A stretch of DNA of 64,000 bases from the NCBI GenBank assembly GCA_017307855.1, contig JAFKGD010000013.1:62001-126000 (forward strand). Reading direction: 5' to 3'. Shown here in pieces: positions 1 through 64,000 of the stretch. Position 1 is the first letter of the stretch. Each line of letters opens with the position of its first letter. Under the pieces are notes generated by a model that saw only the letters and a program-made list of their open reading frames with translations, made no database searches and had not been told where the DNA came from. This DNA is from Burkholderiales bacterium. GTDB lineage: Bacteria > Pseudomonadota > Gammaproteobacteria > Burkholderiales > Burkholderiaceae_C. A program made the translations under genes and the position numbers.

Positions 1-1
1 G

Positions 2-550
2 ACCACCTCGGCCACGCTGCCCGAGTCGCTGGAGATTCCGGCCGCGACGCAACTGCCGCTGTTGCTGGGCGATGCCTCGATGCCGCTGCACGCCGGGCTG
101 CCGATCGGCCTTGCGCTGGCGGTGCTGGTGGCGGTGGTGCTGGGCTACACGGTGCTGGGCGTGCGCCTGCGTGCCATCGGCCTGAACCCGCTGGCCGCGC
201 GCCGCGCCGGCATGCCGGTGGAGCGCCTGGCGGTCGGTGCGCTGTGCGCGGCCGGCGCTCTGGGCGGGCTGGCCGGCGCCTGCATGCTGCAGGGCGAGCA
301 GTACACGCTGAAGGCCGGCTTCTCCTCGGGCTACGGCTTCGACGGCCTGGTGGTCGGCCTGCTGGCGCGCGGCTCGGTGCCGGGCGTGGTCGCCGGTGCG
401 CTGCTGTTCGGCTTCCTGCGCTCGGGCGGCATCAACATGGAAATGGCGACCCAGGTGCCGACCGCACTGGTGGTCGTGATCCAGGGCCTGATCATCGTGA
501 TCCTGGCCGGCGCTGCGCTCGCCATCCAGCGCCTGGAGGCCCGCCGATGA
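2..550 (+). CDS. ABC transporter permease, nucleoside/BMP type (5' truncated by window)
   Basis: This is the C-terminal 182 residues of an integral-membrane permease; the reading frame is already open at the window edge, so the start lies upstream. The visible part holds several hydrophobic helices and the cytoplasmic coupling region with the signature RAIGLNPLAARRAG, followed by a Gly-rich stretch (YGFDGLVVGLLARG) typical of the branched-chain/ribose permease superfamily, subgroup of NupB/BmpB nucleoside importers. Its stop overlaps the start of the next permease in ATGA, so the two are probably translationally coupled and form a heterodimeric channel. The ATPase and the binding protein should lie just upstream. 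The substrate is inferred: a nucleoside, nucleobase or ureide. Confidence 0.85.
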   Translation, partial: TTSATLPESLEIPAATQLPLLLGDASMPLHAGLPIGLALAVLVAVVLGYTVLGVRLRAIGLNPLAARRAGMPVERLAVGALCAAGALGGLAGACMLQGEQYTLKAGFSSGYGFDGLVVGLLARGSVPGVVAGALLFGFLRSGGINMEMATQVPTALVVVIQGLIIVILAGAALAIQRLEARR

Positions 551-1470
551 TCGAACCCGAACTGGCCGCCGTCTTCGTCGGCTCCAGCATCCGCCTGGCC
601 GCGCCGCTGCTGCTGGCCGCCACCGGCGAGCTGGTGAGCGAGCGCGCCGGCGTGCTCAACATGAGCGTGGAGGGCATGATGCTCACCGGCGCCTTCGCGG
701 GCGCCGTGGGCTCGTGGGCCACGGGCTCGCCGCTGGTCGGGCTGGCACTGGGCGTGCTGTGCGTGTTGCCGGTGGCCTGGCTGCAGGCCTTCCTCAGCAT
801 CACGCTGCGCGCCAACCAGATCGTCACTGGCATCGGCATCAACATCCTCGTGCTGGGCGCGACCACGCTGGGCTACCGCGCGCTGTTCGGCAGCCGCTCT
901 CGCGCCGAAATCCCCGGCCTGGAGAAGTGGGCGCCGCCGGGACTGGCCGACATCCCGTGGCTGGGCGAGCACGTGTTCCACCAGACCTGGCTGCTCTACC
1001 TGGCGATCGTGCTGGTGCTGGGCGTGGCATGGACGATGCGGTCCACGTCGCTGGGCCTGGCCGTGCACGCGGCCGGCATGGCGCCGCAGGCCGCCGCCAA
1101 CTCGGGCCTGAAGGTCACGCGCATCCGCTACGGCAGCGTGCTGTTCACCGGCTTCATGTCGGCGCTGGCGGGTTGCTTCCTGTCCATCGGCGACATCCAC
1201 ACCTTCACCGAAGGCATGACCAGTGGCGCCGGCTACCTGGCGATCGCCGCCGTGATCTTCGGCAACTGGCGACTGGGCCGCACGCTGCTGGCGTGCGGGC
1301 TGTTCGGCGCGGCCACGGCGCTGCAGTTCCAGCTGCCCGCCATGGGCGTGCAGGTGCCCAGCGCGCTGCTGATCATGCTGCCCTACGTGCTGGCGCTGCT
1401 GGCCGTGGGCGGTCTGGTGGGCCGCCAGGTCGCGCCCGCCGCGCTCACCCAACCCTACAAGGGCCACTGA
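547..1470 (+). CDS. ABC transporter permease, nucleoside/BMP type (second subunit)
   Basis: A 307-residue membrane protein, the partner of the preceding permease and resembling NupC/BmpC-type subunits. It starts at the ATG inside the overlap ATGA with the upstream stop. The N-terminus has the family signature GELVSERAGVLNMSVEGMML, and the cytoplasmic loop carries the coupling motif AAGMAPQAAANSGLKVTRIRYGS in about the middle of the C-terminal half. About eight to ten hydrophobic segments fit the usual topology. Only 3 bases separate it from the small AtzG-like gene, which ties transport to the amidases downstream. The exact substrate cannot be read from the sequence. Confidence 0.88.
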   Translation: MIEPELAAVFVGSSIRLAAPLLLAATGELVSERAGVLNMSVEGMMLTGAFAGAVGSWATGSPLVGLALGVLCVLPVAWLQAFLSITLRANQIVTGIGINILVLGATTLGYRALFGSRSRAEIPGLEKWAPPGLADIPWLGEHVFHQTWLLYLAIVLVLGVAWTMRSTSLGLAVHAAGMAPQAAANSGLKVTRIRYGSVLFTGFMSALAGCFLSIGDIHTFTEGMTSGAGYLAIAAVIFGNWRLGRTLLACGLFGAATALQFQLPAMGVQVPSALLIMLPYVLALLAVGGLVGRQVAPAALTQPYKGH

Positions 1471-1473
1471 ACC

Positions 1474-1680
1474 ATGCAGACCCCAGAAGTGCTCGCCTAC
1501 GTGCAGGCCGCGGCCCGCGTCCTCGATCTTCCGCTGGACGCCGCGCAGGCCGCGCGCGTGGCCGACCACCTGCAGCGCAGCGCCGCCATGGCCGCGCTGC
1601 TCGATGCCTTCGCGCTCGCACCCGAAGACGAGCCCGCGGCGCTGTACTGCCCCGCGTCCTTCGATGCCGGCACGCCCTGA
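1474..1680 (+). CDS. AtzG/HpxX-like small subunit (DUF4089)
   Basis: A 68-residue protein that starts three bases after the permease stop. It matches the DUF4089 family, represented by AtzG of the cyanuric-acid pathway and HpxX of the oxalurate pathway: a helical N-terminus around YVQAAARVLDLPLD, a second helix with RVADHLQRSAAMAALLDAF, and a short acidic end (ALAPEDEPAALY). AtzG is known to form a stable complex with the amidase AtzE and to be needed for its stability. Here the amidase gene follows after 13 bases, so the same pairing is expected. The real substrate may be 1-carboxybiuret, oxalurate or another ureide. Confidence 0.8.
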   Translation: MQTPEVLAYVQAAARVLDLPLDAAQAARVADHLQRSAAMAALLDAFALAPEDEPAALYCPASFDAGTP

Positions 1681-1693
1681 CGAAAAGCCGTCC

Positions 1694-3088
1694 ATGCCCC
1701 TTCCACCGACTCTCACCCAGACCGCGCAGGCCGTCGCCAGCGGCCAGCGCAGCGCCCGCGAGGTGCTCGACGCCTGCATCGCCCGCATCGAAGCCACCGA
1801 GCCGCGCGTGAACGCCTTCACCGGCACGCGTTTCGAGGCCGCGCGCGCGCAGGCCGCGCACGTGGATGCGCAGCGCGCGCGCGGCGAGCCGCTGGGCCCG
1901 CTGGCCGGCGTGCCCTTCGCGGTGAAGAACCTGTTCGACATCGCGGGCGAAGTGACGCTCGCCGGCTCCCGGGTGAATCGTGCCGATCCCCCCGCCGCGA
2001 CCGATGCCGTGCTGGTGCAGCGCCTGCAGGCCGCCGGCGCGGTGCTGGTGGGCTCGCTCAACATGGACGAATACGCCTACGGCTTCACCACCGAGAACAG
2101 CCACTACGGCCCCACGCACAACCCGCATCGCCCGGGCCACGTGGCCGGCGGTTCGTCGGGTGGATCGGGCGCGGCCGTGGCGGCCGGCCAGGTGCCGCTC
2201 ACGCTGGGCTCCGACACCAACGGCTCCATCCGCGTGCCCTCCTCGTTCTGCGGCGTGTGGGGACTCAAGCCCACCTTCGGCCGCCTCTCGCGCCGCGGCA
2301 GCTATCCCTTCGTGCACAGCATCGACCACCTGGGCCCGTTCGCCGACGACCTCGACGGCCTGGCGCTGGCCTACGACGCGCTGCAAGGGCCCGATCCGCT
2401 CGACCCGGGCTGCTTCGCCACGCGGGTGCAGCCGGTGGCGCAGGCGATCGGCCGGGGCGTGGACGGGCTGCGCATCGGCGTGCTGGGCGGCTACTTCGAT
2501 GACCATGCCGGCCCCGGCGCGCGCGACGCGGTGGCGCGTGCGGCGGCCGCGCTGGGCGCCGTCGCCGCCGTCGAGTGGCCCGATGCGGCCCAGGCGCGCG
2601 CAGCGGCCTTCATCACCAGTGCCAGCGAAGGCGGCGCATTGCACCTGCAACGGCTGCGCCGGCAGTCGGCGGACTTCGAACCGCTCTCGGTCGACCGCTT
2701 CATCGCGGGCGCGCTGCAGCCGGCCGCCTGGTACGTGCGCGCGCAGCGCTTCCGGCGCGTCTACCGCGACAAGGTCAACGCCCTGTTCCGCGACTGGGAC
2801 GTGCTGATCGCTGCCGCCACGCCGGTGGCAGCGCCCCCCATCGGCAGCGAGTGGATCGAGGTCAACGGCCAGCGGTTTCCCACGCGGCCGTCCATCGGAC
2901 TGCTCACCCAGCCGGTCTCGTTCGCCGGCTGCCCGGTGGTGGCCGCGCCCGTCTGGCCCGCGCATGCCGACGGCCTGCCCATCGGCGTGCAGCTGATCGC
3001 CGCGCCCTGGCGCGAGGATCTCGCGCTGCGCGCCGGCCGCGCACTGGCGCAGGCGGGCGTGGCGCACCTGCGGGAGACCGCGCTGTGA
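1694..3088 (+). CDS. AtzE/HpxY-type amidase (amidase-signature family)
   Basis: A 464-residue amidase-signature hydrolase. The Ser-cisSer-Lys catalytic triad is visible: Lys78 in FAVKNLFD, Ser154 in the GGSSGGSG loop and Ser178 in GSDTNGSIR, the same spacing as in GatA-type enzymes. Length and the neighbours (DUF4089 before, DUF3225 after) place it with AtzE (1-carboxybiuret hydrolase) and HpxY (oxalurate catabolism) rather than with the tRNA amidotransferase GatA. The start chosen is the ATG encoding MPLPPTLTQ, which follows the AtzG-like stop by 13 bases; a longer in-frame ORF would overlap that gene. Cytoplasmic. The choice between the two substrates is open. Confidence 0.85.
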
Positions 3089-3465
3089 TGGACATCAACC
3101 TGCCCGAGATCCGCGCCGAGGTCACGGCCGCGTTCGAGCGCTACGAGACCGCCCTGGTCACCAACGATGTCGCGGTGCTCGACGAGCTGTTCTGGAACAG
3201 CCCGCTCACCCTGCGCTACGGCGCCACCGAGAACCTCTACGGCTACGAGGCGATCCAGGCCTTCCGCGCCGGCCGCCCCGCCGCCGGCCTGGCGCGCACG
3301 CTGGGCCGCACGGTGATCACCACCTATGGCCGCGACTTCGCCACCGCCAACACCGAATTCTTCCGCGCGGACAGCGCCCGCACGGGGCGCCAGAGCCAGA
3401 CCTGGCTGCGCACGCCCGAGGGCTGGCGCGTGGTGGCGGCGCACGTGAGCCTGCTGGCCGGGTGA
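3088..3465 (+). CDS. AtzH/HpxZ-like protein (DUF3225, SnoaL-like fold)
   Basis: A 125-residue protein of the DUF3225 family, known as HpxZ in oxalurate operons and AtzH near AtzE. The sequence has the NTF2/SnoaL-like layout: an N-terminal helix ([18 protein letters not shown]), a strand with [23 protein letters not shown], and a C-terminal sheet with [19 protein letters not shown]. Such proteins assist or complement the amidase; a direct catalytic role is not firmly established. Its ATG shares one base with the amidase stop (TGATG), so translation is probably coupled. The neighbours argue strongly for function with the amidase complex. Confidence 0.82.
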
Positions 3466-4142
3466 TCGCCATGCACATCGATGCCCGCCCCTTCGCGTAC
3501 GAGTTCGATCTCGCCACCACCGCCCTCGTGCTCATCGACATGCAGCGCGATTTCATCGAACCCGGCGGCTTCGGCGAATCGCTGGGCAACGACGTCTCGC
3601 TGCTCGAGGCCATCGTGCCGGCCACGCAGCGCGTGCTGCAGGCCTGGCGCGGCGCCGGCGGCCTGGTGGTGCACACGCGCGAGGCGCACCGGCCCGACCT
3701 CTCGGATTGCCCGCCAGCCAAGCGCAACCGCGGCGCGCCCACGCTGCGCATCGGCGATGCCGGACCGATGGGCCGCATCCTGGTGGCCGGCGAGCCGGGC
3801 AACCAGATCATCGAGGCGCTGGCACCTGTGGCCGGCGAGATCGTGATCGACAAGCCCGGCAAGGGCGCGTTCTACGCCACCGGCCTGCACGAGCTGTTGC
3901 AGCAGCGCCGCATCACCCACCTGCTGTTCGGCGGCGTGACCACCGAGGTCTGCGTGCAGACCAGCCTGCGCGAGGCCAACGACCGCGGCTACGACGGCCT
4001 GCTGCTGGAAGATTGCACCGAAAGCTACTTCCCGGCGTTCAAGGCGGCCACGCTGGAGATGGTGCGCGCCCAGGGCGGCATCGTGGGCTGGACGGCGCCC
4101 TCGTCGGCACTGCTGTCGGCCCTGCGCGGGCAGGAGGGCTAA
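3462..4142 (+). CDS. Cysteine hydrolase, isochorismatase superfamily (biuret hydrolase-like)
   Basis: A 226-residue isochorismatase-fold hydrolase. The Asp-Lys-Cys triad is visible as Asp26 (LIDMQRDF), Lys131 ([10 protein letters not shown]) and Cys164 ([10 protein letters not shown]). The stretch [16 protein letters not shown] after the Asp resembles biuret hydrolase (BiuH) and related ureide hydrolases. A GTG start at 3462 overlaps the previous stop (GTGA); an ATG at 3471 is the alternative and would shorten the protein by three residues. Lying with the amidase set, it probably cleaves a carbamoyl or ureide intermediate that the amidase makes or uses. The substrate is inferred. Confidence 0.82.
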
Positions 4143-4152
4143 CATCCACACC

Positions 4153-4872
4153 GTGCCAGCCGTCGCCCCCACCTCCTCCGAATCGCCCGACGCCTCCGGG
4201 TTCCGCACGCGCGCCGACGAGGTGTACGCACAGCTCAAGCGCGACGTGGCCGAATTCAAGCTCGTGCCCGGCGACCGCTTCACCGAGAACGAGATCAGCG
4301 AGCGGTTGGGCGTGTCGCGCACGCCGGTGCGGCAGGCGCTGTTCCGGCTGCAGCAGGAGGGCTTCGTCGAAGTGCTGTTCAGGAGCGGCTGGCGGGTGCT
4401 GCCGTTCGACTTCGACCAGTTCGAGCAGCTCTACGACCTGCGCATGGTGCTGGAAACCACGGCCGTGCACCGCCTGTGCGAGACCGACCGCCGCATCGAC
4501 CGCGGCCTGCTGGACGAACTGGCCGCGATCTGGCTGGTGCCCGCGGCCCAGCGCAGCGCCGACACGGTGCAGGTGGCGCAGTGGGACGAAGCCTTCCACT
4601 GCGCGCTGGTGGCGGCCGCCGGCAACGCCGAGATGACACGCGTGCACCGCGACGTGACGGACCGCATCCGCATCATCCGGCGGCTGGACTTCACGCAGCA
4701 GCCCCGCATCGACGCCACGTACGACGAACACGCGAAGATCCTGCGGGCCGTCCGCGCCAACCGCGGCGACCAGGCCGCCATGCTGCTGCGCGCCCACATC
4801 GAAACCAGCCAGGCCGAGGTGCGCAAGATCACCCTGCACCAGGTGCACCTGGCGCGCCAGGCCGGCCGCTGA
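4153..4872 (+). CDS. GntR-family transcriptional regulator (FCD domain)
   Basis: A 239-residue regulator. Residues about 20-85 form the winged helix-turn-helix (ADEVYAQLKRDVAEFKLVPGD, then ISERLGVSRTPVRQALFRLQQEG). The rest is an FCD ligand domain with the typical RMVLETTAVHRLCE helix, the His motif WDEAFHCALVAAAGN and the C-terminal helix DEHAKILRAVRANRGDQAA. FCD regulators often bind carboxylate effectors, sometimes through a metal. It starts at a GTG 10 bases after the cysteine hydrolase stop and is the last gene of the transport/amidase operon, so it most likely controls this operon. It converges with topB with only 26 bases between stops. Confidence 0.9.
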   Translation: MPAVAPTSSESPDASGFRTRADEVYAQLKRDVAEFKLVPGDRFTENEISERLGVSRTPVRQALFRLQQEGFVEVLFRSGWRVLPFDFDQFEQLYDLRMVLETTAVHRLCETDRRIDRGLLDELAAIWLVPAAQRSADTVQVAQWDEAFHCALVAAAGNAEMTRVHRDVTDRIRIIRRLDFTQQPRIDATYDEHAKILRAVRANRGDQAAMLLRAHIETSQAEVRKITLHQVHLARQAGR

Positions 4873-4898
4873 GATCCCTCCGGGGGCGAACGGGTCAG

Positions 4899-7859
<2,961 letters not shown>

Positions 7860-7914
7860 CGGGGAAACCGTTTGCCTTCCTGAATATCGGGGTCACGTGG
7901 CGCGGGCTTGTCTC

Positions 7915-7920
7915 TACAAT
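7915..7920 (+). promoter_or_regulatory. Candidate -10 element for the SET-domain gene
   Basis: TACAAT sits 69 bases upstream of the SET gene ATG, in the divergent spacer with topB. It resembles the sigma-70 -10 hexamer, but no convincing -35 box lies 17 bases before it. This is a weak, position-based call. Confidence 0.35.
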
Positions 7921-7939
7921 CGCCGCTTCTCGCGCGCAG

Positions 7940-7967
7940 GCGCGCACGCGCACACGTGTGTGCATAT
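7940..7967. other. 28-bp alternating purine-pyrimidine tract (Z-DNA candidate)
   Basis: Every base from 7940 to 7967 alternates purine and pyrimidine, mostly CG and CA/TG steps, ending in a CATAT step. It contains the 10-bp palindrome CACACGTGTG at 7951-7960. Alternating CG/CA runs of this length are classic left-handed Z-DNA formers under negative supercoiling. It lies between divergent topB and the SET gene, inside the probable leader of the SET gene. That it folds this way in the cell is inference. Confidence 0.6.
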
Positions 7968-7988
7968 TCAAGGTATCAGATTTCGGCC

Positions 7989-8477
7989 ATGCCCAAAAAA
8001 GCCCCCGCCTCCTTCGTGCCCCAGGTGGGCCGCCGCGTGCAGACGCGCCGTTCCGGCGTCCACGGCAAGGGGGTCTTCGCCCTGCAGGACATCCCCGAAG
8101 GCGAGGTCATCCTCGAATACAAGGGCGAGCTGATCTCCTGGAAGGAAGCGCTGCGCCGCCATCCGCACGACCCGTCGGACCCCAACCACACGTTCTATTT
8201 CCACATCGACGAAGACCACGTCATCGACGGCAAGGTCAATGGCAACTCGGCGCGCTGGATCAACCACTCGTGCGACCCGAACTGCGAAGCCGACGAGCAG
8301 GGCACGCAGGTCTTCATCAAGGCGCTGCGCAACATCCGCGCCGGCGAAGAACTCAACTACGACTACGGCCTCGTCATCGACGAGCCGTACACGAAGAAGC
8401 TCAAGGCCGAGTTCCCCTGCTGGTGCGGCGCCAAAAGCTGTCGCGGCACCCTGCTGGCGCCCAAGGGCCGGCGCTGA
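7989..8477 (+). CDS. SET-domain protein-lysine methyltransferase with post-SET zinc motif
   Basis: A 162-residue stand-alone SET domain. The SAM-binding motif HGKGVFA is near residues 24-30. The knot motif RWINHSCDPNCEADEQG, the catalytic Tyr region GEELNYDYG and a post-SET cluster (FPCWCGAKSCRGTLL, a CxC with a third Cys) are all present, so the enzyme looks complete. The start chosen is the ATG of MPKKAPASF; the frame is open further upstream but that stretch has no SET homology. Bacterial SET proteins can methylate lysines in their own histone-like or ribosomal proteins; the substrate here is unknown. It is divergent from a topoisomerase with a Lys-rich tail. Confidence 0.9.
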   Translation: MPKKAPASFVPQVGRRVQTRRSGVHGKGVFALQDIPEGEVILEYKGELISWKEALRRHPHDPSDPNHTFYFHIDEDHVIDGKVNGNSARWINHSCDPNCEADEQGTQVFIKALRNIRAGEELNYDYGLVIDEPYTKKLKAEFPCWCGAKSCRGTLLAPKGRR

Positions 8478-8490
8478 GCGGGCCTTTTCC

Positions 8491-9306
8491 ATGACGCTGC
8501 GCTGGAACGCCGAGGCCCTGTGGGAGGCCATCGTGCCGGCGCTGCCGGGCTTCACCGTCGAGGTGCTGCCCGACATCGATTCCACCAATTCCGAACTCAT
8601 GCGCCGCGCGCGCGCGGGCCAGACCGAGCCGGTGCTGCTCGTGGCCGAGCGCCAGAGCGCCGGCCGTGGCCGTCTGGGCCGGGAATGGCACGGTGGCACG
8701 GCCGGGCTGGCGCAGCGCGCGCCCGAGGGCCGGCTGCCCGCGCTCATGTTCTCGCTGGGCCTGCCCGTGGCGGCGCCCGACTGGTCGGGCCTGTCGCTGG
8801 CCGTGGGCGTGGCCGTGGCCGAAAGCCTGCCCGCGGGCGTGGGCCTCAAGTGGCCCAACGACCTGTGGCTGGCCGGCGGCGCCGATCGCAAGCTGGCCGG
8901 CATCCTGATCGAAACTGTCTCCGGAGGGCCGCACCAGCCTCGTCAGGCCGTGATCGGGGTCGGCATCAACCTGCTGCCGCGCCAGGGCGACGGACTGCGC
9001 GCGCCGCCGGCGTCGCTGGACGAACTCTGGCCCGGCGTCGATGCGCCCGCGGCGCTGGCCCGCGTCGCACCCGCGCTGGTGGCGGCGGTGCAACTGTTCG
9101 AGCGCGAGGGCTTCGCGCCTTTCGCCGAGCGCTTTGCACGGCTGGACGTGCTGGCCGGGCGGGACGTGGTGCTCAGCGATGGCACGTCCGGCGTGGCGCA
9201 GGGCGTGGCGGCCGGCGGCGCGCTGCAGGTGCGCACCGACGCCGGCCTGCGCCGCATTGACAGCGCCGAAGTGAGCGTGCGCCCGGCAGCCACGCCGATT
9301 CCCTGA
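8491..9306 (+). CDS. birA: Biotin--[acetyl-CoA-carboxylase] ligase, without HTH domain
   Basis: A 271-residue biotin protein ligase. Visible are the IDSTNSELMRRA segment, the adenylate-forming GRGRLGREWHG loop, KWPNDLWLAG (with the catalytic Lys in KLAGILIE) and GVGINL, followed by a small C-terminal SH3-like domain. It attaches biotin to the AccB subunit of acetyl-CoA carboxylase. The N-terminal helix-turn-helix of E. coli BirA is missing, so this form cannot repress biotin genes. The ATG at 8491 is 13 bases after the SET stop; a longer ORF would run through the SET gene. In many relatives coaX follows birA; here a SPOR gene follows directly. Confidence 0.93.
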   Translation: MTLRWNAEALWEAIVPALPGFTVEVLPDIDSTNSELMRRARAGQTEPVLLVAERQSAGRGRLGREWHGGTAGLAQRAPEGRLPALMFSLGLPVAAPDWSGLSLAVGVAVAESLPAGVGLKWPNDLWLAGGADRKLAGILIETVSGGPHQPRQAVIGVGINLLPRQGDGLRAPPASLDELWPGVDAPAALARVAPALVAAVQLFEREGFAPFAERFARLDVLAGRDVVLSDGTSGVAQGVAAGGALQVRTDAGLRRIDSAEVSVRPAATPIP

Positions 9307-9328
9307 ACACCCGACCCCAGGACGCCCC

Positions 9329-9991
9329 ATGCTGCGCATCGCCTTCCTGCTGCTGATCCTCGCCAACGGTGTGTACTTCGCATGGCGCCAGGGCATGCTG
9401 CAGGAACTGGGCTTCGTGCCGCCGCAGCAATCCGAACCCGAGCGGATCGCACAGCAGGTCGGGCCGCAATCGCTGCGCATCCTGGCGCCGGCCGAGGCTG
9501 CCCGTCTGGAAGCCTCGCTGCGCAACGGCCAGCGCCCGGCCGAGTGCCTGCAGGCCGGCCTGTTCGACGACGCGCGCGCGAGCGCCTTGCGCAATGCGCT
9601 CGAATCCGGCTGGCCTGCGGGCAGCTGGACCCTGGCCGCCGCCAGCGAACCGGCGCGCTGGATGATCTACATGGGCCGCTATGCCGACAACGAGGCGCTG
9701 GGCCGCAAGAAGGCCGAGTTGCGCCAGCTCCGGATCCTCTACCAGACGCTGCCCAATCCGTCGCTCGAGCCCGGCCTGTCGCTGGGCAGCTTCGGTTCCC
9801 AGGAAGCCGCCGACGCGCGGCTGGCCGAACTGGCCCAGCGCGGCGTGCGCACCGCGCGGGTGATGCAGGAGCGCGCCGAGGTGCGCGGCCAGCAGTTGCG
9901 CCTGCCGGCCGTGGACGACGCGCTGCGCGCACGGCTCGACGAACTCAAGCCGATGCTGGCGGGCAAGACACTGGTGCCCTGCCGCGCCTGA
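9329..9991 (+). CDS. SPOR-domain membrane protein
   Basis: A 220-residue protein with one N-terminal membrane helix (LRIAFLLLILANGVYFAW) and a soluble part. The C-terminal half matches the SPOR fold: WMIYMGRYADNEALGRKKAELRQL, then GLSLGSFGSQEAADARLAELAQRGVRTARVM. SPOR domains bind denuded peptidoglycan at the division site; the helix would hold this protein in the inner membrane with the SPOR part in the periplasm. It lies 22 bases downstream of birA and is probably co-transcribed. The role in cell-envelope maintenance is inferred from the domain. Confidence 0.8.
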   Translation: MLRIAFLLLILANGVYFAWRQGMLQELGFVPPQQSEPERIAQQVGPQSLRILAPAEAARLEASLRNGQRPAECLQAGLFDDARASALRNALESGWPAGSWTLAAASEPARWMIYMGRYADNEALGRKKAELRQLRILYQTLPNPSLEPGLSLGSFGSQEAADARLAELAQRGVRTARVMQERAEVRGQQLRLPAVDDALRARLDELKPMLAGKTLVPCRA

Positions 9992-10059
9992 CCGCCCGGC
10001 ATTGCCACGCGGACTCTGCGCGCGTGATCCTGTCATTCAAACCAAAGGAGACGACGACC

Positions 10060-10728
10060 ATGACCCTCAAGCTCTACTACGGCCCCGGCGCCTGCTCATT
10101 CGTGCCGCACGTGCTGCTCGAAGCCACGGGCGAGGCGTTCGAGCCGGTGATGGTCAAGCTGCACAAGGGCGAACAGCGCTCGGCAGAGTACCTGGCGCTG
10201 AACCCGCGCGGCCAGGTGCCCGTGCTGGTGGTCGACGGCGAGCCCATCACGCAGATCCTGGCCATCATCGGCTACCTCGATGGCCGCTTTCCGCAGCAGG
10301 GGTTCCTGCCCGCCGAGCCGCTGGCACGCGCGCGCGTGATGCAGACGCTGGCCTGGATGAACAACACCATGCATTCCACGTTCACGCACGTGTTCATGCC
10401 GCAGAAATTCAGCGACGACGAATCGATCCATCCCGAGCTCAAGCGCTACAACACGCAGGCATTCGCAGGCCAGCTCGACGAGCTCGAAGCCATCGCAGGC
10501 CGGGCCGCAGCTGACGGACGCGCCTTCCTCGCCGGCGAGCGCCTGGGGCCGCTCGACGCGTATGCGCTCACCTTGCTGCGCTGGGGCTCGATCGCCGGTC
10601 TCGATCCGGCCGCACGCCCGCAGCTGTGGGCCCACGTGCAGAAAGTGGCGCAGCAGCCGCCAGTGATGCGGGCGATGGAGCGCGAGCGCCTGCAGCTGAG
10701 CCTGTACAAGCCCGCCGCAGCGGCCTGA
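10060..10728 (+). CDS. Glutathione S-transferase family protein
   Basis: A 222-residue GST. The thioredoxin-like N-terminal domain begins LKLYYGPGACSFVPHVLLEATG, with a Cys at position 12 as in beta-class bacterial enzymes, and has the cis-Pro motif GQVPVLVVDG. The C-terminal all-helical domain contains YALTLLRWGSIAGLD. A clear ribosome-binding site (AAAGGAG) precedes the ATG, which decides this start over the longer frame running back into the SPOR gene. It conjugates glutathione to electrophiles or reduces peroxides; the substrate is unknown. Cytoplasmic. Confidence 0.9.
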   Translation: MTLKLYYGPGACSFVPHVLLEATGEAFEPVMVKLHKGEQRSAEYLALNPRGQVPVLVVDGEPITQILAIIGYLDGRFPQQGFLPAEPLARARVMQTLAWMNNTMHSTFTHVFMPQKFSDDESIHPELKRYNTQAFAGQLDELEAIAGRAAADGRAFLAGERLGPLDAYALTLLRWGSIAGLDPAARPQLWAHVQKVAQQPPVMRAMERERLQLSLYKPAAAA

Positions 10729-10746
10729 CGCGATCGCGCCCGCAGT

Positions 10747-12228
10747 TCAGGAGAACCCGGCCGAACCCGCATCGGCACGCCGTCCGCGCGCCGTGTCCTG
10801 CGCGAAGCGCACCGTGAAACGCGTGCCCGGCGGCACCTGGCCGGGCCGTGTGTCTTCCACCGAGACCTCGGCGCCGTGCTGCTGGGCGATCTCGCGCACG
10901 ATGGGCAGGCCAAGGCCCGAGCCGTCGGCCTCGGTGCCGAGCGCGCGGTAGAAAGGCTGGAACACCAGCTCGCGCTCGTGCTCGGGGATGCCGGGGCCGG
11001 AGTCTTCCACCTGCACCATCGCCACGTGGCCGAACGGATCGGCCAGCACGCGCACGGTGATCACGCCCGGCCGCTCGCGCGTGGAAGGGGTGTAGGCGAT
11101 GGCGTTGTCCAGCAGGTTGCGCAACAGCTCGGCCAGTAGCGTGGCGTTGCCCTGGATCTCGACGCCGGGGCTGCCGGGCTCGGCGCCGTCGTAGCCGATG
11201 TCGATGCCCTTTTCCAGCGCGCGCGGCACGCAGGCGTGGACCACGTCGAGCGTGAGGCGCGCCAGATCGCAGGGCTGGCGCACCATGCCCACGCCGCTGT
11301 TCTCGGCGCGCGCCAGCGCCAGCAGCTGATTGACCGTGTGCGTGGCGCGCACGCTGGCGCGGCCGATCTGCTTGAGCGACTGCTTGAGTTCTTCGGCGCT
11401 CGATCCTTCGCGCTGCGCGAGGTCGGCCTGCATGCGCAGGCCGGCCAGCGGCGTCTTGAGCTGGTGCGCCGCGTCGGCCAGGAAGCGCTTCTGCGTGGCG
11501 ATCGAATCCTTCAGCCGCGTCAGCAGGCCGTTGACCGACGACACCAGCGGCGCCACTTCCATGGGCACGGCCTTGTCGTCCAGCGGCGAGAGGTCGTCGG
11601 GCCGGCGGGCGCGGATGCGCGCCTCCAGCTGCGACAGCGGCTTGATGCCGCGCACCAGCGCCATCCACACCAGCAGCACCGCCAGCGGCAGGATGACGAA
11701 CTGCGGCAGCATCACGCCCTTGATGATCTCGGTGGCCAGCACCGAACGTTTGCCGCGCGTTTCGGCCACCTGCACCAGCACCGGCGATGCACCCGCCAGA
11801 TCGGCCGCCACCCAGGTACTGGCCACGCGCACGGCCAGGCCGCGCATCTCGTCGTCGCGCAGGTGCACCAGGCCCGGCGCCGTGGCGCGTGCCTCGTCGG
11901 GCGGCGCGGGCAGATCGCGCTCGCCCGCGAGGAAATGGCCGTCGCTGCCCATCACCTGGTAGTAGACCTGGTCGGAATCGTCGGCGCGCAGGATCTCGCG
12001 CGCTGGCTGCGGCAGGAAGAACTGCACGCGGTTGCCGCTGACCACCACCAGTTGCGCCAGCGTCTGCACGTTGTATTCGAGCGCGCGATCGAACGGCCGG
12101 TTGGCGATGCCCTGCGCCACCAGCCAGGTCAGCGCCAGGCTCACGGGCCACAGCAGCAGCAGCGGCGTGAGCATCCAGTCGAGGATTTCCCCGAACAGCG
12201 AGCGCTGCTCACGCTGAAAAATCTTCAC
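10747..12228 (-). CDS. Sensor histidine kinase, TctE-like (2CSK_N domain)
   Basis: A 493-residue membrane kinase. An N-terminal helix at about 20-40 and a second at about 175-195 flank a periplasmic sensor of about 130 residues of the two-component sensor kinase N-terminal type (IANRPFDRALEYNVQTLAQL). A HAMP-like region follows, then the HisKA helix with phospho-acceptor His255 (LADAAHQLKTPLAGLR), an N box (ELLRNLLDNAIAYTP), a G1 box (VEDSGPGIPE) and a G2 box (GSGLGLPIV). A GTG opposite 12226-12228 (protein MKIFQREQ) is the best start, because longer versions read through a dispersed repeat. It is paired with the response regulator upstream on the same strand. The signal may be a carboxylate, as for TctE. 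Confidence 0.88.
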   Translation of the reverse strand: MKIFQREQRSLFGEILDWMLTPLLLLWPVSLALTWLVAQGIANRPFDRALEYNVQTLAQLVVVSGNRVQFFLPQPAREILRADDSDQVYYQVMGSDGHFLAGERDLPAPPDEARATAPGLVHLRDDEMRGLAVRVASTWVAADLAGASPVLVQVAETRGKRSVLATEIIKGVMLPQFVILPLAVLLVWMALVRGIKPLSQLEARIRARRPDDLSPLDDKAVPMEVAPLVSSVNGLLTRLKDSIATQKRFLADAAHQLKTPLAGLRMQADLAQREGSSAEELKQSLKQIGRASVRATHTVNQLLALARAENSGVGMVRQPCDLARLTLDVVHACVPRALEKGIDIGYDGAEPGSPGVEIQGNATLLAELLRNLLDNAIAYTPSTRERPGVITVRVLADPFGHVAMVQVEDSGPGIPEHERELVFQPFYRALGTEADGSGLGLPIVREIAQQHGAEVSVEDTRPGQVPPGTRFTVRFAQDTARGRRADAGSAGFS

Positions 12229-12242
12229 AGGAAGATGCTCCG

Positions 12243-12346
12243 AGCGCCCAGGCCTTCGGCCTGGCCGCCCCGGCTTCGCCGGGGCCATGCGCGAGCGGCC
12301 CCCCCGGGGGGCAGCGACCCACACGCAGTGGGGAAGCGTGGGGGCC
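12243..12346 (+). repeat. Dispersed intergenic repeat, copy A
   Basis: GC-rich, hairpin-rich block between the response regulator and the histidine kinase. It contains short inverted repeats (AGGCCTTCGGCCT; CCCCGGCTTCGCCGGGG), the core GCGCGAGCGGCC followed by a C-run/G-run hairpin, and the tail ACACGCAGTG...GCGTGGGGGCC. The reverse complement of 63691-63800 carries the same core and tail in the same order, and 17131-17205 has a diverged version. Function is unknown; it may modulate transcript stability between the two genes. Confidence 0.75.
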
Positions 12347-12351
12347 TCACG

Positions 12352-13026
12352 TCAGCCGGGGATTTTTTCAAGGCAGTAGCCGAGGCCGCGCACGGTGGCG
12401 ATGCGGATCGGCCCCTTCTCGATCTTCTTGCGCAGGCGGTGGATGTAGACCTCGATGGCGTTGTTGCTCACCTCCTCGCCCCACTCGCACAGGCGCTCGA
12501 CCAGCTGGTCCTTGCTGACCAGGCGGCCCGCGCGCTGCAGCAGCACTTCGAGCAGGCCGAGTTCACGCGCCGACAGCTCCACCATCCGGCCGTCGATGGT
12601 GGCCACACGGCCGGCCTGGTCGTATACCAGCGGGCCGTGCTTGATCGAGCTGCTGGTGGCACCCATGCCGCGCCGCGTGAGGGCGCGCACGCGCGCTTCC
12701 AGCTCCTGCAGCGAGAACGGCTTGGCCATGTAGTCGTCGGCGCCGTAGTCGAGGCCCTTCACGCGCTCTTCCACGCTGTCGGCAGCAGTGAGGATCAGCA
12801 CCGGGATCGACGAGCCGCGGCCGCGCAGCTTGCGCAGCACTTCCAGCCCATGCAGTTTGGGCAGGCCCAGGTCGAGGATCAACAGGTCGAACTCGTTGTT
12901 GGTGACCAGGGCCGTGTCGGCCTCGGTGCCGCTGGCCACGTGGTCCACCACGGCGCCCGAAGCGCGCAGCGTGCGCAGCAGGCCATCGGCCAGCACCTGG
13001 TCGTCTTCCGCGATGAGGATGCGCAT
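12352..13026 (-). CDS. OmpR-family response regulator, TctD/QseB-like
   Basis: A 224-residue regulator. The receiver domain has the acidic pocket EDD (7-9), phospho-acceptor Asp52 (LILDLGLPKLHG), Thr80 and Lys102 (MAKPF). The C-terminal winged helix carries LVYDQAGRVATIDG, LSARELGLLEVLL and NAIEVYIHRLRKKI...IRTVRGLGY-type residues. It is transcribed with the histidine kinase, the two genes being separated by repeat copy A (about 120 bases). No tricarboxylate transporter genes are adjacent, so its targets cannot be named from context. Confidence 0.92.
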   Translation of the reverse strand: MRILIAEDDQVLADGLLRTLRASGAVVDHVASGTEADTALVTNNEFDLLILDLGLPKLHGLEVLRKLRGRGSSIPVLILTAADSVEERVKGLDYGADDYMAKPFSLQELEARVRALTRRGMGATSSSIKHGPLVYDQAGRVATIDGRMVELSARELGLLEVLLQRAGRLVSKDQLVERLCEWGEEVSNNAIEVYIHRLRKKIEKGPIRIATVRGLGYCLEKIPG

Positions 13027-13157
13027 GTCGTCTCCTGTGCCCTGGGTCGGGTCTTCCTGTAGTCGTCACCCATTCTAAGAACGCCGGTGGCACATCGAGG
13101 ATGCGGTTTTCGCTGACATGGCGCGGGCGTCGGCATGCAGATACTCGGCTGCGCACC

Positions 13158-14111
13158 ATGACCCCACCCCTTCTGGCGCCCGACGCGCCCCTGTTCATCG
13201 TCTTCAATCCCGGTTCGGGCCGCCACGAAGGCGACCCGACGCGCGAGCGCGTGGATGCGGCGTGCGCGGCTGCAGGCCGCCGCTGCGAGTGGTTCGAGAT
13301 CGCGCGTGGCCGGCCCGTGACGCAGGTGGCGCATCAGGCCGTGCAGGCCGCGTTGCAGGCGCAGGGCATCGCGGTGGCCGTGGGTGGCGACGGCACCCTC
13401 AGCGCCGTGGCCCAGGCCGCGTTGCCGGCAGGTTGCGCCTTCGGCGTACTGCCCCAGGGGACTTTCAACTACTTCGGCCGCGACCACGGCGTTCCGCAGG
13501 AACTGGACGAAGCCGTGGCCGCACTGCTGGCCGGCCACCTGGAGCCGGTGCAGGCCGGCCTGGTGAACGACCGCGTGTTCATCGTCAATGCCAGCCTGGG
13601 CCTGTACGCGCGCGCGCTGGCCGATCGCGAGGTGGCCAAGCAGCGCTTTGGCCGCAGCCGCTGGGTGGCGGCGTTCTCGGCCGTGGCCACGCTGCTGCGC
13701 GGCGTGCGCAACTGGCGCCTGCGCCTGCACGCCGGTGGACAGGCACACGACGTGACCACGCCCACGCTGTTCGTGGGCAACAACGCGCTTCAGTTCGAAC
13801 AGGTCGGACTGGCCGAGGCCGACGAGGTGGATCGCGGCGCGCTGGCCGTCGTGGCCTTGCAGCCCGTGGGCCGTGCAGCCATGTTCGGCATGCTGCTGCG
13901 CGCGGCGCTGGGGCGCCTGGATGACGATCCCCACGTGCACAGCTTTGCCACCGCCGCGCTGGAAGTCAGCAACGGCGCCCAGGCCCGCCGCGTGCGCGTG
14001 GCGACCGATGGGGAACTCACCTGGATGACGATGCCGCTGCGCTTTCGCGTCGCGCCGCAGCCGCTGTGGCTGGTCAAGCCGCCGCCCGCGCTGGAGGCCG
14101 AGCGCGCATGA
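13158..14111 (+). CDS. Diacylglycerol kinase/lipid kinase family protein
   Basis: A 317-residue protein of the DAGK catalytic family. It shows the nucleotide-binding FNPGSGRHEGD, the catalytic GGDGTLSAVAQAAL and the GVLPQGTFNYFGRD loop, followed by a beta-sandwich C-terminal domain (FIVNASLGLYARAL, LFVGNNALQFEQ, VATDGELTWM). It should phosphorylate a lipid such as diacylglycerol or a sphingoid base; the substrate is not known. No clear ribosome-binding site distinguishes the ATG at 13158 from another at 13101; the later one is used because homology begins just after it. The stop overlaps the next start in ATGA. Confidence 0.85.
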   Translation: MTPPLLAPDAPLFIVFNPGSGRHEGDPTRERVDAACAAAGRRCEWFEIARGRPVTQVAHQAVQAALQAQGIAVAVGGDGTLSAVAQAALPAGCAFGVLPQGTFNYFGRDHGVPQELDEAVAALLAGHLEPVQAGLVNDRVFIVNASLGLYARALADREVAKQRFGRSRWVAAFSAVATLLRGVRNWRLRLHAGGQAHDVTTPTLFVGNNALQFEQVGLAEADEVDRGALAVVALQPVGRAAMFGMLLRAALGRLDDDPHVHSFATAALEVSNGAQARRVRVATDGELTWMTMPLRFRVAPQPLWLVKPPPALEAERA

Positions 14112-14962
14112 CGCGGCTGGTGCAGATTTCCGACCCCCACTTCGGCACCGAGCAGGCGCCGGTGGCCGAGGCACTGGTGCGCTGGGTGCGCGAGCAGGCG
14201 CCCGATGCCGTGCTGCTCACCGGCGACGTGACGCAGCGCGCCACCACCGCCCAGTTCGAGGCCGCCCGGGCCTTTCTCGCCCGGCTCGATGTGCCACGCG
14301 TGCTGGCGATCCCCGGCAACCACGACATTCCGCTGCTCCACCTGGGCGCGCGGATGTTCGCACCCTACGGGCGCTGGACGCACGCGTTCGGTCCGCAACT
14401 CGAGCCCGAATGGGATGCGCCGGACGTGCTGGTGCTGGGCCTCAACACCACGCGGGCGTGGCGGCACAAGGATGGCGAGCTCTCGCCCGAGCAGATCGAA
14501 CGCGTTGCCCGCCGGCTGCAGCGCGCCGCGCCGGCGCAGTTGCGCATCGTGGCCGTGCACCAGCCCGTGGCAGTCACCCGGCGCGAGGACGAGGCCAACC
14601 TGCTGCACGGACATGAACAGGCGGTCTCCATCTGGCGCCGCGCCGGCGCCGACCTGATCATGGGCGGGCACATCCACCTGCCCTTCGTGCGTCGGCTGCC
14701 GGGCCTGCGCCCGGGCAGCCGCGTGGTGTGGGCCGTGCAGGCGGGTACAGCGCTGTCGTCGCGCGTGCGCTCCGGCGCGCCCAATTCGGTCAATCTGGTG
14801 CGCTCGGCACCGGTCACCGGTGGCCGGGCCTGCGTCGTGGAGCGCTGGGATTTCGACGCGCGCCGGGATGCGTTCGTCGAGGTCGATTCGCAGCCGCTGG
14901 CACTTTCGGCCGTGCGCCGGCCGACAGCACGGCGACCGGCTCAGCCGATGCCGCCCGCGTAA
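14108..14962 (+). CDS. Calcineurin-like metallophosphoesterase (CpdA-like family)
   Basis: A 284-residue metallophosphoesterase. The di-metal site motifs appear in order: DPH (ISDPHFG), GD (LLTGDVTQR), GNHD (AIPGNHDIPL), an isolated H (VAVHQPV) and GHxH (MGGHIHLPF). The family includes cAMP phosphodiesterase CpdA and lipid- or nucleotide-cleaving enzymes, so the exact substrate is open. The ATG lies inside an ATGA overlap with the lipid-kinase gene, and the coupling hints at a shared phospholipid-related role. Its 3' end overlaps the convergent MarR gene by 22 bases. Confidence 0.85.
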   Translation: MTRLVQISDPHFGTEQAPVAEALVRWVREQAPDAVLLTGDVTQRATTAQFEAARAFLARLDVPRVLAIPGNHDIPLLHLGARMFAPYGRWTHAFGPQLEPEWDAPDVLVLGLNTTRAWRHKDGELSPEQIERVARRLQRAAPAQLRIVAVHQPVAVTRREDEANLLHGHEQAVSIWRRAGADLIMGGHIHLPFVRRLPGLRPGSRVVWAVQAGTALSSRVRSGAPNSVNLVRSAPVTGGRACVVERWDFDARRDAFVEVDSQPLALSAVRRPTARRPAQPMPPA

Positions 14963-15432
14963 GCTTCCAGGCCGATCGAGACCACGGCCGCCACCTCGTC
15001 GCCCACCTCGGCGCGGAACTCGGCCTCCGCCTGCACCACGGCCGATTCGAACGCGCGCAGCCAGGCCAGGCCCGTTTCGGTGAAGACGATGCGGCGCGCG
15101 CGCGCATCGTGCGCATCGGGCGCGCGCCTCACCAGATCCCAGGCCTCGCATTGGTCCACCAGTTGCGCCATGGATTGCTTGCTCATCCCCGCGAACTCGG
15201 CCAGCTCGGTCAGCCGTGCGCCGCCCAGCGGCAGGTGGCGCGTGATGTGGATGTGGGCAGCGCTGACCTGATCGCGCGCCGCCAGGTTGGACAGGGTCAG
15301 CGGCACGTGCACGTCGTGCGCCATCAGGTGGCGCACGCGGTCGTCGAAGCGGCGCATGGCATGGCCCAGCAGCCGGCCCAGGTGGGTCTGCCGCCAGTCG
15401 TCGGCGTGCGTGGGAAGCGAGCTGTCGATCAT
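14941..15432 (-). CDS. MarR-family transcriptional regulator
   Basis: A 163-residue winged-helix regulator. It has an N-terminal dimerisation helix (RLLGHAMRRFDDRVRHLMA), a DNA-binding helix pair (RLTELAEFAGMSKQSMAQLVDQCEAWDLVRR), a wing with a diverged DxRxR (APDAHDARARRIVFTETG) and a C-terminal dimer helix. The ATG at 15432 is preferred to an upstream TTG. A 19-bp imperfect palindrome lies just upstream and could be its own operator. The effector is unknown. Its stop overlaps the convergent phosphoesterase gene. Confidence 0.88.
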   Translation of the reverse strand: MIDSSLPTHADDWRQTHLGRLLGHAMRRFDDRVRHLMAHDVHVPLTLSNLAARDQVSAAHIHITRHLPLGGARLTELAEFAGMSKQSMAQLVDQCEAWDLVRRAPDAHDARARRIVFTETGLAWLRAFESAVVQAEAEFRAEVGDEVAAVVSIGLEAYAGGIG

Positions 15433-15439
15433 CGCCAAA

Positions 15440-15458
15440 TGGTAAGGCAAACTGACCA
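15440..15458. promoter_or_regulatory. Candidate MarR autoregulatory operator
   Basis: TGGTAAG-GCAAA-CTGACCA is an inverted repeat of two 7-bp arms with one mismatched position. It lies 8-26 bases upstream of the MarR start, where autorepressors of this family usually bind. Recognition by this protein is inferred. Confidence 0.45.
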
Positions 15459-15514
15459 AAAAATGGGTTTACGGCGATCTATCAGGCCTCTACAGTACTG
15501 GTCAGGCATCCAGT

Positions 15515-15530
15515 CTGTATTTCGAAACAG
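15515..15530 (+). promoter_or_regulatory. LexA (SOS) box upstream of recA
   Basis: CTGTATTTCGAAACAG matches the proteobacterial LexA consensus CTGT-N8-ACAG exactly and lies 45 bases before the recA ATG. LexA bound here would repress recA until DNA damage triggers RecA-dependent LexA cleavage. A good ribosome-binding site (AAGGAG) is placed correctly before the ATG. Confidence 0.9.
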
Positions 15531-15574
15531 TGACTCGCGAAAAACCCAACCGATTGATTTCCAAGGAGAAATTC

Positions 15575-16633
15575 ATGGACGCACCCGTCAAGGGCCTGGC
15601 CCCCAACAGTGAAAAAGCCAAGGCGCTGCAAGCCGCGCTGGCGCAGATCGAGAAGCAGTTCGGCAAGGGCACGATCATGCGCCTGGGCGAAGGCGAGGCG
15701 ATCGAGGACATCCAGGTGGTTTCCACCGGCTCGCTGGGCCTGGACATCGCGCTGGGCGTGGGCGGCCTGCCGCGCGGCCGCGTGATCGAGATCTACGGCC
15801 CGGAAAGCTCGGGCAAGACCACGCTCACGCTGCAGGTCATCGCCGAAATGCAGAAGCAGGGCGGTCAGTGCGCCTTCGTCGATGCCGAACATGCGCTGGA
15901 CATCCAGTACGCCCAGAAGCTGGGCGTGACGGTGTCCGACCTGCTCATCAGCCAGCCCGACACCGGCGAACAGGCGCTCGAAATCGTCGACAGCCTGGTG
16001 CGTTCGGGTGCCGTCGACCTGATCGTGGTGGACTCGGTGGCCGCCCTCACGCCCAAGGCCGAAATCGAGGGCGAGATGGGCGACAGCCTGCCCGGCCTGC
16101 AGGCCCGCCTCATGAGCCAGGCGCTGCGCAAGCTCACGGCCACCATCAAGAAGACCAACTGCATGGTCATCTTCATCAACCAGATCCGCATGAAGATCGG
16201 CGTGATGTTCGGCAGCCCCGAAACCACCACCGGCGGCAATGCGCTGAAGTTCTACGCCTCGGTGCGCCTGGACATCCGACGCACCGGCACGATCAAGAAG
16301 GGCGATGAAGCCATTGGCAACGAGACCAAGGTCAAGGTGGTCAAGAACAAGGTGTCGCCTCCGTTCAAGACGGCCGAGTTCGACATCCTCTTCGGCGAGG
16401 GCATCAGCCGCGAGGGCGAGATCATCGACATGGGTGTGAATGCACGCATCGTCGAGAAGTCGGGCGCCTGGTATGCCTACAACGGCGAGAAGATCGGCCA
16501 GGGCCGCGACAACGCACGCGAATTCCTGCGCGAGAACCCCGATCTGGCCTACGAGATCGAGAACAAGGTGCGTGAAGGCCTGGGCATCGCCCTGCTGGCA
16601 CCGGCCGTGAACACAGCGGCCGACGACGAGTAA
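15575..16633 (+). CDS. recA: Recombinase RecA
   Basis: A 352-residue RecA, the usual length. The Walker A motif GPESSGKT is at 75-82. Other hallmarks are VDAEHALD, the Walker B strand [22 protein letters not shown], the loop MSQALRKLT and the L2 region [16 protein letters not shown]. RecA forms filaments on single-stranded DNA for homologous recombination and promotes LexA self-cleavage. The start is set by the AAGGAG site just upstream. A perfect LexA box shows SOS control, and recX follows 4 bases after the stop. Confidence 0.99.
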
Positions 16634-16637
16634 GCCC

Positions 16638-17096
16638 GTGGCGACGACGCGGCCCGCGCTCTCGCTCAAGGGTCGTGCGCTGCGCTACCTGGCGGGCCGC
16701 GAGCATTCGCGGCTGGAGCTCGAACGCAAGCTCGCTGCCCATGAGGAAGAGCCCGGTCAACTGGCCCGGGTGCTCGACGAGCTCACGGCCAAGGGCTTCA
16801 TCGATGCCCGCCGCGTGGCCGAATCACTGGCGTATCGACGCGGAGCACGCCTGGGCACGGCGCGCGTGCGTCAGGAAATGCTGGCCAAGGGCCTGGAGCC
16901 CGAGGCCATGGCCGATGCGCTGCAAACGCTCAAGGCCAGCGAGCCGGCCCGCGCGCGCGAGGTGTGGAAGCGCAAGTTCGGCGAGCCTGCGGCGGATGCC
17001 GCGGCGCGCGCCCGGCAGATGCGCTTCCTCGCAGCGCGGGGCTTCGCGCCCGAGGTGATCCGCCGCGTGGTGCGCGGCGGCGATGACGACGAGTGA
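16638..17096 (+). CDS. recX: Regulatory protein RecX
   Basis: A 152-residue, helix-rich basic protein with the RecX three-helix repeats (ALRYLAGREHSRLELERKLAAH; ARVLDELTAKGFIDARRVAESLAY; RQMRFLAARGFAPEVIRRVVR). RecX binds within the RecA filament and limits its activity. The start is a GTG four bases after recA, giving a tight operon under the same LexA box. Length and position match the family. Confidence 0.95.
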   Translation: MATTRPALSLKGRALRYLAGREHSRLELERKLAAHEEEPGQLARVLDELTAKGFIDARRVAESLAYRRGARLGTARVRQEMLAKGLEPEAMADALQTLKASEPARAREVWKRKFGEPAADAAARARQMRFLAARGFAPEVIRRVVRGGDDDE

Positions 17097-17130
17097 GGGA
17101 GGCGTTTCAGGCCAGAATGCCGCAGAACCG

Positions 17131-17205
17131 GCGCTGCAGGGCTGCAGGCATTGCCCTCTTGCAGGGGGCGGCGTAGCGACACGGAGTGCGCGAAGCCTGG
17201 GTGTG
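17131..17205 (+). repeat. Dispersed intergenic repeat, diverged copy B
   Basis: The spacer between the convergent ends of recX and argC holds a degenerate version of the repeat seen at 12243 and 63691. It keeps the order: C-run, GCAGGGGGC, GTAGCGACACGGAGTG, GCGAAGCCTGGG. The resemblance is weaker than between the other two copies, and the left half is unlike theirs. Confidence 0.45.
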
Positions 17206-17207
17206 AG

Positions 17208-18131
17208 CTAAATGCTCAACATGAGGCGCAGGTTCTGCACGGCGGCGCCGCTCGCGCCCTTGCCCAGATTGTCCAGCCGCGCGATCACGACGGCGTGGCG
17301 GTGGTCCTCATTGGGAAACACGCGGATCTCGAGTTCATTGGTGTCGTTGAGCGCCAGCGCGTCGAGCTTGCCGTCCTCGGTGGGCGGCAGAACTTTCACA
17401 TACTGTTCGGGCGTGTTGCTCTTCGCATAGTGGGCCGCCAGGGCGGCATGCAGGTCGGCCGCCGATGGCTTGCCCGGCAGGACATCCAGGTGCAGTGGCA
17501 GTTGCACCAGCATCCCCTGGCGGAAGTTGCCCACCGAAGGGATGAACACCGGCCGCTCGGTGAGCCCCGTGTACTTCATGATCTCGGGGATGTGCTTGTG
17601 TTTGAGGCCCAGCGCATAGGTCTCGAACAGCGGCGCAGTGCCGGCTTCGTAGGCTTCGATCATGCTGCGCCCGCCGCCCGAATAGCCGCTCACCGAAGGC
17701 AGCGCGATGGCATGGCCGGCAGGCAGCAGGCCGGCGTCGACGAGCGGACGCACGATGGCGATGGCCCCCGTGGCATAGCAGCCCGGGTTGGCCACGCGGT
17801 CGGCCGCGGCCACGGCGTCGGCCTGGCCCGCGGCGAGTTCGGGGAACCCGTAGACCCAGCCGGCGGCCGTGCGGTGCGCGGTGGAGGCGTCGATGATGCG
17901 GGGTTTGCGGCCGGGCAGAGCATCCACCATGGCCACCGTCTCCCGCGCCGCGTCGTCGTGCAGGCACAGGATGACGAGGTCGGCCTCGGCGACCAGTTCG
18001 CGCTTGGCGGCGGGATCCTTGCGGCGCGCCGGGTCGATGCTGATCAGTTCGACACCGGCCAGCGACGCGAGCCGTTCGCGGATCTGCAGGCCGGTGGTGC
18101 CGGCTTCGCCATCGATGAAAACCTTGGACAT
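17208..18131 (-). CDS. argC: N-acetyl-gamma-glutamyl-phosphate reductase, type 2
   Basis: A 307-residue reductase of the short (type 2) ArgC class. It starts [20 protein letters not shown] (NADP-binding), has the catalytic Cys in [12 protein letters not shown] and substrate residues in [16 protein letters not shown]. It reduces N-acetylglutamyl phosphate to the semialdehyde in arginine synthesis, in the cytoplasm. The ATG at 18131 gives the full family N-terminus; a longer frame upstream has no homology. It is a single gene, convergent with recX and divergent from sucC. Confidence 0.95.
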
Positions 18132-18327
18132 GGTGCGATAACCCGGAGGGATGAGGCGTTGAATACGTGGACCGGCCCGTCGGGGCCGGGTTCCCACTAT
18201 AGACGGCATGCACGAAAATTGTGCATCGCAGCATGATACAGTTCGCGGCGGCCCTGCCATCCGCCCGGCGAACGCACGCCCTCGCGCGACCCCGCAGCCT
18301 CCATCCCCGACTCCTAAGAGAGACTCC

Positions 18328-19488
<1,161 letters not shown>

Positions 19489-19501
19489 GGAACACAGCGT
19501 C

Positions 19502-20395
19502 ATGTCGATCTACATCAACAAAGACACCAAGGTCATCACCCAGGGCATCACCGGCAAGACCGGTCAGTTCCACACGGAAAAGTGCCAGGAATACGCCAAC
19601 GGCAAGAACTGCTTCGTCGCCGGCGTGAATCCCAAGAAGGCCGGTGAGTCGATCTTCAACATCCCGATCTACGCCTCGGTGAAGGAAGCCGCCACGCAGA
19701 CTGGCGCCACCGTGTCGGTGATCTATGTGCCGCCCGCGGGCGCTGCCGCCGCCATCTGGGAAGCCGTCGAGGCCGACCTGGACCTGGCCATCTGCATCAC
19801 CGAAGGCATTCCGGTTCGCGACATGCTCGAAGTGCGCAACAAGATGAAGGCCAAGGAAGCCAAGGGCGGCAAGAAGACGCTGCTGCTGGGCCCCAACTGC
19901 CCCGGCCTGATCACGCCCGACGAGATCAAGATCGGCATCATGCCCGGCCACATCCACAAGAAGGGCCGCGTGGGCGTCGTGTCGCGTTCCGGCACGCTGA
20001 CCTATGAAGCCGTGGCGCAACTGTCCGAGCTGGGCATCGGCCAGTCGTCGGCGGTTGGCATCGGCGGCGACCCGATCAACGGCCTCAAGCACATCGACGT
20101 GATGAAGGCCTTCAACGACGATCCCGATACCGACGCCGTGATCATGATCGGCGAGATCGGCGGCCCGGACGAGGCGGAAGCCGCCCGCTGGTGCAAGGAC
20201 AACATGAAGAAGCCGATCGTCGGTTTCATCGCCGGCGTCACGGCGCCCCCCGGCAAGCGCATGGGCCATGCCGGCGCGCTGATCTCCGGCGGCGCGGACA
20301 CGGCCGATGCCAAGCTCGCCATCATGGAAGAGTGTGGTTTCACCATCACGCGCAACCCGTCGGAGATGGGCAAGCTGCTCAAGGGCCTGCTGTAA
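19502..20395 (+). CDS. sucD: Succinate--CoA ligase, alpha subunit
   Basis: A 297-residue subunit. It has an N-terminal CoA-binding Rossmann domain ([32 protein letters not shown]), the motif [12 protein letters not shown] and the phosphohistidine site [17 protein letters not shown]. It transfers phosphate between the histidine and the nucleotide bound by SucC. It is the last gene of the sucCD operon. Confidence 0.98.
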
Positions 20396-20470
20396 GGCGC
20401 CCGCCACCGGCCCTGGCGGCGGGTTCTGCCCCTACGCAGAACTACGAACGCCGGGCCGGGCCGCGGTGGC

Positions 20471-20476
20471 TACACT
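20471..20476 (+). promoter_or_regulatory. Candidate -10 element for the TerC-family gene
   Basis: TACACT lies 80 bases before the downstream ATG, inside a sequence (GGTGGCTACACTGGCC) that looks like a typical -10 region in this group. No strong -35 is seen. If used, transcription would start near 20483 and place the hairpin at 20495-20527 inside the leader of the TerC gene rather than after sucD alone. Confidence 0.35.
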
Positions 20477-20494
20477 GGCCGCTCCAACATAAAA

Positions 20495-20527
20495 GAAAGA
20501 AAGCCCGCCTCGCGCGGGCTTTCTTTC
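20495..20527 (+). terminator. Perfect 14-bp hairpin between sucD and the TerC-family gene
   Basis: The arms GAAAGAAAGCCCGC and GCGGGCTTTCTTTC pair perfectly around the 5-base loop CTCGC. The A-rich and T-rich arm ends give it the look of a bidirectional intrinsic terminator for sucCD. There is no separate T-run beyond the stem. A leader attenuator for the next gene is an alternative reading. Confidence 0.75.
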
Positions 20528-20555
20528 GTATTCATAACACTGGAGATTCGCGCAC

Positions 20556-21242
20556 ATGGAACTGCTGAGCAACGCCGACTTCTGGATCGGCCTGGTGAAG
20601 ATCGTCTGGATCAACATCATTCTTTCGGGCGACAACGCCGTCGTCATCGCGCTGGCGGCGCGCTCGCTGCCTGCCCACCAGCAACGCACCGCCATCTTCT
20701 GGGGGTCGGGCGCCGCCGTCGTGCTGCGCATCGCGCTCACCGTGGTGGCCGCCTGGTTGCTGGGCCTGTCGTTCCTGCAGATCGTGGGCGGCTGCCTGCT
20801 GCTGTGGATCGGCCTGCAGCTGCTGGGCGGCGAGGAAGAGGAGGAGGGCGGCGAGGCTGCCAAGGGCAGCCTGATGACCGCAGTGCGCACCATCCTGATT
20901 GCCGATCTGGTGATGAGCCTGGACAACGTGATCGCCGTGGCCGCCGCCGCCCAGGGCAGCATGGTGCTGCTCATCCTGGGCCTGGCTGTGAGCATCCCGC
21001 TGGTCATCTTCGGCAGCACGCTCATGATCAAGCTCATGGAACGCTTTCCCATCATCATCGTGCTCGGTGCTGCGCTGATCGGCTGGGTGGGCGGCGAGAC
21101 GATCGTCAGCGACACGGTTTTGCGCGGGGTGGTCGAGGCCAATCCGTGGCTCCACTATGTGGCGGCGCTGGCCGGCTCGGTATTCGTGGTGGGCGTGGGC
21201 AAATACCTGCAGTCGCGCCGCGCCACCGCCGCCGCGGCCTGA
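20556..21242 (+). CDS. TerC-family integral membrane protein (YjbE-like), copy 1
   Basis: A 228-residue protein with about seven membrane helices. It carries the TerC signatures ILSGDNAVVIALAARSLP in helix 1-2 and DLVMSLDNVIAVAAAAQG in the second half, with paired acidic residues in the membrane suggesting metal-ion transport. An acidic loop (GEEEEEGGE) separates the two halves. TerC/Alx-type proteins have been linked to manganese export and metalation of exported proteins; the role here is inferred. A paralogue lies at 38968-39723. A strong hairpin lies in the leader. Confidence 0.87.
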   Translation: MELLSNADFWIGLVKIVWINIILSGDNAVVIALAARSLPAHQQRTAIFWGSGAAVVLRIALTVVAAWLLGLSFLQIVGGCLLLWIGLQLLGGEEEEEGGEAAKGSLMTAVRTILIADLVMSLDNVIAVAAAAQGSMVLLILGLAVSIPLVIFGSTLMIKLMERFPIIIVLGAALIGWVGGETIVSDTVLRGVVEANPWLHYVAALAGSVFVVGVGKYLQSRRATAAAA

Positions 21243-21498
21243 CTCCGGCGTCCCCGGCAGCGTGACAAATGCCCGCCGTTGGCGGGGCGTGGCGGTACCG
21301 CGCCGCTGTGGATCGGCGGTTTTGCAACACAATCCGCCCTGAACGTAACAAGTTGTCTTGCCGGTCCTGTGGCGGGCTGATAAGGTGCGTTCCCAGCATG
21401 TCCGCAGGAGGCAGGGCGGCGCGTCCGCCCGTACCGCGGGTTTCGGTGCAGGCGTGACGCGGGCCAGAGGTGGCCGGGCACGACACTAGGGGCGGGAA

Positions 21499-24285
21499 TT
21501 GAGTACATCGTCATCGAAGAAGCGCGGCCAGTTCTGGCGTGCGGACTGGTTCGTCGCCCTGCTGGTGGTGGTGGCCGTCATCGTCCTGCACTCGGGAACC
21601 GACTTCATCTCGACGCTCGAGCGGCGTTTCTACGACTTCGCCAGCACCAGCACCTCCCGTCAGCCCTCGGATCGCATTGCAGTCATCGCCATCGATGACC
21701 AGAGCATCGCCAACATCGGCCGCTGGCCCTGGCCGCGGGACGTGCATGCCCAGCTGATCGACCAGCTGGCGCAGGCCAGGGCCAAGACGATCGTGCACAG
21801 CACTTTCTTCTTCGAGCCGCAGACCGACCGCGGCCTGTCCTACATCCGCCGCATGAAGGAAGCGCTCGGCGCATCGACGGATGCTGCAGCCAACGAGCAG
21901 CTGGGCCGCCTGATTGCCGAGGCCGAGACCGCGCTCGACACGGATGCGAAGTTTGCCGCCAGCATCGAGCGCGCGGGCAACGTGCTGCTGCCGTCGTACT
22001 TCAATCTGGGCCTGCCGCAGGGCCGGCCCGATGCCGACCTGCCCGCCTATGCGCTCAAGAGCGCGCTCGACGACGACGCCGGCTACGGCATGTCGGCGCT
22101 GCGCGGCACGCAGCCGATCGAGATCCTGGGCACGGCCGCGGCGGGCATCGGCCACCTGAACCAGCTCAACGACGTCGACGGCGCCTTGCGCGATGAGCCA
22201 CTGCTGGTGAACTATTTCGGCAAGGCCGTGCCGTCGATGGCGCTGCTGGCTGCCGCGCGCAGCCTCAACCTGCGGCCCGAGGACATCAAGCTGCACCCCT
22301 CCGAATCGGTGCAACTGGGCCGCCTGGTGATTCCCACCGACGAAATCAGCCGCATGCTGCCGCAGTTCTACAAGGCGACCGGCGGCAAGCCGGCGTTCGC
22401 GGTCGATTCGTTCTACGACGTCATCAGCGGGAAGATTCCGGCCTCGAAGTACGCTGACAAGATCGTCATCATCGGCGCCACCGCCACGGGCGTGGGCGTG
22501 CAGTTCCCGGTGCCGGGCTATCCGAGCCTGTCGCCGGCCGAGACCATCGCGCACATCACCTCCAGCATCCTGAGCGAGCACTTCATCGTGCAGCCGCGCT
22601 GGGGCGTGTGGGCGGCGCTGGCGGCCTTCCTGCTGGTGGCGGCCTACCTGATCGCGCTGCTGCCGCGGGTGTCGGCCGGCGTGGGTGCGGCGGCCACGGC
22701 GGTGCTGTTCGTTGTGCTGGTGGGCTCTGAATTCGGTTTGCTTGCGGGTGCCTCCACCTGGTTGCAGCTGATCTTCCCGGCTGCGCTGCTGGTCATCGGC
22801 CACCTGGCGCTGACGACCAAGCGTTTCCTGGTCACCGAGGCGGGCAAGCTCAAATCGGACGAGGAGTCGGCCGAAACCAACCGAATGATGGGCCTGGCGC
22901 TGCAGGGCCAGGGCCAGCTCGACATGGCGTTCGACCGCTTCCGCCGCGTGCCCATGAACGATGCGGTGATGGACAACCTCTACAACCTCGCGCTCGACTT
23001 TGAGCGCAAGCGCCAGTTCAACAAGGCGCAGGCCGTGTACGAACACATGGCCACCTACAACAAGGGCTACAAGGACCTTCAGTCCAAGCTCAGCCGCGCC
23101 AAGAACCTGTCGGAGACGGTCATTCTGGGCGGCGGCGGGACGCACCCGGGCGGCACCATGCTGCTCGATGGCGGTGCGGTCGAGAAGCCCATGCTCGGCC
23201 GCTACCAGGTCGAGAAAGAACTCGGCAAGGGCGCCATGGGTGTGGTGTACCTGGGCAAGGACCCGAAGATCGGCCGCGTGGTGGCCATCAAGACGATGGC
23301 GTTGGCGCAGGAGTTCGATGGCGAGGAGCTGGACGATGCGCGTGAGCGCTTCTTCCGCGAGGCCGAGACGGCCGGCCGCCTGCAGCACCAGAACATCGTG
23401 ACGATCTTCGATGCGGGCGAGGAGCACGACCTGGCCTACATCGCGATGGAGTTCCTCAAGGGCCGCGACCTGGTCGACTTCTGCAAGGACGGCAACCTGC
23501 TGCCGGCGCCGCAGGTGCTCTCGATCGTGGCACGCGTAGCCGAGGCGCTGGCGTATGCGCACAAGCAGAGCGTGGTCCACCGCGACATCAAGCCGGCCAA
23601 CATCATGTACGAGCCGGACAGCGACACCGTCAAGGTGACCGATTTCGGCATCGCACGCATCACCGACTCGAGCAAGACCAAGACGGGCCTGGTGCTGGGC
23701 ACGCCCAGCTTCATGTCTCCCGAACAGATCGCGGGAAAGCGCGTCGATGGCCGCTCCGACCTGTATTCGCTGGGCGTGATGCTCTACCAGATGCTGGCCG
23801 GCGTGCTTCCCTTCCGCGGCGATTCGATGGCCGAGCTCATGTACAAGATCGCCAACGAGGAAGCGCCCGACATCCGCATCGCGCGCCCGGCCACTTCAGA
23901 GCGGCTGGCCAACATCGTGGCGCTGGCGCTGTCCAAGCGGCCCGAGACGCGCTATCAGACGGGCGATGAATTCGCGGCCGACCTGCGCGCCGCCATTGCC
24001 GAATTGGCCGGGGCCGCGCCTGCGGCGCCCGCCGAAGCCGCCCGTCCGCTGGCTGCCCCGGCGCCGTCGGCCGGTGACGACTTCCAGGCCACCGTGATCG
24101 GTGCCGCGGCTGTGACGGCCGCCACGCAGTTCGAGCAGACCGTGATCGGCGGCGCCCCCGCGCCGACGGCCGGAGCGGACAGTCCCCAGGCGCCCCACGA
24201 TGATGGCGCCGACAAAACGACCGCCCTGCGGCGCCCGGCCGCAGGCGGCGCATCGGGCTCCGGCAACCTTGACCTGGATCTCTGA
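21499..24285 (+). CDS. CHASE2-domain serine/threonine protein kinase
   Basis: A 928-residue membrane kinase. A helix at about 17-31 is followed by an extracytoplasmic CHASE2 sensor (about 35-360; motifs IAVIAIDDQSI, GRWPWPRD, KIVIIGAT), then three more helices (about 368-435) and a TPR-like helical stretch (470-525). The Hanks-type kinase at about 568-835 is complete: GKGAMGVVY, Lys598 (VAIK), HRDIKPAN with Asp696, DFG at 715-717 and SPEQ. The Ala/Pro-rich tail has repeated Thr motifs (ATVIG at 864, QTVIG at 880) and an acidic end. The start is a TTG preceded by an AGGGGCGG site. It heads a six-gene run with its phosphatase 13 bases away. Confidence 0.93.
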   Translation: MSTSSSKKRGQFWRADWFVALLVVVAVIVLHSGTDFISTLERRFYDFASTSTSRQPSDRIAVIAIDDQSIANIGRWPWPRDVHAQLIDQLAQARAKTIVHSTFFFEPQTDRGLSYIRRMKEALGASTDAAANEQLGRLIAEAETALDTDAKFAASIERAGNVLLPSYFNLGLPQGRPDADLPAYALKSALDDDAGYGMSALRGTQPIEILGTAAAGIGHLNQLNDVDGALRDEPLLVNYFGKAVPSMALLAAARSLNLRPEDIKLHPSESVQLGRLVIPTDEISRMLPQFYKATGGKPAFAVDSFYDVISGKIPASKYADKIVIIGATATGVGVQFPVPGYPSLSPAETIAHITSSILSEHFIVQPRWGVWAALAAFLLVAAYLIALLPRVSAGVGAAATAVLFVVLVGSEFGLLAGASTWLQLIFPAALLVIGHLALTTKRFLVTEAGKLKSDEESAETNRMMGLALQGQGQLDMAFDRFRRVPMNDAVMDNLYNLALDFERKRQFNKAQAVYEHMATYNKGYKDLQSKLSRAKNLSETVILGGGGTHPGGTMLLDGGAVEKPMLGRYQVEKELGKGAMGVVYLGKDPKIGRVVAIKTMALAQEFDGEELDDARERFFREAETAGRLQHQNIVTIFDAGEEHDLAYIAMEFLKGRDLVDFCKDGNLLPAPQVLSIVARVAEALAYAHKQSVVHRDIKPANIMYEPDSDTVKVTDFGIARITDSSKTKTGLVLGTPSFMSPEQIAGKRVDGRSDLYSLGVMLYQMLAGVLPFRGDSMAELMYKIANEEAPDIRIARPATSERLANIVALALSKRPETRYQTGDEFAADLRAAIAELAGAAPAAPAEAARPLAAPAPSAGDDFQATVIGAAAVTAATQFEQTVIGGAPAPTAGADSPQAPHDDGADKTTALRRPAAGGASGSGNLDLDL

Positions 24286-24298
24286 GGGTCCGCAACTG

Positions 24299-25084
24299 AT
24301 GATCTACGAGTTCTGCACGAATACGGACCCCGGGCTGGCGCGCGGCAACAACGAGGATTCGGTCACGTTCGACGATGCCACGCGGCTGGGTATCCTGGCC
24401 GATGGCATGGGGGGCTACAACGCCGGCGAGATCGCCAGCGGCATGGCCACGACCTTCATCAAGTCCGAACTCTCACGCTGGCTCAGCGAGGCGGGCCGCA
24501 ATGCCAGCGCCCGCGAAGTGCGTCGGGCAATGGAGATCTGTGTCGACAACGCCAACCGCTCGATCTTCAATGCCGCCAACTCCAACCCGCAGTACACGGG
24601 CATGGGCACCACGCTGGTGGTGGGCGTGTTCCAGGACGACCGGTTGCTGGTCGGCCACATTGGCGATTCGCGCTGCTATCGGCTGCGCGGTGAGGAATTC
24701 ACCCAGATCACGCGTGACCACTCGCTGCTGCAGGAGCAGATCGATGCAGGGTTGATCACACCCGAACAGGCGGCCACGTCGCTGAACAAGAATCTGGTCA
24801 CCCGCGCGCTCGGCGTCGAGGAGTCGGTGCCGCTGGAGGTCAACGAACACAAGGTGGAGGTGGGCGACCTGTACCTGATGTGTTCTGATGGACTGTCTGA
24901 CATGGTGGACGACGCCAGCCTTGCGGCGCTGCTTCAGAGCAACGTTTCGTTGCACGACCTGGCCGTGCAGCTCATAGCCAGCGCCAATGCCAACGGTGGC
25001 CGCGATAATATTTCAGTACTTTTGGCGCGCGCCGAGCCCGGTTCCGCCAAACGCGGGCTGATTTCCCGTTTGCTGGGAAAATAA
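24299..25084 (+). CDS. PP2C-family Ser/Thr protein phosphatase
   Basis: A 261-residue phosphatase of the bacterial PP2C/Stp type. The metal-binding motifs appear in order: RGNNEDS, GILADGMGGYNAGE, GTTLVVGVF, GHIGDSRCYRL, TRDHSL, LMCSDGLSDMVDD and GGRDNISVLLAR. The ATG of MIYEFCTN is chosen; the open frame further upstream overlaps the kinase coding end. It is expected to remove phosphates placed by the CHASE2 kinase immediately upstream, a common kinase/phosphatase pairing. No membrane segment, so cytoplasmic. Confidence 0.95.
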   Translation: MIYEFCTNTDPGLARGNNEDSVTFDDATRLGILADGMGGYNAGEIASGMATTFIKSELSRWLSEAGRNASAREVRRAMEICVDNANRSIFNAANSNPQYTGMGTTLVVGVFQDDRLLVGHIGDSRCYRLRGEEFTQITRDHSLLQEQIDAGLITPEQAATSLNKNLVTRALGVEESVPLEVNEHKVEVGDLYLMCSDGLSDMVDDASLAALLQSNVSLHDLAVQLIASANANGGRDNISVLLARAEPGSAKRGLISRLLGK

Positions 25085-25133
25085 CGCCTGCCGCATTTTT
25101 GTAACGAATTGCTTTATTAGACAGGAGTCGATC

Positions 25134-25805
25134 ATGCCGAAGATGATCGTTTCGATCGACGGGGTCGTCATCAAGGAAGTCCAGCTCACCAAGGACCGCA
25201 CGACGCTGGGCCGCCGGCCCTACAACGACATCGTGATCGACAACCTGGCGGTGAGCGGCGAGCACGCCGTGCTGCAGATGAATGGCAACGACGTTCATCT
25301 GGAAGACCTCAATAGCACCAACGGCACCTACGTCAACGGCAAAGCGGTCAAGAAGCAGGCCCTGCAGAACAACGACACCGTAGAGATCGGCAAGTACAAG
25401 ATCAAGTTCGTGAGCGACGCCCAAGGCGCCAATTACGAGAAGACCATGGTGGTGAAGGCGGGTGCACTGCCGCCGCAGGCTGCGCCTGCCACGAGCCCGG
25501 CTCCTGTGGCTGCGGCGCCCGCGCTGGCGTCCGACGTCGCCGGCCCGAGCGCCTCGATCAAGGTGCTCTCGGGCGCTGCTGCCGGCCGCGAGGTCGCGCT
25601 GGTGAAGGTGGTCACCACCATCGGCAAGCCAGGCGTGGCCGTGGCGGCGATCACCAAGCGGCCGCAGGGCTTCGTCGTGGCGCACGTCGAGGGCGAAAGC
25701 CGTGCCCTGCTCAACGGCGCTGCCGTGAGCGGCGAGCCCCAGGTGCTCAAGAACGGCGACCTGCTCGAACTCGCCGGCACGCAGATGCAGTTCGTGCAGG
25801 CCTGA
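25134..25805 (+). CDS. Tandem FHA-domain protein
   Basis: A 223-residue protein. The first FHA domain (about 1-95) has all phosphothreonine-binding residues: Gly26-Arg27 in TLGRRPYNDIVID, Ser41 and His44 in VSGEHAVL, and STNGTYVNG at 61-69. An Ala/Pro linker follows (110-138). The second part (about 141-221) has the FHA strand pattern (TTIGKPGVAV, LLNGAAVSG, LKNGDLLEL) but lacks the Arg, Ser and His, so it is degenerate. AGGAG before the ATG sets the start. As a phosphopeptide reader next to a kinase and phosphatase it is the likely adaptor of the pathway. Confidence 0.9.
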   Translation: MPKMIVSIDGVVIKEVQLTKDRTTLGRRPYNDIVIDNLAVSGEHAVLQMNGNDVHLEDLNSTNGTYVNGKAVKKQALQNNDTVEIGKYKIKFVSDAQGANYEKTMVVKAGALPPQAAPATSPAPVAAAPALASDVAGPSASIKVLSGAAAGREVALVKVVTTIGKPGVAVAAITKRPQGFVVAHVEGESRALLNGAAVSGEPQVLKNGDLLELAGTQMQFVQA

Positions 25806-25821
25806 GAAGCCACGACCCGAC

Positions 25822-28071
25822 ATGGGGTTGCTGCTGCGCCACTGGCCCCGAATCGCGGTCACGCTGATCCCGCTGCTCTTCGCGCTGCTGCACGCGGTGG
25901 GCGTGCTGCGGCTGGATGTCGTCCAGCGCCTGGACGACATCATCTACGACGCCCGCCTGCGCGCGACCATGCCACGCACGCTCGACGAGCGCATAGTCAT
26001 CGTCGACATCGACGAGAAGAGTCTCGGTGAAGTGGGCCGCTGGCCCTGGAGCCGAAACCGGATGGCCGAGCTCACGAACGAGATGTTCGGTCGCCAGCAG
26101 GCGGCCCTGGTGGGCTTCGACGTCGTGTTTGCCGAGCCTGACGACAGCTCGGGTCTCAAGCAACTGCGCGAACTCGTGACGGGCGAACTGCGCGGCCAGA
26201 CGGGCTTCGCTGAACGTGTCACGCAGCTTCAGGCCTCGCTCGACTACGACGCGTTGTTCGCGCAATCGCTCGCGGGCAAGCCGGTGGTGCTGGGCTACTA
26301 CTTCACCAGCGACCGCGACGGGCGCACCTCAGGGGTGCTGCCGCGGCCGGTGATGGACCGGCAACTGCTGCAGGGCCGCCCGATCCGCTTCACCAGCTGG
26401 AATGGCTATGGTTCCAACATCGAGCAGATCGCCCGTGCGGCGCCCGTGGCCGGCTTCTTCAATTCGATCACCGATGCCGATGGCGCGGTGCGTTCGATTC
26501 CCCTGATCGTCGAGCACAAGGGCGAGTTCTACGAATCGATGGCGCTGTCGATGTTCCGCATGCTGGCGGGCATGCCGCAGGTGGCACCGGGGTTTCCGCA
26601 GGAGCGCTTCATCGCGCGCGGCTATCAGGGACTCGAGAGCATCCAGCTCGTGCAGGGTGGCAAGTCATTGGCAATTCCGGTGGACGACCGCGTGGCCACG
26701 CTGGTGCCATACCGTGGGCCTGGCGGGGCCGACGGCGGGTCGTTCCGCTACATCCCGGCCTCCGATCTGCTCAACGGCCGTCTGCCGGCCGGCAGCCTGA
26801 AAGACAAGATCGTGCTGGTGGGCACCACGGCGCCCGGCCTGCTCGATCTGCGCGTGACGCCCGTGGGCGAGACCTACCCCGGCGTGGAGACGCATGCCAA
26901 CGTGATCGCCGGCTTGCTGGACGGCAAGGTGCTGGTCAAGCCCGACTACGCCGTCGGCTACGAGGTCTTCATGCTCGTGCTCTCGGGCCTGCTGCTGGCG
27001 GTGGCGTTGCCACTGCTGTCGGCGCTGCGTGCCGTGGCGCTGAGCGCCGTGGTGCTGGTCACCCTGGTGGGAGTGAACTTCTGGCTTTATGCTGGCGCCG
27101 GCCTGGTCCTGCCTCTGGGCTCGGCGCTGTTGATGGGGCTGACGGCCTTCGCGCTCAACATGAGCTACGGGTACTTCGTGGAAAGCCGCTCCAAGCGCGA
27201 ACTGGCGAACCTGTTCGGAACCTACGTGCCGCCCGAGCTGGTGGACGAGATGGTGAAGGATCCGGACAGCTATTCCATGCAGGCCACCAACAAGGAATTG
27301 ACGGTGATGTTCTGCGACATGCGCGGCTTCACCAAGATGTCCGAGACGATGGAGCCCACACAGCTGCAGGGCCTGCTCAACGACGTGTTCAGCCGCCTGA
27401 CCGACATCATCCGAGGCAACCGCGGCACCATCGACAAGTACATGGGGGACTGCGTGATGGCCTTCTGGGGCGCGCCGGTGGACACCGCCGAGCATGCGCA
27501 CCTCGCGGTCAAGAGCGCGATGGAAATGTCCAACGCCGTGCGCCGCATCAACGAAGACCATCGTGCGCGCGGCCTGCCCGAAATCGGCATCGGCATCGGA
27601 CTGAACACGGGGACCATGTGCGTGGGCGACATGGGCTCGGACATCCGCCGCAGCTACACGGTGATCGGCGACGCCGTCAACCTGGGCTCGCGGCTGGAGG
27701 GGCTGTCCAAGTCGTACGGCGTGGACATCGTGGTTGCCGAATCGACCCGCCGACAGGCCACGGACTTCGCCTGGCAGGAACTTGACCGCGTGCGCGTGAA
27801 GGGCAAGGAGCAGGCCGTGGCCATCTTCTGGCCGGTCACGCCGCTCAATCGACTCGAGGACAGCACCAGTGCCGAGCTCAAGCTCTGGGCCGAATTCCTC
27901 AAGGCCTACCGTGCGCAGGACTGGGACCGTTGCGACATGCACATGCTGAACCTGCAGCGCGCGAATGCCAAAAAGTACCTTTACCTGCTTTATTCCGAAC
28001 GGGTAGCCTCGATGCGCATGCTGCCGTTCGACCCCTCGTGGGACGGCGCGACGAATTTCGAAACCAAGTGA
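25822..28071 (+). CDS. CHASE2-domain class III adenylate/guanylate cyclase
   Basis: A 749-residue membrane cyclase. A short N-terminal helix, a CHASE2 sensor (about 30-375; IVIVDIDEKSLGEVGRWPW, KIVLVGTTAPGL) and three helices (380-450) precede the catalytic domain (about 490-670). The catalytic residues are present: metal Asp499 (FCDMRGF) and Asp543 (DKYMGD), Lys539 and Thr613 at the two base-specifying positions (YTVIGDAVN), Asn620 and Arg624 (SRLE). Lys plus Thr fits ATP rather than GTP, so adenylate cyclase is likely. Its CHASE2 domain resembles that of the upstream kinase, so both may sense the same cue. A phosphodiesterase-like gene follows after 7 bases. Confidence 0.92.
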   Translation: MGLLLRHWPRIAVTLIPLLFALLHAVGVLRLDVVQRLDDIIYDARLRATMPRTLDERIVIVDIDEKSLGEVGRWPWSRNRMAELTNEMFGRQQAALVGFDVVFAEPDDSSGLKQLRELVTGELRGQTGFAERVTQLQASLDYDALFAQSLAGKPVVLGYYFTSDRDGRTSGVLPRPVMDRQLLQGRPIRFTSWNGYGSNIEQIARAAPVAGFFNSITDADGAVRSIPLIVEHKGEFYESMALSMFRMLAGMPQVAPGFPQERFIARGYQGLESIQLVQGGKSLAIPVDDRVATLVPYRGPGGADGGSFRYIPASDLLNGRLPAGSLKDKIVLVGTTAPGLLDLRVTPVGETYPGVETHANVIAGLLDGKVLVKPDYAVGYEVFMLVLSGLLLAVALPLLSALRAVALSAVVLVTLVGVNFWLYAGAGLVLPLGSALLMGLTAFALNMSYGYFVESRSKRELANLFGTYVPPELVDEMVKDPDSYSMQATNKELTVMFCDMRGFTKMSETMEPTQLQGLLNDVFSRLTDIIRGNRGTIDKYMGDCVMAFWGAPVDTAEHAHLAVKSAMEMSNAVRRINEDHRARGLPEIGIGIGLNTGTMCVGDMGSDIRRSYTVIGDAVNLGSRLEGLSKSYGVDIVVAESTRRQATDFAWQELDRVRVKGKEQAVAIFWPVTPLNRLEDSTSAELKLWAEFLKAYRAQDWDRCDMHMLNLQRANAKKYLYLLYSERVASMRMLPFDPSWDGATNFETK

Positions 28072-28078
28072 GGCCGGG

Positions 28079-28870
28079 GTGAAAGTACGCGTACTGGGGT
28101 GTTCGGGGGCGATCGCCAGGGATTGCCGGACCACCTCGTTCCTGATCGACAGCGACGTGCTGGTGGATGCCGGCACCGGCGTGGGAGACCTGTCGCTGGC
28201 CGAGATGGCGGCGGTGGACCACGTGCTGCTCACGCACTCCCACCTCGATCACATCGCCGCCCTGCCCCTCATGGTGGACGCCGTGGCCGGCCAGCGCACC
28301 CGGCCGCTGCAGGTGCACGCCCTGCCCGGCACGGTGAAGGCCTTGCGCGACCACGTCTTCAACAACGTGATCTGGCCCGACTTCAGCCGCATCCCCACGC
28401 CCGATGCGCCCTTCATCACCTTCCATGAGATCGAGGTCGGCCAGACGCTGCAGATCACCGGCAAGACCATCGAGGTGCTGCCCGCCGTACATACTGTGCC
28501 CGCCGTGGGCTATGCGATCACGGCCGGCTCGGGTTGCTGGGTGTTCACCGGCGACACCGAGCGCAACCCGGCTTTCTGGACGCGCGTGAACGAACTCAAC
28601 GTGGCCGCGCTGGTCATCGAGACGGCGTTCAGCAACCGCGAGAGGGAGCTGGCGCAGAAGAGCCTGCACCTGTCTCCCGCTTCGCTGGCCGACGAGTTGC
28701 GCAATATCGCCAAGGGGCGGCAGTACCCCATCTACATCACGCACACCAAGCCGGCCGAAACCGATCTCATCATGTCCGAGATCCAGGGGCTGGACCAGAC
28801 GCGGACCTTCGGCCTGAACTTCATGCACGACATCCGCTGGCTGCGCGCCGGCCAGGAATTCGAGCTGTGA
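28079..28870 (+). CDS. MBL-fold hydrolase, class II cyclic-nucleotide phosphodiesterase-like
   Basis: A 263-residue metallo-beta-lactamase-fold protein. The metal site is HSHLDH at 53-58 with His138 ([11 protein letters not shown]), Asp159 (FTGDTERN) and His222 (ITHTKP). The segment [21 protein letters not shown] resembles the matching part of class II cAMP phosphodiesterases (yeast PDE1, CpdP). The start is a GTG seven bases after the cyclase gene. I infer that it degrades the cyclic nucleotide made by its neighbour. The PROSITE class II pattern is only partly met (A where G/S is expected), so other phosphodiester substrates remain possible. Confidence 0.8.
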
Positions 28871-28907
28871 TCCGCCGCGCCGCCGCGCGACACACCAAGG
28901 CACGCCC

Positions 28908-31304
28908 ATGAGTACCGAGCAGGACTTCTACGACTCCCAGATCCTGCCGCCCGAGAAGCGCGGCGTCACCTTTGCCGCCCTGTTCTTCAAGCAGCTGCAG
29001 ACCGTCAGCACGCGTATCCACGCCACCGAGAACATCGACCAGCTGATGCTGGATGCGAGCGAGGACATCTGCCGCCTCTTCAATGCGGACCGGCTCACGC
29101 TCTATGCCGTCACCGAGGACGGCGGCGCCATCATCTCGAAGGTCAAGACCGGACTGAACACGAGCCGTGCGCTGAAGCTGCCCATCAGCGCGCAGAGCCT
29201 GGCGGGCTATGTGGCCTTCAGCCGCCAGCTGCTCAACGTGGCCGACGTCTACGACGAAGCCGCACTCAAGAAGATCCATCCGACGCTCACCTTCCTCAAG
29301 GAAGTGGACAGGCGCTCGGGCTACCGCACCAAGCAGATGCTGGTGGCGCCCATCATCGAAGGCAACACGCTGCATGGCGTGCTGCAGGTCATCAACAACA
29401 AGAGCGACCTGCCTTTCGGCGAACTCGAGGTCGAGGGCGCGCAGCAGTTGTGCAAGACCCTGGCCACCGCCATCCGCCAGCGACTCTCGCGGCCCGCCGA
29501 AGCGCCCGCAGGGAGCGGCCGCGCCACCAAGTACGACGGCCTGGTCGCCGATGGCGTGATCTCGGCCGACGAGCTGCAGGCCGCGATGCTGCGCGCGCGC
29601 GAGAACTCGCTGGGCGTGGAGCAGGTGCTGATGGCGGACTACAACCTGAAGCCGGCGCAGATTGGCCCGTCGCTTTCGCGCTTCTTCGGCGTGCCTTACG
29701 AGCCGATGACCAGCACGCGTATCCGCTCCGAGGGCCTGCACGGCCAGCTCAAACGCGAGTTCGTCGAGGAACAGCGCTGGATCCCGCTGGAAGAGTCGCC
29801 CGAGGGGCTGGTGGTGATGTGCCTGGATCCGGAGGCCACCCGCGGCTCGCGCATCGTGCCGCAGGTGTTCCCGCGCCTGTCGAAGTTCGCCTACCGCGTG
29901 ACCACGCAGTACGAGTTCGACGAGACGGTGAACCAGTTGCTGGGCGGCGGCGAGGCCGGCAGTTCGATCGACCAGATGCTGGCCGATCTGAGCGATGGCC
30001 CGCTCGACGACGACTCGGGCAACGACAACTCGCTCGAATCGGCGGCGGCCGACAACGAGCTGGTCAAGTTCGTCAACAAGGTGATCGTCGACGCGTACAA
30101 CCAGCGCGTCTCGGACATCCACATCGAGCCGCTGCCCGGCAAGGCCAAGACCGGCATCCGCTTCCGCATCGATGGCTCGCTCGTGCCCTACGTGGAGGTG
30201 CCGGCGCACTTCCGCCAGGCCATGGTCACGCGCCTGAAGATCATGTGCGACCTCGACATCTCCGAGAAGCGCAGGCCGCAGGACGGCAAGATCAAGTTCA
30301 AGAAGTTCGGTCCGCTCGACATTGAGCTGCGCGTGGCCACCATCCCGTCGGCTGGCGGCGTGGAAGACGTGGTGATGCGGATCCTCGCGGCTGGTGAGCC
30401 GATTCCGCTGGACAAGCTCGGCCTCACGCCGCACAACAAGGAGCGGCTCGAATCCACCGTGAGCAAGCCCTACGGCCTGTTCTATGTGTGCGGCCCCACG
30501 GGCTCAGGCAAGACCACCACGCTGCACTCCATCCTCAAGTTCCTCAACACGCCCGACACCAAGATCTGGACGGCCGAGGACCCGGTGGAAATCACGCAGA
30601 AGGGCCTGCGCCAGGTGCAGATCAACAAGAAGGCCGGCATCGACTTCGCTCTGGTGATGCGCGCCTTCCTGCGGGCCGATCCGGACATCATCATGGTGGG
30701 CGAATCGCGCGACAAGGAAACCGTGTCGATGGGCGTGGAAGCCTCGCTGACAGGTCACCTGGTGTTCTCCACGCTGCACACCAACTCTGCCCCCGAATCC
30801 ATCACCCGCCTGCTCGACATGGGCATGGACCCCTTCAACTTCGCCGATGCCCTGCTGGGCATCCTGGCGCAGCGCCTGGCCAAGAAGCTGTGCGACTGCA
30901 AGGAGGCCTACACGCCAGACGGCGAGGAAATCAAGACTTTCCTGGCCGAATACGCCGAGGAACTGCGGCATTCCAGCGCCTGGAAGGCCGACTATCCTGG
31001 TGAAGCGCGCAAGTTGTACGACAGCTGGGTCAAGACCTATGGCGAAGGCGGCAAACTGAAGTTCTACCGCTCCCGTGGCTGCGAGAAGTGCAACAACACC
31101 GGCTACAAGGGCCGGCTGGGCCTGCACGAACTGCTGATCGCCGACGACGCCGTCAAGAAACTCATCCAGGAACGCGCCCGCGTGGCTGAAATCTTCGCCC
31201 AGTCCGTCGAAAGCGGGATGCGCACGCTGAAGATGGACGGGATGGAGAAGATCATGATGGGCCTGACCGACCTCAAGCAGGTGCGGTCGGTGTGCATCAA
31301 GTAG
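28908..31304 (+). CDS. GAF-domain GspE/PilB-type secretion or pilus ATPase
   Basis: A 798-residue hexameric-motor ATPase with an unusual N-terminus. Residues about 25-190 are a GAF domain with an NK...F...E motif (Asn164, Lys165, Phe170, Glu174). An MshEN/T2SSE-N-like domain (about 205-345) and an acidic linker follow. The ATPase core has Walker A GPTGSGKT (529-536), an Asp box around TAEDPVE, a Walker B region DPDIIMVGESRD (a Ser replaces the usual Ile) and a His box GHLVFSTLHTN. A tetracysteine zinc motif (CDC and CEKC) lies near the C-terminus. PilB/GspE proteins power pilus extension or type II secretion; two pilin genes follow, favouring pili. The GAF domain implies small-molecule control. 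Confidence 0.93.
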   Translation: MSTEQDFYDSQILPPEKRGVTFAALFFKQLQTVSTRIHATENIDQLMLDASEDICRLFNADRLTLYAVTEDGGAIISKVKTGLNTSRALKLPISAQSLAGYVAFSRQLLNVADVYDEAALKKIHPTLTFLKEVDRRSGYRTKQMLVAPIIEGNTLHGVLQVINNKSDLPFGELEVEGAQQLCKTLATAIRQRLSRPAEAPAGSGRATKYDGLVADGVISADELQAAMLRARENSLGVEQVLMADYNLKPAQIGPSLSRFFGVPYEPMTSTRIRSEGLHGQLKREFVEEQRWIPLEESPEGLVVMCLDPEATRGSRIVPQVFPRLSKFAYRVTTQYEFDETVNQLLGGGEAGSSIDQMLADLSDGPLDDDSGNDNSLESAAADNELVKFVNKVIVDAYNQRVSDIHIEPLPGKAKTGIRFRIDGSLVPYVEVPAHFRQAMVTRLKIMCDLDISEKRRPQDGKIKFKKFGPLDIELRVATIPSAGGVEDVVMRILAAGEPIPLDKLGLTPHNKERLESTVSKPYGLFYVCGPTGSGKTTTLHSILKFLNTPDTKIWTAEDPVEITQKGLRQVQINKKAGIDFALVMRAFLRADPDIIMVGESRDKETVSMGVEASLTGHLVFSTLHTNSAPESITRLLDMGMDPFNFADALLGILAQRLAKKLCDCKEAYTPDGEEIKTFLAEYAEELRHSSAWKADYPGEARKLYDSWVKTYGEGGKLKFYRSRGCEKCNNTGYKGRLGLHELLIADDAVKKLIQERARVAEIFAQSVESGMRTLKMDGMEKIMMGLTDLKQVRSVCIK

Positions 31305-31352
31305 ATAGCGAAGCCAGTCCCTAGGTTACTTTGACTGAAAGGCCAAAGCACT

Positions 31353-31368
31353 AGGCAGGAAATTTGCT
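31353..31368 (+). promoter_or_regulatory. Candidate sigma-54 promoter of first pilin
   Basis: AGGCAGGAAATTTGCT has the invariant GG and GC dinucleotides 10 bases apart and a perfect TTGCT -12 element. It lies 35 bases upstream of the GTG start, in the 98-base gap after the ATPase gene. Many pilA genes depend on RpoN. Confidence 0.6.
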
Positions 31369-31402
31369 GCAGTATCGTCATCTTAATTGACGACACCTTC
31401 TT

Positions 31403-31837
31403 GTGACCTTGCATCGTTCCCAGCAGGGGTTCACCCTGATCGAGCTGCTGATCGTCGTGTTCGTCGTCGGCGTTCTGTCGGCCGTGGCTCTGCCCGTATA
31501 TCGCGACTACACAGTACGGGCCAAGGTTTCCGAGGTCGTGTTGGCGGCATCCGCATTGCGCAGCGACGTGGCCGAGTACGCGCATGCCAATGGCACCATG
31601 CCCGGCGACAGTGAGCTCTCCGGGGTTGTGCGTGGCTCCCGCTGGGTCGCCAGCGTCATCTACTCGCGTGATCCCTCCCTCAGCACGGCAGGCGTAGTTA
31701 CAGCGACAGCACAGGGTGATCCGCATTTTGAGGGAGCCTACGTCGCTATGCGTGGATCGTTGACCCCGTCCGGGCAGGTCGATTGGCGTTGTGAGGGCAC
31801 CATTGCGGCCAAGTATCTTCCGGCGGCCTGTCGCTGA
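31403..31837 (+). CDS. Type IV pilin, paralogue 1
   Basis: A 144-residue prepilin. A short leader (MTLHRSQQG) ends at the prepilin peptidase site [10 protein letters not shown] with the conserved Glu at +5, followed by the hydrophobic N-terminal helix. The C-terminal half has two Cys residues ([16 protein letters not shown]) that would form the pilin disulfide loop. The start is a GTG. It is clearly paralogous to the next gene, sharing [23 protein letters not shown]-type residues, but diverges in the globular domain. It may be a minor or alternative pilin. It has its own sigma-54-like promoter. Confidence 0.9.
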
Positions 31838-31971
31838 AGGGCAGTCTGTGTCGGCAACGAGGTGACAAATATGTCGAAAGCGGTCGCAAGGAGAGTCGAT
31901 TTCGTCAGCGCTTTAGCAAAGAGACCGTGCGAAAGTTCTCGATTTTCATCGCCGCCATGATTCTGTCGCTC

Positions 31972-31987
31972 TGGCACAGATTCTGCT
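31972..31987 (+). promoter_or_regulatory. Candidate sigma-54 promoter of major pilin
   Basis: TGGCACAGATTCTGCT matches the sigma-54 -24/-12 consensus: TGGCAC, then GC exactly 10 bases after GG. It is 38 bases upstream of the second pilin ATG, the right distance for a short leader. RpoN-dependent pilA transcription is well known in Pseudomonas. Confidence 0.75.
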
Positions 31988-32025
31988 GAATGGCACACGG
32001 TCAACTTTCTTAACAGGAGCTCCTT

Positions 32026-32454
32026 ATGAAGCGTTCTCTCCAAAAGGGTTTCACCCTTATCGAACTGATGATTGTGGTCGCCATCATCGGTATTCTGGCT
32101 GCCGTCGCCCTGCCCGCGTATCAGGACTACACGGTTCGCGCGAAGGTGTCCGAAGTCATTCTGGCCGCGTCGGCACTGCGTACTGACGTGTCGGAGTTCG
32201 CGCAGTCAAATGGTCAGATGCCTGCCACTAACGGCCTGTCGATTTCCACCAGCGCAACGCAGTGGGTCGGTGGTGTTGGTTACGCTCAAGGCGCGGCGAG
32301 CAACATCGGTATCATCACGGCAACTGCAACGAAGGATCCGAAAATCTCGGGTGCCAACATCACCATGACGGGCACGATGAGCGACACTGGTCAAGTGACT
32401 TGGGTGTGCAGTGGCAGCATCGAAGCCAAGTACCGCCCCTCGAGCTGCAAGTAA
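32026..32454 (+). CDS. pilA: Type IV pilin, probable major subunit
   Basis: A 142-residue prepilin. The leader MKRSLQKG is cleaved before [22 protein letters not shown], the canonical class IVa N-terminus with Glu at +5. The globular domain ends with a disulfide loop ([17 protein letters not shown]). An AACAGGAG ribosome-binding site, a sigma-54-like promoter and an intrinsic terminator right after the gene make a strongly expressed single-gene unit, as expected for a major pilin. Ser residues beside the last Cys could be a glycosylation site, given the two oligosaccharyltransferase-like genes that follow. Confidence 0.95.
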
Positions 32455-32471
32455 TTCTGCAGGATCGGTTT

Positions 32472-32498
32472 AAAAGGCTCCCCCTGGGAGCCTTTTTC
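32472..32498 (+). terminator. Intrinsic terminator of pilA
   Basis: AAAAGGCTCCC and GGGAGCCTTTT form a perfect stem with a 3-base loop, followed by TTC. It lies 18 bases after the pilA stop. The next gene's ribosome-binding site comes directly after it, so the downstream glycosylation genes probably depend on read-through. Confidence 0.9.
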
Positions 32499-32515
32499 TT
32501 TGGAGGTCAGAACTT

Positions 32516-34222
32516 ATGTGGCGTGGAACGCCGTCGGGCGGCGTTTTGCCCTCAACTTCTTTGGTCCTGCTGGCGGCAATTGCGGCCGGCGCATGGCTAC
32601 AGCCAAATCACTGGCTACCGTGGGTTTCCTTTCATGCAGAAGTCTGGATGGCAGTCGTGCTATGCGGCGTCTCGCTCTTCGTGCTTGCACGCACACAGGG
32701 GGCGTTGACATGGCATGGGTTGGCGGTGCTGGGGTTGTTGCTTGCCGCCGTGCCCCTGGTTCAGCTGGCAGGCGGTCTGGTACTTTCGAAAGGCCTTGCC
32801 TGGATCAATAGCGCCTATCTGCTGGGATTGTTTGCCGCGCTCATGATCGGTGCTCGCTGGGAATCAGCAGCGCCAGGTGAGCCGGTGCTGTTCGTGCTGC
32901 TGGCAGCATTCATCGCGTCATTCCTGTCGGTGGGCCTGCAACTGCATCAGTGGATGCAGCTTGATGGATTGCCGTTCTTGTCCATGGGTGGCGGGCCTTC
33001 CCGGCCTTCGGCGAACATAGGACAAGCCAACCATTTGGCCACGCTGCATCTTTGGGGGCTCCTCGCTGTTACATGGGCATGGCTGCGCGGCTACTTTGGG
33101 CCAACAGGCTTTTTCGCCTTGGCGGCTTTCCTTTTGCTGGGTATCGCTCTGACGGAGTCGCGGGCCGCGTTGCTCAATGGAGTTCTGTTGTGCGGAGTGA
33201 CGTGGCTTTATCGCCCACGTTGGCCGTCACGACGAGTAGTGTGGGCGGCCATGGGATTGGTGTTTGCCCTGCTGGTGCTGATGTTGACGCTACCCTCGTT
33301 AGGGGCTGTTATCCATTCCTTCGGCGAATCAGGCACGGCAAGACTGGCCAATCCCGCGAGTGCCAACATCCGAATCACGGCCTATACCATGCTGGTCGAC
33401 GCCGCCTTACGCCAACCCTGGTTTGGCTATGGCTGGGGACAGACTATGCTGGGGCAGTTCGCGGTCGCGCTTGACCACCCTTCGATTAATGGTGTGCTGG
33501 GAAACGCTCACAACCTGCTTATCGATCTCGTTCTGTGGCTAGGCATCCCGGGCGGACTTGCGGTAGCCATGACGTTCGCGGCCTGGCTGCTGCGATGCTT
33601 GCGCGTCCTCCGGGCCCCGGAGAACGTCGTCGTGCTGATGGCGGTGTTGGTTCTCGCCGTTCACAGCATGGTGGAGTTTCCGCTGCAGTATGGGTACTTC
33701 CTCTGGCCAGCTGGATTGCTGGTTGGCGCTCTCAATGTGCGCGCAAACTTTCCAGCAAAAACTTGGGGGCACCGTGCTCTGTTGGCAGGAATCTGTCTGG
33801 CGTGCGGAGCATTCACGCTCGCCGCCATACGAGACTACGTAGTCGCCGAGGCCAGCTTCCGCTCCTGGCGTTTCCACGTCGCGCGGATCGGCAGCGTTGC
33901 ACCCGAGCCAATCCCTTCGCTTGCGGTGCTGCCCCAGATTGAAAGCGTATTGCGCGTACCGCGTGCCGCCATCCGAAAAGGCATGACCGCCGAGGAGATC
34001 AACGACTACACCGAGGCCATGCTGGCGCTGCCCAGTCTGGCGAACATCTTCTTCCTGTCACAGGCCCTGGCCATGAACGGACGAGTTGAAGAGGCACGCC
34101 TTTGGCAGTTGCGGATGGAAGGTATCTTCAGCGCCGAACACCTCGCATTTGCCAAAGCTGACTGGCGACGCCAAGCATTGAGTACGCCGGAGATGGCAAA
34201 CCTGCCATGGGCGCATCCCTGA
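32516..34222 (+). CDS. PglL-like O-oligosaccharyltransferase (Wzy/O-antigen ligase superfamily), copy 1
   Basis: A 568-residue membrane protein with about 11-12 helices. It has the large periplasmic-loop motifs of the Wzy_C/PglL family: NIGQANHLATLHLW, ESRAALLNG, GYGWGQTM, NAHNLLIDLVLWLGIP and HSMVEFPLQYGYFLWPAGL. A soluble C-terminal segment of about 110 residues follows. PglL/PilO enzymes transfer lipid-linked glycans to pilin Ser/Thr; the position right after pilA supports this. GGAGG before the ATG sets the start. Base composition is visibly more AT-rich than in flanking housekeeping genes. Confidence 0.85.
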   Translation: MWRGTPSGGVLPSTSLVLLAAIAAGAWLQPNHWLPWVSFHAEVWMAVVLCGVSLFVLARTQGALTWHGLAVLGLLLAAVPLVQLAGGLVLSKGLAWINSAYLLGLFAALMIGARWESAAPGEPVLFVLLAAFIASFLSVGLQLHQWMQLDGLPFLSMGGGPSRPSANIGQANHLATLHLWGLLAVTWAWLRGYFGPTGFFALAAFLLLGIALTESRAALLNGVLLCGVTWLYRPRWPSRRVVWAAMGLVFALLVLMLTLPSLGAVIHSFGESGTARLANPASANIRITAYTMLVDAALRQPWFGYGWGQTMLGQFAVALDHPSINGVLGNAHNLLIDLVLWLGIPGGLAVAMTFAAWLLRCLRVLRAPENVVVLMAVLVLAVHSMVEFPLQYGYFLWPAGLLVGALNVRANFPAKTWGHRALLAGICLACGAFTLAAIRDYVVAEASFRSWRFHVARIGSVAPEPIPSLAVLPQIESVLRVPRAAIRKGMTAEEINDYTEAMLALPSLANIFFLSQALAMNGRVEEARLWQLRMEGIFSAEHLAFAKADWRRQALSTPEMANLPWAHP

Positions 34223-35829
34223 GTGTCCGCTCGGCTGCGGTCGTCGGCCTGACGGCCTGTTCCTGGGTAATTGGGTGGCGCGATGGACCGTCGCCTGTAG
34301 TGCTTCAGACGCTGACTGCTCTGGGTTGCGCAGGTTGCCTCGTGATGATGGGCGCGCCGCGCTCGTGGCATTGGAGCGCCGCAGTTATCGGTATCACTCT
34401 TGCTATGGTCGCCATCACGTTGCGTACGTACAGCAATACTGCCTCGTCGCTTGGCGTGGTAGCCGCGGTGTTCATCATGACGACGGCGGCTTCCGGTAGC
34501 GCCGGGGCGCGCGATCATCATTGGGGATCTAGCGCGCTCGCGATGGGATGGGTACTCGCGGCAGTGTTGAATGCGCTCATTGGTCACGCTCAAGCCTACG
34601 GAATAAACGGTCCGGAGTGGAGTTGGATTTCGGAGTCGACGCGACGCATCGCGACAGGAAACCTGCGCCAACCCAATCAGTTCGCGACATTGATGAATGT
34701 TGGTCTGGTTGCAGCGGTATTCGTAACGCCGAAAGTTCGGACACCGCGTGCGCTTTTAACGGTTGCATGTGTACTTCTGGTGACGAGTGCCAACGCCTTG
34801 TCGTCCTCGCGTATTGGGGCGCTCGGTCTTCTGCTGGCATGTGCGGCCTGCTGGCGTTGGACAACCCCTACTCAAATGGTTGCGCGGTTGCACCTACTCC
34901 TCGCAGCTGCCACCTACGCCACCGTGAGCATCGGAATCTACTTGTACGGCGCGATATCCGGAGCCGGACGCGGTGTGCTGGGCCGGCTTGAGGAGCATGC
35001 GCCCGAATGCCACAGCCGCCTCACCCTCTGGAGCAACGTCCTGGACCTCATCATCCAACGATCATGGACAGGTTGGGGTTGGGGCGAACTTGACTACGCC
35101 CACTTTGCCACCCGCTTCGAGGGCACGCGCTTCTGCGCCATCCTCGACAACGCGCACAACCTGCCGTTGCATCTGGCCGTCGAACTGGGTATACCCGCCG
35201 CAGTGGCGTTGATAGGTGCGATGGCATTTGTCGTGATCCGCGCCCGCCCGTGGCGCGAGACCGAACCGGCGCGACAGCTAGCGTGGCTGGTCATCGCTTT
35301 GGTGATGCTTCACAGCATGGTGGAGTACCCATTGTGGTACGGACCGTTCCAGCTCGCCATCGGTCTTGCTGCGGGAATGCTGCTGGCGCGGCCCGCAACA
35401 GCTTGCGTGACACAAGCTGCCTGGCCGGCGCATGCGCAGCGGCTGATCGGCACGCTGCTGATGGGTGCGTCCGTCTACGCTGCTTGGGACTACTGGCGCC
35501 TGAGTCAGATCTACCTGCCCAAGGAATTGCGCGCCGATGTCTACCGAGAAGACACGCTTAACAAAATTTCCTCGTCTTGGCTGTTCGCTGACCAGGTGCG
35601 GTTCGCGCGGCTTACCATCACCCCGCTCACACCTGCCAACGCCGCCTTCATGCATGAGCTGGCCGAGAAAACCCTGCACTTCTCACCCGAGCCCGCTGTG
35701 ATCGAGAAATACATCAACAGCGCCCGGCTTCTAGGCCGCGACGCCGATGCCGCTTGGGCGGAGCAACGCTATGCCGCCGCCTTCCCGGACCAGCACGCGC
35801 GCTGGAAGGCACTCAGCGCGGCGCGCTGA
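34207..35829 (+). CDS. PglL-like O-oligosaccharyltransferase, copy 2
   Basis: A 540-residue multi-pass protein with the same architecture as the preceding gene: [55 protein letters not shown] and [18 protein letters not shown]. The [13 protein letters not shown] block is the closest match to the PglL_A group. The start overlaps the end of copy 1 by 16 bases, so the two are coupled. Sequence divergence between the copies is large, arguing for old duplication or separate acquisition. AT-richer than neighbours. The 3' end overlaps convergent moaC by 17 bases. Confidence 0.83.
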
Positions 35830-36307
35830 AGTAATGGCCCGAGCGGCCGCCCTCTTTCTCCAGCAGGCGCACATCATTGACCGCCATGCCGCGATCGATG
35901 GCCTTGCACATGTCGTAGATGGTGAGCAGGGCCACCTGCACGGCGGTCAGCGCTTCCATTTCGACGCCGGTGGGGCCGGTGGTCTCGACGGTGGCACGGC
36001 AGGTCACGCTGACGCCGTGCGCGTCGGTCGCCGGCGAAAGGTCGAACTCGATGCTCACCTTGGTCAGCGCCAGCGGATGGCATAGCGGAATGAGGTCGCT
36101 GGTCTTCTTGGCGCCCTGGATGCCGGCCACGCGCGCGATGCCCAGCACGTCGCCCTTCTTCGCCGTGCCCGACGCGATCACGGCCAGCGTGGCCGGCAGC
36201 ATGTCGATGCGCCCCTGCGCCACGGCCCGGCGGCGCGTAGCGGGCTTGTCGCCAACGTCCACCATGTGCGCCTGACCGTGCTCGTCGAAGTGGGTGAGGG
36301 AGCTCAT
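35813..36307 (-). CDS. moaC: Cyclic pyranopterin monophosphate synthase
   Basis: A 164-residue MoaC. Signature stretches are [63 protein letters not shown] and [13 protein letters not shown]. It converts the MoaA product to cyclic pyranopterin monophosphate in molybdenum cofactor synthesis. It stands alone here without other moa genes and is divergent from the M48 protease gene. Confidence 0.98.
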
Positions 36308-36419
36308 TTGAACGCTTGTGTGACGGTCTGGAATACGATTGGAAACGGAACCCGCAACTGAACTTCACGGATCGGCGGGATCATACGACGATGCTTCTCT
36401 GGAAACTGCGCCTGCGCAC

Positions 36420-38003
36420 ATGTCCGGCATGAGCCGACGGCGCCCTGCTCACAACGTGATGCCCATTCACCGAACGTCGCCCCCCCGCTGGACCCGCACC
36501 GCCTGCCTCGCGCTCGCCCTGGCGGTGGGTGCTCCCGCCGTGATGTCCCCTGCCGCCCATGCGCAGTTGCCCGGCATGGGCGACACGAATGACATGACGG
36601 TGGCTGCCGAGCGCCGCCTGGGTGATCGCATCATGCGCGAGATCTACCGCGACCCGGACTACATCGACGATCCGTTGATCGGCGAATATCTTCAGTCGAT
36701 CTGGGAGCCGCTGCGCGAGGCGGCCATCAAGCGAGGCGAACTGACGCCCGACATCCAGGAACGCTTTGCGTGGGTGGTGATGCAAGTGCGTGACCGTTCG
36801 GTCAATGCCTTTGCCCTGCCAGGCGGATACATGGGCGTGCATCTGGGCCTGGTCGGCACGGTGGCCTCGCGCGACGAACTGGCGTCGGTGATGGCGCATG
36901 AACTCAGCCACGTCACGCAGCGCCACATCGCACGCATGATGACCGAGCAGGGCCGCCAGATGCCTTGGGTGCTGGGCGCCATGATCCTGGGCGTGCTGGC
37001 GGCCGGCAAGAGTGCCGACGCGGCCAACGCCGCCATCGTCGGCGGCCAGGCGCTGGCGGTGCAGAACCAGCTCAACTTCTCTCGTGACATGGAGCGCGAG
37101 GCCGACCGCATCGGCTACGGGCTCATGGGCCAGGCCGGCTTCGATGTCTCGGGCTTCGTGACGATGTTCGAGAAACTGCAGCAGGCGTCGCGCCTCAACG
37201 ACAACGGCTCGTTCCCTTATCTGCGCAGCCATCCGCTCACCACGCAGCGGATCGCAGACATGCAACTGCGCCAGCAGCTTGATGAGAAGCGCGAGGCGCG
37301 CGTGAAGACGTCGCTGGAACATGCCGTGGTGTCGGCCCGCGCACGCATGATGGCCAATCCGTCGGTCGACGCGCTGCGCGCGGCACAGACTCAGGCGCAG
37401 GCGAGCGTCCGCGGGCCTTCGGTGGATCCGCGCGCCGCGGGCGATCTCTATGCAGCGGCATGGGCATCCATGCGCTTGCGCGAGTTCGACCGTGCGCGCG
37501 ATTTCACTTCCCGGCTGGCTTCGCTGGTGCGCGACGATGCCCGTGCATCCCGCGCGGCGCGCCTGCTGCGGGTGGAGATCGAGCTGGCCGAAGGCAATGC
37601 CCAGGCGGCACTCACCGCGCTGGGGCCTCAGGCCGATACCGCAGCACGGCCGGAGTTGTTCCTGCGCGCGCAGGCCGAATCGCGCCTCGGGCGCGCGGCC
37701 GACACCGTACCGGCCCTGCAGTCCTGGCTCGCGCGCCGGCCCGGCGACACGGCCGCCATGCAGTGGCTGGCCGGCGGCTATGCGGCGCAGGGACAGCCGC
37801 TGCGTGCCCTGCGCACCGAGGCCGAGATCCAGGTGATGCGCTACGACTATCAGGCGGCCGTGGACCGCTTCCGCGCGGCGCAGGAAATGATCCGCCGTGG
37901 CCAGGCCGGGCGCAATCCTGCCGACCACGTGGAGGCATCGATCATCGACACCCGCCTGCGCGAGGTGGAATCACTTCTTCGCGAGCAGCGCCTCGAGCGC
38001 TGA
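36420..38003 (+). CDS. bepA: M48-family zinc metalloprotease with TPR tail (BepA-like)
   Basis: A protein of about 527 residues. A basic N-terminus and a hydrophobic signal segment (TACLALALAVGAPAVMSPAAHA) direct it to the periplasm. The HExxH zinc motif is in VMAHELSHVTQRHI, and a third ligand is expected in the MEREADRIG segment. The C-terminal 200 residues are TPR-like helices (DLYAAAWASMRLREFDRARDF, ARLLRVEIELAEGNAQAALTAL). BepA degrades or assists assembly of outer-membrane proteins with the Bam machinery. The start is uncertain: ATGs at 36420 or 36459 both keep the signal peptide. The 3' end overlaps the next, convergent gene by 33 bases. Confidence 0.85.
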   Translation: MSGMSRRRPAHNVMPIHRTSPPRWTRTACLALALAVGAPAVMSPAAHAQLPGMGDTNDMTVAAERRLGDRIMREIYRDPDYIDDPLIGEYLQSIWEPLREAAIKRGELTPDIQERFAWVVMQVRDRSVNAFALPGGYMGVHLGLVGTVASRDELASVMAHELSHVTQRHIARMMTEQGRQMPWVLGAMILGVLAAGKSADAANAAIVGGQALAVQNQLNFSRDMEREADRIGYGLMGQAGFDVSGFVTMFEKLQQASRLNDNGSFPYLRSHPLTTQRIADMQLRQQLDEKREARVKTSLEHAVVSARARMMANPSVDALRAAQTQAQASVRGPSVDPRAAGDLYAAAWASMRLREFDRARDFTSRLASLVRDDARASRAARLLRVEIELAEGNAQAALTALGPQADTAARPELFLRAQAESRLGRAADTVPALQSWLARRPGDTAAMQWLAGGYAAQGQPLRALRTEAEIQVMRYDYQAAVDRFRAAQEMIRRGQAGRNPADHVEASIIDTRLREVESLLREQRLER

Positions 38004-38327
38004 ATCGATCACCACGCTCAGCAGCGAATAGATCAGCGAGCCGATCAGCGCGGCCCCGAAGCCCGTCACGGCGAAGCCATCGCCCATCAGGCGCGCGGCG
38101 GCCCAGAACATGGCCGCGTTGATGACGAAGAGGAAGAGACCCAGCGTCACCACGGTCACCGGCAGCGTCAGCACCACAAGGATCGGGCGCACGATGATGT
38201 TGAGCAGGCCGATCACCGCCGCTGCGAGCATCGCCGAGCCGAAGCTGCGCACTTCGACACCGCTGTAGACGTAGGCCACCGTGAGGAGCGCGGCCGCGCT
38301 GAGCAGCCATTTCAGGAGAAGTCTCAT
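37971..38327 (-). CDS. Small 4-TM membrane protein (phage holin superfamily IV type, PF04020)
   Basis: A 118-residue hydrophobic protein with four predicted helices: LLLKWLLSAAALLTVAYVYSG, SAMLAAAVIGLLNIIVRPIL, LTLPVTVVTLGLFLFVINAAMF and FGAALIGSLIYSLLSVVID. The motif GLLNIIVRPILVVLTLPVTVVTLGLF is characteristic of the family called mycobacterial 4-TMS phage holin, although these chromosomal copies are not part of phages. Function unknown. An AGGAG site supports the ATG. It overlaps the convergent protease gene. Confidence 0.8.
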   Translation of the reverse strand: MRLLLKWLLSAAALLTVAYVYSGVEVRSFGSAMLAAAVIGLLNIIVRPILVVLTLPVTVVTLGLFLFVINAAMFWAAARLMGDGFAVTGFGAALIGSLIYSLLSVVIDSALEALLAKK

Positions 38328-38398
38328 GCGGCCAGCATAACCCGGTCGCTGACGGGATGCCACTGCGCCCGTGGCATCCCGCGCGGGGCTGGCATTTC

Positions 38399-38845
38399 CT
38401 ACTCTGCGGCCAGTACCAGCATGGCGCCCATGCCGGCGACAGCGCCAGGCACCGTCCAGCGGGAGGACTTGGCGGCCGGCTGGTCGGGGGTGACCGGTTC
38501 CATGTCGTGGCCGATCTTGGGGCGGCGGGCATCCAGCACGCGCGTGACGCCATGCTCGGCGTGGAGGCGCTGCGTCAGCTCGGTCAGCGGGCCCTTGGCC
38601 AGCACCGGCGTCACGGTGTCGCCATGCCGGCGCAGCAGCGGCACCACGGCGCCGAACAGCTTGTCGGCCCACTTGGCACGCCAGTTCTCGCGAGCGCTGT
38701 GGCTCACCCATTTGCTGATGCGGTGGGTCATGCGCGGCGCGCAGGCGACGAGCACCCAGTGCGTGTTTCCACCCCGGCTCTGCATGGGCGCGAGTTGTTG
38801 TTCGGCGTAGGCGGCGTCATCCACGTAGACGATGATCTTGTCCAT
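38399..38845 (-). CDS. Hypothetical protein, universal-stress-like fold with C-terminal membrane segment
   Basis: A 148-residue protein. The N-terminus MDKIIVYVDDAAYAEQQLAPM and the segment HWVLVACAPRMTHRISKWV look like an alpha/beta nucleotide-binding (universal stress-like) fold. The end VPGAVAGMGAMLVLAAE is a single hydrophobic helix after a Lys/Ser linker. A good CAGGAG site precedes the ATG. I do not recognise a specific family; the stress-protein resemblance is weak inference. It lies between two membrane-protein genes on the same strand. Confidence 0.7.
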   Translation of the reverse strand: MDKIIVYVDDAAYAEQQLAPMQSRGGNTHWVLVACAPRMTHRISKWVSHSARENWRAKWADKLFGAVVPLLRRHGDTVTPVLAKGPLTELTQRLHAEHGVTRVLDARRPKIGHDMEPVTPDQPAAKSSRWTVPGAVAGMGAMLVLAAE

Positions 38846-38967
38846 GATGGCTCCTGTGGGGTGAATCAGGGCATGGTAGCGGGCGAAGCTGACTCGAAGG
38901 CCAAAGGCCCCGCACGCTACTGCAGCAAAGAACGGAAGAGGAAACCGGGACCGAGGTCCCGGGGCCC

Positions 38968-39723
38968 TCAGCCGTGCGAGGCCATGGCGGCAGAGCGGCG
39001 CGAGGCGACGAATTTGCCCAGCGCCAGCACCACGAGCGCGCCGACGATGTGCGACGTCCAGTACACGGTGTCGGAGACGACCGCCAGGCCGCGCTCGTCC
39101 ACTGTGCCGAACTTCGGCAGGAAGGTCCACTTGTCCGGCGAAACGAAGGCCGGGTCGGTGACCAGCATGCCACCGGCGATCCAGCCCAGCAGCATGCCGC
39201 CGGCCGTGATGATCATCGGGAAGCGGTCCATCAGCTTGATCACCAGCTGGCTGCCCCAGACGATGATCGGGATCGAGATCAGCAGACCCAGCACCACCAG
39301 AAGCATCGAGTGCTCGCCGGCGTTCTGCGCCGCACCGGCGATGGCGATCACGTTGTCGACCGACATCACGAGGTCGGCCACGATGATCGTCTTGATGGCC
39401 GCCAGCAGCTTGTCGCTGCCCGCCACTTCGCCATGCCCTTCCACGTCGGGGGCCAGCAGCTTGACGCCGATCCACACCAGCAGGATCGCACCGACGAACT
39501 TGAGGAACGGGATGGCCAGCAAGGTCATCGCAAAGGCAATGAGCACCACCCGCAGGATGATCGCGCCCGCCGTGCCCCAGATGATCCCTTTGGTGCGCTG
39601 CGCCGGCGGCAGCTTGCGGCAGGCCAGCGCGATCACGACCGCGTTGTCGCCACCCAGCAGGATGTCGATGATGATGATCTGGCCCAGCGCGACCCAGAAC
39701 GCGGGCGAAGTCAGAAAGTCCAT
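38968..39723 (-). CDS. TerC-family integral membrane protein (YjbE-like), copy 2
   Basis: A 251-residue membrane protein paralogous to the gene at 20556. It carries the same signatures, IIIDILLGGDNAVVIALACRKLP and ADLVMSVDNVIAIAGAAQN, with intramembrane Asp residues, and about seven helices. It has an extra periplasmic-side segment near the C-terminus (FVSPDKWTFLPKFGTVDERG) absent from copy 1. Probably a metal-ion (manganese) transporter-like protein; which ion is inference. Confidence 0.87.
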   Translation of the reverse strand: MDFLTSPAFWVALGQIIIIDILLGGDNAVVIALACRKLPPAQRTKGIIWGTAGAIILRVVLIAFAMTLLAIPFLKFVGAILLVWIGVKLLAPDVEGHGEVAGSDKLLAAIKTIIVADLVMSVDNVIAIAGAAQNAGEHSMLLVVLGLLISIPIIVWGSQLVIKLMDRFPMIITAGGMLLGWIAGGMLVTDPAFVSPDKWTFLPKFGTVDERGLAVVSDTVYWTSHIVGALVVLALGKFVASRRSAAMASHG

Positions 39724-40135
39724 AGGTTCCTCGTTGTCGATTGACGAAGGAAGCCGCGAACCGTGGGGTGGCCGTGGCTTCCATACTCTGCGAACCCATG
39801 CTGACCGCACACGACCATTTCCGCGGGGGGCGAATGCCGTGCGGGAGAAGAGAGCGTGCCTTGATCGACCGGCGTGGGTCCAATCAAAGGTCTTGCTCGA
39901 CCGCCTGCACCACAACGTGGTCTGGCGGTCCGGACGGCCGGAAGCTTGCGCTTCGTATTGACGACAGGTCCGATGCCCGGGACGCGCTGGACGCGGCCAT
40001 GGGGCGGGAGCTACTCCCCCTCGAAGGGGCCGATTTGACCACAACTGGCACATTCCACGCAAAAAAACCGGCCGGCCGATGCGTTCTCCGCCAGATCGCT
40101 ATGATCCGTTCCCCGCGCCAGACGCGGGCACGTCC
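39724..40135. other. 412-base intergenic region, no confident gene
   Basis: The space between the divergent TerC copy 2 and the DUF3717 gene. Reading frames here have no recognisable homology. It contains a small CCCCTCGAAGGGG hairpin near 40015 and a sigma-54-like sequence at 40046-40061 (listed separately). Otherwise I see only promoter space for the two flanking genes. Confidence 0.6.
40046..40061 (+). promoter_or_regulatory. Weak sigma-54-like site before the DUF3717/DUF1289 gene
   Basis: TGGCACATTCCACGCA has a perfect TGGCAC -24 element and GG-N10-GC spacing, but a poor -12 (ACGCA instead of TTGCA). It lies 75 bases before the ATG. A chance match is possible. Confidence 0.3.
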
Positions 40136-40591
40136 ATGGCCGCCATCCACATCACCGATATCGAAGCCGCGATCAACTTCTGGCGCGCGAAGAAACCGTC
40201 CCCTGACGGCATCACGCTCGCGCCGGAACTGCGCGCGCTCGCCGAGGTGTATGCCCTCATGGTGTTCTACCGCGAGGACGAGGCCGCCGAGGAAGGCTTT
40301 CCGGCCAAAGCCTACGCCGCCTGGCGCGAGTGGTACGACAGCACGCCCGACACCCCCTGCATCGCCATCTGCTCCACGAGCCAGGGCGACGCCGTGTGCA
40401 AAGGGTGCGGGCGCACCTTCGGCGAAGTGCAGCACTGGCCCGAGATGTCGCCGGGCGCCAAGCGCACCACCTGGCGCCGCATCACGCTGCAGGGCGAGGC
40501 CTGGCGCTTCAACCGCTATGCCGAACGCGCCGGGCGGGGCATGGGGGTTGCCGGCGATGAGCGACCAGCCGACGCCCCCACTGCCGGCTGA
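40136..40591 (+). CDS. DUF3717/DUF1289 fusion protein
   Basis: A 151-residue protein with two small domains. The first 60 residues (IHITDIEAAINFWRAKKPSPDGI, LAPELRALAEVYALMVF) match DUF3717. The middle (PCIAICSTSQGDAVCKGCGRTFGEVQHW) is a DUF1289 Cys cluster with four Cys residues, likely a zinc or iron-binding knuckle, followed by WRRITLQGEAWRFNRYA. No function is established. The ATG of MAAIHITDIE is used; the upstream in-frame extension lacks homology. Confidence 0.8.
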   Translation: MAAIHITDIEAAINFWRAKKPSPDGITLAPELRALAEVYALMVFYREDEAAEEGFPAKAYAAWREWYDSTPDTPCIAICSTSQGDAVCKGCGRTFGEVQHWPEMSPGAKRTTWRRITLQGEAWRFNRYAERAGRGMGVAGDERPADAPTAG

Positions 40592-40668
40592 AAGCTTCGT
40601 CAGTCGCGCCACCGGCTTTACAGCCTGGCGTCACCGCGCTATGTTGTGTGAGCCCTTGCTCGCTCACC

Positions 40669-40974
40669 ATGCTGCGCCTAGCCCAAGCCCCCAACATCGT
40701 CATCGCCACGCTGTGGGCCGATACGCTGTGCGAGGCCGGCATTGCCGCGACGGTGCAGCGTGAGCACCTGCTGGCCCTGGCGGGCCACCTGCCGCCCGAC
40801 CAGTGCTTGCCCGAGGTGTGGCTTACGCACGAGCAGCAGGAGCCGCAGGCGCGGCAACTGCTGGATGACCTGCAGCAGATTCGCCAGCGCCAGTGGCGCT
40901 GCATCTGCGGCGAAGAGGTCGAAGGCGGCTTCGAGCAATGCTGGGGCTGCGGCCGGCTGATGCCGATCGAGTGA
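40669..40974 (+). CDS. DUF2007-type putative signal-transducing protein with zinc ribbon
   Basis: A 101-residue protein. The N-terminal 70 residues fit the ferredoxin-like DUF2007 fold (RLAQAPNIVIATLWADTLCEAGIAATVQ, LPEVWLTHEQQEPQARQLLDDL). The C-terminus is a rubredoxin-like zinc ribbon with two Cys pairs (WRCICGEEVEGGFEQCWGCGRLMP). DUF2007 proteins resemble PII-like signalling domains, but no role is proven. The start used is the ATG of MLRLAQ. Confidence 0.78.
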   Translation: MLRLAQAPNIVIATLWADTLCEAGIAATVQREHLLALAGHLPPDQCLPEVWLTHEQQEPQARQLLDDLQQIRQRQWRCICGEEVEGGFEQCWGCGRLMPIE

Positions 40975-40992
40975 CGCAGCTTCAGCGCGCGC

Positions 40993-41553
40993 TCACTTCC
41001 AGCGCACGCACTCCAGCTCGACGGTCTGCCTGTCGTCGGCCAGCATCAGCAGGCCGTCCTGCAGGGTGGCCTGCAGTTGCATGCTGCGCTGGGCCAGCGT
41101 GGCCAGGGCTTGTGAAGCCTCGGTGGGCACACGCCAGACACTGAGCTTGTCCAGCCGCGAGAGCTTGTTCTCGATACCCCGCCACCACACCTCGGCGGCA
41201 TGGTTGAAGGCGTACACGCTCACCGCATCGGCCTTGCTGCAGGCCTTGGCGAGGGGTTTGTCCTCGGGCTGCCCCACTTCGATCCAGCGGCGCGGCCGGC
41301 CGGTGAAGTCCCGCAGCCAGACGTCGGGTTCGTCCGGATCGGACAGGCCGGCGCCGAAGGCAAACGTGCCGTCGCCATTGCATTCGGTCTGCAATGCATG
41401 GGCTTCACGGGCCAGCGCGGCCAACCGGATCATCATGCGCTCGTCGGTTTCGCTCGGGTGCCGCGCGAGAGTGAGCGCGTGCTCTGCATAGTAGCCGTGG
41501 TCAATGTCGGCGATCTGCAGGGTCGCCTTGTAAATGGTGGATTTGAGGGCCAT
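40993..41553 (-). CDS. yaeQ: YaeQ-family protein
   Basis: A 186-residue protein of the YaeQ family (PD-(D/E)XK nuclease-like fold). Matching stretches are ALKSTIYKATLQIADIDHGYYAEHALTLARHPSETDERMMIRLAA, FGAGLSDPDEPDVWLRDFTG, WIEVGQPEDKPLAKACSKAD and MQLQATLQDGLLMLAD. The acidic and Lys residues of the nuclease-like core are visible (DEPDVW, EVGQ). YaeQ was linked to suppression of rfaH defects, but its biochemical function is unclear. The ATG at 41553 gives the standard N-terminus. Confidence 0.93.
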   Translation of the reverse strand: MALKSTIYKATLQIADIDHGYYAEHALTLARHPSETDERMMIRLAALAREAHALQTECNGDGTFAFGAGLSDPDEPDVWLRDFTGRPRRWIEVGQPEDKPLAKACSKADAVSVYAFNHAAEVWWRGIENKLSRLDKLSVWRVPTEASQALATLAQRSMQLQATLQDGLLMLADDRQTVELECVRWK

Positions 41554-41620
41554 GTGGCGAGCCGTTAGCGGCACGGGCGGCCCAGCCGGGCCACCGCACC
41601 AGAAGGGATAGGGGCGTGTT

Positions 41621-43731
<2,111 letters not shown>

Positions 43732-43775
43732 CCGGGTGAACTCCTTTTTCTGACATCGGGTGCCCGGCACGACGC

Positions 43776-43813
43776 GGCCCGCAGTTCCGGCAGGGACTGC
43801 GGGCCGATCTGTT
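43776..43813 (+). terminator. Probable terminator of the GST gene
   Basis: GGCCCGCAGT and ACTGCGGGCC pair perfectly (10 bp) around a 10-base loop, followed by GATCTGTTT. It lies 45 bases after the GST stop. The T-run is short, so efficiency is uncertain. Confidence 0.6.
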
Positions 43814-43826
43814 TGGGGATGTGAAT

Positions 43827-43855
43827 GGCGCGGTGCCCGCGGGGGGCACCGCGCC
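43827..43855. repeat. Perfect 12-bp inverted repeat (hairpin)
   Basis: GGCGCGGTGCCC and GGGCACCGCGCC flank a 5-base loop GCGGG. An A-run (ATAAAAA) follows on the plus strand, which reads as a T-run only upstream on the minus strand. It is therefore not a simple terminator in either direction. Confidence 0.8.
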
Positions 43856-43878
43856 GGGATAAAAACACCGCGAAGCGC

Positions 43879-43926
43879 CCCGGGACGAAGGAGGGAGGGA
43901 GGGAGGAGGAGGAGAGTCGTCCCGGG
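43879..43926. repeat. Inverted repeat enclosing a 28-base polypurine tract
   Basis: CCCGGGACGA (43879-43888) is exactly complementary to TCGTCCCGGG (43917-43926). The 28 bases between are all A or G, with GGG runs spaced by single A residues, forming a mirror repeat. Such tracts can form triplex (H-DNA) or G-quadruplex structures. Confidence 0.8.
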
Positions 43927-44106
43927 ATTGCAGCCCGGGCGTGCTGCCCGGGAGGCTTCGCGGCTGGAAATTCGTCGAACCCTCAGCCGTGTCCTGCTCC
44001 TGCCGTTTGGAGTGAACGCGCAGCGGGCCGGTTCCGCTGACAGGCGCCAGTCGTCAGGTAAAAGAATGTGTATGAATTCACGCCCAGGCCTGCGTTGCGG
44101 CCCCGC

Positions 44107-44727
44107 TCAGCGGGCTGCCAGCTGCCGTTCGACGTCCTTGATGAAAGCCGGGTTGTCCGGAGCCACCATGCTGGCGTAGCTGTCGACAAGCCGCCCGTCG
44201 CGGCCGATCAGGTACTTGTGGAAATTCCACGCCGGGCTGCGCCCGCCCTGGGCGGCCAGTTGGCGGTAGAGGGCATTCGCATCCGGGCCGCGCACGCTGC
44301 TCTTGACGAACATCGGGAAGCGGACGCCGAAGGTGCTTTCGCAGAACTCGGCGATCTCCTTGTTGCTGCCGCTCTCCTGCGAGAAGTCGTTGGACGGGAA
44401 GCCCAGCACCACCAGACCCTTGTCGGCGTAGCGTGCGTGCAGCGCTTCCAGGCTCTTGTACTGGGATGTGAAGCCGCAGAAGCTCGCCGTGTTCACCACC
44501 AGCACCACGCGGCCGGCGTACTGGCACAGGGACTGCGGCTTCTCGTCCTGCAGCCGGGCGAAAGTGTGTTGCAGCAGCGGCGGGCACTGGCCAGGACTGG
44601 CGGCTGCCGCGGGCTGCGTGGCCGGGCGAAGGATGTCCTTGACCGGCCCCTGCGCGACGGCAGACGTCGCGGCCAGGGCCAGCACGGCCGACAGGATCGA
44701 TGCGGGACGGGCGAACGAGGCGCGCAT
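44107..44727 (-). CDS. Glutathione peroxidase, exported
   Basis: A 206-residue peroxidase with a signal peptide (about 25 residues, SILSAVLALAATSAVA/Q), so it acts in the periplasm, unlike the usual cytoplasmic bacterial enzymes of about 160-180 residues. The active-site Cys is in NTASFCGFTSQYKSLEALH, and the Gln and Trp of the triad are in FPSNDFSQESGSNKEI and WNFHKYLIGRDG. It reduces peroxides, probably with a thioredoxin-type donor. It lies 120 bases after the RND pump gene on the same strand, but no coupling is visible. Confidence 0.93.
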   Translation of the reverse strand: MRASFARPASILSAVLALAATSAVAQGPVKDILRPATQPAAAASPGQCPPLLQHTFARLQDEKPQSLCQYAGRVVLVVNTASFCGFTSQYKSLEALHARYADKGLVVLGFPSNDFSQESGSNKEIAEFCESTFGVRFPMFVKSSVRGPDANALYRQLAAQGGRSPAWNFHKYLIGRDGRLVDSYASMVAPDNPAFIKDVERQLAAR

Positions 44728-44847
44728 GGGTTACTCCTGCAAGGGCTGAGGCGGTACGCCACCCGGTAGCGGGTGGAGCGGGCGCCGCCAGTATGCCGCC
44801 GTTGCCGGCCTGCGTGGGACGCGGGGTTTTCCTGGCCGCGGCGCCCC

Positions 44848-47800
44848 TCAGGGCGTCGCCGCACCGGTGCCGGTGGAACGGGGCGGGCGGCGTCTGAGCC
44901 GGCGTAGCAGCCACTGCCCGATGTCATCCACGATCAGGAACACCACCGGGATCACCAGCAGGCTCAGCACGGTGGAAGTGATCAGCCCGCCGATCACCGC
45001 GATGGCCATTGGCGAGCGGAAGCTCGCGTCGGCCGCGCCCAGTCCGATGGCGATCGGCATCATGCCGGCGCCCATGGCGATGGTGGTCATGATGATGGGG
45101 CGGGCCCGCTTGTGGCAGGCGTCCAGCAGCGCGTCCCAGCGGGACATGCCGTGCTCGCGGCGCGCCACGATCGCGTATTCCACCAACAGGATCGAATTCT
45201 TGGTGGCGATCCCCATCAGCATGATCAGCCCGATCAGCGAGGGCATCGAGAAGCTCTTGCCCGCCAGCAGCAGCCCCACGAACGCACCGCCCAGCGACAG
45301 AGGCAGCGCAGCCAGGATGGTGCCCGGGTGGAGGAAGTCCTTGAACAGCAGCACCAGCACCACGTAGATGCACAGCACCCCCGTGAGCATGGCAAGGCCG
45401 AAGCTGGCGAACAGCTCGGACATCACCTCGGCGTCGCCCACCTCGGCCACCCGCACGCCCGGCGGCAGGTTGCGCACCGTGGGCAGGTCGTGCACGGCCT
45501 TGGCCACGTCGCCCAGCGCGAGGCCCGACAGCTCGATCTCGAGGTTCACGTTGCGGGCGCGGTCGTAGCGGTTGATCACCGCCGGCCCGCCGGCCAGATC
45601 GAGCGAGGCCACTTCGCCCAGCATCACCGGTCCGCGCGCGCCCGGCACCGTGAGCCGCTCCAGCACCGAGAGGTCGCGCCGCGCCGCGTCGTCGAGCTTG
45701 ACCACGATGGGCACCTGCCGCTGCGCCAGATTGAGCTTGGGCAGCGCGGCGTCGTAGTCGCCCACGGTGGCGATGCGCAGCGTCTCGCCGATGGCGCTGC
45801 TGGTCACCCCCAGATCGGCGGCGCGCGCGAAGTCCGGGCGCACGGCGATCTCGGGCCGGGTGAGGCTGGCGGTGGAGGCGATGCTGCCCAGGCCCGGCAC
45901 GCTGCGCAGCTCGCGCTCGACGGCGCGGGCGGTGGCGATCAGCGATTGGGGCTCCTCGCCAGTGAGCACGAGGATGTACTTCTCGCCCGACCCGCCCAGT
46001 CCGACCTTGCTGCGCGCGCCCGGCAGTTCGGTCAGCGCGGCGCGGATCTGGTTCTCGATCGGCTGTTTGCGCGGCCGGTCGCCGCGCGGATCGAGCAGGA
46101 TGGTGAGCGTGGCCTTGCGCACCTCGGGCGCGCCGCTGCCGGCGAACGGATCGCCGCCTGCCGCGCCGCCGCCCACCGTGGTGTAGACGCTCTTGACGTG
46201 GTTCACGCGCATGACCAGCTGGCGCGCCTGCTCCGCCGTGGTCAACGTCTGCTCCAGCGTGGCGCCGGGCGGCAGTTCCAGGTAGACCTGCGTCTGCGAG
46301 TTGTCGTCGGGCGGGATGAAGCCCGTGGGCAGCAGCGGGATCAGGGCGAGCGAGCCGATGAAGAACAAGCCCGAGAGGAGCACCGTGACCAGCTTGTGGC
46401 CCATCGACCACTGCACGGCGCGCATGTACCAGCGCATCCAGGCCGGGTCTTTCTCTTCGCCGTGCACGATGGGCTTGAGCATGTAGGCCGCCATCATCGG
46501 CGTGAGCACGCGGGCGACCACCAGCGAGGCGAACACGGCCAGCGCCGCCGTCCAGCCGAACTGCTTGAAAAAGCGACCCGCGATGCCGCTCATGAACGCC
46601 GTCGGCAGGAACACCGCGATCAGTGTGAAGGTGGTGGCGATCACGGCCAGGCCGATTTCGTCGGCCGCCTCCATCGCCGCCTGGTAGGGCGTCTTGCCCA
46701 TGCGCAGGTGGCGCACGATGTTTTCCACCTCGACGATGGCGTCGTCCACCAGGATGCCGACCACCAGCGACAGCGCCAGCAGCGTGATCACGTTGACCGA
46801 GAAGCCCAGCAGGTACATGCCCAGGAAGGCCGGGATCACGGACATCGGCAGCGCCACGGCCGACACGAACGTGGCGCGCCAGTCGCGCAGGAACAGCCAC
46901 ACCACCAGCACGGCCAGCAAGGCGCCCTCGTAGAGCAGGTGCATGGAGCCTTCGTACTCCTCGGCCACCGGCTCGACGAAATTGAAGGCCTCGGTCAGCT
47001 CGATGTCCGGATGCTGCGCCTTGAGCTCTTCCAGTGCCTGCTGCACGGCGGCGCCCACGGCCACTTCGCTCTCGCCGCGGCTGCGCGAGACCTCGAAACC
47101 CACCACCGGCTGCCCGTTCAGGCGGGCGGCGGCGCGCGGCTCGGCCACGGTGTCGGTGACGGTGGCCACCTGGTCGAGCCGGATGCGGCGGCCATCGGGC
47201 AGCGAGAGCTCCAGCGCGGCGATCTCGGCCGCGGTCTGCACGGTGGCCAGCGTGCGCACCGGCTGCTCGCTGCCGCCCAGGTCGGCGCGGCCGCCGGCAC
47301 TCTCGATCTGCACCTGGCGCAGGCGGTGGGAGATGTCGGTGGCGCTGGCCCCCAGCGCCTGCAGGCGCGCCGGATCGAGCGCCACACGCACTTCGCGCGT
47401 GACGCCGCCCACGCGGTTCACCGCGCCCACGCCACGCACGGTCAGCAGGCGCCGCGAAACCTCGTTCTGCACGAACCACGAGAGCGCCTCTTCGTCCATG
47501 CGGCTGGAGCGGATGGTGTAGGCCAGCACCGGCTGGCCGGCCAGGTCCACCTTGGCCACGATCGGGTCGCGCAGGTCGGACGGCATGTCCGAGCGCACGC
47601 GCGCCACGGCCGAGCGCACGTCGTCCACGGCCTCCTGCACGGGCTTCTCCAGGCGGAACTCGGCCATGATGGTGACGGCGCCGTCCATCACCTGCGTGTT
47701 GATGTGCTTGAGCCCCTGCACGGTGGCGATCGAATCCTCGATCTTGCGGGCCACGTCGGTCTCGAGCTGCGAGGGCGAGGCCCCGGGCAACGCGGCCGTC

Positions 47801-47943
47801 ACTGTGACCATGGGCAGGTCCATGTCGGGGAAGTTCTGCACCTTCATGGCCTTGAAGGCGAACAGGCCGCCGAAGGTCAGCAGCACGAACAGCATGACCG
47901 CCGGGATCGGGTTGCGGATCGACCAGGACGAGACGTTGATCAT
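44848..47943 (-). CDS. RND multidrug efflux transporter permease (AcrB/MexF type)
   Basis: A 1031-residue inner-membrane pump with 12 helices and two large periplasmic loops. It begins SWSIRNPIPAVMLFVLLTFGGLFAF, has the TM4 proton-relay Asp pair in LVVGILVDDAIVEVENIV and the TM10-11 region GIATKNSILLVEYAI. The internal repeat of the superfamily is evident. It exports drugs or solvents through the partner adaptor and outer-membrane channel encoded just upstream on the same strand (19-base gap to the adaptor gene). The drug range cannot be read from the sequence. Confidence 0.96.
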   Translation of the reverse strand: MINVSSWSIRNPIPAVMLFVLLTFGGLFAFKAMKVQNFPDMDLPMVTVTAALPGASPSQLETDVARKIEDSIATVQGLKHINTQVMDGAVTIMAEFRLEKPVQEAVDDVRSAVARVRSDMPSDLRDPIVAKVDLAGQPVLAYTIRSSRMDEEALSWFVQNEVSRRLLTVRGVGAVNRVGGVTREVRVALDPARLQALGASATDISHRLRQVQIESAGGRADLGGSEQPVRTLATVQTAAEIAALELSLPDGRRIRLDQVATVTDTVAEPRAAARLNGQPVVGFEVSRSRGESEVAVGAAVQQALEELKAQHPDIELTEAFNFVEPVAEEYEGSMHLLYEGALLAVLVVWLFLRDWRATFVSAVALPMSVIPAFLGMYLLGFSVNVITLLALSLVVGILVDDAIVEVENIVRHLRMGKTPYQAAMEAADEIGLAVIATTFTLIAVFLPTAFMSGIAGRFFKQFGWTAALAVFASLVVARVLTPMMAAYMLKPIVHGEEKDPAWMRWYMRAVQWSMGHKLVTVLLSGLFFIGSLALIPLLPTGFIPPDDNSQTQVYLELPPGATLEQTLTTAEQARQLVMRVNHVKSVYTTVGGGAAGGDPFAGSGAPEVRKATLTILLDPRGDRPRKQPIENQIRAALTELPGARSKVGLGGSGEKYILVLTGEEPQSLIATARAVERELRSVPGLGSIASTASLTRPEIAVRPDFARAADLGVTSSAIGETLRIATVGDYDAALPKLNLAQRQVPIVVKLDDAARRDLSVLERLTVPGARGPVMLGEVASLDLAGGPAVINRYDRARNVNLEIELSGLALGDVAKAVHDLPTVRNLPPGVRVAEVGDAEVMSELFASFGLAMLTGVLCIYVVLVLLFKDFLHPGTILAALPLSLGGAFVGLLLAGKSFSMPSLIGLIMLMGIATKNSILLVEYAIVARREHGMSRWDALLDACHKRARPIIMTTIAMGAGMMPIAIGLGAADASFRSPMAIAVIGGLITSTVLSLLVIPVVFLIVDDIGQWLLRRLRRRPPRSTGTGAATP

Positions 47944-47962
47944 GATGGGCGTGTCCCGGTGT

Positions 47963-49162
47963 TCACTGGCGGGCAGGCGCGGAGGCCGCAGGCGCCGGTG
48001 TCGCGGCGCTGCCGGCCGGCGCGGTGGTCACGCGCACCAGATCGCCGTTGTTGAGGAAGCCCGCGCCTTGCGTGACGACGCGAGCCTGCGCATCCAGGCC
48101 GCTGGTGATCTCGATGCGGTCGCCCTCCAGCCGGCCCGTGGCCACCTTGAGCTGGCTCACGCGGCTGTCGTCGCCCACCCGGAAGACGTAGCTGAAGCCG
48201 TCGCGCACCACCACGGCCTGTTGCGGCACCGTCATCGCCGGCGTGGCGCCCAGCGCGAACTCGCCGCGCGCGAACATGCCCGGCAACGCCGCACCGGGTG
48301 CGCCCGCGCGGCCCGTGCCCAGCGGCGGGAGATCCACGTAGACGAGCGCCAGGCGCGTCTGCGGATCGACCGTGGGCGCGACCATGCGCACGCGGCCCTG
48401 CAGTTGCGCGCCGCCCGCGCTGGTCACCGTGGCCGCCGTGCCCGGCGCGATGCGGCCGAGCTCGGCCGAGGTGACCTCGGCCCGCCATTCGATGCGGCCC
48501 TGGCGGATCAGGCGGAACAACTCGGTGCCCGCGCCCACCACGGCGCCCACGGTGGCGCTGCGCGCGGAGATCACGCCGTCGTCGGGCGAACGCACCTGCG
48601 TGTAGTCCAGCCGCAGTTGCTGCGCGGCCAGCGTGGCCTTGGCGGCCTCCACGCGCGCCTGCGCGGTCTTCTCGGCCGTGAGGTACTGGTTGATCTGCGA
48701 GGCGCTGAGCGCGCCCGAGGGCTCGAGCGCGCGGGCGCGCTGTGCGTTGGCGGCAGCTTCGGCGGCGTTGGCCTCGGCCTCCATCACGCTGGCGCGCGCC
48801 TGGCCCACCTCGGCCTGCACGGTGAGCGGCGAGAACACCGCCAGCACCTGGCCGCGCCGCACGCGATCGCCCACGTTCACGCGGACCTCGGTGAGCTTGA
48901 GGCCGCTGGCTTCCGAGCCCACGCTGGCCTCCTGCCAGGCCGCGATGCTGCCGTTGGCCGACAGCCGTTGCGCCAATTGCAACTGCTGCGGCGTGGCCGC
49001 CGTCACCGTGAGCACCGGCCGTGCGGCGGCGGTCGATTTCTCGTCGGCCGCCCTCGAGCCGAGCGCGAACAGCAGGACGCCTGCGGCGGCCAGGGTCACG
49101 ACGACGGCGGACACCACGGTGCGGCGTGTGGCCGGGGACGAAGAGGAAAGCGGATGGTTCAT
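47963..49162 (-). CDS. RND efflux periplasmic adaptor (membrane fusion protein)
   Basis: A 399-residue adaptor. One N-terminal helix anchors it (VVSAVVVTLAAAGVLLFAL). The lipoyl half-motifs (SEASGLKLTEVRVNVGDRVRRGQVLA and LRLDYTQVRSPDDGVIS) flank a coiled-coil hairpin rich in Ala/Glu (about 115-190). The beta-barrel and membrane-proximal domains follow. The Ala/Pro-rich C-terminus is probably flexible. It bridges the pump and the NodT-type channel. Confidence 0.94.
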   Translation of the reverse strand: MNHPLSSSSPATRRTVVSAVVVTLAAAGVLLFALGSRAADEKSTAAARPVLTVTAATPQQLQLAQRLSANGSIAAWQEASVGSEASGLKLTEVRVNVGDRVRRGQVLAVFSPLTVQAEVGQARASVMEAEANAAEAAANAQRARALEPSGALSASQINQYLTAEKTAQARVEAAKATLAAQQLRLDYTQVRSPDDGVISARSATVGAVVGAGTELFRLIRQGRIEWRAEVTSAELGRIAPGTAATVTSAGGAQLQGRVRMVAPTVDPQTRLALVYVDLPPLGTGRAGAPGAALPGMFARGEFALGATPAMTVPQQAVVVRDGFSYVFRVGDDSRVSQLKVATGRLEGDRIEITSGLDAQARVVTQGAGFLNNGDLVRVTTAPAGSAATPAPAASAPARQ

Positions 49163-49203
49163 GTCGTATCTCGTGTGTCTGCGTGAACGCCGTGGCGTCG
49201 TCT

Positions 49204-50649
49204 TCAGCGTGTGGCGGGCGTGGCCATGGCGGCCACGCGATCGGCGTCGGGGCGCTGCCAGCCGCCGCCCACGGCGCGGTAGAGCGTGACCCAGGCGGTC
49301 TCGCGCTGGCGCCGCAGGTCGATCAGCGCGTTGTCGGCGGCCAGCAGGGTGCGGCGCGCGTCTTCCAGTTCGACCAGGCTGGCCAGGCCGTTGCGGTAGC
49401 GCGCCTCGGTGGCGGCGAACGAGGCCCGGTAGCCATCGGCGGCGGTCTGGGCGTCGGCCGCGCGGCTGGCCGCGCTGTCCAGGTTGACCAGCGCCTCTTC
49501 CACCTCGCGCACGGCCTGGCGCACGCGGCCGGTGTACGTGGCCACGGCCTCGTCGTAGCGGGCGCGCGCGGCGTCGACTTCGGCCGCGCTGCGTCCGCCA
49601 TCGAACAAGGGCGCCGACAGCGCCAGCGGGCCCAGCGTCCAGGTGTTGAACGAGTAGGTCGAGCCCCCGGTCCGGAACGCAGAGCGGCCCACGAAGCCGT
49701 CGAGCGACAGGCGCGGATAGCGCGCAGCCTGCGCGCTGCCGGCGTCGGCGCTGGCAGCGGCCACGTCGCGTTCGGCGCGGTAGAGATCAGGGCGCTGCGA
49801 CAGCACGCGCGCGGGCACACGTTCGATGTCGAACAGCGTGGCCGGCGGCGGTGCGGCCGCCGGTGCGGCAGTCAGGCGGCGGCGCAGCTCGGGTTCGTCG
49901 ATGGCGGTGAGGGCGACCAGGGCCTTCACGCCGAGCTCGCACTGCGCGCGCTGCTGCGTGGCACGGCTCGCGCCTTCGGCCGCGCTGGCCCGCGCGAGCG
50001 CGGCGCTGGCGGGCGCGGTGAACCCGGCGCGCGCCGATTCGTCGGACAGCCGCGCGGTCTCGGCACGCGAGCGCGCATCGCCGCGAGCCACCTCGAGCTG
50101 GCGCTCGCAGGCGCGTTGTGCCACGTATTGGCTGGCCACTTCGGCCGCCACGGCCACGCGGGCCTCGTGCCAGGCGGCATCGGCGCCGTCGAGCCGGGCC
50201 TGCGCCGCATCGCGCGCGGCGCGCACACCGCCGAACAGATCGATCTCCCAACTGGCCTGCACACCGGCCTGGCCCGACGTGGCGAGCACGGGCGGGATGC
50301 CGCCGGCTTGCGACGGACCCCGGCTCACGTTGCCGGCCGCCGACAGCGTGGGCGCCAGCGCGGCACCGGCCTGCACGCGCGCCGCGCGCGCCTGGCCCAC
50401 GCGCGCACCGGCGGCGGCCACGTCGGGGCTGGCGGCCTGGGCGGCTTCGACCAGCTCGGCCAGCAGCGGGTCATTCCATTGCGACCACCATTGGCGCAGA
50501 TCGGCCACCGCTCCCTGATGGGGCAGCGGTGCGAACCACTGCGGTGGCGCGGCGGCGGCCACCTGCGCGGGTGGCGGGTTGAGCGCACAGCCGGCCACCA
50601 GGGCCAGCGGCAGCGCGAGCGCGGCCCAGGCTGCGAGACGGGGTGTCAT
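49204..50649 (-). CDS. RND outer-membrane factor lipoprotein (NodT/OprM family)
   Basis: A 481-residue outer-membrane channel. The lipobox LVAG/C has Cys21, so the mature protein is lipidated. Two OEP repeats are visible: WWSQWNDPLLAELVEAAQAASPDV...LAPTLSAAGNVSRG and RPDLYRAERDVAAASADAGSAQAARYPRLSLDGFVG. It trimerises as the exit duct. It is the first gene of the three-gene efflux operon, 41 bases before the adaptor. The ATG at 50649 is set by the signal peptide; the longer frame upstream has no homology. Confidence 0.94.
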   Translation of the reverse strand: MTPRLAAWAALALPLALVAGCALNPPPAQVAAAAPPQWFAPLPHQGAVADLRQWWSQWNDPLLAELVEAAQAASPDVAAAGARVGQARAARVQAGAALAPTLSAAGNVSRGPSQAGGIPPVLATSGQAGVQASWEIDLFGGVRAARDAAQARLDGADAAWHEARVAVAAEVASQYVAQRACERQLEVARGDARSRAETARLSDESARAGFTAPASAALARASAAEGASRATQQRAQCELGVKALVALTAIDEPELRRRLTAAPAAAPPPATLFDIERVPARVLSQRPDLYRAERDVAAASADAGSAQAARYPRLSLDGFVGRSAFRTGGSTYSFNTWTLGPLALSAPLFDGGRSAAEVDAARARYDEAVATYTGRVRQAVREVEEALVNLDSAASRAADAQTAADGYRASFAATEARYRNGLASLVELEDARRTLLAADNALIDLRRQRETAWVTLYRAVGGGWQRPDADRVAAMATPATR

Positions 50650-50947
50650 GACTTGGATCTCCCTTGTTGGATGGCGGAAGGGGTCTGGTGCCCCCTTTCG
50701 GATGAGTATCGGATCAAGCGCGGCGCACGATGCGCCTGAGTCTGCGGTGGCAGCACAGCACAGCCACCAGCGCGCGCCCCGGCGCCGTCGGTGCGCGGGG
50801 CGCGGCAGCGGGCCGCAGGAGGCGCGGAGGCAGTCATCATGGCGCCGGATTGGATCACATACATCATGCGATCGATCGATCGTCGGGGCCGCAACAATGT
50901 GCCCGAATGTGCCTGAAGGACTGCGCCGCAGCGGAGGTACGGAGGAT
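50650..50947. other. 298-base spacer upstream of the efflux operon
   Basis: No gene is supported here; it separates glnE from the efflux operon, both on the minus strand. It contains the 14-bp perfect palindrome CGATCGATCGATCG at 50869-50882, which could be a regulator site, and GC-rich inverted repeats around 50785-50820. No TetR-type regulator gene is adjacent. Confidence 0.6.
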
Positions 50948-53722
50948 TCAGCCGAACACGGCGTGCCAGAACGCCAGCACCGCGTCGCGTTCGGCGGCCA
51001 GTGCACCGGGTGCCACCTGCGTGGGCGCCTCGTCCAGGCGCGCGCGGTGCTGGGCCTGGCGCAGCACGCGATAGGCGCGGGCCGCGGCCTCGCCCACGCC
51101 GGCGGGCAGCAGGCCGCAGGCCTCGGCGCGCTGCATCAGCGCGATGTTGCCCACGTTGTCCAGCAGTTGCGGGTGGCGGCCCGACTGCGACAGCACCAGC
51201 AACTGCACGGCGAATTCGGCGTCGACCATGCCGCCCGGGCTGTGCTTGACGTCGAACAGTGCGCCGCGCACAGGATGGGCCGCGCGCACGCGCTCGCGCA
51301 TCGCGGCGATCTCGCCCTGCAGCGCTGCCGCATCGCGCGGCGCGCTGATGACGGCACGGCGCACGCCGTCGAAGCGCTCGTGCAGCGAGCCGGGCTTGTC
51401 CTGCTGGCCGGCCGGGCTGCCCAGCACGAAGCGGGCACGCGTCATGGCCTGGTGTTCCCAGGTCCAGGCGGTGTTGCTGCCGCGCTGCTGCTGGTAGTTG
51501 GCGTAGGCGTCGAAGGTGGTGATGAGCAGGCCCGAGTTGCCGTTGGGCCGCAGCGCGGTGTCGATCTCGAACAGGTCGCCCTCGCCCGTCTTCACCGTGA
51601 GCCAGTTGATGAGCTTGCGCACGTAGGCTGCGTAGATCTCGGGCGCCCGCTCGTCCGCATCTTCGTAGACGAACACGATGTCCAGGTCGCTGCCGTAGCC
51701 CAGTTCTTTCCCGCCCAGCTTGCCGTAGCCAATGATGGCGAAGCTCGGCTCGTCGCGGTGGCGCTGCTTGAGGCGCTCCCAGGCCCAGCGCGCGGTCACG
51801 CGCAGCACGGCATCGGCCAGCGCCGAGAGGTCGTCGGCCACCTGCTCGACCGACAGTCGCCCTTCCACGTCGCGCGCCAGTGTGCGGAACACCTCGGCGT
51901 GGTGGGCACGGCGCAGCAGGTTGAGCAGGGCCTCGTCGTCGTCTTCGCCGGTGCGTGCCAGCGCCTTGCGGCGCGCGGCCAGCTCGGCCTCGAATTCCGC
52001 CGCGTCGAAACGCTCGGCCAGCAGCGCGTCGCTGGCCAGCTCGTCGATCACGCCCGGATGCTGTTGCAGGTAACGCGCCGGCCAGCGCGCGGCGCCCAGC
52101 AGGCGCAGCAGGCGTTCGTGCACCGACGGGCGCTCCAGCAGCAGGGCCAGGTAGCTTTCGCGGCGCAGCAGCGGCTCGATCCAGCCGGCGCTGCGCACGG
52201 CGGCCTCTTCGCTCACGCGGCCTTCGTCGAGCCAGCGGGCGGTGCGCTGCACCAGCCGCGCCAGACGGGCGCGCGCGTCTTCGCGCAGGGCCTGCACGCG
52301 CGGATGGTCGCGCCAGTGCTGTACGCGCTCGCGGAAGGTGGCCGGCAGGGTTTCGAGCAACTCCTCGAGATCGGGTGCGGGCGCACGTCCGCCCTTGGGG
52401 CCGCCGCAGGTGCCGCTCTTGCAGCCGCCCGAGCCGGGGCCGGCCAGCAGTCGGTCGAACTCGCCGGCCACCAGTTCGCGGTGGGCGTCGAACTCGTGCA
52501 GGAACGGGCAGCAGTCGGCATAGCCCATGGTGCGGGCGATCCAGGCCAGGTCGTCGTCCTGCGTGGGCAGCACGTGGGTCTGCTGATCGTCCAGGTACTG
52601 GATGCGGTGTTCGACGCGGCGCAGGAAGACGTAGGCCTGGGCCAGCTGTGCGGCCGTGTCGGCCGGCATCAGGCCGGCGCGCGCCAGGCGCGGCAGCGCG
52701 TCGAGCGTGGGGCGCGTGCGCAACTCGGGAAACTGGCCGCCGCGCACCACCTGCAGCAGTTGCACGGTGAACTCGATCTCGCGGATGCCGCCGCGCGAGA
52801 GCTTGACGTCGTTGGCGCGTTCGGGGTGGCCCGCCGCGCGGCGCGCCGCATGCTCGCGGATCTGGCGGTGCAGCGTGCGCAGCGCCTCGAACACGTTGTA
52901 GTCGAGATAGCGGCGGAACACGAAGGGCAGCACCACGCCGCGCAGCGCCTGGGCCGAGCCGTCGGCCACGCACTGGCGCGGCGCGACCACGCGGCTCTTG
53001 AGCCAGGCGAAGCGCTCCCACTCGCGGCCCTGCACCTGGAAGTACTCCTCCAGCGCAGAGAGCGAGACGGCGCTCGGGCCCGAATTGCCGTTGGGACGCA
53101 GCGCCAGGTCGACGCGGAACACGAAGCCATGCTCGGTGGTGTCGCCCACCAGGGCGTAGATGCGCTTGATGGCGCGGGCGAAATACTCCTGGTTGGAGAG
53201 CTGGCCCCGCCCGTCGGGCAGGCCGTCGGTCTCGCCATCCTCGTCGTACACGTAGATGAGGTCGATGTCGCTGGACACGTTGAGCTCGCGCGCACCCAGC
53301 TTGCCCATGCCGATCACCCAGAGCTGCGCGCGGCGGCCATCGGCCGTGCGCGGCGCGCCGTGGCGGGCATCGAGCTCTTCCGAGGCCGCGGCCAGCGCCA
53401 CGTCGAGCGCGAATTCGGCCAGCTCGGTGACGGCAATGGTCACCACCTCCAGCGGCGCCGCCTGGTCGCAGTCGAGCGTGACGAGCCGCTCCATGACCAG
53501 CTGGCGCACCATGCGCAGGGCGGCGCCGGTTTCCTCGCCGCGCGCGCGCAGGGCGTCGAAGGCCTGTTGCATGGCGGCGCGGCGCGGCGCACCCGCGGGC
53601 AGCAGCGGCAGTTCGGCGGCGTAGCGCAGCCGCAGCCGCTGCACGAAACGGGAGTGCGCCGACGCGGGCGCCGCCGATGCGGCAGCCACCCCCTGCCGGA
53701 GAGTCTCCGGGGTGCCGTCCAT
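50948..53722 (-). CDS. glnE: Bifunctional glutamine synthetase adenylyltransferase/adenylyl-removing enzyme
   Basis: A 924-residue two-domain nucleotidyltransferase. The N-terminal adenylyl-removing half has GMGKLGARELNVSSDIDLIYVY; the C-terminal adenylylating half has GYGKLGGKELGYGSDLDIVFVY. Both keep the G-x-G-x-L-G and S-D-x-D catalytic motifs. It adds or removes AMP on glutamine synthetase in response to PII and glutamine. Between the halves is a short Gly/Cys-rich insert (GSGGCKSGTCGGPKGG). The start at 53722 (MDGTPETLRQ) is chosen over longer frames that run into the divergent yhdP gene. Confidence 0.95.
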   Translation of the reverse strand: MDGTPETLRQGVAAASAAPASAHSRFVQRLRLRYAAELPLLPAGAPRRAAMQQAFDALRARGEETGAALRMVRQLVMERLVTLDCDQAAPLEVVTIAVTELAEFALDVALAAASEELDARHGAPRTADGRRAQLWVIGMGKLGARELNVSSDIDLIYVYDEDGETDGLPDGRGQLSNQEYFARAIKRIYALVGDTTEHGFVFRVDLALRPNGNSGPSAVSLSALEEYFQVQGREWERFAWLKSRVVAPRQCVADGSAQALRGVVLPFVFRRYLDYNVFEALRTLHRQIREHAARRAAGHPERANDVKLSRGGIREIEFTVQLLQVVRGGQFPELRTRPTLDALPRLARAGLMPADTAAQLAQAYVFLRRVEHRIQYLDDQQTHVLPTQDDDLAWIARTMGYADCCPFLHEFDAHRELVAGEFDRLLAGPGSGGCKSGTCGGPKGGRAPAPDLEELLETLPATFRERVQHWRDHPRVQALREDARARLARLVQRTARWLDEGRVSEEAAVRSAGWIEPLLRRESYLALLLERPSVHERLLRLLGAARWPARYLQQHPGVIDELASDALLAERFDAAEFEAELAARRKALARTGEDDDEALLNLLRRAHHAEVFRTLARDVEGRLSVEQVADDLSALADAVLRVTARWAWERLKQRHRDEPSFAIIGYGKLGGKELGYGSDLDIVFVYEDADERAPEIYAAYVRKLINWLTVKTGEGDLFEIDTALRPNGNSGLLITTFDAYANYQQQRGSNTAWTWEHQAMTRARFVLGSPAGQQDKPGSLHERFDGVRRAVISAPRDAAALQGEIAAMRERVRAAHPVRGALFDVKHSPGGMVDAEFAVQLLVLSQSGRHPQLLDNVGNIALMQRAEACGLLPAGVGEAAARAYRVLRQAQHRARLDEAPTQVAPGALAAERDAVLAFWHAVFG

Positions 53723-53798
53723 TAACAAATCTTCACCCGAGGCCCCGGAACGGGTGCCTGTGCCGCCGGTCATAATTCCCGCCACATCCGTCGTTGAA

Positions 53799-56700
53799 AT
53801 GAGTCCACGCGTGCCTGTCGTCCCCACCCGCCGGCTGATCGCCACCGCGGTCGTGGCGCGATGGCTATTGACCTTCCTGGTCGCGGCGTGGCTTGTCTTT
53901 GCCCTCGCCCTGGCGGTGCTGCACGGCTGGATTGTGCCGCGTATCGACGAATTCCGTCCCCGGCTCGAACAGCAGGCCACGCGGGTTCTGGGGGTACCCG
54001 TGCGCATCGGCTCGCTGACGGCCGACGGCAGCAGCGGCGGCCTGTTCCCCGCCTTCGAGATGCGCGACGTCGCGCTGCTCGACGGTGCCGGCCGCGAGGC
54101 GCTCACGCTGCCGCGCGTGGTGGTGTCCGCCTCGCCGCGCTCGCTGGTGGGCCTGGGGCTCGAGCAGCTCTACATCGACAGCCCCGTGCTCGACGTGCGC
54201 CGCGCATCCGATGGCCGCATCACCGTCGCCGGCCTCGACTTCGGCCGCGAGGGCTCGGATTCCGCCGCCGCGCAGGACTGGCTGTTCTCCCAGCCCGAGC
54301 TGGTCATCCGCCGCGGCACGGTGCGATGGACCGATGAGCAGCGCGCCGCGCCACCGCTGGCGCTCGAATCGGTGGACCTGGTGCTGCGCAACCGCGCGCG
54401 CCGGCACGACATGCGGCTCGATGCCACGCCGCCGGCCGACTGGGGCGAGCGCTTCAGCGTCGTCGGGCGCTTCCGCCAGCCGCTCTTCTCGGGCCGCGCG
54501 GGCCAGTGGGACACCTGGGATGGCCAGCTGTTCGCCAGCCTGCCGCGCGCCGACCTCTCCCGCCTGCGCCAGTACGCCGACGTGGGCGCCGACGTCCGCG
54601 AGGGCCTGGGCGCATTGCGCGTGTGGGCCGACGTGAGCCGTGGCGAGATCCACGGCGGCGCGGCCGATGTGGCGCTGACCGAGGTGGACGTGCGGCTCGC
54701 CCCGCACCTGGAGCCGCTCGTGCTGAGCTCGGTGTCGGGCCGCATCGAGGGCCAGCGGCTCGCGGGCGGCTTCGAGGTTTCCACACGCGATCTGCAGTTC
54801 CAGTCGGGCGATGGCCTGGCCTGGCCGGCCACCAGCGTGCTGGTGCGCTACACCGAGCCGCAGGGCGCCGCGCCGCGCGGCGAATTGCGCGCCGACCGGC
54901 TCGATCTCGAATCCCTGGCGCGGCTGGCACACCGCCTGCCGCTGGGGGATGCCACGCATCAGGCGCTGACTTCCTTCGCGCCGAAGGGCCTGGTCACCGG
55001 CCTGCAGGCGCGCTGGAACGGCCCGGTCGGCGCGCCCACCCAATACGAAGCGCGCGGTGCCGTCACCGGCCTGGCGGTGGCTGCCCAGGCCGACGCCGGC
55101 TTGCCGGGCGTGCGGGGCGCGTCGGTGGAGTTCGAGATGACCCAGGCCGGCGGCCGTGCCCGGCTGGGCATCGACCGCGGTGCGCTCGATCTGCCCGGCG
55201 TGTTCGAAGAGCGGGTGCTGCCGCTCGATCACCTGGCCGGCGCCGCCGAGTGGAAGTTCGACGGGCAGCAGATCAGCGTGCAGGTGAACGGCCTGCAGTT
55301 CGCCAACGCCGACGCCCAGGGCCAGGCCCAGGGCAGCTGGCGCACCAGCGATCCGGCCACCTCGCGGTCGCGCTCCCGCTTTCCGGGCGTCCTCGACCTC
55401 ACCGGTACGTTCGCGCGCGCCGAGGGCACGCGGGTGCACCGCTACCTGCCCGCGCACCTGCCGGCCGACGTGCGCCACTACGTGCGCGATGCCATCACGC
55501 AGGGCACGGCGAGCGACGTGAAGTTCCGCGTGCGAGGCGACCTGTCCGACATGCCGTTCGAGAACGCCGCGCACGGCGATTTCCGCATTGGTGGCCGCGT
55601 GCGCGACGTGACCTTCGCCTATGTGCCGCGCAGCATCGCACCGGCGGGTTCGCTGCCGTGGCCCGCGCTCACGCAACTGTCGGGCGAGCTGGTGTTCGAG
55701 CGCGCCAGCATGGAGATCAAGGGCGCCACCGGGCGTTTCGCCGGCGCGCCCGGGCTGCAATTGGCGCAGGCCGATGCGCGCATTCCGGATATCTCGCACA
55801 ACAGCACGGTGCTGGTGAAGGGCCTGATCAAGGGGCCGCTGGCGGATTCGCTCAAGGTAGTCGCCACCTCGCCGCTGGCCGAGCTGACCGGGCAGGTGCT
55901 CACACGCGCCAGCGCCACGGGCAATGCCGACGTGCAGCTCGACCTCACCTTGCCCATCCATGACATCGGTCGATCGCGCGTGGCGGGCAGCGTGGTTCTC
56001 GCGGGCAACGACATCCAGTTCACGCCCGACACGCCCATGCTGCAACGATCGCGCGGCACGGTGGCCTTCACCGAGTCGGGCTTCACCGTCACCGGCGGCC
56101 AGGCGCGCATGCTGGGCGGTGACATGCGGATCGAGGGCGGCTCGCGCGCCGTCGGCGGCGACATGCAGGTCAGCCTGCGCGCCCAGGGCAGCGTCACGGC
56201 CGACGGCCTGCGTCAGGCGGGTGAACTCGGCGGTCTGGCACGGCTGGCGCAGCAGGCACGCGGCAGTGCGTCGTACGCCGCCACGCTGGGCTTCCGCAAG
56301 GGCGCGGCCGAGCTGTCGGTGTCCAGCAACCTGCAGGGGCTGGCCCTCGATCTGCCCGCGCCCCTGGGCAAGTCCGCCGATGCGACGCTGCCGCTGCGGT
56401 TCGAGAACACGCTGCTCGCCACGTCGGGCGCCACGCTGCAGGACCAATTGGTGCTGGAACTCGGTCGCCTGGCGTCGGTCACCTACGTGCGCGACCTCTC
56501 TGCCGCGCAGCCGCGCGTGCTGCGCGGCGCCATCGGTGTGGGACTGGCGGAAGGCGAATCGGCCCCCATGCCCGAGGACGGCGTGGCGGCCAACGTCCAG
56601 CTCGACCGCATCGACGTCGATGCCTGGGAGCGCGCGCTTTCGCAGGCGGCCGGTGGGCCGCTGGCGCAGCAGGCCTCGGGCAGCGTTGCCGGCGCCACCT

Positions 56701-57898
56701 CGGCCTATCTGCCCACGCGCATGGCAGTGCGCGCGCGTGAACTCGTCGTGGAAGGCCGCGCCGTGCACAACGTGGTGGTCGGTGCGTCGCGCGAGGGCAC
56801 GACCTGGCGCGCCAACCTCGACGCCACCGAGATGAACGGCTACCTCGAATACCGCCAGCCGCAGGCGGGCGCGCCGGGCGGCCGCCTGCATGCGCGGCTG
56901 GCGCGTATGTCGATCGGGCCGGCCCAGACGACCGAGGTCGAAGACCTGCTCGACCAGCAGCCCGACAGCCTGCCGGCGCTCGACATCGTGGTGCAGGATT
57001 TCGAGCTGCGCGGCAGGAAGCTCGGCCGCATCGAGATCGAGGCCCTCAACCGTGGCGGCGGCGGCGCGACGCGCGAGTGGCGCCTGTCCAAATTCAACGT
57101 GGTCTCGCCCGAGGCCATCTTCGCGGCCACCGGCAACTGGGTGGCGCTGGGTGCGCAGGAAACGGCGGCTGTCCGCACCACCCGCGCGGGCGCCGCGGCC
57201 ACGCCACGCCGGCGCACGGTGATGAACTTCCGGCTCGACATTTCCAACGCGGGCGACTTGCTGGCGCGCCACGGCATGCAGGGCGTGGTGCGGCGCGGCA
57301 AGGGCCAGATGGAAGGTCAGGTGGCGTGGATCGGCTCGCCGCTGTCGCCCGACTATCCGAGCATGAACGGTCAATTCACGGTCAACATCGAGGATGGCCA
57401 GTTTCTCAAGGCCGATCCCGGCATCGCGAAACTGCTGGGTGTGCTCAGCCTCCAGTCGCTGCCGCGCCGGCTCACGCTGGATTTCCGCGACGTGTTCACC
57501 GAGGGCTTCGCGTTCGACTTCTTCCGTGGCGACGTGCGCGTCGAGCAGGGTGTCGCATCGACCAACAACCTGCAGATGAAGGGCGTGAACGCCGCCGTGC
57601 TGATGGAGGGACGCACCAGCCTGGCGGCCGAGACGCAGGACCTGCGCGTGGTGGTGGTGCCCGAGATCAACGCCGGCACCGCCTCTCTGGTGGCCACCGC
57701 CATCAATCCGGCCATCGGCCTGGGCACCTTCCTCGCGCAGATGTTCCTGCGTCGTCCACTCATCCAGGCCGCCACGCAGGAGTTCCACATCGACGGCAGC
57801 TGGACCGACCCGCGCATCGTGCGGGTGGACCGTGGCGCTGCCGCACCCCCGTCGGCTGGCGGCAACCCGGCAGCCGGCACCGAGAAGGAGGCGCAACG

Positions 57899-57902
<4 letters not shown>
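53799..57902 (+). CDS. yhdP: YhdP-family AsmA-like envelope protein
   Basis: A 1367-residue protein with one N-terminal membrane helix (WLLTFLVAAWLVFALALAVLHGW) and a long periplasmic beta-rich repeat region (DUF3971, then an AsmA_2-like C-terminal domain with GKGQMEGQVAWIGSPLSPDYPSMNGQFTVNIEDGQFLKADPG). YhdP, TamB and YdbH are known to move phospholipids to the outer membrane. The ATG at 53799 is picked because the helix starts soon after; earlier ATGs overlap divergent glnE. Its stop overlaps the next start (ATGA). Confidence 0.93.
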
Positions 57903-58716
<814 letters not shown>

Positions 58717-58717
<1 letters not shown>

Positions 58718-60807
58718 TGACGCTGGCCACGCCCCAGGCGCTCAACCGCATGGTGCCGCGCACCCTGCTCAACTCGTGGCAACGCTGGTCGTTGTGGGGG
58801 CTTCTGGCCGTGCTGGTGGTGGGCATGCTCGCCACGCTGGTGTGGCTGGCCGGTCGCCACGAGATTTCGCAGGTGCAGGCCCAGCTCGACCGGGACGCCA
58901 ACGATGCCGTGGTCGAGATGCGCGCCACCCTGGCGCGCCACGTGCAGACGTTGCAGGCAGTGCACCTGCTGCACCCGCAGCCCGCCGACTGGCAACGCGC
59001 CGCTGGCGACCTGCTGCGCGAGCGCCGCGAATGGTTGCGCGTGCAGGTGCTGGACACCTCGGCGCGCGTGCTGGCCGAGGTCGAGACGCCATACCGCATG
59101 CAGCCGTTCGCGCGGCTGCAACGCGGCATGCTCGAGCAGGAGGTATCGCAGACCTGCGCCGCCGCCCGCAAGCTGGGATCGGTGAGCTACGCCGGCTCGT
59201 ACTTCCTGCCGCAGAGCAATGGCCAGGGCATCGAGGCCATGGATCTGTGCGTACCCGTGATGCAGGACGGGCGCGCGACGCAGTACCTGGTGGCCACCTA
59301 TTCGCTGCCCGACATGCTGGCCGAGATGATCGGCCAGCAGCTGCTGCGCGGCAAGGAAGTCTCGTTCACCGAAACCGACGGCACGCGCCTGGCCATGCAC
59401 GGGCAGACGGTGCGCCGCAACAACCGCGTGTTCTCCAGCCAGCAACTGCTCGACCTGCCGGGCGTGACGCTCATGCTGCGCATGGAAGGCTGGCGCGCCG
59501 CACCCGACCTGTTCCCCAACGTGCTCACGGCGCTGGTCACGGGCATGTCGATTGCGCTGGTCACGGTGCTCGTGCTGCTGGTCAAGGACGTGCGCCGGCG
59601 CATGCGCGCCGAGCGCGACCTGGCCGATGCCTTCGCCTTCCGCAAGGCGATGGAAGACTCGCTGGTCACCGGCCTGCGCGCGCGCGACCTCGAAGGCCGC
59701 ATCACCTATGTCAACCCGGCCTTCTGCGAGATGGTGGGTTATGACGCGCGCGAACTCGTGGGCAGCGGCACGCCCGCGCCTTACTGGCCGCCCGACAAGG
59801 TGCAGGAATACACCGAGCGCCAGACGACGCGCCTGGCAGCGCGCAACGTGCCGCCTCGCCAGGGCACCGAATCCGTCTACATGCGCAAGAACGGCGAGCT
59901 GTTCGCCGTGATGATCTATGAAGCGCCGCTGATCAACCTGCAGGGCGTGCAGACCGGCTGGATGGGCGCCATCCTCGACGTGAGCGAGCAGCGCCGCGTC
60001 GAAGAACTCTCGCGTGCATCGCAGGAACGCCTGCAGGCCACGGCGCGCCTGGCCACAGTGGGTGAAATGGCGTCCACGCTCAGCCACGAACTCAATCAGC
60101 CGCTGGCTGCCATCGCCAGCTACGCCACCGGCTCGCTCAACCTGCTGCGCGTGGACGCTTCAGACGCCGCCAGCCTGGAGCTGGCCATGCGCCGCATCGC
60201 CGGGGAGGCCGAGCGCGCGGGCAAGGTCATCAAGAGCGTGCACGACTTCGTGCGCCGGCGCGAGCGCATGCGCGAGCCCGTGGCGCCGCGCCTGCTGGTG
60301 GAAGCCATCATGCCGCTGGTGACGCTGCAGGCGCGCAAGCTGCAGGTGCGCGTGATGGTGCAGTTCGAAGAGCCGCTGCCGCAGGTACTGTGCGACCGCA
60401 CCATGGTCGAGCAGGTGTTGCTCAATCTCGCGCGCAATGCCATGCAGTCGATGGATCACGCCGACAGTGCCGTGCGCACGCTGGTGCTGCGCGTGGCGCG
60501 CGCGCCCGTCGATGGACGACGCTGGCTGGAATTTTCGGTGGCCGACCTTGGCTCGGGCATCCCGCCCGAAGTCGCCGAACGCCTGTTCACGCCATTCTTC
60601 TCCACGCGCCAGGAGGGCATGGGCCTGGGCCTGGCGATGTGCCGCACGGTGGTGGAGCAACACGGCGGCCGCCTCACCTTCGGGCCCAATACGCCGCGCG
60701 GTACGATCTTCCGCTTCACGCTGCCGGTTCAGGCCGAGGCCACGCGCCCGCATGTTCCGGCCCCCGGCGAGGCCGCCCTGGCGGGCGGCAACGGCCCGAC
60801 GACCTGA
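58717..60807 (+). CDS. PAS-domain sensor histidine kinase (FixL/DctB-like)
   Basis: A 696-residue membrane kinase. Helices at about 27-45 and 268-289 enclose an extracytoplasmic sensor of about 220 residues with several Cys residues (SQTCAAARK, AMDLCVPV). A PAS domain (about 305-425; GRITYVNPAFCEMVGYDARELVG) follows. The HisKA has phospho-acceptor His457 in MASTLSHELNQPLAAIASY, a form shared with FixL and DctB. The N box is NLARNAMQSMDHA and the G boxes are ADLGSGIPPE and GMGLGLAMCR. Start at TGATG, overlapping the nitrilase stop. It is paired with the LuxR-type regulator that follows. Confidence 0.92.
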
Positions 60808-60817
60808 CGCCATCACG

Positions 60818-61450
60818 ATGCAACCTGTCCTGGACGCCACCATCTTCATCGTCGACGACGACGCCGGCGTGCGCGAGGCGCTGGCCTGGCTGCTGCGCTC
60901 GCGCCGGCTCATGAGCGAGACCTTCGACAGCGCCGAGGCGTTCGAGCAGCGACTGTCCGAAACGGGCGCACGCATCGAGCACCCGGGCTGTCTGCTGCTG
61001 GACGTGCGCATGCCGGGCATGAGCGGGCTGGCGCTGTTCGAGCTGCTGATCGAGCGTGGCCTCGCGCAGGCGCTGCCGGTCATCTTCCTCACCGGCCACG
61101 CCGACGTGCCCACGGCGGTGGACGCGGTCAAGCGCGGGGCTTTCGACTTTTGCGAGAAGCCGTTCTCGGACAACGCGCTGGTGGATCGCATCGAGCAGGC
61201 GTTGCAGCAGTCGGCCCAGGTGCTGGCCACGCGCGGGCAGCGCGTGCGCCTGCAGAGCCGGTTGGCTGAACTCACCGACCGAGAGCGCGATGTGATGAAC
61301 CTGGTGGTGGGCGGCCTGCCCAACAAGCTGATCGCCGATCAGCTCGACATCAGCGTGCGCACGGTGGAAGTCCACCGCGCGCGCGTGTTCGACAAGATGG
61401 AAGTGAAGTCGGCCGTCGAGCTGGCCAACCTTCTCAGGGATCTGGGCTGA
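60818..61450 (+). CDS. FixJ/NarL-type response regulator
   Basis: A 210-residue regulator. The receiver has Asp13-Asp14, phospho-acceptor Asp62 (LLLDVRMPGMSG), Thr in FLTGHAD and Lys in CEKPFSD. The C-terminal LuxR helix-turn-helix reads LTDRERDVMNLVVGGLPNKLIADQLDISVRTVEVHRARVFDKM. Ten bases separate it from the kinase, so the two make a two-component system like FixLJ or DctBD-type hybrids. Its targets are unknown. Confidence 0.95.
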   Translation: MQPVLDATIFIVDDDAGVREALAWLLRSRRLMSETFDSAEAFEQRLSETGARIEHPGCLLLDVRMPGMSGLALFELLIERGLAQALPVIFLTGHADVPTAVDAVKRGAFDFCEKPFSDNALVDRIEQALQQSAQVLATRGQRVRLQSRLAELTDRERDVMNLVVGGLPNKLIADQLDISVRTVEVHRARVFDKMEVKSAVELANLLRDLG

Positions 61451-61532
61451 CTCCCGATTCAGCGCGCAAGTACAGGCAACTGCGGACCGGCACGGCCGGT
61501 TGCGCAGCGTGCCTTGCGCAGAAAGCGCCGGC

Positions 61533-62183
61533 TCAGCCTGCGTTGCCGCGCTCGCCCACGTAGATCTCGACGCGGCGGTTGCGCGCGCGGCCTTCGTTGG
61601 TGTCGTTGGTGGCGATGGGCTGCATCGAGCCGCGCCCTTCGATCTGGAACTGCGTGGCGGGCACGCCGCGCATCACCAGGTAGTCGCGCGTGCTGGCCGC
61701 GCGGTTCACCGACAGCGGGTTGTTGATCGCGTCGCTGCCCGTGCTGTCGGTGTGGCCGATGATGCGCACCAGCGCGTTGGGGTTGTTTCGCAAGCCATTG
61801 GCGAACTGGTCGAGCACCGGCGCGAAGTTGGACTTGACGTTGGCACGGCCCACATCGAAGGAGATGTCGGCGGGAATGTCCAGGCGCAGCTGGTTGTCCG
61901 CGGTCTGCGACACGGCCACGCCGGTGCCACGCGTGGCGGCTTCCATTTCCTGCTTCTGGCGTTCCATGCGCTGCGACCAGATGTAGCCGCCCAGCGCGCC
62001 AACGCCCGCGCCCACCGCCGCACCCGCGCCGGCATTGCCGCCCGTGGAACCCAGCACGGCGCCCGCGACGGCGCCAATGCCCGCGCCGGTGGCGGTGCGG
62101 CGCTGCGTATCGCTCATGTTCATGTCGGCGCAGCCGGCGAGGAAGACGGCACCTGCGGCCGTGGCGAGGATGATTTTTTTCAT
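61533..62183 (-). CDS. OmpA-family lipoprotein with glycine zipper
   Basis: A 216-residue outer-membrane lipoprotein with lipobox FLAG/C (Cys18). A glycine-zipper segment of about 45 residues follows (GAGIGAVAGAVLG, GAGAAVGAGVGALGGYIW). The OmpA C-terminal peptidoglycan-binding domain has RIIGHTDSTGSDAINNPLSVNRA and NEGRARNRRVEIYV. It likely tethers the outer membrane to peptidoglycan. A single gene; it converges with the two-component pair upstream. Confidence 0.92.
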   Translation of the reverse strand: MKKIILATAAGAVFLAGCADMNMSDTQRRTATGAGIGAVAGAVLGSTGGNAGAGAAVGAGVGALGGYIWSQRMERQKQEMEAATRGTGVAVSQTADNQLRLDIPADISFDVGRANVKSNFAPVLDQFANGLRNNPNALVRIIGHTDSTGSDAINNPLSVNRAASTRDYLVMRGVPATQFQIEGRGSMQPIATNDTNEGRARNRRVEIYVGERGNAG

Positions 62184-62365
62184 GGTGTTCAGCTCCTTGG
62201 GAAACCTGTGGCAGGCGATGCTAGCCCCGGATGGGCGTGCGGAGGCTGATTATGAAAATCCATCTGCTGCGACAGCGTGACGGTTTGTAAGACGTGGTTC
62301 TCGACGTGGCGTGGCACGAAGATCGGGCGCCGATGCGTGAATTCGTACACGCCGGGATGGCCCCT

Positions 62366-62524
62366 TCACGGGCGGCGCGGCGGCTCGCCGTCGTCCGGCG
62401 CGTCGTGGGCAGCGGTTTCCTCGCGCGGCAGTTCTCCGCCCTTGCGGCCCGAGAACATGGTCCACCACACGATGACCACCAGCAGCACCAGGGCCAGCAA
62501 GGCTTCAAGCAAAATCAGACCCAT
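62366..62524 (-). CDS. Small single-pass membrane protein, 52 residues
   Basis: The product has one helix (LILLEALLALVLLVVIVWWTMF), a basic patch (SGRKGG) and an acidic Pro-rich tail. No family is recognised. The start codon on the minus strand shares two bases with the mltA start on the plus strand (CATG). A Shine-Dalgarno-like GGAG stands 6 bases before this start, better than that of mltA, which supports a real gene. It could belong to the small-protein class that attaches to envelope complexes. Confidence 0.6.
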   Translation of the reverse strand: MGLILLEALLALVLLVVIVWWTMFSGRKGGELPREETAAHDAPDDGEPPRRP

Positions 62525-63689
62525 GAGAAGACTCCAGTGGCTGTTGGGCAGTGGCGCGATTGTAGGAATGCTGGGCGTGCTGGCCGGTTGCGCGTCGGGC
62601 CCGTCGATCGAGCCCCGACCCTCGCCGGCCGTGCGGCCGGTTCCGTCGCAGCCCCTGCCCGCGCTGGCCGACGATGCGCCCCTGCCGCCGGCCCTGGCGC
62701 AGGGCCGCAGCCGGTGGGTGCCGGTGCGCTGGGCCGAGCTGCCGGGCTTCGGCGAGGATGCCATTCACGAAGGCTGGAACGCGTTGCTGCGCAACTGCGA
62801 GCGCCCGCCCGCGGCTTTCGCGCCGCTGTGTCCGGAGGTGCGCCAGCTCGCCATCGGCGAAGGCGATGAACAACGTGCGTGGCTCGTGCAGCGTCTGCAG
62901 CCCTACCGCGTGGAGCCGCTCGACGCGCCCACCGAAGGGCTGCTCACCAGCTACTACGAGCCGGTCTACGAAGCGCGGCGCGCGCCCGAGCCCGGCTTCG
63001 GCGTGCCGCTCTACCGCACCCCCGTGGGGTTCGCGGCGCGACGCCCCTGGTACACGCGCCAGCAGATCGACACGCTGCCCGAGGCGCAGGCCGCCTTGCG
63101 CGGCCGAGAGATCGCGTGGATGGCCGACCCCATCGACGCGATGATGTTGCACATCCAGGGCTCGGGCCGGCTGCGCGTGCGCGAGGCCGATGGCAGCGAG
63201 CGACTGGTGCGCGTGGCTTTCGCGGGCACCAACGAGCAGCCTTACCGCAGCATCACGGCCTGGCTGCAACAGCAAGGCGTAACACGCGTGAGCCCCTGGC
63301 CCGGCGCCACCAAGGAATGGGCGGCGCAGAACCCGTCGCGCGTCAACCAGCTGCTGTGGAGCAACCCGCGCTATGTGTTCTTCCAGGAAGAGGCGCTGAC
63401 ACCGCTCGACGCCGCCTTCGGCCCGCGCGGCGCACAGGGCGTGGCACTGACGCCGGGCCGCTCCATCGCGGTCGATCCGCAGAGCATTCCGTACGGCACG
63501 CCGGTGTGGCTGGCCTCCAGCGGCCCGGCCGCCAACCTGCAACGTCTGGTCGTGGCGCAGGACACCGGCAGCGCCATCGTGGGCGCCGTGCGTGCGGACT
63601 ACTTTGCCGGGACGGGCGACGAGGCCGGCTTCTTCGCGGCGCGCGTCAAGCAGCCGCTGCGGCTGTGGGTCCTCTGGCCGAGGCGTTGA
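62523..63689 (+). CDS. mltA: Membrane-bound lytic murein transglycosylase A
   Basis: A 388-residue lipoprotein with lipobox VLAG/C (Cys23). The MltA domain has LLTSYYEPVYEARRAPEPGFGVPLYRTP and IAWMADPIDAMMLHIQGSGRLRV; the 3D domain with catalytic Asp is at VVAQDTGSAIVGAVRADYF. It cleaves peptidoglycan to 1,6-anhydro products. The start is set by the lipoprotein signal peptide; longer ATGs exist but would add a non-signal N-terminus. The upstream ribosome-binding site is weak, and the gene overlaps the divergent small-protein start. Confidence 0.95.
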   Translation: MRRLQWLLGSGAIVGMLGVLAGCASGPSIEPRPSPAVRPVPSQPLPALADDAPLPPALAQGRSRWVPVRWAELPGFGEDAIHEGWNALLRNCERPPAAFAPLCPEVRQLAIGEGDEQRAWLVQRLQPYRVEPLDAPTEGLLTSYYEPVYEARRAPEPGFGVPLYRTPVGFAARRPWYTRQQIDTLPEAQAALRGREIAWMADPIDAMMLHIQGSGRLRVREADGSERLVRVAFAGTNEQPYRSITAWLQQQGVTRVSPWPGATKEWAAQNPSRVNQLLWSNPRYVFFQEEALTPLDAAFGPRGAQGVALTPGRSIAVDPQSIPYGTPVWLASSGPAANLQRLVVAQDTGSAIVGAVRADYFAGTGDEAGFFAARVKQPLRLWVLWPRR

Positions 63690-63690
63690 A

Positions 63691-63800
63691 GGCCCCCACG
63701 TTCGCTCACTGCGTGTAGCTCTCTGCCCCCGAGGGGGCCGCTCGCGCGGGGCCTCGGCAGAGCCGGGGCGTGATCGCTGCGCGATCAGCGCTCGGGCGCC
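63691..63800 (-). repeat. Dispersed intergenic repeat, copy C
   Basis: Reverse-oriented copy of the repeat at 12243-12346, between the convergent ends of mltA and the last gene. On the minus strand it reads the same core (GCGCGAGCGGCC), C-run/G-run hairpin and ACACGCAGTG...CGTGGGGGCC tail. The left arm differs and contains the palindrome TGATCGCGCAGCGATCA. Position right after stop codons in two of three copies hints at a transcript-end role. Confidence 0.75.
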
Positions 63801-63840
63801 TCCTTGGCGAACATTCCAGTGCGCGACCCGAACTGTGTTC

Positions 63841-64000
63841 TCAGTGCTCTTCTTCCACGACGTAGCGCGTGACGCGCGGCGGGGCTTCGCCGATGTGGAA
63901 CTTCAGGCGCCGGTCGCGCAGCGCCACATCCGATGCGGTGAAGCGGTCGAAGCGGCGCAGATGCTCGGTCCACGACACGTCGATCACCTGTTCCACGAAG
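63841..64000 (-). CDS. Probable MFS transporter C-terminus (partial)
   Basis: The last 52 residues of a gene that begins beyond the window. The sequence EQVIDVSWTEHLRRFDRFTASD, then RRLKFHIGEAPPRVTRYV, resembles the soluble C-terminal domain of MFS_3-type (DUF894, enterobactin-exporter-like) transporters, in which similar WxEHLRQHER segments end the protein. The call rests on this short stretch only. It converges with mltA. Confidence 0.5.
   Translation of the reverse strand, partial: FVEQVIDVSWTEHLRRFDRFTASDVALRDRRLKFHIGEAPPRVTRYVVEEEH

Follow-up and report, generated by a model that had tools for sequence, protein, structure and literature searches.

A six-gene run beside type IV pilin genes

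The window, the whole 64,000-nucleotide stretch of Burkholderiales DNA that was analysed, carries a run of six genes on the + strand, separated by gaps of 7, 49, 16, 7 and 37 bases when the phosphatase start is set at the ATG at 24293. In order, these encode a CHASE2 Ser/Thr kinase (KIN; 21499..24285), a PP2C phosphatase of the Stp1/IreP type (24293..25084), a tandem FHA protein (25134..25805), a CHASE2 class III adenylate cyclase (CYC; 25822..28071), an MBL-fold class II cyclic-nucleotide phosphodiesterase-like enzyme (MBL; 28079..28870) and a GAF-fused PilB/GspE-like ATPase (MOT; 28908..31304). A preliminary description had proposed six co-directional genes with gaps of 7–49 bases and named their domains; the open reading frames confirm the layout, and Pfam confirms the domains, each above its curated cut-off (CHASE2 and Pkinase; PP2C; FHA; CHASE2 and Guanylate_cyc; Lactamase_B_2/PDEase_II; GAF, MshEN and T2SSE). 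A terminator scan gave 6 sites against 7.5 in shuffles, with none on the + strand at gene junctions, and a sigma-70 scan gave one match against 1.5 expected, which carries no weight.

Directly downstream of MOT lie two type IV pilin genes (31403..31837 and 32026..32454, both +; Pilin PF00114, 5.5e-16 and 5.3e-20), and no other gene of the genome matches PF00114, which supports the pilus link that had been suggested. Upstream of the second pilin is a sigma-54-like –24/–12 site, TGGCACAGATTCTGCT (31972..31987, +); with the established consensus, two such sites were found in the window against 0.31 expected, and two or more occurred in 5 of 100 shuffles. Further downstream, a PglL/Wzy-type ligase (32516..34222, +; Wzy_C_2 3e-19, Wzy_C 2e-15) may serve pilin glycosylation. 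The module's neighbours include, besides the pilins, sucC-like and sucD-like genes, a YjbE-type protein and two Wzy/PglL ligases, and no T6SS genes were detected among the immediate neighbours scanned within the window.

A survey of 300 genomes of the order found matches to the MBL gene (E ≤ 1e-20) in at least 174, and all relative loci were gathered through it: 225 in total, comprising 145 of the listed MBL places, with three at contig ends excluded, and the best 80 of 319 relatives. Gene presence was scored by tblastn with the window proteins as queries (E ≤ 1e-5), a rule that may miss divergent copies. Further module genes lie beside MBL at all but 10 of 165 sufficiently covered loci, and all six are present at 67; KIN, PP2C, FHA and CYC stand upstream of MBL in identical order at every locus that has at least two of them. 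Conservation of gene order, posed as a check in the preliminary description, is thus borne out, the upstream four never being rearranged. A gene lying across MBL from its usual side is scored absent by construction; inspection of the 165 loci for such cases returned five same-strand matches and two opposite-strand motor matches, all 37–48% identical, the same-strand ones at least 4.7 kb away.

The six-gene set is conserved, but relatives may lack some of its genes or carry more. Many loci have no kinase or no cyclase, and commonly neither (n = 126: both present in 78, kinase only in 11, cyclase only in 8, neither in 29; p 1e-12, kinship not corrected for). The module extends beyond six genes elsewhere, often gaining GAF-HD and cNMP-binding/rhodanese genes; the latter occur downstream of MBL at 35 of 225 loci, between MBL and the motor in 31 of these, and carry an FGE.AL...R.A[ST] cassette in all 35.

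Kinase, phosphatase and the FHA linker threonine

The first three products were previously proposed as writer, eraser and reader of phosphothreonine, and domain and residue analysis supports these roles. In KIN (Pfam CHASE2 3e-50, Pkinase 2e-54), the HRD Asp is kept in 113 of 113 sequences and the catalytic Lys and DFG Asp in 112 of 113, the window counted in. The phosphatase passes the Stp1/IreP equivalog cut-off (NF033484; 244.6 versus 230 bits). Pfam finds a single domain in the FHA protein (FHA, 4e-23); profile comparison of this domain, FHA1, with the second half of the protein by hhalign gave 96% probability (E 3e-9). FHA2 thus stands as a putative divergent second copy, and the earlier term 'tandem FHA' holds in that form. 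The assignment rests on the FHA1 comparison because a search with the FHA2 profile ranked unrelated chains above GarA-type FHA chains, which appeared only at E 0.67–0.97. FHA2 carries its own strongly conserved signature, GKPG...HVEG. In FHA1, the phosphothreonine-binding residues Arg27, Ser41, His44 and Asn63 are kept in 156 of 156 relative loci; they are invariant in 29 of 29 kinase-less genomes, and another FHA1 ligand therefore exists.

The linker between the FHA domains contains YEKTMVVK (25434..25457, +), a motif-pattern match in which Thr104 is a predicted phospho-acceptor and FHA1 ligand; its form among relatives is FEKTM[VI][LI]R. Motif counts retained 156 of the 225 loci, excluding the window itself, loci without FHA or with an FHA reading below 190 aa, kinase-less loci with less than 7.6 kb upstream, and L081, L121 and L122, whose kinase status was undecidable. 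The motif occurs in 122 of 127 genomes with a kinase versus 9 of 29 without (Fisher 5e-14). Its search expression was written with the first locus list already inspected but the second set yet to be collected; the cut-off for a kinase elsewhere in the genome (1e-70) was fixed after the first genome kinase search and before its use on the second set. For this second set alone, genome-wide kinase status gave 50/55 versus 1/7 (5e-5), and plain locus-level status 39/44 versus 12/18 (p 0.064, not significant), the association in this set reaching significance only once kinase genes outside the locus were included. Nine of 13 inferred motif losses fall on kinase-absent branches, whose share of the total branch length is 19% (1.3e-4). 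A strict rule of motif loss upon kinase loss was rejected, both on the nine kinase-less genomes that retain the motif and on the first, non-significant count in the second set.

Across 122 linker sequences, position –3 is F/Y in 117 and –2 is E/D in 121, with mostly V/I at +2 and L/I/M/F/V at +3; because the search pattern restricts –2, –1, +2 and +3, only the –3 preference is free evidence. A related but different pattern matched 122 of 179 FHA and 9 of 113 KIN sequences, and none of 167 PP2C, 146 CYC, 226 MBL or 144 MOT sequences. KIN has a juxtamembrane motif of its own, SETVILG (23110..23130, +; motif pattern), with Thr540 as a predicted autophosphorylation or FHA docking site. This motif is present at 93 of 112 kinase-bearing relative loci, including 92 of 106 with the FHA motif, and its pattern failed at all five kinase-bearing loci whose FHA fails its own (association 9e-5). 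Failure here refers to the pattern: L267 and L269, which bear a kinase and fail the FHA pattern, still have the Thr in place with changed flanks, and L267 keeps the Thr in its kinase too.

Cyclic-nucleotide enzymes and an additional motor

The earlier assignment of a cyclic-nucleotide maker is upheld by CYC (Pfam CHASE2 1.5e-55, Guanylate_cyc 3e-25), which has the residues of a class III cyclase. Seven catalytic positions, covering the metal Asp pair, the Lys/Thr substrate residues and the Asn/Arg of this class, are intact in 141 of 142 sequences longer than 500 aa (window counted in); the L048 cyclase has lost catalytic residues. MBL exceeds the PDEase_II cut-off (46.4 versus 23.7 bits) over profile positions 83–175 of 340 only, and Lactamase_B_2 outscores PDEase_II on it. 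Its best PDB profile match is yeast PDE1 (4ojv, E 7e-14), a class II enzyme and its closest solved relative, which strengthens the case for what had been called a possible breaker. The two share the MBL fold, HxHxDH and an HVFN..IWPD segment; unlike PDE1, the bacterial enzyme is shorter, has no evident signal peptide by inspection and is encoded beside a cyclase gene. A single-sequence AlphaFold model of MBL was set aside (pLDDT 39).

MOT (T2SSE 5e-112) resembles PilB and TfpB in its T2SSE domain, Walker A and four conserved Cys, the Walker A Lys and the cysteines being present in 139 of 139 aligned sequences. It differs in its N-terminal GAF and in falling below both equivalog cut-offs (PilB TIGR02538, 462.8 versus 675.65), whereas a separate PilB and TfpB elsewhere in the genome exceed theirs; MOT is an additional PilB-like ATPase beside the canonical PilB. 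The preliminary description had the signals end at a motor, but MOT is not an obligatory end point: its GAF-plus-middle region (E ≤ 1e-15) had no match in 36 of 53 genomes examined. Since these genomes have module parts, other outputs must exist; Variovorax, Hydrogenophaga and Acidovorax without the motor keep PP2C, FHA and MBL at the locus. The MshEN part is barely above its Pfam cut-off (24.9 versus 23.1), and the RLG positions of the c-di-GMP-binding motif, RLGxx...Q, instead hold Lys (116), Tyr (111) and Asp (121) of 139; because of this motif mismatch, c-di-GMP binding by this part was rejected.

For the GAF domain (29037..29474, +), the best PDB profile hit is CyaB2 (1ykd; 8e-36 for the whole chain over two GAFs, 2.7e-18 for the best single domain). 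According to PMC4411481, the CyaB2 adenine contacts include R291, T293 and D356, which align with R62, T64 and D134 of MOT, kept in 139, 137 and 139 of 139; CyaB2 numbering was aligned to the PDB chain by +57, and all five contact letters agree with that text. Three of the five are identical in MOT; the Ile308 position is V/I in 130 of 139, mostly Val, and that of Asn359 is T/S in all 139. Within the NKFDE motif, N and F are kept in 139 of 139 and K in 86, with the acidic pair off the usual spacing. This motif is conserved in most characterised cNMP-binding GAFs, according to PMC4411481. These contacts strengthen the earlier idea of a possible reader, and the GAF may bind cAMP and gate the motor. 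Contact residues are just as conserved at the 42 motor loci where no cyclase lies nearby as at the 89 where one does, and the ligand therefore need not come from CYC. Of the motor columns, 5 of 286 are conserved in the presence of a nearby cyclase and less so in its absence; with the kinase as partner, 11 of 293 columns behave in this way. No GAF contact residue is among them, and this lead was dropped.

A candidate two-input module at the pilus locus

The module appears, from its sequences, to combine protein phosphorylation with cyclic AMP signalling, and at least one of the two signals may be fed into the extra pilus-building motor. Our principal reading, to which we give slightly less than an even chance, is that the six genes form a conserved two-input control module on the type IV pilus. 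In the phosphorylation arm, the CHASE2 kinase would sense an outside cue and phosphorylate its own Thr540 and the linker Thr104; FHA1 would bind one or both phosphothreonines, PP2C would reset the switch, and FHA2 would probably offer a constant partner-binding surface. In the second arm, cAMP would be made by CYC and removed by MBL, and the cAMP-bound GAF would gate the extra ATPase, letting the cell switch its mode of pilus subunit assembly, where both arms would meet. A more specific version, in which the motor is cAMP-gated through the CyaB2-like GAF, its output is set jointly with the kinase/FHA switch, and the system was present early in Burkholderiales (as the named relatives suggest) and pared repeatedly, is held only tentatively and is on balance rather improbable.

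The two arms could instead be separate circuits in one operon, the phospho-FHA arm acting on another partner via FHA2 and only the cyclic-nucleotide arm reaching the motor. The survival of PP2C, FHA and MBL where the whole genome lacks the motor would fit such a division, as would loci with CYC–MBL alone (10 of 165) or MBL–MOT alone (8 of 165), and the conserved FHA2 signature; yet kinase and cyclase are retained or missing jointly, and among the 29 kinase-less genomes the linker motif tracks the motor (7/9 with it versus 2/20 without, p 7e-4; exploratory, kinship not corrected for), and we consider this division unlikely. How the FHA protein would work is a further question. It may be a scaffold that oligomerises through phosphothreonine in trans, as T6SS Fha1, rather than a self-closing switch like OdhI/GarA, a possibility that we take seriously while judging it the less probable course. 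Fha1 is described in PMC3953482 as a core scaffold phosphorylated at Thr362; the motif sits in the stretch that separates FHA1 from FHA2, whereas in OdhI/GarA the peptide belongs to an N-terminal tail, and the similar kinase motif could dock FHA1. Against this, the linker shows features of self-bound OdhI/GarA peptides, which according to PMC6733907 have hydrophobic residues at –3, +2 and +3 and Glu at –2, although –2, +2 and +3 are partly imposed by the pattern; because such features suit both modes, the data do not separate trans from self-binding. The OdhI/GarA Thr peptide is acted on by kinase and phosphatase (PMC2784874, PMC6733907). The FHA protein itself scores far under the NCBIfam OdhI model NF041660 (64.4 versus 200 bits).

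Regarding the two-input reading's second arm, the GAF could bind another ligand or none and be purely structural; the substitutions at Asn359 and Ile308 and the incomplete NKFDE point that way, and the HD-GYP protein 4mcw, whose GAF has the same Arg and Asp, is Foldseek's first match and the second profile match, while VIA-align matches mix many GAF types with two PtsP GAFs at the top. CyaB2 nevertheless outranks 4mcw by single-domain profile (2.7e-18 versus 1.3e-15), the next profile matches are mostly cyclic-nucleotide phosphodiesterase GAFs, and the Arg, Thr and Asp contacts hardly vary, leaving this alternative credible, if below an even prospect. That MBL acts on a phosphodiester other than cAMP is quite unlikely in our judgement: its profile also picks up MBL nucleases, RNase Z among them (E 8e-11 and weaker), and it is retained at 58 of 165 loci without an upstream cyclase, but PDE1 is the best match, with the HVFN..IWPD segment aligned, and an upstream cyclase accompanies it at 107 of 165 loci, at 104 of them no more than 400 bases away as judged by domain matches.

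Among known systems, the T6SS pathway PpkA–PppA–Fha controls a machine of the cell envelope through a kinase, a PP2C and an FHA protein whose genes lie together, with an FHA Thr as kinase substrate (PMC3953482). Here too the three genes stand side by side, with Thr104, whose motif is associated with the kinase, as the predicted substrate; unlike that pathway, the locus is a type IV pilus one, the kinase is a CHASE2 receptor, the FHA protein is tandem, and a cyclase/phosphodiesterase/GAF arm shares the putative operon. Relative to CyaB2 and GAF cyclic-nucleotide phosphodiesterases, whose Arg, Thr and Asp adenine contacts (PMC4411481) it shares, MOT has a single GAF, on a pilus-type ATPase, and only part of NKFDE. 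Searches of the open-access literature turned up no account of this gene combination, which we see as a variation on systems of known types: at a type IV pilus locus, a T6SS-like threonine-phosphorylation switch is joined with a circuit for cyclic nucleotides.

For pilus extension ATPases, c-di-GMP is the main ligand known to exert direct control. If a cAMP-binding GAF gates the motor, the effect of cAMP would reach the pilus machine directly as well as via transcription, and the T6SS-like phospho-switch would gain a pilus counterpart; the predictions for Thr104, Thr540 and Arg62 can each be tested by single-residue changes. As the MBL gene is matched in at least 174 of 300 genomes, and as most loci gathered through it contain other module genes, the system may bear on the surface behaviour of many environmental bacteria.

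The six-gene operon and its conservation

The six open reading frames of the operon (window positions 21499..31304, forward strand) are present where the preliminary description had placed them. Its domain assignments were likewise borne out, with every Pfam domain above its curated cut-off: CHASE2 and Pkinase in the kinase (KIN), a PP2C domain of the Stp1/IreP type in the phosphatase (PP2C), FHA in the tandem FHA protein (FHA), CHASE2 and Guanylate_cyc in the adenylate cyclase (CYC), Lactamase_B_2 and PDEase_II in the class-II-phosphodiesterase-like enzyme (MBL), and GAF, MshEN and T2SSE in the motor ATPase (MOT). The intergenic gaps are, in order, 7, 49, 16, 7 and 37 bases. Upstream, 256 bases separate the kinase from a YjbE-type membrane gene, itself preceded by sucC- and sucD-like genes. 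Two type IV pilins begin 98 bases past the motor and account for every PF00114 match of the genome; tandem Wzy_C/PglL-type ligases (32516-34222 and 34207-35829) follow them, which suggests pilin glycosylation. A site resembling the sigma-54 consensus precedes the second pilin; as many window matches arose in 5/100 shuffles. Farther along the window, a YhdP homologue (PF13116; 53712-57902) matches nearly the whole profile. The genome's two other CHASE2 proteins (G000:C17:225726-226595 and G000:C12:66747-67649) match histidine kinase models, so that a single cell couples CHASE2 receptors to three kinds of output.

MBL matches (E<=1e-20) occur in 174/300 genomes of the order. In total, 225 relative loci were fetched (59, plus 80 named from GTDB genomes as the best 80 of 319 relatives, plus 86 more), and 165 were well covered, with at least 7.6 kb of sequence before the MBL gene and at least 4.5 kb after it. 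All six genes are present in 67 of these 165, and the first four (kinase, PP2C, FHA, cyclase) keep a single order wherever two or more of them lie upstream of MBL; a gene on the other side of MBL was scored as absent, such cases comprising five weak hits on the same strand and two hits to the motor on the opposite strand. Among the named records, those with five or six of the genes include Ramlibacter, Polaromonas, Hydrogenophaga, Acidovorax, Gallionella and Sulfuritalea, and the frequent reduced forms are PP2C-FHA-MBL-MOT (22 loci), KIN-PP2C-FHA-CYC-MBL (11), CYC-MBL (10) and MBL alone (10). The presence of the kinase and that of the cyclase go together: where PP2C and FHA are both found (126 loci), both occur in 78, neither in 29, the kinase only in 11 and the cyclase only in 8 (kinship ignored). 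A same-strand pilin lies downstream in 84/165 loci. Three loci (L061, L100 and L212) have a cyclase-domain gene, with 37-39% identity to that of the window, ~4.7 kb downstream of their MBL copy.

The phosphothreonine arm and its linker motif

Each catalytic residue of the kinase is conserved in at least 112 of 113 sequences, and all 156 loci retain the Arg, Ser, His and Asn with which FHA1 binds phosphothreonine. FHA2 (window 25134-25805, residues 138-223) is without the usual phosphothreonine-binding pattern and carries a strongly conserved GKPG...VA...R..G...HVEG...NG signature, retained in loci without kinase and motor. Between the two domains lies a linker motif, YEKTMVVK in the window, containing Thr104. 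Of the 122 motif-bearing loci of kinase genomes, 117 have F/Y at position -3, 121 have E/D at -2, and every one has L, I, M, F or V at +3. FHA peptides that bind in the protein's own cleft are described as hydrophobic at -3, +2 and +3 with Glu at -2 (PMC6733907); since the search pattern itself restricts -2, -1, +2 and +3, only -3 is a free part of this agreement. A second, related pattern occurs almost exclusively in the FHA protein (122/179, against 9/113 kinases, 0/167 PP2C, 0/146 CYC, 0/226 MBL and 0/144 MOT). A separate motif, [ML]SETV[IM]LG, is found in the kinase, just N-terminal to the kinase domain, in 93/112.

The FHA linker motif follows the kinase. Counting a kinase as present if the locus contained one or if the rest of the genome encoded a close relative (E<=1e-70), the motif was found in 122/127 cases with a kinase versus 9/29 without. 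The second locus set alone gave 50/55 versus 1/7 (p 5e-5) and, for in-locus kinases only, 39/44 versus 12/18 (p 0.064). On a tree built from MBL, PP2C, FHA1 and cyclase columns, 9/13 inferred motif losses fell on kinase-absent branches, which make up 19% of its length (p 1.3e-4), or 30% if locus kinases only are considered (p 0.004). Furthermore, the kinase motif pattern failed in 5/5 kinase-bearing loci failing the FHA pattern versus 14/106 with it (p 9e-5); despite failed patterns, the Thr is retained in both proteins of locus L267 and in the FHA protein of L269. Counting against a simple story, FHA1 is intact in each of the 29 kinase-less genomes, and nine of them retain the linker motif. 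Within this group of 29, 7/9 genomes with a motor have the motif versus 2/20 without (p 7e-4; exploratory, kinship ignored), a hint of a tie between phospho-FHA and the motor.

The cyclic-nucleotide arm and the motor

The seven catalytic positions of the cyclase are kept in 141/142 sequences, and the cyclase, present in 107/165 loci, lies <=400 bases from MBL by domain match in 104/107. In the motor-less locus L048 (minus strand, ~8200-9700), from a relative within the same family, the CHASE2 half of the cyclase is kept and the catalytic residues are lost. The best solved relative of the MBL profile is yeast PDE1 (E 7e-14), with RNase Z behind (8e-11); MBL and PDE1 have the segment VLxxHVFN..IWPD in common, and Asn95, Trp99 and Pro100, together with the tested metal-ligand His and Asp, are each conserved in at least 225 of the 226 MBL sequences.

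For the GAF profile of the motor, the best solved relative is the Anabaena CyaB2 tandem GAF (8e-36 for the two domains together, 2.7e-18 for the best one alone), followed by the GAF-HD-GYP protein 4mcw (single domain 1.3e-15) and then PDE5, PDE10, PDE2 and PDE6. The cAMP contacts of CyaB2 GAFb (Arg291, Thr293, Asp356, Asn359 and Ile308; PMC4411481) align by profile with motor Arg62, Thr64, Asp134, Ser137 and Val79, respectively. Motor sequences are identical at Arg62 (139/139), Thr64 (137/139) and Asp134 (139/139), with T/S at the Ser137 position in 139/139 and V/I at the Val79 position in 130/139. Their conservation is just as high where no cyclase lies nearby (42 motor loci), and 4mcw has the same Arg and Asp; the GAF signature therefore does not prove that cAMP is the ligand. 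When modelled with AlphaFold (pLDDT 88.5), the domain matches many GAF types, which adds a predicted fold only. Within the MshEN part, the c-di-GMP motif was looked for and not found.

That the operon has a cyclic-nucleotide role is independently supported by a gene present in related loci. Relatives of a cNMP_binding-rhodanese protein (38-100% identity; Pfam assignment run on one member, L158:10776-11864) are encoded downstream of MBL in 35/225 loci, in 31 of them between MBL and motor. All 35 proteins carry an FGE.AL...R.A[ST] cassette, presumably the phosphate-binding cassette of cAMP receptors, and the gene occurs in 25/118 loci with a cyclase versus 3/63 without (p 0.004, kinship ignored). 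A GAF-HD (HD_5) gene (e.g. L182:13324-14955) lies <=1.6 kb after the motor in 94 of the 123 loci with enough sequence. The window's locus has neither gene.

The motor had been proposed as the end of the operon circuit. It is not the only end point: at E<=1e-15, its GAF-plus-middle region was found in 17 and missing in 36 of 53 genomes chosen for having an MBL locus without some part. In 16 of the 17 the region adjoins an MBL copy, the exception being genome G206. Of 369 genomes sampled from the class, 13 matched: that of the window, one more from its order, and 11 further genomes in which identity was just 29-31%. The window's genome encodes canonical PilB and TfpB, both above their family cut-offs, whereas the operon motor falls below them and is therefore an additional PilB-like ATPase. 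Three PilB paralogues are described in the Ramlibacter tataouinensis genome, with no link to this cluster drawn in the passages concerned (PMC3164672).

Relation to known systems

The phospho arm would work like the PpkA-PppA-Fha pathway of T6SS (PMC3953482), although no T6SS genes adjoin this module; it also resembles the OdhI/GarA switch (PMC2784874), but its FHA protein scores far below the OdhI model cut-off. The arm is thus a member of neither. The domain-level reading of each arm is well supported; the mechanism and the convergence of both arms on pilus assembly stay proposals. An open-access literature search for this six-gene combination found no description. Overall, the six-gene module is real and conserved, and apparently undescribed so far.
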